From: Terriglobales bacterium
Lineage (GTDB): Bacteria > Acidobacteriota > Terriglobia > Bryobacterales > Bryobacteraceae
Direction of reading: 5' to 3'
Assembly: GCA_027485675.1 (NCBI GenBank)
Contig: JAIXQP010000020.1
Coordinates: 1-46,171, forward strand
Length of the DNA: 46,171 bases
The translations under genes and the position numbers were made by a program. This document shows positions 1 through 46,171 of the stretch, piece after piece. The notes beneath the pieces are model-generated. The model had not been told where the DNA came from, did not search any database, and saw only the letters and a program-made list of their open reading frames with translations. Each line of letters begins with the position of its first letter. Position 1 is the stretch's first letter.

Positions 1-117
1 GTGCTTGCTCAGCACCTTCGTGATCGCGGCCGTCAAGGTCGTCTTGCCGTGATCGATATGTCCGATCGTGCCGATGTTTACGTGCGGCTTACTACGATCA
101 AATTTTTCTTTCGCCAT
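1..117 (-). CDS. tuf: Elongation factor Tu, N-terminal part (cut by window edge)
   Basis: EF-Tu is the GTPase that delivers aminoacyl-tRNA to the ribosome. Only the first 39 codons lie in the window. They read [20 protein letters not shown] and then IDHGKTTLT, which contains the EF-Tu P-loop (GHxDHGKT). The second residue of that motif is Ile where most EF-Tu have Val. The ATG at 117 has an AGGAA ribosome binding site about 8 bases upstream. The gene is last in a cluster of tRNA genes on the same strand, as in the tufB operon of many bacteria. Confidence 0.97.
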
Positions 118-147
118 GGGATTTTCCTACCGGGAGGGAGAAGGGAG

Positions 148-223
<76 letters not shown>

Positions 224-232
224 TTAAATTAA

Positions 233-319
233 TGGTGGACAGGGAAGGATTTGAACCTTCGTAGCCCGATGGGCGGCAGATTTACAGTCTGCTGCGATTG
301 ACCGCTCCGCCACCTGTCC
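233..319 (-). tRNA. tRNA-Tyr (anticodon GTA)
   Basis: The 87-base gene has the long variable arm expected of a class II tRNA. The acceptor GGACAGG pairs with CCTGTCC, the discriminator is A and CCA is encoded. The anticodon loop CTGTAAA carries GTA. It sits between two tRNA-Thr genes, the order found in tufB operons. Only 9 bases separate it from tRNA-Thr(GGT), so the tRNA-Gly found at that place in Escherichia coli is absent. Confidence 0.97.
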
Positions 320-341
320 ACACTGTTCCGGCTCGCAAAAC

Positions 342-417
342 TGGAGCTGGCGGAGGGGATCGAACCCCCGACCCTCTGATTACAAATCAGATGCTCTACC
401 AGCTGAGCTACGCCAGC
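342..417 (-). tRNA. tRNA-Thr (anticodon TGT)
   Basis: The acceptor GCTGGCG pairs with CGCCAGC, the anticodon loop is TTTGTAA with TGT, and CCA is encoded at 342-344. It is the first gene of the tRNA-tuf cluster and lies about 45 bases downstream of a good sigma-70 type promoter. Confidence 0.97.
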
Positions 418-467
418 GAACTTATCAGGCGCGCATAGGATTGCTCCGGCAACGGCCAAACAGTTTG

Positions 468-495
468 AGTATAGCAAAGATTTCGGCTTTGCCAA
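468..495 (-). promoter_or_regulatory. Promoter of the tRNA-tuf operon
   Basis: On the minus strand a -35 box TTGGCA (490-495) and a -10 box TATACT (468-473) are separated by 16 bases. Each matches the sigma-70 consensus at 5 of 6 positions. The predicted start lies near 461, giving a leader of about 44 bases before tRNA-Thr(TGT). Confidence 0.7.
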
Positions 496-515
496 ATGGC
501 GGACGAAACTTTCGG

Positions 516-1400
516 TTAACTCGCGGCTGGAGCGGCGGCGGCGGCGGCCGGAACCACCTCCACGGCGACGTTGATCAACTGCTCGCCGCCGCCGAGGGCG
601 ACCCCTTTCACCGGGGTGACGTCGGAGTAGTCCCGTCCCCAGGCGACGGTGACGTGGCCGCTGGCGGGCATGACGTCGTTGGTAGGGTCGAAGTCGAACC
701 AGCCGCATCCAGGGCAAAAGACCGCGGCCCAGGCGTGAGAAGCTTCGGCGCCTATGGAGTTGGGACCGCTGCGGAGGTAGCCACTGACGTAGCGCGCGGG
801 CAGGCCCAACGAGCGCAGGCAGGCGATGAAGAAGTGCGCGAAGTCCTGACAGACGCCGTGTTTGGTTTTGAGAACCTCGCGTACGGGAGTGGTGACGGTG
901 GTAGCTCGCGGATCGTACTCAAACTCCGTGAAGATGCGGTGGGAGAGTTCGAGCGCGGCCTCCAGCAAGGGGCGGCCCACCGTGAAACTCTTGGCGGCGT
1001 AGGCGGCGAACTCCTGGCCGAGCTGAATGAGTGGCGATTCGAAAATGAACTCGCAGGCTTCGAGGGTATCGAGCGTGTCGCGGCGGCGGATCTGATCGCA
1101 GACCTCCTGCCAGGGAGGGGAGATTCCGGCGAGGGGGGGCGCTTCGCCGGCGACCTCGACAACGCTTCGGGCGGTGATGGTCAAAGTTTCGTGGGGTTCG
1201 CTGAGGCAGAAGAAGGTGACGGGGTTGCCGAAGTAGTCGAGACGCTCGTCGAGATCGGCCGGTTCGGGCCGGATGATGAGTTCGTGTTCAATGAGCCGCT
1301 GCCGCTCCGAGGGGCGGGGCGCGAGGTGGACCTCGGTGTGACAGATCGAGACCGGCTCGCTGTAGAGATAAGTCGTCGTGTGGGTGGCGCGGAGCAGCAT
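516..1400 (-). CDS. Transglutaminase-like cysteine protease family protein
   Basis: This 294-residue protein has the bacterial transglutaminase N-terminal domain (about 1-85), then a transglutaminase-like core. The catalytic triad is visible: Cys184 in HGVCQDF, His222 in SHAWAAV and Asp238 in DFDPTND. Family members act as peptidases or amide-forming enzymes; the substrate is unknown. No signal peptide is visible, so it is probably cytoplasmic. It is the last gene of a three-gene minus-strand operon and starts 5 bases after the ATP-grasp/alpha-E gene, which argues for co-translation. The C-terminus is a run of Ala and Pro. The family assignment is firm, the biological role is not. Confidence 0.9.
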   Translation of the reverse strand: MLLRATHTTTYLYSEPVSICHTEVHLAPRPSERQRLIEHELIIRPEPADLDERLDYFGNPVTFFCLSEPHETLTITARSVVEVAGEAPPLAGISPPWQEVCDQIRRRDTLDTLEACEFIFESPLIQLGQEFAAYAAKSFTVGRPLLEAALELSHRIFTEFEYDPRATTVTTPVREVLKTKHGVCQDFAHFFIACLRSLGLPARYVSGYLRSGPNSIGAEASHAWAAVFCPGCGWFDFDPTNDVMPASGHVTVAWGRDYSDVTPVKGVALGGGEQLINVAVEVVPAAAAAAPAAS

Positions 1401-1405
1401 GCAGG

Positions 1406-3904
1406 TTACGGAGCGGAGAGGCGGTGCGAGGTGACCGCGTGGTTGAAGTACGTCCGGGTAAGGCGTTCAGAGAGCTGGCGGAGGTCGGCCCCGGCTTTCT
1501 GGAGGAAGGGTTGGAGGAGGTCGGGATTGGCCAGCTCGACAACGTCGGCGAGTTGGACGCTGGTGAGGAGCCGGAGAAGAATCTTCGCTTCCGGCGGGCG
1601 CCGAGTGAGGGACTTGCTTTCGGGCAGTTGCTCGATGTGCTCGGTCAGGCGGGCCAGTTGGAACACGATCGACCGCGGATTAGCCTCGTCGATGAGGAGC
1701 AAATCGAGAACAAGGTCGGTCTGCATGGAGGTTTGGTAGCGCGACCGGTAGGTCAAGGTGCTGTCGGCGATTTCAAGAACGGCTTCGAGTTCTCCTCGCG
1801 TTACGTGCGGATCGCTGGCGAGGCCATGGCGGAGAAGTTCGATCATTTGGAGGGATCGTTCCAAACGCCGTCCGATATCGAGGAATCGCCAGCCCTCGCC
1901 CCGCGTCATGCTTTCGAGGGCCAGGCCGGAGAAGGCGGCGAGGGTGATGACGGTTTGGTTCAGCAGATCGAGCGCCGCGCTGAGGCGCAAGGCCTCTGGC
2001 GGGGGTTCAGCGGCGAACTGTTGGTCCAGGCGAGTGAGAATGCGCCATGCGTCGGTGGAGATGCGGTCCCGCATGGGCCACACGACGGAATGAATCAAAT
2101 GAATGCTGTGGCCGAGGCTGCCGCGCTTGGTGCCGTCGTATAAGAGCGCCAGGAGCTCGGCTTCCAGATTTTCGCTCGGTCCTTTAATGTAGCCGTGATG
2201 CAGCAGGACCCGGGCGCCGGCTTGGAGGCCACTCGCCTGCGTGGGATCGCTTTCCTGCGTCAAGCGGGGCAGCATCGCCCGGGTGACCCTCACGGCCGAT
2301 TCGACCCGTTCGACGTAACGGCCCAACCAGAAGAGATTGTCGGCGACGCGACTCGGCAGGTCAAACGTGGCGCGGCTGACCGCCAAGCGGTGGGACGAGG
2401 GGGGCAGGAGGGTCAACTGCTCCTCGGCCTTGCCACCGAGTACCCAGGTATCCTTACTTCCACCGCCGCGCTGGACGCTGACGACGAGGTTATCGAGCGA
2501 GGGGGTGACGCGGGTGAGTCCGCCCGGCATCACCTTATATCCACCTTGGTGAGCGACTGCGTAAACGCGCAGGACGACGTGGCGGGGGGAGACCTTGTCG
2601 TCTTCCCAGACCGGAACAGTGGACAGGGCCACCTGTTCCTGCGCGACCCACTTGCCGGGCTCGGCACGCATCCGGGAAACGAGCTTCCGCCGCTCGGCCT
2701 CGGTCAACCGGGCGCCGAAGATGGGCTGATCGCCCGGCTTCGGGAACACGGGTTTCACGACCAAGTTATGCAACTGGCTGGCGACGTAGGAGAGCGGATC
2801 ATCCTGCCCACACCACCAGGTGGCGACGGTGGGCATTTTCAAATCTTCACCCAACAGGTGCCGGCAGAGTGAGGGATAGAAGGCCGAGGGCGCCGCCGAC
2901 TCCAGCAACCCGCTGCCGAGTGCATTGGCGATAGCCACATTGCCGCAGCGAACGGCCTGAACTAGCCCGGGGATGCCCAGCATGGAGTCGGGACGCAATT
3001 CGAGAGGATCGCAGAAGCCGGCGTCCTGTCTGCGCACGATCACATCGACGGGCAGCAGTCCGCCCAAGGTCTTTAAGAAGACTCGATTGTCGCGGACCGT
3101 GAGGTCTCCCCCCTCGACGAGGGTATAGCCAAGGTAGCGGGCCAGGAAGGCATGTTCGAAGTAGGTTTCGTTATAGGGCCCTGGGGTGAGGAGCACGATG
3201 CGGGGATTGTCCCGCTTGGTGACGCAGAGGCCGGCCAAGGTGTCGCGATAGGCCTGGAAGAAACCGGCGAGCCGCTGCACATTTGACGACTTGAAGACAT
3301 CGGGCAGCACGCGGGAGCAAACCAGACGGTTTTCGAGAGCGTATCCGGCTCCGGATGGCGCCTGGGTCCGGTCTGCCAGGACCCACCAATTGCCGTTGGG
3401 AGCGCGGGCGATGTCGGCGGAGTACAGATGGAGAAACGTCCCGCCCGGCAGGTGAATACCTTGGCATGGCCGCAAGAATCCTGGATTGGGATAGATCAGC
3501 TCGGCGGGTAACAACTTCTCCTTGAGGAGCCGTTGCGGACCATAAATGTCGGCCAGGATGCTGTTGAGGAGTTGGGCGCGCTGGGCTACGGCGACTTCAA
3601 TGGCCTTCCACTCACCGGGATCCATGACGAGCGGGAGCGGATCGAGCGGCCAGGGGCGGTCTGTACTTTGGGGATCGCCGTAGACGTTATAGGTGATGCC
3701 GTGATCGTGGATGAGCCGCTGGCCTTCTTTCCATCGTTCGCGGAATTCGCCATCCCGCAGCGAGAGAATGGACTCGGTTAATCCGCGCCAGTGGGGCCGA
3801 ATGTGACCAGGCGGCTGCAGGACCTCGTCGTAGAAACCTTCTTCGGGCTGGTAGCTCCAGGGCGAATCGACGTGTTTCTGCTTGTCAAATGAAGAGCGGG
3901 TCAT
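1406..3904 (-). CDS. Circularly permuted ATP-grasp / alpha-E domain fusion protein
   Basis: The 832-residue protein joins two domains that are separate genes in many bacteria. Residues of about 1-500 are a circularly permuted ATP-grasp domain (formerly DUF404/DUF407), recognised by GITYNVYGD, LTPGPYNETYFEH and NLVVKPVFPKPG. From about 512 to the end is the helical alpha-E domain (formerly DUF403), which starts SRATFDLPSRVADNLFWLGR. ATP-grasp enzymes of this group are predicted by comparative genomics to ligate amino acids or make peptide tags. The product is not known. It lies between two transglutaminase-like genes in one operon, the usual context of this pair. The ATG at 3904 has no strong ribosome binding site. 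Confidence 0.92.
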   Translation of the reverse strand: MTRSSFDKQKHVDSPWSYQPEEGFYDEVLQPPGHIRPHWRGLTESILSLRDGEFRERWKEGQRLIHDHGITYNVYGDPQSTDRPWPLDPLPLVMDPGEWKAIEVAVAQRAQLLNSILADIYGPQRLLKEKLLPAELIYPNPGFLRPCQGIHLPGGTFLHLYSADIARAPNGNWWVLADRTQAPSGAGYALENRLVCSRVLPDVFKSSNVQRLAGFFQAYRDTLAGLCVTKRDNPRIVLLTPGPYNETYFEHAFLARYLGYTLVEGGDLTVRDNRVFLKTLGGLLPVDVIVRRQDAGFCDPLELRPDSMLGIPGLVQAVRCGNVAIANALGSGLLESAAPSAFYPSLCRHLLGEDLKMPTVATWWCGQDDPLSYVASQLHNLVVKPVFPKPGDQPIFGARLTEAERRKLVSRMRAEPGKWVAQEQVALSTVPVWEDDKVSPRHVVLRVYAVAHQGGYKVMPGGLTRVTPSLDNLVVSVQRGGGSKDTWVLGGKAEEQLTLLPPSSHRLAVSRATFDLPSRVADNLFWLGRYVERVESAVRVTRAMLPRLTQESDPTQASGLQAGARVLLHHGYIKGPSENLEAELLALLYDGTKRGSLGHSIHLIHSVVWPMRDRISTDAWRILTRLDQQFAAEPPPEALRLSAALDLLNQTVITLAAFSGLALESMTRGEGWRFLDIGRRLERSLQMIELLRHGLASDPHVTRGELEAVLEIADSTLTYRSRYQTSMQTDLVLDLLLIDEANPRSIVFQLARLTEHIEQLPESKSLTRRPPEAKILLRLLTSVQLADVVELANPDLLQPFLQKAGADLRQLSERLTRTYFNHAVTSHRLSAP

Positions 3905-3986
3905 GAAGACGCGGCCAGCGTCCCCTCCATAATCCCATATCGGCTGCCCGCATTCTCCCTGGCCCGTGGGTTAGAGCGGGTGACCC

Positions 3987-6900
3987 TCATCGCCGCAAGT
4001 CCAAAGTGAGAGGGAACCACGGGTTGTTTTCAACGGGGGGCATCGGCGCGGGCCCCGGGGTGTGGCCGAAGGCAAAGAAGCGGGCCCCACGCCGACTCTC
4101 CGCCTCGAGGGCGTTGACCGGGAAGGTGTCGTTGGCCCGACCTCCGGGATGGGAGACGTGATAGGTGCATCCGCCGACAGAGCGTCCGGTCCAGGTGTCA
4201 TAAAGGTCGAAAATGAGCGGGCTATGCACTGGAATGGTCGGGTGGAGGCAGGACGGCGGTTGCCAGGCCCGATAGCGTACCCCGGCGACCCATTCGCCTT
4301 GCGTGCCCGTGGAGTGGAGGGGGACTCGTCTGCCATTGCAGGTGACAATGTAGCGTTGTCCGAACATTCCTGACACCTTCACTTGCACGCGTTCCACCGA
4401 GGAGTCGACGAACCGGGCGGTGCCGCCGCCGGCGGGTTCCTCGCCGAGGACATACCAGGGCTCGGTGGCCTGGCGGATTTCGATCTCAATCCCGAGGTAG
4501 TTCACGCGGCCGAAGACGGGATACCGGAACTCGAAGTGTGGCGCGAACCATTCGGCAAGAAATGGGTATCCGGCAGCTTGCAGATCCTCCATGACGTCGA
4601 GCAGATCGCGATGAACGAAATGAGGCAGCATGAACTGGTCATGCAGCTGGGTGCCCCAGGCGGTTGGCTTGTGGAGATAGGGTTTCTTCCAGAAGTGGGC
4701 GATCAGAGTGCGGACCAGCAACTGCTGGGTGAGGCTCATCCGGGCATGCGGGGGCATTTCAAATCCGCGGAGTTCGAGGAGGCCCAAGCGGCCGGTGGAG
4801 GAGTCAGGGGAGTAGAGTTTATCGATGCAGAACTCGGCACGGTGTGTGTTGCCGGTGAGGTCGGTCAGAATGTGACGGAAAACCCGGTCGACTAACCAGT
4901 AGGGAAGCGGATTGCTACCGGGCAGGGGAACTTGGTTGAACGCGATTTCCAACTCATAGAGCGCGTCGGCCCTGGTTTCGTCGACGCGGGGGGCTTGGCT
5001 GGTCGGTCCGATAAACAGGCCCGAGAAGAGGTAGGAGAGGGACGGATGGTTGAGCCAGTAAGCGATGAGGCTGCGCAGGAGATCCGGCCGGCGGAGGAAC
5101 GGGCTATCGTTCGGGGTTCGGGCGCCGAGCACGATGTGGTTGCCACCACCGGTTCCGCAGTGCCGTCCGTCGAGCATGAACTTTTCCGTGCCCAAGCGGC
5201 ATTGATGGGCGTCCTCGTAAAGCTCGGTGGTGTGGCGCACGAGGTCCGCCCAGCTGTCCGACGGCTGCACGTTGACTTCAATCACACCAGGGTCGGGCGT
5301 TAGCTTGATGAGCTTGATGCGATGGTCCGGCGGCAGCGAGTAGCCTTCGAAGACCACCGGCATCTGAAGGATGGCCGCCGTTTCTTCAATGGCTCCTACT
5401 AAGTCCAGATAGTCTTCGGTGGCGGTCAAAGGCGGGAGGAAGATATGTAACTGCCCGTTTCTTGGTTCGATGCATAACGCCGTCCGGACGACCCAATCGG
5501 CGGATTCTCCGTGCTTGGGCCGTCGGATTACTGGCGGGGCAACTCTGCGGCCATCCTGTAACTTCACTTCGGGCCGGGCGGGAGGGAGGGGCGGGCGCTG
5601 CGCCATTGGATCCACGGGGGTGATGGGTGGCACCGAGCCCTCGGCGGCCCAGGGCAAACTGGACAGTGGCAAACGGAAGCCGACCGGAGAATCGCCAGGA
5701 ATCAGGAAGATTTTGGCTCCGCGGAGCATCCATAGGCCGGTCTGCCACTCGGGTCCTTTGTGGCCCCAGATTCGCTGCAGGGGGAGGACGAATCCAGTGG
5801 GGTTGTGTAAGCCGCGCTCGAAAACTTTGCGGATCCGTTCTCGCTCTTGCGGGTCTTCGAGACGGTTGTCTTCCGGATCCACATTGATCGGCAGTTGCCT
5901 CTCCTTTTGCAGGTAGTGGACAGGATCTTCATATGCGGTGTTGATGTAGTCCGGGTCGACAGCAAGCCGCTCCGCCAGCTTTTCAGAAAAAGCCAACGCT
6001 TCGGCCGTTCCAAAACCCTGATCAGAACCATCCAAGGCGAGGAGTTTCGGATCATGCCAGATGGGCTGCCCGTCTTCCCGCCAGTAACAGGTAAACGCCC
6101 AGCGCGGTAACGGCTCACCGGGGTACCATTTTCCCTGCCCCATGTGGACTAACCCGCCGGGCGCGAGGCGGGCGCGCAAACGGTCGAGCAGGGCCAAGGC
6201 AAGCCGACGCTTGTTGGGACCCATGGCGGCCGTATTCCATTCGGCGGCTTCCATGTCGTCCACGGAAATGAAGGTCGGTTCGCCACCCATGGTCAGCCGG
6301 ATGTCGTGATCGATGATGTCGCGGTCGACTTGATGGCCAAGGGCTTCAATGGCCGCCCACTGTGGATCGGTGTAGGGGAGCGTGACCCTGGGATCTTCGT
6401 GGATGCGGGTGATCTCCATGACGTGAGCGAACTCCACCTCACACTCGTCAACGCCACCGGAGACGGGCGCGGCGGAGGAGGGCTCCGGGGTGGCCGCGAG
6501 GGGAATATGCCCTTCCCCGGCGAACAGTCCTGAAGTGGGATCAAGACCGATCCAGCCAGCGCCCGGGAGATAGACTTCGGTCCAAGCGTGCAAATCGGTG
6601 AAGTCTTGGGGGGCGCCGGCGGGGCCCTCCAAGGGTTTGACATCGGGCTTCAACTGAATGAGGTAGCCCGAGACGAACCGGGCGGCCAGGCCGAGGTGAC
6701 GAAGAGCCTGTACCAGTAACCATGCCGAATCCCTGCAAGAGCCGACGCGCCGCGAGAGCGTCTCCTCTGGGGTCTGGACACCCGGTTCGAGGCGGATGGC
6801 GTAGTTGATCTGAGTCTGGACCAACTGATTGATGCCTACCAAGAAGTCGATGGTGCGGCGCTTTTCTACGTTGACGGTTTTGAGGAAGGCGTTCAGCAGC

Positions 6901-7274
6901 GGGCCAGCCGGTTCGAGCAGGCGGAAAGGGGCCAACTCCTGATCGAGAGTTCTGTCGTAGGCGAAGGGGAAATCGTTGGCGTAGGGCTCCAAGAAAAAGT
7001 CGAAGGGATTAATGACGACCATTTCCGCCACAAGGTCTACTTCGACCGAGAACTGGCGCACCTTTTCGGGAAACACGATGCGCGCCAACCAATTGCTCTG
7101 CGGATCCTGCTGCCAGTTGATGAAGTGGCCTCCTGGTTCAATCGTCAGCGAATAGGCCGGAATCGGCGTTCGGGCGTGGGGTGCGGGCCGCAGGCGCACG
7201 ACTTGAGGAGAAAGTGTGACGAGACGATCGTAAAAATAGGTTGTCTTGTGGTGGAGCGCGACGCGAATGGGCAT
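3987..7274 (-). CDS. Long transglutaminase with DUF2126 domain
   Basis: This large protein (about 1095 residues) has an N-terminal transglutaminase-like domain with the Cys in GSCRDSAW, the His in DLHAWTEV and the Asp in GLDPTSG. A long DUF2126 region follows to the C-terminus (for example GGEPTFIS and GGGNHIVLG). Such proteins occur with circularly permuted ATP-grasp and alpha-E proteins, and here it is first in that operon, 82 bases ahead of the fusion gene. The frame is open further upstream to a TTG at 7301. I chose the ATG at 7274 because homologues begin with MPIRVALHHKTTY-like sequence. Neither start has a clear ribosome binding site. The enzymatic product is unknown. Confidence 0.9.
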   Translation of the reverse strand: MPIRVALHHKTTYFYDRLVTLSPQVVRLRPAPHARTPIPAYSLTIEPGGHFINWQQDPQSNWLARIVFPEKVRQFSVEVDLVAEMVVINPFDFFLEPYANDFPFAYDRTLDQELAPFRLLEPAGPLLNAFLKTVNVEKRRTIDFLVGINQLVQTQINYAIRLEPGVQTPEETLSRRVGSCRDSAWLLVQALRHLGLAARFVSGYLIQLKPDVKPLEGPAGAPQDFTDLHAWTEVYLPGAGWIGLDPTSGLFAGEGHIPLAATPEPSSAAPVSGGVDECEVEFAHVMEITRIHEDPRVTLPYTDPQWAAIEALGHQVDRDIIDHDIRLTMGGEPTFISVDDMEAAEWNTAAMGPNKRRLALALLDRLRARLAPGGLVHMGQGKWYPGEPLPRWAFTCYWREDGQPIWHDPKLLALDGSDQGFGTAEALAFSEKLAERLAVDPDYINTAYEDPVHYLQKERQLPINVDPEDNRLEDPQERERIRKVFERGLHNPTGFVLPLQRIWGHKGPEWQTGLWMLRGAKIFLIPGDSPVGFRLPLSSLPWAAEGSVPPITPVDPMAQRPPLPPARPEVKLQDGRRVAPPVIRRPKHGESADWVVRTALCIEPRNGQLHIFLPPLTATEDYLDLVGAIEETAAILQMPVVFEGYSLPPDHRIKLIKLTPDPGVIEVNVQPSDSWADLVRHTTELYEDAHQCRLGTEKFMLDGRHCGTGGGNHIVLGARTPNDSPFLRRPDLLRSLIAYWLNHPSLSYLFSGLFIGPTSQAPRVDETRADALYELEIAFNQVPLPGSNPLPYWLVDRVFRHILTDLTGNTHRAEFCIDKLYSPDSSTGRLGLLELRGFEMPPHARMSLTQQLLVRTLIAHFWKKPYLHKPTAWGTQLHDQFMLPHFVHRDLLDVMEDLQAAGYPFLAEWFAPHFEFRYPVFGRVNYLGIEIEIRQATEPWYVLGEEPAGGGTARFVDSSVERVQVKVSGMFGQRYIVTCNGRRVPLHSTGTQGEWVAGVRYRAWQPPSCLHPTIPVHSPLIFDLYDTWTGRSVGGCTYHVSHPGGRANDTFPVNALEAESRRGARFFAFGHTPGPAPMPPVENNPWFPLTLDLRR

Positions 7275-7404
7275 GGGAGTGGAAGGGATCAGACCCTGCA
7301 ACGCGGAAGGGATAGAGCTTCAGTGTAGCGCTGCCAAATTGTAAAAGAGTGCTAAGCAGGTAACCGGCCTCGGAAATACCTCGTCTGCCCAGCGTGGTGA
7401 CTCC

Positions 7405-8577
7405 TTGAAGATCCGGTTACAAGCTCTGTTGCTCGCCGGCTGCGCTGCGGTTTGGGGCCAAAGCGTACATCTCGATCCCGCCCCGCGGCACGCGCTGCCT
7501 ACGCATGTAGACGGCAATACCTCGTCATTTTGGGCGGACGGCGTCCTCCACCTGTTCACCTCGACCGGTGATCCGCTCATGATCAGCCGTGGCCCGGATC
7601 AGTTCGGACCGTTTGAGAGCGCGCCTGTGGATGTGTCCCGCCAGGAACATCGTCCTTTGTGGGTCGAAGCGGCCTGGCGGGACGAGGACGGCACGATCTA
7701 TGGCTGGTATCACCACGAGCCGGGTGAAGTTTGCCCGGGCAAGCCGGGCCTGACGGCGCCGAAGATCGGGGCGGTGGTGTCCTTTGACAATGGCGCCTCC
7801 GTGATTGATTTGGGTATCGTCCTCGAATCCGGAGAGGCGCCTGATTGCAACGCGAAGAATGGATTTTTCGCCTCGGGCCACGGCGACTTCTCGGTTGTGC
7901 TCGACCGAGGTAAGCAGTATTTCTATTTCCTTTTCACGAACTATGGCGGCGATGTGCGGGAGCAAGGGATCGTCATTGCACGCCTTGCCTTCGAAGATCG
8001 AATGCGTCCGGTGGGTGCCGTTCGCAAATATTACCGTGGAGAATGGGAGGAGCCCGGAATCGGCGGCCGCATGACGCCGATCTTCGCAGCCAGCAGGGCG
8101 TGGCAAAGCGAAGATACGGACTCCTATTGGGGTCCTTCCATCCATTGGAATACGGCACTCGAAAGATACGTCGTCCTGATGAATCGCTCCTGTTGCGCAC
8201 CGGGATGGCCGCAAGAGGGGATCTATTTGGCAGCGACGTATGACCTGGCTGATCCGACCTACTGGAGCCGCGCAACTAAGATTCTCGATGGCGCGTCGAT
8301 CCCCGAACATCCCGGTTACTACCCACAAGTAATGGGCCTCGAAGCCGGCGGAACTGACACGGAGGCTGGGTTGGTGTCCCGCTTATATATCATGGGCGTT
8401 TCCCACTGGTATCTGCGGTTTGCCTATGCCGAGGCGACTCCTCCGGAAGAGCCTTACGATGGGACCACGACAGTAGGGCCACAAGCGCTACTTGGGGGAC
8501 CGCAGGTGGGTCTCAACAACCGGTTGCATTTCCGGCCGAAGCCGCAGGTCAACACGAATAGACGAGTCCGGCGATAG
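7405..8577 (+). CDS. Secreted beta-propeller protein, glycoside-hydrolase-like
   Basis: The 390-residue protein begins with a signal peptide (MKIRLQALLLAGCAAVWGQ, cleavage expected after Ala-Val-Trp-Gly-Gln). The mature part has repeated beta-strand blades typical of five-bladed propeller glycosidases and related proteins: FWADGVLHLFTS, YGWYHHEP, GAVVSFDNGASVIDLG, YFYFLFTNYGG and WGPSIHWN. The start codon is a TTG at 7405 with only a weak upstream GGTGA. It is transcribed away from the DUF2126 operon. I cannot tell whether it has catalytic activity or which sugar it acts on, so the propeller fold is inferred and the substrate is left open. Confidence 0.7.
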   Translation: MKIRLQALLLAGCAAVWGQSVHLDPAPRHALPTHVDGNTSSFWADGVLHLFTSTGDPLMISRGPDQFGPFESAPVDVSRQEHRPLWVEAAWRDEDGTIYGWYHHEPGEVCPGKPGLTAPKIGAVVSFDNGASVIDLGIVLESGEAPDCNAKNGFFASGHGDFSVVLDRGKQYFYFLFTNYGGDVREQGIVIARLAFEDRMRPVGAVRKYYRGEWEEPGIGGRMTPIFAASRAWQSEDTDSYWGPSIHWNTALERYVVLMNRSCCAPGWPQEGIYLAATYDLADPTYWSRATKILDGASIPEHPGYYPQVMGLEAGGTDTEAGLVSRLYIMGVSHWYLRFAYAEATPPEEPYDGTTTVGPQALLGGPQVGLNNRLHFRPKPQVNTNRRVRR

Positions 8578-9168
8578 TTGGCGGATTGGGAATCGCGAAC
8601 CTGCGGGCCGGTGCCGTAGCCGGCCTGTGCCTCTTCCCAGGGCGGTCAGGAGGACGGCGCGGATCCCCACCACGTTGGCCCTGACCGTTGCCAGTGTCCA
8701 CGACTCGTAGGCAGCGACTTCGCTCCTCGGAGCAGCGGATCTACCTGCATGGCCCGATGGATTCGGCCTACGACGCGGCGGCGATCTGGACGATGAGCCG
8801 GCGGCTGGGCCATCTGCCGATCATCGATCCGAAGACGCTAACCAAGCTCTGTTCGGGTGCGTGGGGCGGCCGAAGTGATGACTCATTCAATGTTCGGAGT
8901 GCTGGCTTTGACGGCTGATCAGCTCCTGTGCCTACCCCGCCCAGCTAGTGAACGCGAGTTCACCCGAAAAGACCACTAAGTCAACACGTGCACGGAGTCA
9001 AGGAAGAGATCTAACGTTTTGCTCATGAACGGGGCGGCGCCTCGCCTTTTCTCGCCGCTCGATAGATCGCCTCAGGCGAGGCAATCTGTCCTTCCAGCCC
9101 TGATGATCGCACCATTCAAAAGATTCTGAACGGAGCTTTTCCAGTCGGTTCTTCGAAAATGACTGCCT
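8578..9168. other. Gene-poor stretch with transposase debris
   Basis: This 590-base stretch lies between the propeller gene and the IS110 transposase. It contains one recognisable fragment of a DDE transposase (8724-8843). The rest shows no convincing gene. A small hairpin GCCTC-AGGC-GAGGC lies near 9070-9084. Part of the right side must belong to the 3' flank of the IS110 element, but its end could not be placed. Confidence 0.5.
8724..8843 (+). pseudogene. DDE transposase fragment
   Basis: One frame reads YLHGPMDSAYDAAAIW, then SRRLGHLPIIDP. This matches the region around the second catalytic Asp of IS1182/IS5-type transposases, where a typical sequence is MDSAYDA...LGHVPIID. The similarity stops after IIDP and the frame ends soon after at 8918. 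No N-terminal or C-terminal transposase part is found nearby. It is a short remnant of an older insertion, next to a younger IS110 copy. Confidence 0.55.
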
Positions 9169-10491
9169 CTAAGTTTCGATATTGCCATCAGTTAGCTCGG
9201 TAGCTATCGGGATCTTCCGGGGCCGTCCCCGCTTCTTCTTCGGCTGCTCCGGCAGCAGTTCCACGCCGATCGCTACACACTTAGCCGCGAAGCCCAGTTT
9301 AGCCGCCCGCTGGCTCAGTCGCTTCAGTGTGCGTTGCGGATTCAGCTTATCGAAATAGTCGCCGCCTACCTCTCGATATACCGTCTGATCCCGAAGCAGC
9401 GCGTAAGCAATCACTAGAATCTGATGCGCCGTCGCCACCGCCGCCTTCTTCTTTCCACCCGCCCGCATCCGCCGCCGGAACACCGCCGTCAGATAGCAAT
9501 CCTTCATCCGCGACACCACCCACGCCGATTGACACAGTCCCCGGCGGATCCAACGGTTGCCGTGCCGCGTCCGCCCACTGTGCCGCTTCCCTGCGCTCTC
9601 GTTCATCCCCGGCACCAACCCCGCCCAACTGGCCGCGTGTTTCGCCGTCGGGAACCGGCTCATATCCACCCCCAACTCCGCCACCAGCGTCCACGCCGTC
9701 AGTAGATCCACTCCGGGGATCGTCAACAACCGCGTCACCTGTTCGTCGAAGGGTTGCATCGCCGCCGCCAATCGACGCTTAATCCGGCCAATCCCCTCCT
9801 CGGTCTGCCGCAGTTCGTCCAACAGTTCCGACAGCAGTTCGCGATGATGCTCTCTCACCCGGCCCCGGAACACCCGCCGCAGCTCGTCCTTCTTGCCCCG
9901 CAGCTTGCCCCTAGCGTAGTCGGCCAGCCAGCCCGGATCCGTCTTACCCGCCAGAATCGCCTGAAGAATCAGCCGTCCCGTCACGCCCAACACATCGCTG
10001 ACTACCGTGCCCAGCTTCAGGTTGGTGTCTTCGAGCACCTTCTCAATCCGGTTCTGAATCCGGTTCCGCTCCTCCACCTGCTTCACCCGCAGCCGGTTCC
10101 AGTCGCGGAGATCCTGACAGGCCACCGGCGGCACGAAGCTTGGCTTCAGCAAACCGCGCGCCAGCAGATCGGCGATCCACTCGGCATCGCTGGCATCGGT
10201 CTTCCGGCCCGGAATGTTGTGCATGTGGTACGGGTTGGCCAGCAGCAGTTCGCAGAGCCCGGTCAGCACATTCCACACCGGCTTCCAGTAGACGCCGGTG
10301 GACTCCATCGCCACGTGGGTCACCTTCTGGGAGAACAGCCAGAAGCGAAGCCGTTGCAACTCCCCCAGGTCAGTGGCGAAGGTCTTCAAGCGTACCTCCC
10401 GCTCGCCTTTCGTCCCCAGAACCAGGACGCAGGCGGTGAGGGAACCCTCGTGAACATCAATGCCGCAGCAGCGGCGATGAACGACTCTCAT
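9169..10491 (-). CDS. IS110-family transposase (bridge-RNA-guided recombinase type)
   Basis: The 440-residue protein has an N-terminal RuvC-like DEDD domain: Asp12 in GIDVHE, Glu63 in MESTGVYW, and Asp99/Asp102 in KTDASDAEW. A coiled-coil spacer and a helix-hairpin-helix-like LLTIPGVDLLTAWTLVAE follow. The C-terminal transposase domain carries the likely catalytic Ser in NESAGKRHSG (Ser299 or Ser305). All key residues are present, so it is probably active. The ATG at 10491 follows a perfect AGGAGG ribosome binding site. The C-terminal tail is basic (KKKRGRPRK). Members of this family recombine DNA guided by an RNA made from the non-coding end of the element. Confidence 0.95.
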   Translation of the reverse strand: MRVVHRRCCGIDVHEGSLTACVLVLGTKGEREVRLKTFATDLGELQRLRFWLFSQKVTHVAMESTGVYWKPVWNVLTGLCELLLANPYHMHNIPGRKTDASDAEWIADLLARGLLKPSFVPPVACQDLRDWNRLRVKQVEERNRIQNRIEKVLEDTNLKLGTVVSDVLGVTGRLILQAILAGKTDPGWLADYARGKLRGKKDELRRVFRGRVREHHRELLSELLDELRQTEEGIGRIKRRLAAAMQPFDEQVTRLLTIPGVDLLTAWTLVAELGVDMSRFPTAKHAASWAGLVPGMNESAGKRHSGRTRHGNRWIRRGLCQSAWVVSRMKDCYLTAVFRRRMRAGGKKKAAVATAHQILVIAYALLRDQTVYREVGGDYFDKLNPQRTLKRLSQRAAKLGFAAKCVAIGVELLPEQPKKKRGRPRKIPIATELTDGNIET

Positions 10492-10760
10492 CGAAACCTC
10501 CTGTGCGGTTGCGATGGGAAGGACACTCGAAAATACTCAGACTATTCTTCTCGGGCTCCACGGCTCACCGAGCCGTGTGCTCCACTTCGTTGTTCCTCAA
10601 AGGCGTCCCGGGTCAGACTCACAGACGGGCTCGAAGCACCAACCGAAGACCGACCTGCTTCCCCGCAACCAACTCCAGAATCGCTCAGGTTCCGACCCAT
10701 TTTCATCCTGCGCTTATGCCTCCGCGCAAGCCCGACATGACGATTCACAGGTGATGTGAA
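10492..10760 (-). ncRNA. Candidate bridge RNA region of the IS110 element
   Basis: The stretch upstream of the transposase carries no convincing gene. It contains two clear hairpins: a 7-bp stem (10707-10713 with 10724-10730, one G-U pair) and an 8-bp perfect stem with a 3-base loop (10559-10566 with 10570-10577). In the IS110 group with a long 5' non-coding end, this is where the bridge RNA is encoded. The boundaries and the guide loops were not determined. The assignment rests on position and structure, not on a family match. The following stretch to 10894 shows no confident promoter. Confidence 0.4.
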
Positions 10761-10894
10761 ACTTTATTTCCTTCTTTATCAGACACTTGCAAATATACCA
10801 CCGGGAACCCGCACCGCCTCGCTGTTAGCTTGGGGTTGTGAGAGACAGAGCGACCAAACGGCGCAAACAAGGCGACTGAGGAAGAAATAGACAG

Positions 10895-11134
10895 ATGAAA
10901 ACCGCGCAGCCGAAAATACCACCCGTCGATAACAAGTTTAAACTTCAGCTGATCGAATCTGCTCTACGCAAAATACACGAGCAGCTAACCACCCGTGAGG
11001 AATTGAAAGCAACTCCTGGTGATCTCATCAGACTGATCGAAGCCCACGGCGAACTACAAGAGTTCAATAGCCCGAACGAGGTATTGGTGAGATGGATCGA
11101 AAAAGAACACAATCCTCCCAAGACCAAAGAGTAA
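10895..11134 (+). CDS. Small protein at head of virion cassette, possible small terminase
   Basis: This 79-residue, mostly helical and charged protein starts at an ATG with GAGGAAG about 10 bases upstream. It is the first gene of the virion cassette and overlaps the large terminase gene by 43 bases. The small terminase subunit, which recognises DNA for packaging, usually lies at this place, but this protein is shorter than most and I see no helix-turn-helix. I do not recognise the family. The role is inferred from position only. Confidence 0.6.
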   Translation: MKTAQPKIPPVDNKFKLQLIESALRKIHEQLTTREELKATPGDLIRLIEAHGELQEFNSPNEVLVRWIEKEHNPPKTKE

Positions 11135-12423
11135 TCGTTGATCGATCGATTTGCTACGATGCACTTCCTTCGCAACGGGCCTTTCATGACTGCGAGAGCC
11201 GCTTCAAAGGATTCTCGGGACCGATCGGGTCGGGCAAGAGCCAAGCATTATGCCACGAGGCGATTCGGCTCAGTTACCTCAATCCGGGAAGACAGGGGAT
11301 GCTAGCGGCACCCACTTTCCCCATGCTTCGCGATGCAACCCAGCGAAGCCTGTTCGACTTACTCGAACAAAGCCGAATACCCACATCATTTAATAAGGCC
11401 GAAAACTGCCTGACCATGCTCGATACGAACTCAAAGATCCTCTTTCGCAGTTTGGAGGACTTTGAACGACTTCGCGGAACGAATCTGGCTTGGTTCGGCG
11501 TTGACGAACTCACCTACTGCCGAGAAGAGGCTTGGCTTCGGCTCGAGGGACGCCTCCGGGATCCGAAAGCGAAGAGGCTAACCGGATTCGGCGTCTGGAC
11601 CCCCAAGGGTTTTGATTGGGTCTACAAACGATTCCTGGGTAGCCCGGTGGGAGACTACAAGGCGATTCTTGCTCAACCCAGGGAGAATCGGCACCTTCTA
11701 TCCGCCATTCCAGACTTCTACGACCGATTAAAAGAAAGCTATGACGAACGGTTTTACCAGCAGGAGGTTCTGGGCAGCTATCTGAACATTAGCGCAGGTC
11801 AGGCGTACTACAGTTTCGATAGAACCCAGAACGTCACCCCGTGCGCATACGATCCTGCCAGACCGCTGTACTGGGCACTAGATTTCAACGTCGACCCCAT
11901 GTCTTCAGTGGTGGTTCAAGTAATTGGCGACACAATTCACGTCATCGATGAGATCTCACTCTCTCGTGCCACAACATGGGACGCATGCGACGAATTCTTG
12001 CGTCGATTTCCCAACTGCCATGGATTAACCATCTTCGGAGACGCCTCGGGCAACTCCATGAAGACGACCGGACCAACCGACGCCGACGCAATCAGCACAT
12101 TTTTCCGAACGCGCAACATTCAAGGATGCCGGCTGGAGCTGCCAAAGCAAAATCCCGCTGTTCGCGAACGGATCCTCTTAATGAACAGCACTCTAAAGGA
12201 CGCGGCGGGAAGGCGGCGCCTACTGATCGCACCCCGATGCACGGAGCTGATCAAGGATCTCGAACAGGTCACGCTGCTTCCAGGAACGATGATCATCGAC
12301 AAGGGACATGATCCCAAGCGAACTCATCTATCCGACGCATTAGGATACCTGCTCTGGCAAGTGGTGAGCAACGACAGCCGGCAAACCGCCGGATACAAGA
12401 CCCGCCGTTTGCCGGGCTTCTAA
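11092..12423 (+). CDS. Phage terminase large subunit
   Basis: This is the motor that pumps DNA into the capsid and cuts it. The 443-residue protein is complete. It has Walker A GPIGSGKS (43-50), Walker B ending in Asp138-Glu139 (AWFGVDEL), and the RuvC-like nuclease acids Asp264/Asp268 (ALDFNVDP), Asp317 (IFGDASG) and Asp415 (HLSDALGYL). The start ATG lies inside the preceding gene, after a GAGG motif. Portal and scaffold genes follow on the same strand. Preservation of both active sites argues that packaging is, or recently was, under selection. Confidence 0.95.
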   Translation: MDRKRTQSSQDQRVIVDRSICYDALPSQRAFHDCESRFKGFSGPIGSGKSQALCHEAIRLSYLNPGRQGMLAAPTFPMLRDATQRSLFDLLEQSRIPTSFNKAENCLTMLDTNSKILFRSLEDFERLRGTNLAWFGVDELTYCREEAWLRLEGRLRDPKAKRLTGFGVWTPKGFDWVYKRFLGSPVGDYKAILAQPRENRHLLSAIPDFYDRLKESYDERFYQQEVLGSYLNISAGQAYYSFDRTQNVTPCAYDPARPLYWALDFNVDPMSSVVVQVIGDTIHVIDEISLSRATTWDACDEFLRRFPNCHGLTIFGDASGNSMKTTGPTDADAISTFFRTRNIQGCRLELPKQNPAVRERILLMNSTLKDAAGRRRLLIAPRCTELIKDLEQVTLLPGTMIIDKGHDPKRTHLSDALGYLLWQVVSNDSRQTAGYKTRRLPGF

Positions 12424-12518
12424 AATCAACGCGCGGGCGACGGCAGAGCGCCCAAAGACATTAAGGTGGCGCGGTTAAGCGCGCCGAAACACCCTCAAAT
12501 CAGCTAACAAGGACCCCC

Positions 12519-13931
12519 ATGGTTACACGTATCGATCAAGAACATGCGGAATATCGCAGCAAGCGCGAGCTTTGGAAGCGGTATCAAGATCTCTACACCG
12601 GAGGAGAAGGGTTCAAGCTCAACTCCGCGAATTACCTCATACCGCGCCAGAAGGAACCAGCGGATGTATATGGCGAGCGATTGAACCGGGTGTTCTATGA
12701 GAACTACATTGGCTCGATCATCGATTGGTACGCCGCTACGTTGTTCCGGCGGGAACCGGTGATCAGTCTCGAGGGCACCAACGAGTCTGCTCGTACCTTC
12801 TTCAGTGACTTTATTGAAGACTGCGACCGGAAAGGCACGAATCTGAGTGACTTTTACCGGCGGCAGATAACCGACGCACTGGTATACGGGGTCGGATATG
12901 CGCTAGTGGACTTTCCTCGGACTAACCATACAGCGTCAAGCCGGGCCGAGGAAGAGTTGCTCGGCGCGAGCCGGGCATACCTGGTGCACTGTAACCCGGA
13001 AGAACTGGTGAACTGGAGCCGAGACGAGCATGGGAACTTCGAGTGGATTGTTTTGCGGACCACGCATAGCTCCAAACGCAACATAGAAGACACGGAGAAT
13101 ACGATCGAGACTCGGTGGATTTACTACGACCGAGAACGCTTTAAGGTTTACCGGCGCACCATCCAGGCGGGGGTGGCCAAACAGGCCAACAGCGTGATTG
13201 AACTGGTCGACGAAGGCATCCACGGCCTGGCGAAGCTGGGCCGGGTTCCGCTGTTCGAATTCACGGTGAGCCAGGGTATGTGGCTGATGAACAAGGCGGC
13301 GCTGCTGCAACTGGAGCACTTCAACAAGTCGAACGCACTGAGCTGGGCACTCACGATGGGGTTGTTTGCGATGCCCGTGGTTTACAGCGATAAGACATTT
13401 GACCAAATGGTGGGCGAAAGCTACTTTCTCCAATTGGGCCCGGGCGACCGGTTCGGTTGGACGGAACCCGAGGGGAAGGTATTCGAAATCGCAACCCAGA
13501 ATCTGCACCGGCTTAAAGACGAGATATACCGGGTTTGCTACCTGATCGGGCAAGCGGGTCCGGTGGTGGGCGACAGCCGGCCTGTTTCCGGGTTAGCCAA
13601 GCAGCGGGACTTTGCCATTACCCAAGAGGTCCTGCGGAGTTTCGGTGACTCCGTAAAGGACGTACTGAAACGGGTCCTGAAGGCCATCGAAAACGTTCGC
13701 GAGGACGGGCTGCAGGTGAACGTCTCCGGATTGGATGAGTTTGATATCGGCGACTTTGCCAGCGAGGTCGATGACGCCTCGAAGTTGATGGGTATGGACA
13801 TCGATTCCCCGACATTGGCGAAACAGGTTTACAAGAAATTGGCGTTCAAGTATCTCTGCGATGAAAGGCAGGATATCAAGGACACAATCGCGCGCGAAAT
13901 CGATGACTGGTTTCTGCGTGGCGTTAAGTAA
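12519..13931 (+). CDS. Phage portal protein
   Basis: The portal forms the ring through which DNA enters the head. The 470-residue protein has the layout of the DUF4055/SPP1 gp6-like portals: an N-terminal region of Tyr/Arg-rich helices (YGERLNRVFYENYIGSIIDW), a central stem-like part, and C-terminal helices. It starts at an ATG preceded by AAGGA. A 95-base gap before it contains a 6-bp GC hairpin (GGCGCG/CGCGCC). It is followed after 12 bases by the putative scaffold gene. The length is normal for the family. Confidence 0.9.
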   Translation: MVTRIDQEHAEYRSKRELWKRYQDLYTGGEGFKLNSANYLIPRQKEPADVYGERLNRVFYENYIGSIIDWYAATLFRREPVISLEGTNESARTFFSDFIEDCDRKGTNLSDFYRRQITDALVYGVGYALVDFPRTNHTASSRAEEELLGASRAYLVHCNPEELVNWSRDEHGNFEWIVLRTTHSSKRNIEDTENTIETRWIYYDRERFKVYRRTIQAGVAKQANSVIELVDEGIHGLAKLGRVPLFEFTVSQGMWLMNKAALLQLEHFNKSNALSWALTMGLFAMPVVYSDKTFDQMVGESYFLQLGPGDRFGWTEPEGKVFEIATQNLHRLKDEIYRVCYLIGQAGPVVGDSRPVSGLAKQRDFAITQEVLRSFGDSVKDVLKRVLKAIENVREDGLQVNVSGLDEFDIGDFASEVDDASKLMGMDIDSPTLAKQVYKKLAFKYLCDERQDIKDTIAREIDDWFLRGVK

Positions 13932-13943
13932 GGAGGAAGATGC

Positions 13944-14531
13944 ATGGATGAGAGCAAACAGGACCAAACACCAGCGGGACGCGGGGTCGATTTTCGGCAC
14001 CTGATTCAAGAAGCCGTACGCGAGTTCGTGAACTTGGAGCAGTCCAAGAGCGAACCGGCATACAAGGTTGAACTCGAGGAGGAACGGCGTCGCCGGGAAG
14101 CGCTGGAGCGGCGGATGAATGAATTGGTCGAGGAAAACCGCCGTAGCCGGTTAATCGCCGAGGAGGCAGAGCGCAGTTCTGCAATCCGGAGCGAACTGCA
14201 GCGTCTCGGCGTGCAGAAGCTTGACCTGGCATTCCGAGCCGTGAAAGACGATATCCAGCGGACCGAAGACGGCCGGCTGGTTGCCAAGACCACAGGCGGT
14301 GACGTTTCAGTGAAGGAGTTTCTGGCGCACTTTGTCAGCGAGAATCCTGAGCTACTTCCTGCCAGAATTACTGGCGGCTCTGGTGCTTCCCACAGCTCTA
14401 AGGCACCAGTGGCTTCACCGGTTGGTGGTTTTGATATTGACAAGATTCGGCCAGGAATGCCGAAGGAAGATCTGGAACGAGCTCGGCAAGAGATCTCCCG
14501 AATCGCTCAGCAGATCAACAGCTCCCGATAG
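13944..14531 (+). CDS. Putative capsid scaffolding protein
   Basis: The 195-residue protein is highly charged, with a long coiled coil at about 40-90 (EEERRRREALERR, NELVEENRRSR) and a low-complexity linker before a short helical C-terminus. This build and its place between portal and coat protein are typical of scaffolds, which shape the procapsid and then leave. No protease gene is present, as in P22-like systems where the scaffold exits intact. A strong AAGGAGG lies before the ATG. Function is inferred from position and composition. Confidence 0.75.
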   Translation: MDESKQDQTPAGRGVDFRHLIQEAVREFVNLEQSKSEPAYKVELEEERRRREALERRMNELVEENRRSRLIAEEAERSSAIRSELQRLGVQKLDLAFRAVKDDIQRTEDGRLVAKTTGGDVSVKEFLAHFVSENPELLPARITGGSGASHSSKAPVASPVGGFDIDKIRPGMPKEDLERARQEISRIAQQINSSR

Positions 14532-14580
14532 GCGATTCTGAATCCTCCGGCTGCTTCTTGCCACCGGAGGTCAGATTCGC
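14532..14580 (+). promoter_or_regulatory. Long hairpin between scaffold and coat genes
   Basis: Directly after the scaffold stop codon an imperfect stem of about 16 pairs can form. GCGA (14532-14535), TCTGA (14537-14541) and CCTCCGG (14544-14550) pair with CCGGAGG (14564-14570), TCAGA (14571-14575) and TCGC (14577-14580), around a 13-base loop. No T-run follows. It could be an mRNA processing or stability element for the coat transcript, or a DNA feature of the packaging system. Confidence 0.5.
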
Positions 14581-14641
14581 TTGTACAACTTCCCCGGCAC
14601 CATTCACGGCCGGAGCCATCCGGCCAGATAGAGACAATAAC

Positions 14642-14685
14642 CGCCCCGATGCCTTGACGGCCCGGGGCGCTTTCATTTAAGGAGA
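14642..14685 (+). terminator. Weak terminator or attenuator ahead of coat gene
   Basis: CGCCCCG (14642-14648) pairs perfectly with CGGGGCG (14673-14679) around a 24-base loop and is followed by CTTTCATTT. The long loop and broken T-run make a strong terminator unlikely. It lies just before the AAGGAGA ribosome binding site of the coat gene. Confidence 0.35.
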
Positions 14686-14691
14686 CATGAA

Positions 14692-15603
14692 ATGCCTGCT
14701 ATTACTTCGTCGAACGTTGCGAATGCACTGGTCAAGTTGGTTGCGGCGGACGCGCTGCCGGCCCTGATGGGCAACCTGGTGATGGGAAACCTGGTGAACC
14801 GGAACTTTGAGCCTTCCCTGGCTCAGGCTGGTGACACGATCAATGTTCCGATTCCGCCGACCCTGGTGGCGAACAACATCGCTCAGGGCGGCACCGTGAC
14901 GACCCAGAATCCGAGCCTGGGCAATGCGCAGATCGTTCTGAACACGCATGCCGAGGCGACGTTCCAGATTCCGGACGTTACGAAGGTGCTTGCGGTTCCG
15001 GATCTGCTCCGGCTTTACATGGAGCCGGCCGTGGTGGCACTGGCCGAGAAGATCGAGTCCGATCTGTTGTCGCTGTACTCGCAGTTCACGGCCAACACGG
15101 CGTTGGGCTTTGCGGGTTCTCCGATTACGGAATCCCTGGTGGACGAGGCCGAGACGGCCCTGTTCAATGCCAAGGTGCCTTCGGCTTCTCAGAAGTACCT
15201 GGTGGTCGATGGCAGCACCTATTCGCAACTTCGGCAAATTCCGCGCTTCTCGGAATACAACACGGCCGGTGAGGCGGGTGTGCGGGCGATGATCGACGGT
15301 TCGGTTGGGAAGTTGAAGGACTTCTTTGTGTTCCGTTCGCAGTTCGTCTCGAAGACGGGTTCGGCGCCGACCACGACGCAGAATCTGGCCTTTGCGAAAG
15401 ATGCCATCGGGCTCTGTGTTCGCCGGTTGCCGCAGCCGCTTCCGGGCACTGGCGCGATTGCGGAGTACTCGGAACTCGGCAATTTCGGCATGCGGGTGAT
15501 GATGAGCTACCAGCCGAACACGCTGGCTCAGCAGTTCACCGTCGATTGCCTGTATGGCGTTGCCGTACTACGGAACAACTTCGGCGTTCAGGTGCGTAGC
15601 TAG
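14692..15603 (+). CDS. Major capsid protein, P22 coat-like
   Basis: This is the shell protein of the particle. The 303-residue sequence shows features of the P22-type coat family with the HK97 fold: an N-terminal helix (NVANALVKLVAADALPALMG), a beta-rich DTINVPIPPT segment, a long spine helix around DLLRLYMEPAVVALAEKIE, and YLVVDGSTYSQL. The gene follows a putative scaffold and no protease gene, as in P22-like heads. Codon choice is strongly biased to frequent codons, as expected for a highly made protein. A perfect terminator follows directly. Confidence 0.88.
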   Translation: MPAITSSNVANALVKLVAADALPALMGNLVMGNLVNRNFEPSLAQAGDTINVPIPPTLVANNIAQGGTVTTQNPSLGNAQIVLNTHAEATFQIPDVTKVLAVPDLLRLYMEPAVVALAEKIESDLLSLYSQFTANTALGFAGSPITESLVDEAETALFNAKVPSASQKYLVVDGSTYSQLRQIPRFSEYNTAGEAGVRAMIDGSVGKLKDFFVFRSQFVSKTGSAPTTTQNLAFAKDAIGLCVRRLPQPLPGTGAIAEYSELGNFGMRVMMSYQPNTLAQQFTVDCLYGVAVLRNNFGVQVRS

Positions 15604-15611
15604 TTGACAGC

Positions 15612-15646
15612 GCCGGGCGGTTTCGACCGCCCGGCATTTCTTTTTT
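15612..15646 (+). terminator. Strong intrinsic terminator after coat gene
   Basis: GCCGGGCGG (15612-15620) and CCGCCCGGC (15627-15635) form a perfect 9-bp GC stem with a 6-base loop, followed by ATTTCTTTTTT. It lies inside the structural cassette, 9 bases after the coat stop codon and 14 bases before the next gene. It should lower transcription of all tail genes relative to the coat. Confidence 0.9.
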
Positions 15647-15659
15647 CACTGAGGGGACC

Positions 15660-15968
15660 ATGGACTTACGACGCTATTACGAGGCGATACAACGTATCGA
15701 GGAGCAGATTGCAGGGCAGGATGTCCTGGTAGTCAGCGAGGCGACTGCCGACGGAGGACGGCCGGGAGTTATCTCCGAGGTAACCCGGAACGCCGGAGCC
15801 CGATTAGTCGTGGAAGGAAAGGCACGCTTCGCGACGGCTGAAGAGAAGGCGAGTTTTCGTCAACATCGGCAGAAAGAGCCGATCGCACCATCGGCGCCGC
15901 AGCCTCCAACTGCTGCTGCCACAACAGTAACCAAGCAATCCGTCGTGCGTCGGGCCAGAAAGGGCTAA
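15660..15968 (+). CDS. Small virion-cassette protein of unknown function
   Basis: The 102-residue protein has a folded N-terminal part (VLVVSEATADGGRPGVISEV, then ARLVVEGKARFAT) and a basic, Pro/Ala-rich tail ending in RRARKG. The ATG follows GAGGGG. It lies between the coat protein and a connector-type gene, where head decoration or head-completion proteins are usual. I do not recognise a family; a head role is inferred from position only. Confidence 0.65.
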   Translation: MDLRRYYEAIQRIEEQIAGQDVLVVSEATADGGRPGVISEVTRNAGARLVVEGKARFATAEEKASFRQHRQKEPIAPSAPQPPTAAATTVTKQSVVRRARKG

Positions 15969-15980
15969 AAGGAACAGTTT

Positions 15981-16727
15981 ATGGCACTCTTTGTAGACCG
16001 CAATCCATCAGAACCGAGCGACCTCTCGCAGTACGAGAGCTCCATCTTTCAAACCGCTTCGACCGAGGGAATCGACCTGGTCGCCAAGGGAACGGTGGCG
16101 GCGCTCGAGATTCGGCTCGAGCTACAACGCTTTTTGTTGCGCATGGCCACGGCTGGGAGCATCGCAATTCACCAGGTCGTAGTCAACGATGCACTTCGCC
16201 GGTGGCACATCCTGCGGACGATCGCGCTGACGTACCAAGATGCGTACTTCCAGCAGCTCAACGAGCGTTATAAGTACAAACTCGATTCCTACAGGAACCT
16301 GAGTGAGTCGGCGTCGGAACTCTTGTTCGACACTGGTGTAGGAATCGCGTACTCGCCGATTCACCGGCCGGGAATTCCCACGCTTGGACAAGCCGTCGGG
16401 GCTCAACCAGCGAGCATTTGGTGGGCAAGCATCAGTTGGATCAATGCCCAGGGTGGGGAGAGCGAGGCGGGACCGGTCGTTTCGATCGCCACGGAAAACG
16501 GATCACGGTTGTTAGTTTCACCGCCTATTCATCCGGTGAACGCTGTCGCGTGGAATGTTTACGCCGGCCAGACGTCGGACGGGCAAATGAAGCAGAATAC
16601 GAACCCTCTTTCTCTGGGCGAAACATGGACGATGCCGGATGAGGGACTGCTCAGCGGCGTTTCCCCTTCGAAGGGCCAGGACCCCGAAGCGTTACTGCGT
16701 CGGACAGCAACCATCTTGAGAGGCTAA
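15981..16727 (+). CDS. Putative head-tail connector with Ig-like C-terminal domain
   Basis: The 248-residue protein has a helical N-terminal half (about 1-125). It is followed by an Ig/fibronectin-type domain, recognised by IWWASISWINAQGGESEAG and AWNVYAGQTSDG, which are strand patterns common in phage surface domains. It lies directly upstream of a tail terminator-like gene. Position and the helical part suggest a head-tail adaptor; the Ig-like part may sit on the particle surface. No named family was recognised. Confidence 0.65.
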   Translation: MALFVDRNPSEPSDLSQYESSIFQTASTEGIDLVAKGTVAALEIRLELQRFLLRMATAGSIAIHQVVVNDALRRWHILRTIALTYQDAYFQQLNERYKYKLDSYRNLSESASELLFDTGVGIAYSPIHRPGIPTLGQAVGAQPASIWWASISWINAQGGESEAGPVVSIATENGSRLLVSPPIHPVNAVAWNVYAGQTSDGQMKQNTNPLSLGETWTMPDEGLLSGVSPSKGQDPEALLRRTATILRG

Positions 16728-16731
16728 CCGA

Positions 16732-17226
16732 ATGGCACAGATTGCAACCATCGCCACCAAAACTCTCGAGAACCTGTTGCGGGCGCCGACGGGTCTGGCA
16801 AACGGACTGGCCGCGGTTAACATCCGCACCGGAAACGAACTGGCACCGCTTCGGGCAGGCCAGATTGTCGCGCAGAACATCGGATCCGACTTAGTGGAGA
16901 AGTCAACCGGGGTCCACTATCCGACGTACTTCGTTTATTGCGAGAAGCTGAACAATACCCTTCGGGAAAAGTTTCGACAGTTCTCGGGGACAGCAACTCT
17001 CGCAGTGGAAGTGCGCGTAACCCACGACCGGCTGGAACATCTTGCCAGCAGCGTCCAACACTACGTGGACGCTTTGACAGAGACACTGGACGCCAATAGA
17101 GGCGACTGGGGCGACGGACAGTTTTACACGGGCGGATACCAGATTTCATTCGGTCCTGTCAAAACCGGCGGCAAGAACTACCTCCAAGTTGCGAAAGCCA
17201 CTTTCGACTTACAGATCAGCAAGTAG
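16732..17226 (+). CDS. Putative tail terminator/completion protein
   Basis: The 164-residue protein has the alternating helix and strand layout of tail-completion proteins. Strands such as GTATLAVEVRVTHD are followed by the helix of HLASSVQHYVDALTETLD, with a final strand around YLQVAKATFDLQI. It lies between a connector-type gene and the tail tube gene, the normal place of the tail terminator. It begins 4 bases after the upstream gene. Family assignment is by layout and position. Confidence 0.65.
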   Translation: MAQIATIATKTLENLLRAPTGLANGLAAVNIRTGNELAPLRAGQIVAQNIGSDLVEKSTGVHYPTYFVYCEKLNNTLREKFRQFSGTATLAVEVRVTHDRLEHLASSVQHYVDALTETLDANRGDWGDGQFYTGGYQISFGPVKTGGKNYLQVAKATFDLQISK

Positions 17227-17236
17227 AGGAATTGAT

Positions 17237-18406
17237 ATGGCCTGCTATATTTCATCGAACCAGAACCGCTTTTATACGGCGCTCGAATCGGGCTTCGGGT
17301 TGACCGCGACGGTGTCGGCCGAGAACCGCATTCCGGCGATCCGGCTTACGATCAAGAACGAGACACAGACCGGACGACGACGGGACAAGACCGGAAGCCG
17401 CTCGCGTAGCGCCGTGCCAACCGGAACGCGAGACCAGACCGAGTATCGTCTCGAGACTTACTTGACGAATTGGGCGAACACAACGGCGGAGCCTGCGTAT
17501 GGCCCCTTGCTGCGGGGAGCGCTAGGAGCGGCACCGCAGTTCGACCCCGGGAAAGTCGTGGCATCCGTAGACGGGACCAACATCACGCTGGGGGGCCCCC
17601 ACGGTTTAGCGGTGGGACAGGCGCTCAGCTGGTCGGGAGAGCTCCGGTTCGTTGAGGCTATCGTCAATGCAACTACGGTGCGGCTCAATGCGCCGTTCAG
17701 CCAAGTTCCCGGTCCTGGTGCGCCGTTGAATCCAACAGTGACTTACAGCCCGGCGACCCAACTGCCGAGCGTATCCCTTTTCGACTACTGGAGCCCTTCG
17801 ACCGCAGTTCAAAGGCTGCTATCCGGCGGGGCGGTGGACGTGATGAAGGTAAAGATCAACGGCGACTTCCACGAACTCGAGTTTCAAGGCGAGGCTCGTC
17901 AGCTGATCGACAGTGCTTCCTTCACGTCCGGACTGGGGGCTCTGACCGAGTTTCCGGCCGAACCGACCGTGGGGGAACTGGACTATCAAATCATTCCGGG
18001 TCATCTGGGTCAGGTTTGGATGGGATCAACGCCTACCCGTTTCTTCACGTTGACCGATGCCGAGGTTTCGGTAAAGAACAACATCGACATGCGGAAGCGG
18101 GAGTTCGGGTTCGATGGTCCTCGCTGTCTGGCCGCCGGGGAACGCGAGGTGGGTTTGCGATTCCGGATTCTCGAGACCGACGACGATGCTACGAAGGGGC
18201 TGTATGCGGCAGCGCGCAATCGCCAGCCAATTTCCATCATGTTGCAACTAGGCGAACAGGCCGGGCAACTCTGTGGCATCTACATGCCGAACGTGATTCC
18301 TGAGGTGCCGGAGTTCGATGACCGGAATCCGCGGCTGGAATGGGCATTCGGGATGAGCCAAGCCAATGGCACGCTGGATGACGAAATCCGAATCGCTTTC
18401 GCCTAG
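17237..18406 (+). CDS. Putative major tail tube protein
   Basis: This protein of 389 residues is beta-rich. The reading frame is open from 17189, but I chose the ATG at 17237 because AGAGGA lies just before it and the upstream gene ends at 17226. An inserted segment (about 100-170) looks like an Ig-like surface domain. Strands such as VDVMKVKINGDFHELEFQGEA and FTLTDAEVSVKNNIDMRKREFG fit a tube protein with ring contacts. It lies directly before the tail chaperone pair, as tail tube genes do. Confidence 0.75.
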   Translation: MACYISSNQNRFYTALESGFGLTATVSAENRIPAIRLTIKNETQTGRRRDKTGSRSRSAVPTGTRDQTEYRLETYLTNWANTTAEPAYGPLLRGALGAAPQFDPGKVVASVDGTNITLGGPHGLAVGQALSWSGELRFVEAIVNATTVRLNAPFSQVPGPGAPLNPTVTYSPATQLPSVSLFDYWSPSTAVQRLLSGGAVDVMKVKINGDFHELEFQGEARQLIDSASFTSGLGALTEFPAEPTVGELDYQIIPGHLGQVWMGSTPTRFFTLTDAEVSVKNNIDMRKREFGFDGPRCLAAGEREVGLRFRILETDDDATKGLYAAARNRQPISIMLQLGEQAGQLCGIYMPNVIPEVPEFDDRNPRLEWAFGMSQANGTLDDEIRIAFA

Positions 18407-18415
18407 GGGGCCTTC

Positions 18416-18781
18416 ATGAACTACCAAAGCACCGTACGCAGCGAGTCGCAGTCGTTTCCAGGCGTGTGGTTCGAGATCAAGCGGCTGTCGCTTTCGGGCC
18501 GACTTGAACTTCTTCGCCTGGTCCGGCGGGAGGGACGCGATCTTGAATTTCACAGCGCTAGCGATGAGATGGCCGACCAGCTGAGGGCGCGGGAGATAGC
18601 CGCGTCGATCCAAGCCATCTACATTCGCTGGGGCCTCGATCGGATTGAAGGTCTGTGTATTGACGGGGAGGCGGCCAACCGGGACTCGTTGCTTGATAAG
18701 GGTCCCGAGGCACTCTGCACGGAGATCGCCGAGGCAATACGCTCCGAGTGCTTCCTGAGCGAGACAGAACGAAAAAACTAG
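18416..18781 (+). CDS. Tail assembly chaperone, short form (gpG-like)
   Basis: The 121-residue, mainly helical protein lies between the tail tube and tape measure genes, the fixed place of the lambda gpG-type chaperone that coats the tape measure during tail assembly. Its last codons are CGA AAA AAC TAG, so a classic slippery heptamer A AAA AAC (18772-18778) ends at the stop codon. Ribosomes that slip back one base would make a 231-residue extended form ending at 19110. The short form is made by normal termination. Sequence similarity to lambda gpG is not evident; the role rests on position and the frameshift signal. Confidence 0.82.
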   Translation: MNYQSTVRSESQSFPGVWFEIKRLSLSGRLELLRLVRREGRDLEFHSASDEMADQLRAREIAASIQAIYIRWGLDRIEGLCIDGEAANRDSLLDKGPEALCTEIAEAIRSECFLSETERKN

Positions 18782-18853
18782 TTGTCGCCTTCCACTTTCA
18801 ATTTGCGAACCAAGCCGCATGGAAGTGCGACACCTGCCGGCAACAAGGCTTGG
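18772..18853 (+). promoter_or_regulatory. Programmed -1 frameshift signal with H-type pseudoknot
   Basis: The slippery heptamer A AAA AAC occupies 18772-18778 in the exact zero-frame phase. After a 4-base spacer, 18783-18794 pairs with 18820-18832 to give 12 base pairs with a single bulged T at 18826. Within the loop, CCAAGCC (18810-18816) is perfectly complementary to GGCTTGG (18847-18853), giving a second 7-bp stem in pseudoknot arrangement. The loops of 15, 3 and 14 bases are long enough to span the stems. Slippage moves ribosomes into the frame that is open to 19110. Confidence 0.85.
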
Positions 18854-19110
18854 AGAAGAAGCGAAGGTGCGGGTTTCTGCCCCAACAGGCCGAAGCCTCG
18901 CGTCCCGTATGGATCAGAAAACACATCAGCAGTAGTGAGTGCCCGCGAAGTTACGTCACCAGCGACAGTGACACGTGGCTCGAAGAGTTTCATCTTTGGC
19001 GATTCGGCGGAAGACCGGACCTGATGAACTATCCAGCTAAGTCGGCGGAGGCTTTCACCATCCTCGAAAGCGAACTACTAAAGGAGCGAGACAATGGCGA
19101 ACGAATATAG
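18779..19110 (+). CDS. Tail assembly chaperone extension (gpT-like, read by -1 frameshift)
   Basis: This open frame continues the gpG-like gene after slippage at 18772-18778 and adds 110 residues. It carries a zinc-finger-like CDTC pair (Cys-x2-Cys), a third Cys in RRCGF and a fourth in SECPRSYVT. A helical end follows (SAEAFTILESELLKE). The frame has no good start of its own. The GTG at 18748 lies inside the upstream gene without a ribosome binding site. In lambda the T part binds the tail tube while G binds the tape measure. The end overlaps the tape measure start by 17 bases. Confidence 0.8.
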
Positions 19111-19762
19111 ATGGGAGGACCTCCAACGGGAGCTCCTTTCTCGCGGACACCTGTCAGCGGAGAGTGAGAAGGACGCAGATCTTTTGGGTGGGACGGCGGC
19201 CGGCGCAGCGATTCAAGAGTTATCGAAGCAACTCGCTGGACCGGCTCAGACGCCGACTCGGCCGGCATCGGCAGGCACAATACTAGGACAGACAACCGCA
19301 GCCTTGTCCAAAGGCGTTACGCTGTCTCCGCTGACGAAAGACCTGGCGACCACATCCAGCAACTTCCTTCTCAAAGGATTGACGTTGGCGCCCTTAATCA
19401 GAGGGTTGTTCAGTCTGTTCCGCAAAGAAGATGACACGGAACCTGTAGCGCCCGTCCGTTTCAGTCTTCCGGCCCCAATACGAACCGAGGCTGGATTGGC
19501 GCCGGACGGGCAGACAGTATCGATCGACCGCGGTGCTGGGGACCGAATCCGGACACTTCGGCAACCCGAGAGTCAATCGGTTCAGGGAGAAGCAGGGCGG
19601 AGCGGGGTTGCCGCCTCGAATGCTCCGACGCAGAACATCACGGTGCAGGTGAACGCGATGGATAGCCGCAGTTTCCTGGATCACAGTGAAGACATCGCGC
19701 GAGCTGTGCGGGAAGCGATGCTTCATTCTCATTCCATCAACGATGTGGTGAACGACCTATGA
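19094..19762 (+). CDS. Very short tape measure-like protein
   Basis: The 222-residue protein follows the tail chaperone pair, the place of the tape measure. It has a central hydrophobic part (about 75-112, LTLAPLIRGLFSLF) and ends with a segment typical of tape measure C-termini (ITVQVNAMDSRSFLDHSED, then IARAVREAML). Tape measures fix tail length, at about 1.5 angstrom per residue in well-studied phages. This would give a tail of only some 30-35 nm. The gene overlaps the next by 4 bases. Deletion of the usual long helical middle is an alternative explanation. Confidence 0.7.
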   Translation: MANEYRWEDLQRELLSRGHLSAESEKDADLLGGTAAGAAIQELSKQLAGPAQTPTRPASAGTILGQTTAALSKGVTLSPLTKDLATTSSNFLLKGLTLAPLIRGLFSLFRKEDDTEPVAPVRFSLPAPIRTEAGLAPDGQTVSIDRGAGDRIRTLRQPESQSVQGEAGRSGVAASNAPTQNITVQVNAMDSRSFLDHSEDIARAVREAMLHSHSINDVVNDL

Positions 19763-20115
19763 ACTCCTTTCCCAAACTGAAGAGCGGCGCGATCATGCAG
19801 TGGCCGGCGGTTCGCGAACGAAGGTTCGAAACGGAGGTACTGGAGTTCGCTGACGGTTCCGAACAGCGATTCCGGCATTCTCCGGCCGGAGTGCGCCAAT
19901 GGATCGTGAGACTGGACGATTTGGATGAGGGGGAACTGAGTATGTTGGAGTCCTTCTTCGCTCAGGAACAGGGGGCATTCGGCACCTTCTCTTTCACAGA
20001 CCCGTGGGATGGCACGGTCTACGCCACCTGTCGATTTGACAATCCAGCCTGCGTGGCGGAGTACCGGGCGTTCCATCGAGGCGGCACCACATTGATCGTC
20101 CGCGAGGTGAGGTAA
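19759..20115 (+). CDS. Distal tail protein, DUF2460-like
   Basis: The 118-residue protein shows the pattern of the DUF2460 distal-tail family: an N-terminal strand with a charged FADGSEQRF turn, then RLDDLDEGELSMLESFFAQ and GAFGTFSFTDPWDG. Proteins of this family join the tail tube to the hub, also in the RcGTA gene transfer agent. The gene overlaps the tape measure-like gene by ATGA, and a paralogue follows 7 bases downstream. Confidence 0.75.
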   Translation: MNSFPKLKSGAIMQWPAVRERRFETEVLEFADGSEQRFRHSPAGVRQWIVRLDDLDEGELSMLESFFAQEQGAFGTFSFTDPWDGTVYATCRFDNPACVAEYRAFHRGGTTLIVREVR

Positions 20116-20122
20116 CAGGGCT

Positions 20123-20917
20123 ATGGCATTCTTTCCCCAATTGTCTACAGGTGCGATAAGTCAGTTTCCCCTGCAACGGAGGCAACTCTTTCGAGTAATC
20201 GCAAACCGACTGTCGGACGGCAGCGAGATCCGGAGCCTGGACCCCTATGGGGCACGACTTGGCCTTGCTCTCGGCTTCGATGGCCTGTCGGACGCCGAGA
20301 TGGAGACGCTCGAGGAGTTTTTCATCGAGCAAGAGGGACGCCGAGGAAGTTTCGGCTTCTTGGATCCAGGGCTGAATTTACTGCGTTGGAGCGAGGACTT
20401 CGAGCGAAGCGTTTGGACCGCCGGGCCTCTACTGTCGCAGACAACGGGGCAAGCCGACCCCTGGGGAGGCCAGCGAGGTACGGCCTTCGTCAATACGGCA
20501 ATTGCACCGCAGGCCATAGTCCAGGCGATTGATGCGCCAGGCAGCTACACCTATTGTTTCAGTATCTGGATGCGAAGTCCGACTTCCTCACTGGTGACGT
20601 TACTGGCTTCCTCTGGCGGTTATACCCAAACGGAAGAGTGTCGACCCACGGCGGCTTGGAAGCGATTCCACATGCGAGTCAGCCTTCCGAGCAGCGCCAG
20701 TTCCATTGGATTCGGCTGGGAGATGGGGGCGGGAGCTGCCGTGGAGGCCGTTGGAGCCCAGGTGGACGCTCAACCTTCGCCAGCAGCGTACCGCCGCAGT
20801 ACCTCCCGACATGGAGTTCACACCAGCGTTCGTTTCGCGATGGATTCTCTGGCCCGGACTACCCACGGACCGAATGACCATAGCACCACAGTCTCTTTAA
20901 TTACCCGCGCGTTCTAG
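20123..20917 (+). CDS. Second DUF2460-like distal tail protein with carbohydrate-binding-like domain
   Basis: Residues of about 1-85 repeat the domain of the upstream gene (ANRLSDGSEIRSLD, then DAEMETLEEFFIEQEGRRG and FGFLDPG). The remaining 175 residues start LLRWSEDFERSVWT and form a beta-sandwich-type region like the carbohydrate-binding or fibre domains of phage tail proteins. The pair looks like a tandem duplication in which one copy gained a surface domain. The C-terminus is odd in composition but the frame is unbroken. Confidence 0.72.
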   Translation: MAFFPQLSTGAISQFPLQRRQLFRVIANRLSDGSEIRSLDPYGARLGLALGFDGLSDAEMETLEEFFIEQEGRRGSFGFLDPGLNLLRWSEDFERSVWTAGPLLSQTTGQADPWGGQRGTAFVNTAIAPQAIVQAIDAPGSYTYCFSIWMRSPTSSLVTLLASSGGYTQTEECRPTAAWKRFHMRVSLPSSASSIGFGWEMGAGAAVEAVGAQVDAQPSPAAYRRSTSRHGVHTSVRFAMDSLARTTHGPNDHSTTVSLITRAF

Positions 20918-20941
20918 CCTCGCGGCCCACGGAGCCCCACT

Positions 20942-23900
20942 ATGCCGACGATTCACGAGATAAAGGAGCAAGAACTGCTCGAAACGCCAGTACTTCTGTT
21001 CGAGTGCGAGTTACGGAATGGACAGCGACACTTCTGGGCGACTCATCGAGTCGACTTTGAAGGTGTTGTCTACGAAGCAAGGCTGCTCGAACACACGGGC
21101 TTCGACATCCGCGCCTATTCTGAAGACGGGATTGACGCTTCAGCGAAGGTTAGTCTCGTCTTGGCCAATGCAGACTCCCGCTATTCTCAATTGGAACGAA
21201 CTATCGGATTCAAAGGATCCCGACTGCACGTACGGTTTGTGTTTTTCGACCTGGCGGCAAATGCCCCGGCTTCGGAGGCGATCACTGTATTCCGTGGCTT
21301 GGGGAACGCTCCGGATCAGATTCGGGAATCGACATTTCGGGTCACGTTCAACAACCGGCTGAATTTTCAGCGGATTCTATTACCCGAGGTTCGCATACAG
21401 AAAAGGTGTCCGTGGCTGTTTCCAGCTACCGCCGAACAGCGGGTTGAAGCGATCACGGGTGGCTCCAAGGGAGTTTACTCGCCGTTCTTTCGATGTGGCT
21501 ATTCGGCTGGAATTGCGGGTGGCGTCGGCAATTTGAATGGTGACGTGCCCTTTGAAAGCTGCGACTACACGAGAAAAGCTTGCACCGAACGTGGGATGTT
21601 TCGCCAAGATTCGCTCGTTCAGATTACGCGCCGGTTCGGCGGAATCGAGTTCGTTCCCTCTTCGATCGCCGTTCGAGGACATGGTGACAAGGTATTTTCG
21701 GTGTCGGCGGTCCAACCGAATGAGGCAAAGTACAACGACTTCGTTCCCGTGGTCTATGGCACCTGCTGGGTTCAGCCACCAATTACCCTCGCTAGAAACG
21801 ACGGAAACCTGACGCGGATGGAAGCGCTCGTGGCACTCGGCGAGATCGAAGGAATCCTGACCGTTGTGGTCAACGACGTGGAGATTCCACTCGCCAATGA
21901 CGGGGCCAATATGACCGCGACGGGATGGTACCACTGGGTAGGTAAGGGTAACCGGACCGGAGATTTCAACCTGAATTTCGCGGACGCTTTGGGGCAGCCA
22001 CTCGGTGATCCATACGGAAGCATGGCGTACTTGTCCATCGTGGTTCCGAACAGAATTCAGGATGGCCGGTCGCTACCACGGGTGCAGGTCCTGGTGAAAG
22101 GCTCGAAACTGCCGATCTTCGATACTGCCGGTGAGCCACTTCCGGACTCACACACGAGCAATCCCGCTTGGATACTCCTGGATGTTCTTCGGAAGAGTGG
22201 TTGGACGCTCGATGAGGTCGATCTTCCCAGCTTTAGCAGTACGGCAGCTTACTGCGACGACCCGATCGAGACTGTTGACCTACATGGAAATCCACTCCAG
22301 ATTCCCAGATTCCAATGCAATCTGACGCTGCGGCGCCGCCGGAGTGCCGCCGAAGTGATCCGAGGGATCCGGAACTGCGCCGGACTTTACTTGACGTTCG
22401 GCCAGGCTGGCACACTGCAGTTACGCCAAGAGTCTACATTAGGGGTGCAGCAGCCGGTTCAGTCGCCCGGTTCCAATGCTTCGACGCCGCTGTTTGGCGG
22501 TTGGGCCGCCTATGAGTTCGATGAGGGAGATATCCTTCGGGACACGAACGGAGAACCGCGGGTGCGGGTTTACTCTCGAAACTCGGCGGATACTCCGAAT
22601 CGCTATAGCGTGGAGTTTCAAGATGCCTTCAACGAATACCAGCAGGATTCCTTCTCACTACTCGATTTAGAAGACGTGGTGACAGTCGGACAGGAAATCA
22701 GTGCCTCACTTCCTGCACTCGGGCTGGCTAACTTCGACCAGGCGTCGAGAGTAACGAAGCTCCATCTGTTGAAGAGCGTTCGTGGGAACGTCTACCTGGA
22801 GATCATGACTTCGGTGAAGGCGCTGGGAGTACAGCCGGGCGACCTGGTGACCGTGTCGTATGCGAAGGAGGGTCTGGATCGGCAGCTGTTCCGGGTTCTG
22901 CGCCTTACCCCCGGACAGAATTTTCGAACCGTTCAGTTGACGCTGCAGTGGCACGATGAGAGCTGGTATGTCCAAACGGCTGGTAAAGGAATGGAATCTT
23001 CAGGCCGGCAGCCACGTTATGAGTTGGGGCTTCCGCGTCCACTCATTGGTACCGTGTTGGACGAGGACGGCAATCCGCAACTTGGAGTGGTTGAGACCTA
23101 CACGGAGGAGACTGACGGTCGAGCAAGAACAGAGCTTTCCGTCGACTTCTACGAGCCAAGAAAGCCGGCATCATCGCGGGCAGGAATTCCGCTGCTTTCC
23201 CTTAGTCCTTCGACGGAGCCGATTGGCGGATCACTGGCGGGTGATCAAAACCTTTACTATGCACTTACGGGTTCAGACGCGGAGGCTCGAGAGGGGGGAA
23301 CGTCTTTCATTGTGAGGGCGGTGATTCCTCCAGGCAGCAATACCAACTTAGTGACCTTAACAGGACTGAGCTTTGGTCCAGGTACAGAGTCGTTCAGCGT
23401 TTATCGGGGCCCAACGCCGCAGCAACTTTCCCGAATCGGTTCCGATCTGCCTTTGGCCTCCTCTTTCGTTGACACTGGATTGGCTGCCGGGCTGATTTCA
23501 CCACCGGACGAGAACTTCTCTCACGCCAATTTTTACTGGCGGTTGGAACTGCAGGGCGAGTGGCCAGCGACGGTTTCCTCGTTGAATACGATCGGCAATC
23601 CAGTGCTTACCATGTTGGCCAACGAGTGGCGGACCAAGACGGTTCGAATCACGAAGGGCAAAGGGCTGGGACAGGAGCGGCGGATTGAGTCGAACACGGC
23701 TACAGAGTGTGTTTTGACGGAAACATGGGCAATCGTGCCCGACGCCTCAAGCAGTTGGGTGATCATCGACTCGAGTTGGATTCCCGCAGCTACAACTTCA
23801 TCGAGTCCGGCGAGGTTTGAAGTGCCAAACCGGGAAGGCGCGACCCTGCAGGTGACGGGACGGGCGGCGAACGCCAGTAACCGGGAATGCTCTCCAGAGT

Positions 23901-24856
23901 TGTCTCCGGTGACGCGGTGGCGGCTGAACGGGTCGAGCGGTGCTCAGTTAGACATTGATGTGCCGCCGGCACCGACCTTTGCACTCAGCACGACAGGGGA
24001 CGGAACCATTGAGATTCAGTCAATCGGGTTTCCAGAACTTGTAAACACAAGAACGGTTACAACCGGAACCTTAGTTCTGCATTACTGGGATGAGTTACGA
24101 AATCCGTCAGCAACAGTTCTTTCGGGCGCTTTGGACGTCTCGTCTGACGTGTTGGTTCTGTCAGCACCGGGCCAGGTGGCGGTGAACCAAATCGTTCAGA
24201 TCGGCCAAGAGCTGCTCGAAGTGCTCGCAGTTTCCACGGAAGGAACTTCGATTCAAGTCGTCAGGGGTGCATTCGGATCTCTGGTCTCGAGTCATGCGAT
24301 CGGTACAGCAGTGTATCCGCTAGACTCGCGGGCGGAGATTATGCCTTTCGGACGAGACTTCTTCGGATCTCCAGCAAGCGGCAGCTATGCATTTAGTATT
24401 CACCTGCCTGCTGTTCGGGTGGCGGGCGCCAGTCTGTATTTGACAAACACTCGGGGCAACTCGGTAGTGTCGAATCGCAGTGTCACAAACACTCTGGACG
24501 ACGGACTGCGCACGATGCAGGGTGGACAGATCAATATCCAGTTGGAAGGCTGGCTTGCGATTGAGGACTCGGCGACTCCCCCGGTTTTCGTGGACCGGCC
24601 GTTGACGATCCGAGATATATTCGCCATCGTACAGGAGGCACCCAGCGGGGGCCCGGTGACGCTTCGGCTGCGCCAGGACAACGATTTACTCTGCGTTCTG
24701 ACGATTGAAGCTGGAGCGACGCTTTCCAATGTAGCGGAGGGGTTTTCCCTACCGCCGTTGCGAAATGGGGCCTATCTCCACCTGGATATCGTTAGCCTCT
24801 CGCAGAGTTGGGAGAGTACGCCAGGCAGCGACCTTACTGTTACGATTCGGCTTTGA
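20942..24856 (+). CDS. Tail hub/tip protein, gpL-like N-terminus fused to gpJ-like body
   Basis: The 1304-residue protein is the largest of the cassette. Residues of about 1-220 resemble distal minor tail proteins and hold four Cys (156, 185, 207, 214), the last two spaced by six residues as in the iron-sulfur site of lambda gpL. The next part (about 220-690) is hub-like, with PVVYGTCWVQPPI and RNCAGLYLTFGQAGTLQLR. The C-terminal 600 residues are Ig/fibronectin-like beta domains, for receptor contact or adhesion. Separate gpL-like and gpJ-like genes are the more usual arrangement. The gene is intact. Hub function is inferred with good confidence, the cluster site less so. Confidence 0.82.
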   Translation: MPTIHEIKEQELLETPVLLFECELRNGQRHFWATHRVDFEGVVYEARLLEHTGFDIRAYSEDGIDASAKVSLVLANADSRYSQLERTIGFKGSRLHVRFVFFDLAANAPASEAITVFRGLGNAPDQIRESTFRVTFNNRLNFQRILLPEVRIQKRCPWLFPATAEQRVEAITGGSKGVYSPFFRCGYSAGIAGGVGNLNGDVPFESCDYTRKACTERGMFRQDSLVQITRRFGGIEFVPSSIAVRGHGDKVFSVSAVQPNEAKYNDFVPVVYGTCWVQPPITLARNDGNLTRMEALVALGEIEGILTVVVNDVEIPLANDGANMTATGWYHWVGKGNRTGDFNLNFADALGQPLGDPYGSMAYLSIVVPNRIQDGRSLPRVQVLVKGSKLPIFDTAGEPLPDSHTSNPAWILLDVLRKSGWTLDEVDLPSFSSTAAYCDDPIETVDLHGNPLQIPRFQCNLTLRRRRSAAEVIRGIRNCAGLYLTFGQAGTLQLRQESTLGVQQPVQSPGSNASTPLFGGWAAYEFDEGDILRDTNGEPRVRVYSRNSADTPNRYSVEFQDAFNEYQQDSFSLLDLEDVVTVGQEISASLPALGLANFDQASRVTKLHLLKSVRGNVYLEIMTSVKALGVQPGDLVTVSYAKEGLDRQLFRVLRLTPGQNFRTVQLTLQWHDESWYVQTAGKGMESSGRQPRYELGLPRPLIGTVLDEDGNPQLGVVETYTEETDGRARTELSVDFYEPRKPASSRAGIPLLSLSPSTEPIGGSLAGDQNLYYALTGSDAEAREGGTSFIVRAVIPPGSNTNLVTLTGLSFGPGTESFSVYRGPTPQQLSRIGSDLPLASSFVDTGLAAGLISPPDENFSHANFYWRLELQGEWPATVSSLNTIGNPVLTMLANEWRTKTVRITKGKGLGQERRIESNTATECVLTETWAIVPDASSSWVIIDSSWIPAATTSSSPARFEVPNREGATLQVTGRAANASNRECSPELSPVTRWRLNGSSGAQLDIDVPPAPTFALSTTGDGTIEIQSIGFPELVNTRTVTTGTLVLHYWDELRNPSATVLSGALDVSSDVLVLSAPGQVAVNQIVQIGQELLEVLAVSTEGTSIQVVRGAFGSLVSSHAIGTAVYPLDSRAEIMPFGRDFFGSPASGSYAFSIHLPAVRVAGASLYLTNTRGNSVVSNRSVTNTLDDGLRTMQGGQINIQLEGWLAIEDSATPPVFVDRPLTIRDIFAIVQEAPSGGPVTLRLRQDNDLLCVLTIEAGATLSNVAEGFSLPPLRNGAYLHLDIVSLSQSWESTPGSDLTVTIRL

Positions 24857-24874
24857 TTAAAAAGGGGACATTGG

Positions 24875-27661
24875 ATGGCTGAGTATCTTGATAAGTTGCG
24901 GCCAGACCGCGATGTGCAGGTTTACTTTGAGCGGCCCTCGGCCATTGCAGGGATGAGCGCCGCCAATGAGCACTCATTCGTGGTTTCGGGGACGTGGCGC
25001 CAACAGTTCGACTGGTGCGTGATCGAATGGAATCGGGACAACGTTTGGGAACATCCACTGTTCCGGAACCTTCCCGACGGAGACCTGAGCGGACTCCAGT
25101 TGAGCTATGAAGAGGTCCGGGAGAATTGCATTGGTGTTGATTCGGACCTTTTCCCAACGGTGGACTGGCACAACCTTCGCGTTTGGGCTGATGATTCTTC
25201 TGATCTGGAACAGTTCTACCAGATTCCCTTGCGGCAGTATGCAACTCCGATCGAAGGCGTGTATGTGCCGGCACAGACCACCTTTACCTTGGCTGGTACC
25301 GTGGCGGGAGGCGAAGCGGTTGGGTTGGCCTGGATGGGAGAGCATCATACTTATGTGTGCAACGCTGGGGATGCGCTTGAAGACGCGGCCCAGGCGATCA
25401 CGCTGAGCATCAACAGCACTACGATCGGTTCCAAGAACATGTACGCCGTTCGCGATGGCCGCTCCATTACGTTGCTCTATGCGGGGGAGGTCGACGGAGT
25501 GCGGAGTGCCCTAGAAGCGAGTCGAACCGGGTCGAACGGCAATCGGGTAGGGGCGTATGGCCATGCAACGCCAGGCAGCGGTGTCTTCTGGGAAGTGGCG
25601 GCTCAGACTTTGTCCGGTGGTGTTTCGCCATCCAAGTGGAGATTTGCGCTGAATTTTTCCTCGTTGGTGGACCGCAACGGAACCACGGTTCCGATGGACC
25701 GGGTGCGCAAGATGCGGTGGACGTATGCGGCGGAATTGCAGGCAGGTGAGTATGTTCGGAGCGAGTTCGCAGCAACCATCACGAATTGGGAGGTAGGCGG
25801 AACGAATCGGCGTTACCGCGTGGCGGGCCCAGGCTCACGGAGGATCGACTGTCGGGATACCCGAGTGGAATACTACGGGACGAGTTGGGGGCCGTTTATT
25901 CGAGGCAACTACTCCGACGGGCAAATCCGTTGGGCTAGCCAGTACAGTGACGGTTTCTCCATCTCATATCGCTCTGCGCAGACCCACGAACTATTCCTTG
26001 GTTCCCGCTTGCTCGATCCGGCTCCGTCGATTGCCTTCCGGGTTGACTCTGAACCGGCGAGAGTCTTCGACCTGCGGAGGGCTGGTGAGGACCGGCTATT
26101 GCGCATTCCGTTAGGGGAGTATCCACCTGGCGAACACACGGTTTTCGTGACCCACAACGGACCGTCTGGATGGCGATTCTGGTTCGATTTTCTCGAGATC
26201 GCGATCCCGCGTGACTCGGTGCAAGACCTGCCGCCGATGCCAAAGCTGAATGCGGCAACGGACTGGGACACCGACCACTCACTGGCTGTCCCGGCGGAAC
26301 GAACGGCCTGGATGCTCCACACGCTCGGCTTCCGCGGTCGGGTCAATCATTATGTTGGCGCCCTGATCTTTTACGAGCTCTATAAGAAGGACCACAACTA
26401 TGCTTCATGCCGTGTGGATTTTTCGGGAACACCGACACCGAGCGAGTATACCGAGATTCAAATCGGAACCGCGGGAGATACAAACGCCACCATTGCGGTG
26501 CGCCACCTGAATCTGTTTGGTGATACCGCCGCCACGATAGCGAAAGCTTATGAGTTGGAGTTCAACCGAGGCTACACGGCCATCCGCGCCGAGGCCGTGG
26601 CGACAAGCCTGTTCATCTATTCTCGCCGCATGGGGATGGCGGGAGAGTCAGTCACGATTGGCGCAACACCCGCAAGTGGGCCGTTTGCGGTCTCGGTGAA
26701 CAGTCCGAATCTGACCGGAGCTACGGAGGGAATCTGGACCACAGACCTTCATGCACCGAACTTGATCAACCGCGCCTGCCGGGACTGGTCTCGTGAATTC
26801 TACAGGACCTGCAAGGCCTACGGTTGGGAGGTCACCGCGGCATTTTCAACCGAATTGGAGCATGGAGACATCTCCGAGGAGGCCGGGATCGCACAACGTT
26901 ACGCAGACGGGGCGCCATGCTTGCTCACCACGCCAGCGTTGCAAACAAATTTTTCACCAGTGTCACGGGAGTACTGGCAACGGGTTCACAAAGAGATGGC
27001 GGACATTTTGGTGGAAGTGAACCTGGAACCGTACATGCAGCTTGGCGAGGTGCAGTGGTGGTACTTCCCCGGACCGTACGCGATCTCGACCGGGGTCAGT
27101 CTCCCATACTACGATTCCTTTACTCTGTCGTCGTTTGAAGACCGATACGGATTTCCGATGCGAGTGATCCCCCATCAGTACGTGGACCCTGCCGATTTCC
27201 CAGAGGAGGCGGAACATCTTCCAAAGCTGATTGGTGAATTCTGTGACGACCTGATCGCCTACGTACGCACGTTTCACCCGACTTGCCGTTACGAGGTCCT
27301 CTATCCAACCGATGTCAACGATACGCCTTGGGGAAGAATCGTGAACTACCCCGACGAGTCCTGGACGCCGGCCAAACTCGATGTGCTGAAGACGGAAAGC
27401 TTCAGCTTTACATTCGAGCGAAACTTGAACAAGTCCCAGTATTCGGTTGAATTTCCAAGCAGTAAGGGATTCTCTCCTTCAAAGAGCGCCTACCTGGTGG
27501 GTCCAGGCGATTCAACGACGACATGGCGGAAAGAGGTGCAAATGGCATACGCCAGAGGGGTTGAGTCCATTGTGCTCTTCGCACTGGACCAGTTTTGCTT
27601 GATTGGCTACGACTTGCCGCTATTTCGCGGGGCAAGAAGGAGCATACGGCAAAGGATCTAG
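24875..27661 (+). CDS. Tail protein with duplicated beta domain and TIM-barrel-like C-terminus
   Basis: The 928-residue protein ends the cassette. Two similar domains are visible, near 130-215 (AGDALEDAAQAITLSINS) and near 550-620 (GDTAATIAKAYELEFN). Both combine a beta-hairpin, a helix and a strand, as repeated tail-sheath or tail-fibre domains do. The last 300 residues look like a glycoside-hydrolase-type TIM barrel (WEVTAAFSTELEHGD, MQLGEVQWWYFPG, VLYPTDVND), comparable in place to the TIM-barrel domain of the RcGTA host-specificity protein and of non-contractile tail sheath proteins. The Glu in QLGEVQ is a candidate acid residue. Substrate and activity are unknown. Confidence 0.75.
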   Translation: MAEYLDKLRPDRDVQVYFERPSAIAGMSAANEHSFVVSGTWRQQFDWCVIEWNRDNVWEHPLFRNLPDGDLSGLQLSYEEVRENCIGVDSDLFPTVDWHNLRVWADDSSDLEQFYQIPLRQYATPIEGVYVPAQTTFTLAGTVAGGEAVGLAWMGEHHTYVCNAGDALEDAAQAITLSINSTTIGSKNMYAVRDGRSITLLYAGEVDGVRSALEASRTGSNGNRVGAYGHATPGSGVFWEVAAQTLSGGVSPSKWRFALNFSSLVDRNGTTVPMDRVRKMRWTYAAELQAGEYVRSEFAATITNWEVGGTNRRYRVAGPGSRRIDCRDTRVEYYGTSWGPFIRGNYSDGQIRWASQYSDGFSISYRSAQTHELFLGSRLLDPAPSIAFRVDSEPARVFDLRRAGEDRLLRIPLGEYPPGEHTVFVTHNGPSGWRFWFDFLEIAIPRDSVQDLPPMPKLNAATDWDTDHSLAVPAERTAWMLHTLGFRGRVNHYVGALIFYELYKKDHNYASCRVDFSGTPTPSEYTEIQIGTAGDTNATIAVRHLNLFGDTAATIAKAYELEFNRGYTAIRAEAVATSLFIYSRRMGMAGESVTIGATPASGPFAVSVNSPNLTGATEGIWTTDLHAPNLINRACRDWSREFYRTCKAYGWEVTAAFSTELEHGDISEEAGIAQRYADGAPCLLTTPALQTNFSPVSREYWQRVHKEMADILVEVNLEPYMQLGEVQWWYFPGPYAISTGVSLPYYDSFTLSSFEDRYGFPMRVIPHQYVDPADFPEEAEHLPKLIGEFCDDLIAYVRTFHPTCRYEVLYPTDVNDTPWGRIVNYPDESWTPAKLDVLKTESFSFTFERNLNKSQYSVEFPSSKGFSPSKSAYLVGPGDSTTTWRKEVQMAYARGVESIVLFALDQFCLIGYDLPLFRGARRSIRQRI

Positions 27662-27700
27662 CCTGATGAATCCATTTGCGAAATTTATGCAATTCGCATC

Positions 27701-27729
27701 TTGCATTTAGCCGACTTTTGCTCTACGCT
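27701..27729 (+). promoter_or_regulatory. Possible ilv operon promoter
   Basis: TTGCAT (27701-27706) and TACGCT (27724-27729) are separated by 17 bases, but the -10 match is poor. The start would fall at the leader GTG itself. An inverted repeat ATGCAA-N7-TTGCAT (27688-27706) overlaps the -35 box and could bind a regulator. Confidence 0.3.
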
Positions 27730-27735
27730 CAAGAA

Positions 27736-27831
27736 GTGAGCCGTTTGGATACCAGCGACGCGAATCTGCAACCGCAACTCGGTCTTGGTGTAGTAGCCGC
27801 GATTGGGGTTACCGTACTGGTAGCCGCCTAG
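27736..27831 (+). CDS. Branched-chain amino acid leader peptide
   Basis: A GTG-started frame of 31 codons ends in TAG at 27829-27831, just ahead of the ilv terminator. Its second half is full of regulated amino acids: LGLGVVAAIGVTVLVAA, with nine Leu, Val or Ile codons among the last seventeen. Such leaders let the ribosome sense charged tRNA levels. The ribosome binding site is weak (AAGAA). An in-frame TTG at 27718 is an alternative start. The placement between a possible promoter and an attenuator makes a regulatory role likely. Confidence 0.6.
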   Translation: MSRLDTSDANLQPQLGLGVVAAIGVTVLVAA

Positions 27832-27856
27832 TGGCAACGGACTCCCTACGGAATCT

Positions 27857-27896
27857 AAAGGCCACCGGCGGGGAAACCTGATCGGTGGCCTTTTTT
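27857..27896 (+). terminator. ilv attenuator (intrinsic terminator) with competing antiterminator
   Basis: AAAGGCCACCG (27857-27867) pairs perfectly with CGGTGGCCTTT (27883-27893) and runs into a T-tract ending at 27896, 20 bases before ilvB. The 5' arm GGCCACCGG (27860-27868) can instead pair with CTGGTAGCC (27817-27825), with one mismatch and one G-U pair. That segment lies inside the Val-Leu-Val codons of the leader peptide. A ribosome stalled at the earlier GTA GTA codons would leave this segment free, whereas one at the stop codon would cover it. Confidence 0.8.
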
Positions 27897-27915
27897 AGTA
27901 TTTGGAGCGATATCG

Positions 27916-29643
27916 ATGTCTCAATTGATGAGTGGCGCTAAGATTCTCCTTGAGTGTTTAGGACGAGAAGGGGTAGAGGTCATTTTTGGCTATCCGGGAG
28001 GGGTAACGCTTCCGTTTTACGATGCCTTATATGACCATCCGATCCGGCATGTATTGGTGCGCCATGAGCAGAATGCGGCTTTCGCCGCTCAGGGCTATGC
28101 GCGTTCCACCGGACGCGTTGGCGTCTGCTGCGCGACTTCCGGCCCTGGCGCCACGAATCTGGTAACCGGATTGGTCGACGCGATGATGGATTCGATTCCG
28201 ATCGTGGCGTTGACCGGTCAAGTCTCGACCAAACTGATCGGCACAGACGCGTTCCAGGAAGCCGATACCTTTGGCATTACGCGTTCTGCCACCAAGCACA
28301 ACTACTTGGTGAAGAACATCAAGGATCTTCCGGCCGTGATTCACGAGGCGTTTTACATTGCCGCATCTGGCCGCCCGGGACCGGTTCTGATTGACGTCAC
28401 GAAAGATGTTTTCATGGGCAATGCCCACTACGAACCGGTCAATTCGATTCACCTCCCCGGATACAAGGTCTACACCGAGGGGCACACCGGACAGATTCGG
28501 CGCGCTGCCCAAATGATGTTAGAGGCGGAACGTCCGCTGGTGTACGCGGGTGGCGGCATCGTGCTCGGCAATGCCCACGACGAGCTTAAAGAGCTCGTGG
28601 AGTTGATTGACGCGCCGACGGTCTGCACGCTGATGGGCTTGGGGGGGTTGTCTTGCGATCACCCGAACTTTATTAGCATGCCGGGCATGCACGGCAGTTA
28701 CGCCGCCAACATGGCGATGTCGGGAGCCGACCTTCTGATTGCCCTCGGTGTCCGTTTCGATGACCGTGTGACCGGCAGATTGGCGGCTTTTGCGCCCCAC
28801 GCCAAAATCGTCCACGTTGATATCGACCCGGCCGAAATCTCGAAGAATCGGAATGCGGATCTCCCCATCGTGGGTGATCTGAAGCGGGTCCTGCCCAAAT
28901 TGTCCGCCAATGTGAAAGAGATCCAAAGCGAAACAGGCAATCCGGAGCGCCCAGGATTGAAGCAGTGGTGGAAACAGGTCCGGGATTGGAAAGAGGAGCA
29001 TCCGCTGAAGCCCGTCTACTCAACGAGCGAGATCAAGCCTCAGCATCTGATGGCTGAGATCGATCGAATCTCGAATGGAAAAGCCATCGTGACCACGGAT
29101 GTCGGCCAGCATCAAATGTGGGCCGCCCAGTTGATTCGCTACAATGCTCCGCGTTTGTGGATCAACTCCGGTGGATTGGGCTCGATGGGCTTCGGTCTCC
29201 CCTCGGCGATCGGAGCGCAATTCGCCAACCCCGACCAGTTGGTCTTTTCGATCGTCGGTGACGGTGGATTCCAGATGTCCCTCCCCGAACTCGCCACACT
29301 CATGAACTACGGCCTTCCCGTGAAGATAATTGTAATGAACAATGGCTACCTCGGCATGGTTCGGCAGTGGCAAGAGCTGTTCTACAACAACAGGTTGTGC
29401 TCGGTGACGCTCGATAGCTTCCCTGATCCAGCCCTCCTCGCGGGTGCCTATGGGTTCAAGGGCCGGACAGTCGAGCAGCCTTCTGAATTGGCAGAGGCGC
29501 TCCAAGAGGCGATTCAATACAACGGTCCTTACCTGTTGAACGTCAAGGTGACGCCCACCGAGAATGTTTATCCCATGGTTCCTGCCGGAGGGGCCATTAA
29601 CGAAATGGTGCTCGGCCCGGTTCAACCTGCGCCAGTGGCCTGA
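27916..29643 (+). CDS. ilvB: Acetolactate synthase, large (catalytic) subunit
   Basis: This enzyme joins two pyruvates, or pyruvate and 2-oxobutyrate, in valine, leucine and isoleucine synthesis, with thiamine diphosphate. The 575-residue protein shows the catalytic Glu51 in VRHEQNAAFAAQGYA and the cofactor motif GDGGFQMS with MNNGYLGM. GGAG lies before the ATG. It is the first structural gene of ilvB-ilvN-ilvC-cimA, downstream of a leader peptide and attenuator. Length and motifs are normal. Confidence 0.97.
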   Translation: MSQLMSGAKILLECLGREGVEVIFGYPGGVTLPFYDALYDHPIRHVLVRHEQNAAFAAQGYARSTGRVGVCCATSGPGATNLVTGLVDAMMDSIPIVALTGQVSTKLIGTDAFQEADTFGITRSATKHNYLVKNIKDLPAVIHEAFYIAASGRPGPVLIDVTKDVFMGNAHYEPVNSIHLPGYKVYTEGHTGQIRRAAQMMLEAERPLVYAGGGIVLGNAHDELKELVELIDAPTVCTLMGLGGLSCDHPNFISMPGMHGSYAANMAMSGADLLIALGVRFDDRVTGRLAAFAPHAKIVHVDIDPAEISKNRNADLPIVGDLKRVLPKLSANVKEIQSETGNPERPGLKQWWKQVRDWKEEHPLKPVYSTSEIKPQHLMAEIDRISNGKAIVTTDVGQHQMWAAQLIRYNAPRLWINSGGLGSMGFGLPSAIGAQFANPDQLVFSIVGDGGFQMSLPELATLMNYGLPVKIIVMNNGYLGMVRQWQELFYNNRLCSVTLDSFPDPALLAGAYGFKGRTVEQPSELAEALQEAIQYNGPYLLNVKVTPTENVYPMVPAGGAINEMVLGPVQPAPVA

Positions 29644-29657
29644 TTCAGGAATCTTCG

Positions 29658-31233
<1,576 letters not shown>

Positions 31234-31257
31234 ACTCGTGAGTCCGGGCCAGTCCCT

Positions 31258-32874
31258 ATGAAGATCACTACATTCGACACCACCTTGCGCGACGGTACTC
31301 AAGGCGAAGCCGTCTCCTTCTCTGTAGAGGATAAGCTGATTATCGCGCGCAAGCTGGACGAACTAGGGATCGACTATATTGAAGGGGGCTGGCCCGGCTC
31401 GAACCCCAAAGACAAAGAATTTTTCGCGCGCGCTAAAGGCGAACTTCGGCTGAAACATGCCAAGCTCTGCGCTTTTGGCGCGACCCATTTCGCACGGTAT
31501 AGCGTCGACACGGACCCTTCAATCCGCGAATTGATCGATGCCGAGACTCCGGCGATCTCGATTTTCGGAAAAACATGGGACTTTCATGTTACCCGCGCGC
31601 TCGGAATTACTCTTGAGGAAAACCTCAACATCATCGGCAACACGGTCCGCTACCTGAAGCAGCACGGCCGCGAAGTGATTTACGACGCCGAACACTTCTT
31701 TGACGGCTTCAAGAACAACCCGGACTACGCCATCTCCACCATTCAAGCTGCTTGGGAAGCTGGAGCCGATGTCGTATGTCTCTGCGATACCAACGGCGGA
31801 ACCCTCCCGAGCCAAGTCTCGGAAATCGTAAGCTTCGTTCGCAGCCGCTTCTCGGGGACTCTCGGCATTCATCCACACAATGACTCGGACGTCGCCGTCG
31901 CCAATGCGCTCGCCGCCGTCGAGGCCGGCTGCACGCATGTGCAGGGTTGCATGAACGGCTATGGCGAACGGTGTGGCAACGCGAACCTAATCTCGGTTCT
32001 CGCCAATCTCGAATTGAAGCAAGGGCACACAACCGTCGGTGGGGAAGCGTTGCGCAACCTGACGAGCGTTGCGCACTTCATTGCCGACTTGGCGAACTTA
32101 CCCGTGCGGAATGACCAGCCCTACATTGGGAAAAGCGCTTTCGCGCACAAGGGCGGCATTCACGTCAGCGCTGTGCTGAAGGATTCCGCAACTTATGAAC
32201 ATATCGTCCCGAGCTTAGTAGGTAACCAACAGCGGGTATTACTCAGCGATATGTCGGGGCGCGGCAATATCTTCTACAAGCTGAAGGAACAGGGCCTGGG
32301 GGAACAGCTCACCGAGAATCAGCGGCGCCAACTGCTTGATCAGATCAAGCAACTCGAGCACGAAGGCTACGAGCTCGAAGCCGCGGAAGGCACCTTTGAA
32401 CTAATGGTGCGGGAAGCATTGAATCCCGGCCGAACTTTCTTCAATCTGGTTTCGTTGGACGTAGCCACCAAGATGGGACGTAGCGGCGGGTCACTTACTG
32501 TGGCCACCGTTTCTTTACAGGCTGAAGATGGTCTGCATACCGAAACAGCGGTTGGGAACGGCCCAGTGAACGCCCTGGACCTCAGCCTGCGGCAATGCTT
32601 GGCCGGGCTATACCCGGAGATCGCATCGGTGAAATTGGCGGACTATAAGGTCCGCGTCATCGACTCGAAGAAAGGTACTGACGCTAAAGTACGCGTGCTG
32701 ATCGAGTGGCATGACCAGGAGCGAACTTGGGTCACCGTTGGCGTATCGGACAATGTGATCGAAGCGAGTTGGAAGGCCATGGTCGATGCCATCCGCCTCG
32801 AGTTGATGCGCCTGGCCGACGCTGCCGCTCAGTCGTCGCAATCCTCCCCTTCTCTGCTTTCCAGCAACCTCTAG
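31258..32874 (+). CDS. cimA: (R)-citramalate synthase
   Basis: The enzyme condenses pyruvate and acetyl-CoA to citramalate, supplying 2-oxobutyrate for isoleucine without threonine. The 538-residue protein has the DRE-TIM signature TTFDTTLRDGTQGE, the metal-binding HPHNDSDVAVANAL and NGYGERCGNANL, and a C-terminal regulatory domain from about 390. The sequence GIDYIEGGWPGSNPKD is typical of CimA and not of 2-isopropylmalate synthase. It closes the ilv operon, 24 bases after ilvC, which fits a role in isoleucine synthesis. Confidence 0.92.
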   Translation: MKITTFDTTLRDGTQGEAVSFSVEDKLIIARKLDELGIDYIEGGWPGSNPKDKEFFARAKGELRLKHAKLCAFGATHFARYSVDTDPSIRELIDAETPAISIFGKTWDFHVTRALGITLEENLNIIGNTVRYLKQHGREVIYDAEHFFDGFKNNPDYAISTIQAAWEAGADVVCLCDTNGGTLPSQVSEIVSFVRSRFSGTLGIHPHNDSDVAVANALAAVEAGCTHVQGCMNGYGERCGNANLISVLANLELKQGHTTVGGEALRNLTSVAHFIADLANLPVRNDQPYIGKSAFAHKGGIHVSAVLKDSATYEHIVPSLVGNQQRVLLSDMSGRGNIFYKLKEQGLGEQLTENQRRQLLDQIKQLEHEGYELEAAEGTFELMVREALNPGRTFFNLVSLDVATKMGRSGGSLTVATVSLQAEDGLHTETAVGNGPVNALDLSLRQCLAGLYPEIASVKLADYKVRVIDSKKGTDAKVRVLIEWHDQERTWVTVGVSDNVIEASWKAMVDAIRLELMRLADAAAQSSQSSPSLLSSNL

Positions 32875-32895
32875 TTTGCCGTAAACTGGAAGTGC

Positions 32896-32972
32896 GGGCT
32901 CGTAGCTCATCTGGATAGAGCACCGACCTTCTAAGTCGGGGGTAGCAGGTTCGAGTCCTGCCGGGCCTACCA
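32896..32972 (+). tRNA. tRNA-Arg (anticodon TCT)
   Basis: The 77-base cloverleaf has acceptor GGGCTCG against CGGGCCT (two G-U pairs), anticodon loop CTTCTAA with TCT, and encoded CCA at 32970-32972. It lies 21 bases after cimA and may be transcribed with it. It also lies where the strand base bias of the window changes. Confidence 0.96.
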
Positions 32973-32977
32973 TCAAC

Positions 32978-33469
32978 TCACCGCTGCTCGATCAACTCGG
33001 ACACGGGACCATCGACCTCGCGGAGTCGCAGGAGAAGCTTTGTCCTCGCCTCCACGGTTGACAGCGGAGCATCCACGGCGAACGCCAGCATACGATCCAC
33101 GGTACTCTTCTTCGCCACCTGTTCCTTGATGCGAAAACTGGGATTATACTTCTCACCCAGCTCCGGAACGCCCAGGAAGAGACTCTTGGCATCCGTCTCC
33201 GGAATGAACCGGCTCCCAATCGCCTTGCCGCCACTCGTCAATTCCAATTCCACGTCTTTGATCTGGAAGGGATACGCGGACGGATTCGTCACCCGAAAGT
33301 CCGCGACAACCACCGATCGCTGATCATCCAATTTCCCCGTCCGCACCTTCTGAATCGTCCCCACCAATTCCACATGGGAATCCCGCGTCAGGTACAAACC
33401 TCCGCTGATCAACGCCGCCACAAGCAACAGTCCTACTCCGGCGGAGATCCACAGCGACTTTGATGGCAT
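32978..33469 (-). CDS. Membrane-anchored hypothetical protein
   Basis: The 163-residue protein has one N-terminal transmembrane helix (LWISAGVGLLLVAALISGGL) and a beta-rich extracytoplasmic domain. VVADFRVTNPSAYPFQIKDV resembles LEA14-like Ig folds. It is last in a minus-strand group, 7 bases after the isomerase gene. No function is assigned. Confidence 0.75.
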   Translation of the reverse strand: MPSKSLWISAGVGLLLVAALISGGLYLTRDSHVELVGTIQKVRTGKLDDQRSVVVADFRVTNPSAYPFQIKDVELELTSGGKAIGSRFIPETDAKSLFLGVPELGEKYNPSFRIKEQVAKKSTVDRMLAFAVDAPLSTVEARTKLLLRLREVDGPVSELIEQR

Positions 33470-33476
33470 CCAGTCC

Positions 33477-34406
33477 CTACCCCCGCTGCTCAGCCAACCG
33501 AATCATCTCCACCATCGACTCGTGCGACTTCGCGATCAGCTCCGGTCCAAAAATGTGGCACTCCAGACCAATCTGCTCCCGGTAACCATCCTTCTCGAGC
33601 GCCGTAAAGATCGGCGCCCAATCAATCCAATCCGAATACCCCTTCAGAACACTCTTCCCTTTAATCTGTACGTTCCAAAGCTTGTCTTTCGGAATCAGTT
33701 GATACCCTTCCGGGAACGCGGTTTCCTGCATGTGCTTTCCGTTTAGCGCATCCCAATTCAAACCAAAGTTCTTGGACGGAATCGCCTTCATGTAAGCCGC
33801 CATCTCGTCACAGCGAGCCACGTTACACGCAACTTCATTCTCCAGCGTCAGCCGGATCCCTTCCTTCTCACAGATCTTCACGAGCGGCCCCATCACATCG
33901 ACAATCCGCTGCATGTCCTTCGCAGGATCCACCGTCCGGATGAACGCAAACACGCGCACCTTATCCGTGCCCAACGCCTGCGCCGCCCGAATAGACTTGC
34001 GCAGGTCCTCCTCCCGCCGGTCAAACGCCTGCTGTTCCCGCGCCAGGCGCGTCGCCCGCTGATCGGCCGATTCCTGCCGAGGCTTCAACGCCACCGTTCC
34101 CGGCAACAGATACTTACACTGCCCCGAGTTAAAGAACGAAACCTTCACGCCGCCGTCCTTAAACTCCTTGGCTGCCTGCTTCAGTTCGGCCGGCGTCATG
34201 TCCGCATAATGCTTCTTGGCGCCAGGTACCGCACGGACCTCCATCCATTGCAGACCATGCTTCTGCGCGAACGCAATGCCCTCGGCAGGCGTCGTTCCGC
34301 TTTCGTCGGTGATGCTGCTCAGCCTTCTCCGATCAATTTTTGCAGTCTTGGCCCAAGCAGCCCACGGCAGAGCCAGGGTGGCTCCCAGGAGTTCGCGACG
34401 ATTCAT
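33477..34406 (-). CDS. Tat-exported sugar phosphate isomerase/epimerase-like protein
   Basis: The 309-residue protein starts with a twin-arginine signal (MNRRELLGATLALPWAAWA). It then has the xylose isomerase-like TIM barrel fold: GIAFAQKHGLQWMEVR, KVRVFAFIRT, GIRLTLENEV, NFGLNWDALN and GLECHIFGPE. Glu in LENEV and GLECH and Asp in NWDAL are candidate metal ligands. Export of such enzymes is common in Solibacter-like Acidobacteria. The substrate is unknown. It follows the AI-2E family transporter gene by 20 bases. Confidence 0.82.
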   Translation of the reverse strand: MNRRELLGATLALPWAAWAKTAKIDRRRLSSITDESGTTPAEGIAFAQKHGLQWMEVRAVPGAKKHYADMTPAELKQAAKEFKDGGVKVSFFNSGQCKYLLPGTVALKPRQESADQRATRLAREQQAFDRREEDLRKSIRAAQALGTDKVRVFAFIRTVDPAKDMQRIVDVMGPLVKICEKEGIRLTLENEVACNVARCDEMAAYMKAIPSKNFGLNWDALNGKHMQETAFPEGYQLIPKDKLWNVQIKGKSVLKGYSDWIDWAPIFTALEKDGYREQIGLECHIFGPELIAKSHESMVEMIRLAEQRG

Positions 34407-34426
34407 GCCCCTCAGTTTATCTCAAC

Positions 34427-35605
34427 TCAATCGCCCATCAATTTGCCATAGGCGGACAAACCCGGGTAGTGATCGCACACCGCCTTCAGCGCGGCGGTCA
34501 GCGGAATGGCCAATACCAACCCGATCCCTCCCCACAAAAACCCCCAGAACATCAGCGCCACCGTCACCACCAACGGGTTCAAATGCACCCTCGATCCCAC
34601 CATCTTCGGGTAGAGCAGATTCAACGCCATGAGGTGAAAGAAAGCCACCGTCGTGCTGATCACCACATACGCCGTCAGATTATCGTAAACCGTCAGCGCA
34701 GCGAACACCGGCGGCAAAATCGCCAGCGGCAGTCCGATATACGGCACCAGCGATAGGAAGCCGCTCAGCGGCCCCACCAGCAGCCAGTACGGCACTTTCA
34801 CCATCCAAAAAAATCCCGTACTCACCAGCGCCAGCACCATCCCCAAAAGGAAGTTGCCCACCACATACGCCCGCGTCATCCGGGCAATTCCGTCGATCGT
34901 CGCCGAGGCGATCGACCGCGACTCCCCCCGGAAAACCCGCAGAAAGTTGTAAACGAAATGGTCGCGCCAAGCCAGGATGAAGTACACAAGAAACGGCACG
35001 AACGACACCATCAACGCAATATCGTAAAACTGCCGCCAATTCGAATAGAGATACTCAACCAACGGAGATCGCTCCGGACGAATCCGCACCTCCTGCACCG
35101 CCGGCGGCAACAAAGGCGCCATCGGCGGATCCGTCGCCCGCCGCCGCCTCTGCTTCTGCTGATCGGCCAACTGCCGCTCCCGCTCAGCGCGCTCGGCCTC
35201 CATCTGCCGTACCCGTTTCGGCGCCATCATGTCGTTGATGGTCTTTTCCGCCGTCTCCACCTCCATCAACACTTTGTCGCTTAGGTCATTCACCCGCTTG
35301 GTGTAGCTCGGCAACTCATCCCATAAGCCCTGCGCCTGCGACAAAGCCAACAACGCCCCCAGGTACAACATCAACAACGCCAGGCTGCAAACCAAAAAGC
35401 TCGCAAAGCCGCGCGGCAGCCGCAGCCGCATGAACAGTTGCACCAACGGATCGAGGATAAACGCAATGAAGATCCCCACCAGTAGCGTCACCAGGAACAA
35501 TCGGCCCAGGTATAAAAGCGCGCACACCACCCCTATCGTGAACAACACGCTCCCCGTGTTGCGCACCTTGACAATCGGTAAAGTGGAAGGATCCTGGATG
35601 GCCAA
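34427..35605 (-). CDS. AI-2E family (PerM/YdiK-type) transporter
   Basis: The 392-residue membrane protein has about eight transmembrane helices in the pattern of the AI-2 exporter-like family: two at the N-terminus, a soluble middle part and a C-terminal bundle. The signatures include GPLSGFLSLVPYIGLPLAILPP, which is cut here by the predicted helix break, and LWGGIGLVLAIPL. The middle contains a charged segment (about 130-165, EAERAERERQLADQQKQRRR) of unusual length. Family members export autoinducer-2, ions or other small solutes; which one here is unknown. It is divergent from ruvX with only 37 bases between. Confidence 0.88.
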   Translation of the reverse strand: MAIQDPSTLPIVKVRNTGSVLFTIGVVCALLYLGRLFLVTLLVGIFIAFILDPLVQLFMRLRLPRGFASFLVCSLALLMLYLGALLALSQAQGLWDELPSYTKRVNDLSDKVLMEVETAEKTINDMMAPKRVRQMEAERAERERQLADQQKQRRRRATDPPMAPLLPPAVQEVRIRPERSPLVEYLYSNWRQFYDIALMVSFVPFLVYFILAWRDHFVYNFLRVFRGESRSIASATIDGIARMTRAYVVGNFLLGMVLALVSTGFFWMVKVPYWLLVGPLSGFLSLVPYIGLPLAILPPVFAALTVYDNLTAYVVISTTVAFFHLMALNLLYPKMVGSRVHLNPLVVTVALMFWGFLWGGIGLVLAIPLTAALKAVCDHYPGLSAYGKLMGD

Positions 35606-35642
35606 CAGGGAAACCCCGATTATCCGTTAATCTAGCATGTAG

Positions 35643-36050
35643 ATGCGCATCCTGGCTCTCGATTACGGCCGCCGACGAATCGGCCTCGCCCTCAGCGACC
35701 CTCTCGGCATCATGGCCCACGGCCAGGAAACGCTCCAACGAGTCAACATCCGCACCGACATGTCCGCCCTCAAAAACCTGATCCAGGAGCAGCAGGTCGG
35801 CCAGATCGTCGTCGGCAATCCGCTCCACATGAGTGGCGAGGAAAGTGAACTCTCCCGCGAAGCCCGCGCCTTCGCCACCCGGCTATCCGAAGAGTCCGGC
35901 GTCCCGTTCCTCATGTGGGACGAGCGCATGTCTTCGAAGGAAGCCGGCCGCTACCTCGCTGAGTCCGGCCGCGCCAAGGGCAAACGTGGAACCGTCGACC
36001 GCATGGCCGCAGAGCTAATCCTGAATAGCTACCTCGGAGCGATCGGATGA
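35643..36050 (+). CDS. ruvX: Putative pre-16S rRNA nuclease / Holliday junction resolvase
   Basis: The 135-residue YqgF/RuvX protein has an RNase H-like fold. Asp7 lies in ILALDYG, VVGNPL is the second strand motif, and the other acidic residues lie in MWDERMSS and VDRMAAELIL. The family matures 16S rRNA ends and has been proposed to resolve Holliday junctions. Its stop overlaps the mltG start (ATGA). Confidence 0.93.
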   Translation: MRILALDYGRRRIGLALSDPLGIMAHGQETLQRVNIRTDMSALKNLIQEQQVGQIVVGNPLHMSGEESELSREARAFATRLSEESGVPFLMWDERMSSKEAGRYLAESGRAKGKRGTVDRMAAELILNSYLGAIG

Positions 36051-37072
36051 AGCGCCTGCGCTGGCCTCTCGCCATTGTGATCCTCCTCCTCGCCGCCGCG
36101 GCCGGCTCGCTGTTCATGCCCTATCAGGCCGCCCCGCCCGGCACCATTCTCGATATCGACCGCGGCTCCTCCACGCGCCACATCGGCGACCACCTCGCGC
36201 GCCTAGGCATTCTCCGCTTCGGATGGCAACTCGCCTTGGCCCGCATGCTCCAACCCAACCGGAAGCTCCAGGCCGGCGAATACGAGTTCTCTCAACCAGC
36301 CACCCCCTGGCAGGTCTTCGACCGCATCGCGCGCGGCGACGTACATTTCTATGAGCTCCGTATCCCCGAAGGCTACAATCTCTTCGACATCGCCAAAGCC
36401 GTCGGGGAACAAGGCCTGATCCCGGAGGCCGATTTCCTAAAGGCCGCCCGCAATCCCAAGCTCATCCAGGACCTCGCCCCCACCGCCCCCTCGCTCGAAG
36501 GCTTTCTGTTCCCCTCCACTTACCGCCTCACCCGCGCCACTACCGCCGAAAGCCTCTGCGCCCTCATGGTGGCCCAGTTCCGCCGGGAGTGGGCCGCCCT
36601 CAGACCCTCGCAGCCCGTCCTCCCCACCGTCATCCTCGCCTCTCTCGTCGAAAAAGAGACCTCCGTCCCCGCCGAACGCGCCCTCGTCGCCGGCGTCTAC
36701 GCCAAGCGCCTCTCCATCGGCATGAAGCTCGATGCCGACCCCACCACCATCTATTCCGCCCTCCTCCTCGGCAACTGGCGCGGCACCATCTACCGCTCGG
36801 ATCTCGACCGCGAACACCCCTACAACACTTACAAAACCGTCGGCCTCCCCCCCGGGCCCATCTCCAATCCCGGCGCGGCCGCTCTCGCCGCCGCTCTCCG
36901 TCCCGCCGCTACCGACAATCTCTTCTTCGTCGCCCGCGCCGACGGGTCCGGCGGACACCGCTTCTCCCCCAACGCCGCCGCTCACCAGCGCGCCGTTGCC
37001 GAATACCGCCGTGGCCAGCAAAAAACAGCGCCTCCAACAACTGTTAGCGCCGCCCCCCAGCGAGCCCATTAG
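36047..37072 (+). CDS. mltG: Endolytic murein transglycosylase
   Basis: MltG cuts nascent peptidoglycan strands and so sets glycan length. The 341-residue protein has one N-terminal transmembrane helix (WPLAIVILLLAAAAGSLFM) and a YceG domain with the catalytic Glu in LASLVEKET and the following GMKLDADPTTIYS. It overlaps ruvX by four bases, a pairing common in bacteria. The third positions of its codons are almost all C. Confidence 0.94.
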   Translation: MKRLRWPLAIVILLLAAAAGSLFMPYQAAPPGTILDIDRGSSTRHIGDHLARLGILRFGWQLALARMLQPNRKLQAGEYEFSQPATPWQVFDRIARGDVHFYELRIPEGYNLFDIAKAVGEQGLIPEADFLKAARNPKLIQDLAPTAPSLEGFLFPSTYRLTRATTAESLCALMVAQFRREWAALRPSQPVLPTVILASLVEKETSVPAERALVAGVYAKRLSIGMKLDADPTTIYSALLLGNWRGTIYRSDLDREHPYNTYKTVGLPPGPISNPGAAALAAALRPAATDNLFFVARADGSGGHRFSPNAAAHQRAVAEYRRGQQKTAPPTTVSAAPQRAH

Positions 37073-37442
37073 CGAGTCCCGCGCCGCCGAACTCGCCCTG
37101 GCCCTCGCCCCCATCTCAGCGGCCTATCTCCGCCGTCTCCTCCGCGAATCCGGCGTACCCCTCGAACCCCTCGTCGAAGGCGTTGTCCAAGACACCTTCC
37201 CCAACCTCGCCCGTACCCTCTGCGCCCTCTCCGCCGCTTATGAACACGCCCCCCAACAAACCCGCGCCCTCGTCCTCGAAGCCAAGGCCCACGCCAAACT
37301 CGCGCTGCCCAAAGACCCTTACCCCACCGAACGCGAGCGCAAAATCGACTGGATGATCCGCTGGCTCGAAAACCCGCCGGTCTTCCCCCTTTGGATCCAG
37401 CTCCAGCAGCGGTCTACTGGAACTCCACCTGCTGCACCTTGA
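37011..37442 (+). CDS. Hypothetical protein overlapping mltG
   Basis: The 143-residue frame starts with a GTG at 37011 inside mltG and ends at 37442. It is helical and charged (SAAYLRRLLRESGVPLEPL, EGVVQDTFPNLARTL, YPTERERKIDWMIRWLENP), and codon third positions are C-rich like its neighbours, so it looks coding. A 62-base overlap with mltG suggests coupling. The 3' end overlaps a convergent gene by 29 bases. No family was recognised. Confidence 0.65.
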   Translation: MASKKQRLQQLLAPPPSEPISESRAAELALALAPISAAYLRRLLRESGVPLEPLVEGVVQDTFPNLARTLCALSAAYEHAPQQTRALVLEAKAHAKLALPKDPYPTERERKIDWMIRWLENPPVFPLWIQLQQRSTGTPPAAP

Positions 37443-37725
37443 TCACGTCCCCCACTAACTCACCCGTCACCTTGGCCTTCAAGTCCTTTTCCCGGTTCAG
37501 CTTCTTCAACTGTCCCAGCGTCCGAGCATTCCCAGCCTCGTCGAATTTCACAAACTTGCCGTCCGCCAGCACCAATCCATAGCCGCCTTTAGCGCAGTTC
37601 ACCGCGCACTCCCGCGTATGCGACGCCAGGTCCTTTCCCTTGCACATCACATCCACCACGGTGCCCGTCCACGTCTCCGCCGCAGCCACCGCCGTCATCA
37701 AGATCAATCCTGCCCATGCCTTCAT
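37414..37725 (-). CDS. Small secreted hypothetical protein
   Basis: The start was set at the ATG at 37725, which gives a signal peptide (MKAWAGLILMTAVAAAETW). The frame is open from 37761, but that extension would place residues ahead of the signal. The mature part of about 85 residues has two Cys (DVMCKGKD and TRECAVNCAKGG give three in total) and beta strands (YGLVLADGKFVKFDE, KVTGELVGDVIKVQQVEF). Similar Cys-containing small secreted proteins occur in Acidobacteria; the function is unknown. Confidence 0.68.
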   Translation of the reverse strand: MKAWAGLILMTAVAAAETWTGTVVDVMCKGKDLASHTRECAVNCAKGGYGLVLADGKFVKFDEAGNARTLGQLKKLNREKDLKAKVTGELVGDVIKVQQVEFQ

Positions 37726-37806
37726 GCCTGAATCATAGCCGATTCGGGTACTAAGCGTCATCGCTTAGAGGCTAATGTTCCGGGACGCTGAGCCGATTAG
37801 CCAGTC

Positions 37807-37944
37807 ATGCAACCAAACGAATTCTTCAGCGTCTATGTAGTCATGGCGACATTTTGCGTAGTCGCCTTCCTCCTCCGGACCTACCGCAAACAGGCGCGTA
37901 CACGGCGTGTTCGCCGGATGGAGTCCCGCCTCTTCGACTGGTAA
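37807..37944 (+). CDS. Small membrane protein, 45 residues
   Basis: An ATG-started frame of 45 codons encodes one transmembrane helix (FFSVYVVMATFCVVAFLL) followed by a strongly basic tail (RTYRKQARTRRVRR) that ends in LFDW. The positive-inside pattern is that of a real single-span protein. No good ribosome binding site is seen, and the frame is short, so it remains a candidate. Confidence 0.4.
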   Translation: MQPNEFFSVYVVMATFCVVAFLLRTYRKQARTRRVRRMESRLFDW

Positions 37945-37956
37945 AAAATTTCATTG

Positions 37957-38295
37957 ATGCCTAAGCCTTCGGGAGTTTATAGTAGTGGTTTCGTGGGTAC
38001 CTTTCCACAAGTCGGCACGCGGCTTCTTCCGCTGAATAAGGATCTTACCGATCCTCTCGCCCCGCGCCGGGAAGCTGCCCTTTTCTATGGTCTCTTCCTG
38101 CGAGGCCATTCGGTCGACGCCCTGCGCCGAGATATCGACGTCCCGGTGCCGCTCCTCAAAAAGTGGGAGTCCGGCCGCCAGTACGAAGGTAACTTTCGCG
38201 ACAACCTCCGGCAGCTCTACAACTACCGGAAACAGGTCCTCGCCATCTTCGACGAACTCGTCCTCAACGAACGCGGCCGTAGCAGAGTCCAATAG
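37957..38295 (+). CDS. Hypothetical protein with helix-turn-helix-like segment
   Basis: The 112-residue protein starts at an ATG at 37957. Its centre (LRGHSVDALRRDIDVPVPLL, then KKWESGR) resembles the helix-turn-helix of short DNA-binding proteins: a helix, a short turn at IDVP and a second helix with KKWE. The C-terminus is helical (QLYNYRKQVLAIFDELV). It may be a small regulator; this is an inference from the pattern only. No clear ribosome binding site. Confidence 0.58.
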   Translation: MPKPSGVYSSGFVGTFPQVGTRLLPLNKDLTDPLAPRREAALFYGLFLRGHSVDALRRDIDVPVPLLKKWESGRQYEGNFRDNLRQLYNYRKQVLAIFDELVLNERGRSRVQ

Positions 38296-38314
38296 CCCAT
38301 CGTAGAATTGGGGC

Positions 38315-39100
38315 ATGCGGTTACCCCTCTACCAGGTGGACGCGTTCACCTCGAAGCTCTTCGGCGGCAACCCCGCCGCCATCTGTCCCCTCGAATGCTG
38401 GCTGCCCGACAAAGTCCTCCAGCAAATCGCCGCCGAGAATAACCTCGCCGAAACCGCCTTCTTCGTCAAGGAGGCCAGCGGCTACCACCTGCGTTGGTTC
38501 ACCCCCGCCGTCGAAGTCGACCTTTGCGGCCACGCCACCCTCGCCGCCGCCTTCGTGCTCCTCGAATGCCTCGGCCTCCCCGCCGACCAGGTCACCTTTC
38601 AGTCCCGCAGCGGCCCCCTCACCGTCCACCGCCAGGCCTATCTCTACACCCTCGACTTCCCTTCCCGGCCCGGTGCCCAGATCCCCGTCACCCAGGCCCT
38701 CAGCGATGCCCTCGGCCGCGCGCCAGAAGCCGCCTATCAAGCCCGCGACCTTCTCTGCATCTTCCCCACCGAAGCCGACGTCGCCGCCCTCCGGCCCGAC
38801 ATGAAGGCCCTGGCCGCGCTGCCCTATTTCGCCGTCATCGCCTCCGCCCCCGGCCACCACTGCGACTTCGTCTCCCGCTTCTTCGCCCCCGCCCAAGGCA
38901 TCGACGAAGACCCCGTCACCGGCTCCGCCCACTGCACCCTAACCCCCTACTGGGCCAGCCGCCTCGGCAAGTCCGCCATGTCCGCCAAGCAGATCTCCGC
39001 CCGCGGCGGAGACCTCCTCGTCGAACAGGCCGGCGACCGCGTCAAGATCAGCGGCCGCTGCGTCCTCTACCTCGAAGGCTTCGCCACGGTGGCCATGTAA
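38315..39100 (+). CDS. PhzF family isomerase-like protein
   Basis: The 261-residue protein has the PhzF signatures: QVDAFTSKLFGGNPAAIC at the N-terminus, the catalytic-type Glu46 in NNLAETAFFV, RWFTPAVEVDLCGHATLAAA, and DEDPVTGSAHCTL near the C-terminus. PhzF itself isomerises a phenazine precursor, but most family members have other, unknown substrates. No phenazine genes are nearby. Its 3' end overlaps the convergent allophanate hydrolase gene by 34 bases. Confidence 0.9.
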   Translation: MRLPLYQVDAFTSKLFGGNPAAICPLECWLPDKVLQQIAAENNLAETAFFVKEASGYHLRWFTPAVEVDLCGHATLAAAFVLLECLGLPADQVTFQSRSGPLTVHRQAYLYTLDFPSRPGAQIPVTQALSDALGRAPEAAYQARDLLCIFPTEADVAALRPDMKALAALPYFAVIASAPGHHCDFVSRFFAPAQGIDEDPVTGSAHCTLTPYWASRLGKSAMSAKQISARGGDLLVEQAGDRVKISGRCVLYLEGFATVAM

Positions 39101-40857
39101 TTCCGCCACCCGCCTAACTGGGTGATCTCCGTCGCCCCGTCCACCGCGTACGGCTCGCACAGGAAGCCCTGCACCGTAGAGCCGTCCGCTAACGTCAGCG
39201 ACCCGATCGAAAGCGGCGCCGGCACCAGCGCCACGAAACTCCCGTAGTGCTCCACCGGCATCGCCCATACCTCCACTTCAATGCCCGATCCCGACGCGCT
39301 CTCCGTCCGCACCAGCCCCGGCTTCGGCGGCGTCGTCCCCGGCAAAGCGTAGAACTTGTAGTGCATCGCCGTCCGTGTCGTCCGCAGCAGCTTCGCCCCG
39401 CGCTCGGTCAATTGCCCGTTCAACGGCATCCCGCTCAGGTGCGCGCCCACCACGGCCACCGCCACGCATCCCGGCGGCACCGCCGATGGCTCCAGCGCCG
39501 GCGTATCGCTCAGCAACGCCATCGTCCCGCCCAGATGCTTGCCTTGCGTCCGGTGCAACCGGTCCGCCATCTGCAGCAGTCCCTTCTCGCAGAACGCCGG
39601 CGCCATCAGCGTCACGCCAAATGGCAACCCGTTCCCCCGGAAGCCCGCCGGCAGCGCCACCGCGCTCAGGTCCAGCAGGTTTACGAAGTTCGTGTAGTAG
39701 CCCAGGTTGGTATTCAGCTTGAACGGATCCGCCTCCACCGCGGCAATCTTGTAGATGGTCCCGGTCGTCGGCAGCAGCATCACGTCCATCTTGGCCCACT
39801 CGGCCTCGGTCCGCCGCCGTAGCGCCGCCAGCTTGTACTCCGCCTCGAAACCGTCCTGCGCCGAGTAACGGCTGGCTCCCTGAATAATCTCCCGCACCAC
39901 CGGGTGGATCGCCGCCGCATTCACCGCGGCAAACGACGAGATCGCAGCCAGCCGTTCACTCACCCACGGCCCCGAGTACAGAAGATCCGCACTGTCGCGG
40001 AAGCTTTGAAAATCGATCTCCACCTTCGTTCCGCCCAGCGCCTCCAGCCGCGCCACCGAGCGCCAATACAGCGCCTCGGCCTCAGCGTCCCCAAAGAACT
40101 GCAACAGCGCCTTCTGCGGCACGCCAAAGCGGAAGGAGCCCACGGCCCACGTCTGCGGCGCCACGCGCGCTCGCCGGGAGTAGGAGTCCGTCGCATCAAA
40201 CCCGCCCGCCACCTGCAACACCGCCTCGGCGTCCCCACACGTCAACGCAAACACCGTCACGCAATCAAGCGTCCGGCACGCCGGCACCACGCCACTCGCC
40301 GGCACCAACCCCTTCGTCGCCTTCAACCCAATCAGGTTGTTGAACGCTGCCGGCACCCGCCCGCTCCCCGCCGTGTCCGTCCCCAACGAGAACGTCACCA
40401 TTCCCTTCCCCACCGCGACCGCCGACCCCGAACTCGATCCCCCCGAAACGTACGTCTCATCGAAGACGCTCCCGCACGCCCCGTACGGAGACCGCACGCC
40501 CACCAACCCCGTCGCAAACTGATCCAGGTTCGTCTTGCCGATCAGCACCGCCCCCGCGTCCAGTAGCCGCTGCACCACGGTCGCCGTCTTCTCCGGCCGG
40601 TAGGCATACTCCGGGCATCCCGCCGTCGTCTCCATTCCCGCGACGTCGATGTTGTCTTTAATCGCAAACGGAATCCCCGACAACGGCTTCGCCGGATCAA
40701 ACGCCACCGCCGGCGCGTTATCCGTCATCGAAATCCAGACCGGCTTGCCGCCCCCCGCCCGCCGCCGCGCTTCGGCAATCACCTCCGCCGGCGTGAACTT
40801 CCCCGCCCGATAACCGCTCCGCAGCGTATGCAGATCAAAGCTCAATTCATTCAGCAT
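39067..40857 (-). CDS. atzF: Allophanate hydrolase
   Basis: The enzyme splits allophanate into two ammonia and two CO2, by way of an unstable N-carboxycarbamate. The protein of about 596 residues has an amidase-signature domain with Lys67 (FAIKDNIDVAG), the cis-Ser in VSGGSSSGSA (about 142) and the nucleophile Ser165 in GTDTAGSGRVPA. The C-terminal domain (from about 460) is the AtzF-type second domain. I chose the ATG at 40857, which overlaps the carboxylase stop codon, over the frame-open start at 40875. It is the last gene of the operon. Confidence 0.93.
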   Translation of the reverse strand: MLNELSFDLHTLRSGYRAGKFTPAEVIAEARRRAGGGKPVWISMTDNAPAVAFDPAKPLSGIPFAIKDNIDVAGMETTAGCPEYAYRPEKTATVVQRLLDAGAVLIGKTNLDQFATGLVGVRSPYGACGSVFDETYVSGGSSSGSAVAVGKGMVTFSLGTDTAGSGRVPAAFNNLIGLKATKGLVPASGVVPACRTLDCVTVFALTCGDAEAVLQVAGGFDATDSYSRRARVAPQTWAVGSFRFGVPQKALLQFFGDAEAEALYWRSVARLEALGGTKVEIDFQSFRDSADLLYSGPWVSERLAAISSFAAVNAAAIHPVVREIIQGASRYSAQDGFEAEYKLAALRRRTEAEWAKMDVMLLPTTGTIYKIAAVEADPFKLNTNLGYYTNFVNLLDLSAVALPAGFRGNGLPFGVTLMAPAFCEKGLLQMADRLHRTQGKHLGGTMALLSDTPALEPSAVPPGCVAVAVVGAHLSGMPLNGQLTERGAKLLRTTRTAMHYKFYALPGTTPPKPGLVRTESASGSGIEVEVWAMPVEHYGSFVALVPAPLSIGSLTLADGSTVQGFLCEPYAVDGATEITQLGGWRNYMATVAKPSR

Positions 40858-43800
40858 CGGGCGCCTCCTCCACAATCAACAACGCCTGTCCGGCCTGCAC
40901 CACGCCCCCCTGGGCCACCAGCACCTGCCGCACCAAACCGTTCACGGGCGAGCAAACGGCCACCTCCATCTTCATTGCCTCCAGGATCACCAGCCGTCCC
41001 CCTTCGGTCACCATCTGCCCCACGGCAATCTCCACGCTCCACACGCTCGCCGTCGTCGGCGCCCGCAGCGCCCGGCAGCCCGGCGGCACATCCAGCTCCG
41101 GAGCCGGCGGCGCCTCTTCGAACACCTCCGCCACCGCGGCGTTCTTGCCCCACCGCTCCCGCTCGGCTTCAAACGCCGCCTGCTGCTTGGCCTTGAACTC
41201 CGCCGCGCCCGGCGGCGGCGGCATCAGCCGGTACGTCGTCGGCTCAATCTTCACCGGATACCGTCCCAGCGGAAACGCCTTCCGATACTCCAGCAACTCG
41301 TCCGCACTCACCGGGAAAAAGCGAATCTGGTCGAAGCCGCGCAGCAGCCACGGCTTGCCCGCTTCAAAAGCGTCCGTGCTCTTGTACGTGTTCCACATCT
41401 GGATCGTCCGGCCCACAAACTGGTAGCCGCCCGGACCCTCCATGCCGTACACGCACAGGTACGCCCCGCCAATGCCCACCGCGTTCTCCGGCGTCCACGT
41501 CCGCGCCGGGTTGTACTTGGTCGTCACCAGCCGGTGCCGCGGATCGGTCGGCGTCGCCACCGGCGCGCCCAGGTAAACGTCCCCCAGGCCCATCACCAGA
41601 TAACTGGCGTCGAACACGATCTTCTTCACATCCTCGACGGAATCGAGGCCGTTGATCCGCCGGATGAACTCAATGTTCGAAGGGCACCACGGCGCATCCG
41701 GCCGCACGCTCTGCATGTACTTCTGAATCGCCAGCAGCGTCTGCGGATCCTCCCAGCTCAGCGGCAGATGTACAATCCGCGAAGGAACCTCTTCTTCGGT
41801 CCGGCCCTCCGCCTGCGCCAGAATGTCCAGCAGCTCCGCCCGCGAAAGCTGCCGGCTGTCGTAGTGCACCTGCAGCGTCCGGATGCCCGGCGTGATATCG
41901 ATCACCCCCGGAATCTGCTGCTCCGTCAGCCAGTGCGCCATCGCCTGCACACGGAAGCGCAGCTTCATATCGAGCACCGGCTCGCCGAACTCCACCAGCA
42001 GATACTTATCGCCTGCGGTCCGGTACAGCGTATCGCCGTGCGCCTTCACGATGGCCGGCTCCACGGCCTCCTCGGCAAACAGCTCCGGCAGCTTCGTCAG
42101 CCCCTCCACCGCCCGGTCCAGTTCCCATTCCAGTTGCACGGCCTGCTGATTCGTCATCCGCCGGAACCGCACCGCGTCCCCGGCCTTCAACTGGCCCATC
42201 TTCCATAGCTCGGCCGCCACAATCGTCGCCGGGCACACAAACCCGCCCAGGCTCGGCCCGTCCGGCCCCAGGATGATCGGCATGTCTCCCGTGAAGTCCA
42301 CCGTGCCCACGGCATAGGCGTTGTCGTGCACGTTCGACGGATGCAGCCCCGCCTCGCCGCCGTCCTTCCGCGCCCACTCCGGCTTCGGCCCAATCAGCCG
42401 CACACCCGTGCGATCGGAGTTGTAGTGCACCTTCCAGTCGGTCGAGAAGAACATGGCGATGTCATCATCGGTCATGTAGTCCGGCGCGCCGTAAGGGCCA
42501 TACAGCACCCCAATCTCCCACCGGTTCCCATACTCCGGCGCGTACTCCGTCGTCTCCAACGGCCCATCCCCCAGCGCCGTCACCGGCAGCACGTCCCCGG
42601 CCCGCAGCACCCGGCCGCCGTGCCCGCCGAACTTGCCCAGCGCAAACGTCGCCCGGCTCCCCAGATACTCCGGCACGTCAAAGCCACCGCGCACCGCCAG
42701 GTACGCGCGAATCCCCGCGCCCACCACCTGGTTCATCCGCAGCGTCTGCCCGGCCTTCACGGCCATCGCCTGCCACCGCGGCACCCGCTTGCCGTCGAGC
42801 TTCGCCTCCATGTCCGCGCCCGTCAACGCAATCACCGCGTCGCAGCGGAACTTCAGCGTCGGCCCCGTCACCGTGCATTCGAGACCCGCCGCCCCCGCCG
42901 CATTCCCCACCAGCCGGTTCGCCAATCGGAACGCCAGCGAGTCCATCGGACCCGATGGCGGCACGCCCACTTCCCAATACCCCAGCCGCCCCGGGTAGTC
43001 CTGCACCGTCGTCTGCGTCCCGCCGTCCAAAATGTCCACGGCGTGCGAGACATAATTGAACGTGTTCAAATACGACGTCGTCATCACCGCGCTCCGGAAC
43101 ACCGGCGACGCGACCACCTGCCGCAGATACTCGACGTTCGCCGCAATCCCGGCAACGGTCGTCTGCGCCAACGCCGCTTCCAGCTTGGCAATCGCGGCCT
43201 CACGGTTCTCCGCCGTCACAATCACTTTCGCGATCATCGGGTCATAGAACGGCGTAATCTCGCTGCCCCGTTCCACCCACGTCTCCACGCGCGCGTCGCT
43301 CGGAAAACTCGCCGCCGTCAACTGCCCCGACGAAGGCCGGAAGTTCTGCCCCGGATCTTCCGCATATACCCGCACCTGAATCGACGCCCCGCACACCGCC
43401 GGCCGCTTGAGCTCCAACTCGCCCGCCGCCTGCCGCACCATCCATTCGACGAGGTCCACCCCCGTCACCTGCTCCGTCACCCCGTGCTCCACCTGCAGCC
43501 GCGTGTTGACTTCGAGGAAGTAGAACTCCTGTGTATCGGCGTCGTAAAGGAACTCCACCGTCCCCGCGTTCGCGTAGCTCACCGCCCGGCCCAACCGCTC
43601 CGCCGCCGCGAACAACGCCTGCCGAATCTCCTCCGGCAGGTCCGGCGCCGGTGTCTCTTCGACAACCTTCTGGTTCCGCCGCTGCAGCGAACAATCGCGC
43701 TCCCCAATCGCGATCACTTCCCCCTGCCCGTCCCCGAAAATCTGCACTTCGATGTGCCGCGCCCGCGCCACAAACTTCTCGAGGAACATCCCCCCGTCTT

Positions 43801-44374
43801 TGAAGTTCGCCTGGCTCAGCCGCGCCACGGTCTCGTAGGCGCCCGCCAGGTCCTCGGCCCGGTGGCACACCTGCATCCCGATGCCCCCGCCCCCCGCCGT
43901 GCTCTTCAGCATCACCGGAAAGCCAATCCGCGCCGCCTCCGCCTGCGCGTCTTCGAGCGAACTCACGAGCCCCGAACCCGGCGCCAGCGGCACCGCGTTC
44001 GCCGCCGCCAACTCGCGCGCCGTATGCTTCAAACCAAACGCCCGCAGGTGCTCCGGCGCCGGGCCGATGAAGGCAATCCCCTCCGCCCGGCAAGCCTCGG
44101 CAAAGCCCGCGTTCTCGCTCAAGAACCCATAGCCCGGATGGATCGCCTCCGCCCCCGTGGCCTTTGCCGCCGCCAGCACCTTCGCGGTATCTAGGTAACT
44201 CTCCGCCGCGAGCGATGGTCCCAGCAGCACGGCCTCATCGGCCTGCGCCACGTGCAGCGAGCCCGTGTCGGCCTCCGAATAAACCGCCACCGAAGCAATG
44301 CCCATTCGCCGCAGCGTCCGGATCACCCGGCAGGCAATCGCCCCCCGGTTGGCTATGAGTACTTTCTTAAACAT
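40847..44374 (-). CDS. Biotin-dependent urea/guanidine carboxylase
   Basis: The 1175-residue multidomain enzyme has biotin carboxylase (about 1-450: [45 protein letters not shown]). The two carboxyltransferase domains of the KipA/KipI type follow ([19 protein letters not shown] and [17 protein letters not shown]). A C-terminal biotin carrier has its attachment Lys in EAMKMEV. It makes allophanate from urea or carboxyguanidine from guanidine. The two DUF1989 neighbours favour guanidine, but the substrate cannot be settled without aligning the active-site residue that separates the two groups. Its start overlaps the preceding gene by 8 bases. Confidence 0.93.
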
Positions 44375-45008
44375 CCCAGATCATGACCTCAACAGGAGTC
44401 GGGTTATAGGCGTTACAAGGGTTATTCAACTGCGGGCAGTTCGAAATCAGCACGAGCGTATCCATCTCCGCCCGCATCTCCACATACTTGCCCGGCGCGC
44501 TCACGCCGTCTTCAAACGTCAACTTCCCCTCGGGCGTCACCGGCACGTTCATGAAGAAGTTCACGTTGTGCGTGATATCGCGCTTCTCAAGGCCCCCGCC
44601 CCACTCGAGCGCCAGCCGCACGAACGTCTGCCGGCAGGCGTGCATGGAACGCTTTTCAATCGCGTAGCGCACCATGTTCGATTCCATCGCGCACGCCCCG
44701 CCCACCGTATCGTGCCGCCCGCACGTATCGGCGACGATCGTCATTAGCGTATGCCCATGGATCGTCTTCAACTCGGAACCCGTCGTCAGGTACAAACTCC
44801 CCTGCTCCCGAATCGTGTCCACCGCGCTATACCGGTCGCTGTAATCATGCGCGTTGAAGAAGAGCGTATCCGCGGCCTGGTTGCCTTCGAGGTCGACGAT
44901 CCGGAACACCTGTCCCTGCTTCACTTCGTGGATCCAGCCGTCTCCCGCCGGCACCACCTGCCGGTACACCGCCGTCTCCGGCGTCAATTGGCTCTCGACT
45001 AAGCTCAT
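44367..45008 (-). CDS. DUF1989 protein, likely carboxyguanidine deiminase subunit
   Basis: The 213-residue protein starts at the ATG at 45008, after a GAGAGG ribosome binding site. The frame-open extension to 45167 lies inside the upstream gene and is not used. Signatures are [20 protein letters not shown] and [23 protein letters not shown]1989 proteins were called urea carboxylase-associated proteins. Two such proteins together form carboxyguanidine deiminase, which makes allophanate. The gene overlaps the carboxylase by 8 bases and its paralogue by 4. Confidence 0.88.
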
Positions 45009-45724
45009 AGGAAGTACCTCTCCGTCAACGTGAACCCGCGCCCGTTCTCCGGGCGCGACAGCCGGCACGGATCGTGCAGCGTCGGCAGCGGTACCCGCTT
45101 CACCGTCAGCCCCACCGGCTTCGGCGCCCACGCCCCGCCCGGCGCCATCGGATGCGGGCACGTGCACAGAATCATGAGCGTGTTCATATCGCTCCGCAGT
45201 TCCACGGTCGAACCGGCTGGCGAGTGGCCCTCGACGTAGCGGAACGAGCCATCTTCTTCCACCACGACTTTGCTGAACAGGTTCACGCTCGCCGCGAAGT
45301 CCCGTTCGTTCATGCCGTACTTGGCCAGTTCCACCAGAATCAGGTCATGGGCATTGGTGTGCCAATCGTTCCGCAGGGTCTGATAGGAGCCCTCGCCGAA
45401 CTGCCGCGTCACGATGGCCTTGTTCGAAAAACCCGCCAGCGGATCGTGCCAGCCCAGGTCGTCGTGGGTGATGGAGGCGAGCACGCGGCCCATATCCGAA
45501 TACAGGCAATGGCCTTTCGTCAGATGCGCCGTATGCTGACACTTCAGCGTATCCGGCATGTTGTAACGCTCTACAAAGTTGTCAGCGTTATAGAAGAGTA
45601 CCGAGACGTTGGCGCCGCCCTCTGTATCCGTCACGCGCAATGCCGTGCCGCGCTTGAATACGTGGGACCAAATGCTGCCGCCGGGCAGGGACTCTTCCCA
45701 AAGGACAGACGTTTCCGTCGACAT
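45005..45724 (-). CDS. DUF1989 protein, second subunit of likely carboxyguanidine deiminase
   Basis: The 239-residue paralogue of the next gene is first in the operon. It shares [20 protein letters not shown] and the conserved region around [14 protein letters not shown], but lacks the NPC motif of its partner, which suggests different tasks for the two subunits. The ATG at 45724 has an AGGAG ribosome binding site. Ahead of it lies a C-rich, G-poor stretch and a short upstream frame. No transporter gene accompanies the operon in this window. Confidence 0.88.
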
Positions 45725-45776
45725 GGGAATCTACTCCTGTGAAAGGGAAAGTGGGAAAAGGGGAAAGCGAGAACCG

Positions 45777-45833
45777 CTAGGAGAGCAAGGAGGGGGGACC
45801 GCAGCAGACATCCATCCGCGTCAACCGCAGCAT
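45777..45833 (-). CDS. Candidate regulatory upstream ORF with Cys-Cys motif
   Basis: An 18-codon frame, MLRLTRMDVCCGPPSLLS, ends 52 bases ahead of the first operon gene. The pattern RLTRxDVCC recalls short conserved leader peptides of bacteria that carry RLxxRxHVDLCR-like sequence and respond to cysteine. A GAGGAG lies upstream but farther away than usual. After its stop codon the leader is C-rich and G-poor (45736-45776), as Rho loading sites are. It is a candidate only. Confidence 0.3.
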   Translation of the reverse strand: MLRLTRMDVCCGPPSLLS

Positions 45834-46003
45834 GACGGCGAGGGAAACTTCTCCTCGGGTCTGGTTGGCGGCGGGGAGCTGCATCCCATAAGAATGGCAC
45901 GCCTCCGCACCCGCCGCGCAAGAAATTACTTCTAACCCTGATTCAAAAAACTAATCCTCGACCTGCCGCCCCGCCCGAGTCATCCCGGCAATCCCGCCAA
46001 CAA

Positions 46004-46171
46004 GAGCTCCCCCATCCCCGCCCGCAAACGCCCCCCGTCACCAACGCCCCACCACCCAACCATCAGCCGACCCCGCCGCCGAGCGCTCCCACTATCACCG
46101 CCCGCAAACGCCCCCGTCACCAACGCCCCACCACCCAACCATCAGCCGCCCCGCTGCCGAGCGTTCCCCCA
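46004..46171. repeat. Tandem repeat, 77-78 bp unit, running out of the window
   Basis: Copy one (46004-46080, 77 bases) and copy two (46081-46158, 78 bases) are highly similar, each with GAGC at the start, GCCCGCAAACG in the first third and CCACCACCCAACCATCAGCC later. A third copy begins at 46159. The plus strand of the unit is about two thirds C and has very few T. The unit length is not a multiple of three and no frame stays open through both copies, so it is probably not coding. The stretch from 45834 to 46003 shows no gene either. Confidence 0.85.

Follow-up and report, generated by a model that had tools for sequence, protein, structure and literature searches.

A conserved slip site and a covarying RNA pseudoknot in a putative tail-assembly chaperone gene of Bryobacterales suggest -1 frameshifting

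The DNA analysed here (the window) is a stretch of 46,171 nucleotides from a Terriglobales bacterium (contig JAIXQP010000020.1 of assembly GCA_027485675.1). It contains a 16.6-kb head-tail cluster on the + strand (11092-27661), recognized by Pfam and PHROG matches and by gene order, which extends from the terminase gene starting at 11092 to the gene of a TIM-barrel tail protein ending at 27661. The cluster comprises genes for terminase, portal, a 195-aa protein, a P22-like coat protein, three small proteins, a tail protein, the G/T locus, a tape-measure-like protein, two DUF2460 proteins, a J-like/Phage-tail_3 protein and the TIM-barrel protein; every gene with a family match encodes a head or tail function. 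The host genes ilvB-ilvN-ilvC-leuA follow at 27916-32874, and a gene for an IS110-type transposase (9169-10491) lies just upstream of the terminase gene.

The G/T locus starts with the ORF of a putative G-like tail assembly chaperone, 121 codons plus TAG (18416-18781, + strand), and is directly preceded by a tail protein gene (17237-18406, + strand; phrog_290, minor tail protein). The 3' end of the G ORF reads CGA AAA AAC TAG. Because A AAA AAC occupies positions 18772-18778 and TAG positions 18779-18781 (both + strand), the slippery heptamer is in phase and touches the 0-frame stop codon, exactly as the initial annotation had it. Starting at the heptamer, an open -1 frame reaches 19110 and codes, from the shift to a TAG, for a domain of 110 residues termed T (18778-19110, + strand). 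The product lengths predicted earlier, 121 and 231 (121 + 110) residues, agree with these open frames. A short tape-measure-like gene (19094-19762, + strand, 222 aa; weak PHROG tape-measure match, E 0.025) starts directly downstream and overlaps the end of T.

The slip site is followed by two helices with the geometry of an H-type pseudoknot. A 12-bp stem with one bulge had been described as beginning four bases after the heptamer, and such a stem is indeed found in the window (5' arm 18783-18794, 3' arm 18820-18832, + strand), the bulged U at 18826 being the first base of an invariant Cys codon. The outermost U-A pair, however, forms in only 55% of 141 relatives, therefore the conserved stem 1 is 11 bp long (5' arm 18784-18794) and is preceded by a 5-nt spacer, which is within the distance of about 5-9 nt at which stimulatory structures are placed. 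Stem 2 connects CCAAGCC in the loop of stem 1 (18810-18816, + strand) with GGCTTGG (18847-18853, + strand); the complementarity noticed in the initial annotation holds for 7 of 7 pairs. The pseudoknot loops are 15, 3 and 14 nt in the window, and the energies of the isolated stems are -15.6 (stem 1) and -10.8 kcal/mol (stem 2). Nested folding of the window sequence recovers stem 1 (z -2.2; 6 of 200 shuffles fold equally well). A combination of at least 11 pairs in stem 1 with at least 6 in stem 2 arose in 7 of 1000 shuffled sequences, and 84 of 4000 positions chosen at random in the window offered it too. In a single sequence this layout is only moderately unlikely, and it is the comparative evidence that decides.

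A homologue of G was found in 49 of 101 genomes (the bacterium's own and those of relatives) and in 40 of 69 genera, as a single copy in 48 of the 49 genomes. The remaining 52 genomes had no G match; among the good genomes the corresponding number was 41 of 80. In wider samples 59 of 299 genomes from the class contained a G homologue, and 4 of 396 from the phylum contained T, two of these four matches being weak. IMG/VR yielded at least 548 relatives of T among the 600 pattern-matching stretches listed, whereas none of the GenBank phage records searched matched the T domain. The 80 relatives kept of 106 that were named carry titles of Acidobacteriota (for the most part Bryobacterales, Bryobacteraceae, Solibacteraceae or plain Acidobacteria/Terriglobia), with the exception of one titled Acidimicrobiia. 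These titles, mostly Bryobacterales or Bryobacteraceae, bear out the earlier view of the cassette as probably acidobacterial.

The T profile matched 214 loci in collections that overlap in loci. Leaving out two N-masked and three distant loci gave 209, which were thinned to a non-redundant set of 148; seven of these (with indels, N or short) were omitted from the codon tests, which used 141 sequences. A smaller alignment (A3) of 45 sequences was derived from 51 loci by removing L031, L015, L035, L049, L050 and L051, and alignments A1 and A2 cover 40 of the 45. Gene neighbourhoods were compared in 20 relatives, picked for long contigs out of the 49 matching genomes.

The slip site is almost invariant. 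The non-redundant loci carry AAAAAAC in 144 cases, AAAAAAT in three and GAGAAAC in one, and AAAAAAG in none of the 148. Among all 214 loci AAAAAAC is in phase in 205, AAAAAAT is found in three and GAGAAAC in one, the close homologue L018; the others are the two N-masked and the three distant loci. When the homologous cassettes were examined for loss of the heptamer, a canonical X XXY YYZ motif in the phase of the 0 frame was seen to be retained in 147 of 148 loci, counting AAAAAAT. The distant loci have A AAA AAC in phase (L134), A AAA AAA (L135) and a G-rich run replacing the heptamer (L049, encountered again as L299, a second copy in one genome). In 14 further loci A AAA AAC or AAT was found in 6 of 6 main copies and in 6 of 8 divergent or second copies. 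The 0-frame stop abuts the heptamer in 127 of the 148 loci (TGA 87, TAA 36, TAG 4), is one codon further in 16 and lies 66-195 nt downstream in five; L035 has the heptamer and a stop 195 nt downstream. Lack of queuosine in the host tRNA-Asn was considered as a reason for the use of AAC over AAG and was rejected, as 18 of the 21 genomes searched have tgt, among them all 14 that are at least 90% complete.

In the 45 aligned sequences 90.9% of the stem cells can pair, compared with 86.2% after column shuffling, a baseline that retains the relatedness among the sequences, and with 31-43% for slid 3' partners. As the stems lie in T coding sequence, pairing was also compared with that obtained after synonymous codons had been shuffled across the 141 non-redundant sequences with every amino acid fixed. 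Observed pairing was 94.2% in stem 1 (92.1 ± 0.25 in the shuffles, z 8.2) and 94.4% in stem 2 (91.5 ± 0.26, z 11.4); none of 1000 shuffles reached the observed value for either stem. The excess of stem 1 comes almost entirely from one pair, between the third base of an Ala codon and the third base of a Lys/Arg/Asn codon, since most of its pairs hardly vary. That of stem 2 is distributed over three pairs, such as the third base of a Gln codon with the first base of a Leu codon (CAA/TTG, CAG/CTG). The codon-aware signal is located where the codons are free. When 1850 column pairs were ranked by z, stem pairs took ranks 1-3; of the four pairs at ranks 4-7, one belonged to the stem-2 diagonal and the other three to no part of the structure. 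Of the 19 stem pairs only 6 had sufficient freedom to be ranked, two of them standing at 172 and 900. Among 3486 seven-bp helices the stem-2 diagonal came first by excess pairing, whereas by plain pairing two invariant diagonals without covariation outranked it.

Compensatory changes were counted on a tree from which the tested region had been excluded. The 15 variable pairs gave 29 double compensatory branches, 14 of them in stem 1 and 15 in stem 2, whereas eight slid controls that kept the codon phase gave 0-3; 88 branches break a stem pair. Three lineages with CCA GCC (L016, L021, L027) and one with CCA ACC (L039), where others have CAG GCC, appear by eye to have stem 2 shifted by one base, with matching GGG/CGG. 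Elsewhere stem 2 is broken or shifted, for example in L026 and L022; in a minority of lineages it is weak or out of register. Inspection for loss of pairing in the second stem found it mostly maintained, with the covariation and compensatory changes given above, and a covarying helix that joins the loop of stem 1 to downstream sequence is what defines an H-type pseudoknot. Free searches also found the knot: at least 10 pairs in stem 1 and 6 in stem 2 were available in 137 of 148 loci, versus 43 of 500 shuffles. With lower thresholds (at least 9 and 5 pairs) a knot was detected in 10 of 12 later loci and in neither L287 nor L289; for L286, L291, L295 and L296 some of 40 shuffles matched the observed knot. 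Excess synonymous identity is greatest over the signal: the top 15 seven-codon windows are confined to residues 118-144 of the fusion, at ratios of up to 1.65 (median 0.99). Coding insertions near the knot occur in 7 of 209 loci, and all of them fall on the loop-1 side of stem 2, after residue 7 and before Trp15.

T is conserved as a protein. The alignment of 40 sequences has 11 invariant columns, so that conserved -1 coding extends past the 0-frame stop, and four cysteines (C17, C20, C31 and C55 in T numbering) are invariant in 40 of 40. The extension had been called a zinc-finger-like Cys-rich domain; it is Cys-rich, and the evidence for the zinc-finger part of that name consists of these four cysteines. 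An AlphaFold2 model of T has a pLDDT of 91.9. Searches of Pfam and of PDB sequences gave no match for the T domain of the window, PHROG gave none for the window's T and one among the 40 members (E 0.0099), and a fold search with the model returned nothing at E 0.001. T is nearly without counterpart in the libraries searched. The order tail gene, G/T, tape-measure-like gene, DUF2460 gene was found in 20 of 20 neighbourhoods, the tape-measure-like gene being present in all of them, which corresponds to the position of G/GT genes between tail-tube and tape-measure genes, with the reservation that the tape-measure assignment is weak. A single structural match in favour of a chaperone is at noise level. 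From the gene order and this match we infer a chaperone role; G and G-T most likely represent a tail-assembly chaperone pair.

These observations support the frameshift-pseudoknot interpretation of the initial annotation, as both the heptamer and stem 2 are kept among relatives. We consider it highly probable (about 0.93) that the locus uses a canonical pseudoknot-stimulated -1 frameshift to make putative G and G-T tail-assembly chaperones. Ribosomes ending G would have AAA at the P site and AAC at the A site, and would be detained by an H-type RNA pseudoknot (11-12 bp in stem 1, 7-9 bp in stem 2) that starts some 5 nt further on. In the minority of cases both tRNAs would slip back by one base onto AAA AAA, and translation would resume at CTR (Leu), adding the 110-residue Cys-rich T domain to give G-T (231 aa). 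The unshifted majority would yield G (121 aa), terminating immediately at the stop codon, which directly follows the slip site. G would then coat the tape-measure protein, and the T part would bring the tail-tube subunits. The sequences show the site, the frame and the RNA structure, with their conservation; the shift itself, its efficiency and the chaperone role are predictions.

The role of the second stem could be questioned, as stem 1 is the more stable helix and might drive shifting as a simple hairpin, the complementarity of stem 2 being a by-product of coding. A few lineages do lose stem 2 yet keep the heptamer, and in one sequence the layout has a chance of about 1-2% of arising by accident. 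It is hard to reconcile such a by-product, which we regard as very improbable, with the codon-aware excess being larger in stem 2 than in stem 1 (z 11.4 vs 8.2), with stem 2 being the top helix by excess pairing, with its share of 15 of the 29 double compensatory branches, or with the register-shifted compensation apparent by eye in the CCA GCC lineages L016, L021 and L027 and in L039 with CCA ACC.

T might alternatively be made as a separate protein by termination and reinitiation at the G stop, which falls inside the open region of the T frame. Of 148 loci, 97 have an ATG, GTG or TTG in frame with T, either upstream or up to +60, 25 of them having GTG at -30; however, 51 loci have none of the three between the upstream stop and +60, ATG between -100 and +60 occurs in only 12 of 148 and the GTG at -30 in only 25 of 148, so no candidate start codon is conserved. 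Reinitiation also gives no account of the heptamer, of its phase or of the pseudoknot, and its probability appears smaller still. Least probable of all is transcriptional slippage on the A run, by which mRNAs would exist in both frames. Runs of at least six A are found in 147 of 148 loci, but six A is a short run for bacterial transcriptional slippage, and neither a pseudoknot nor a fixed codon phase would be expected from that process.

Frameshifting stimulated by a pseudoknot, the reading that we prefer, is a mechanism already known; it is the strength of the evidence and the setting that stand out. In viral H-type -1 frameshift pseudoknots of the coronavirus and retrovirus type an X XXY YYZ heptamer and a short spacer precede a stem 1 of 11-12 bp, and the second stem is formed from the loop. 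The layout described here is alike, but it occurs in a bacterial phage-like gene, with both stems in a coding region under dual constraint. The slip site of phage lambda is G GGA AAG, and we know of no pseudoknot associated with it. The present locus differs from lambda in the slip site, A AAA AAC abutting the stop, in the covariation-supported 3' pseudoknot, and in a T domain with four invariant Cys and without a Pfam, PDB-sequence or confident fold match. It resembles lambda G/GT, as presented in a review (PMC5009743, citing Xu, Hendrix and Duda 2004, 2013, 2014), in that G is made alone and as a -1 extended G-T form, with the slip near the 3' end of G and the genes between those for tail tube and tape measure. 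The tail assembly chaperone of HK97 (PDB 2ob9) is also among the closest known systems. According to the PRFect paper (PMC10885494), 3679 SEA-PHAGES genomes contain 2397 tail assembly chaperone genes that are joined; these annotated frameshifts concern the same gene pair, although no GenBank phage record searched matches the T described here.

The full pseudoknot is densely supported, by coding-aware covariation, compensatory branches, synonymous constraint and a family-wide slip site, therefore the locus should be a good model for the evolution of an RNA knot inside a coding region. Preservation of the signal argues, in line with the initial annotation, that the tail genes are in use in a phage-like cluster widespread in soil bacteria, so that whether Acidobacteriota have a gene transfer agent can be tested directly.

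All 20 chosen relatives have fourteen of the cluster genes, in collinear order, and 15 of the 20 have the TIM-barrel gene. The lengths of the ORFs vary little across 21 genomes in a comparison that left out T, and g13944 in genome G058; the coat protein, for example, has 303 aa in 19 genomes and 304 in two. The P22-like coat (14692-15603) is 99% identical to that of genome G017 and 73-87% in the other 19 genomes, where the values for G are 37-49%. The dN/dS ratios, obtained for two genome pairs, were 0.01-0.29 where dS was finite (for the pair G000-G017 dS was saturated for 5 of 14 genes) and indicate purifying selection on the structural genes, as in gene transfer agents. The cluster adjoins the ilv-leu operon in 6 of 21 genomes (including the window, G050 and G024), on opposite sides in different genera.

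No integrase or replication genes were found among the Pfam and PHROG matches of the window's cluster genes, and the ilv/leu operon is adjacent, which is the host-gene setting of a gene transfer agent; in two other genomes the flanks were read by eye only. Among the IMG/VR records tested (44 of 80) the coat was present in all 44 and the integrase PF00589 in two, once inside an inserted element. Judged from its genes, the cluster would fit a gene-transfer-agent-like element or a long-lived provirus family. A more specific proposal is that of a domesticated particle-making element of Bryobacterales, a GTA-like viriform with a P22-like coat, in which the G to G-T ratio set by the pseudoknot has been selected across dozens of genera long after phage life; we hold it tentatively, at somewhat less than even odds. 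In 16 genomes (excluding G058) distances in rpoB and in the cluster correlate (r 0.69; 0 of 5000), and the trees share 5 of 13 splits and contain well-supported conflicts. A flanking gene is shared by only 19 of 210 genome pairs. The tree conflicts and the few shared flanking genes count against simple vertical descent.

The gene transfer agent RcGTA contains tail genes of the DUF2460 and Phage-tail_3 types, as does this cluster, but its coat is HK97-type, whereas the cluster described here has a P22-like coat and belongs to another phylum. RcGTA, according to PMC10883770, is a head-tail cluster of alphaproteobacteria and mostly vertically inherited; the present cluster is likewise made up of head and tail genes. 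Among the open-licence papers listed for gene transfer agents in Acidobacteria or outside the alphaproteobacteria, no title or abstract opening reports one in Acidobacteria. A 2025 paper (PMC11924767) describes Bryobacterales proviruses of a group (i) with shared gene order, whose hosts include Ca. Solibacter usitatus, Bryobacterales bacterium KBS 96 and Paludibaculum. Having the same host order and a shared gene order, and being called proviruses there, they are probably this cluster, which would then already be in print; the words 'frameshift', 'gene transfer agent' and 'domesticat' are absent from its main text. For Ca. Solibacter usitatus PMC3174227 states that neither an intact nor a degenerate prophage was found, and PMC5900883 lists one prophage. 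The latter draws two prophage clusters, mostly of Granulicella and Terriglobus relatives. Two scaffolds of Acidobacteria bacterium KBS 96, which PMC11924767 assigns to group (i), appear in one of the two.

Several neighbourhoods depart from the common arrangement. In two of the 44 IMG/VR records, L300 and L301 (the records of L181 and L137, respectively), an insert of 9.8-16 kb interrupts the coat gene close to its 3' end, with a resolvase-type recombinase beside the coat remnant. One insert also contains a tyrosine integrase together with a type I restriction-modification set. A check at the split coat genes detected no att repeat. The neighbourhood of the order-level relative G068 (L048; L276-L277) contains about 3.5 kb of extra ORFs (208, 114, 242 and 601 aa) between the tape-measure-like and DUF2460 genes. 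L287 (G615:C1) and L299 (G058:C156) are second, divergent cassettes with a longer stretch from T to DUF2460, in genomes that have the main one as well, and are possibly relatives from active phages. In L292 (G049:C154) opposite-strand G matches abut at the contig end, which is probably an assembly artefact. IMG/VR lists the cluster as a virus, and 10 of the 80 kept records (L136-L215) are 16.1-16.9 kb, approximately the length of the cluster, the longest being 27.6 kb.
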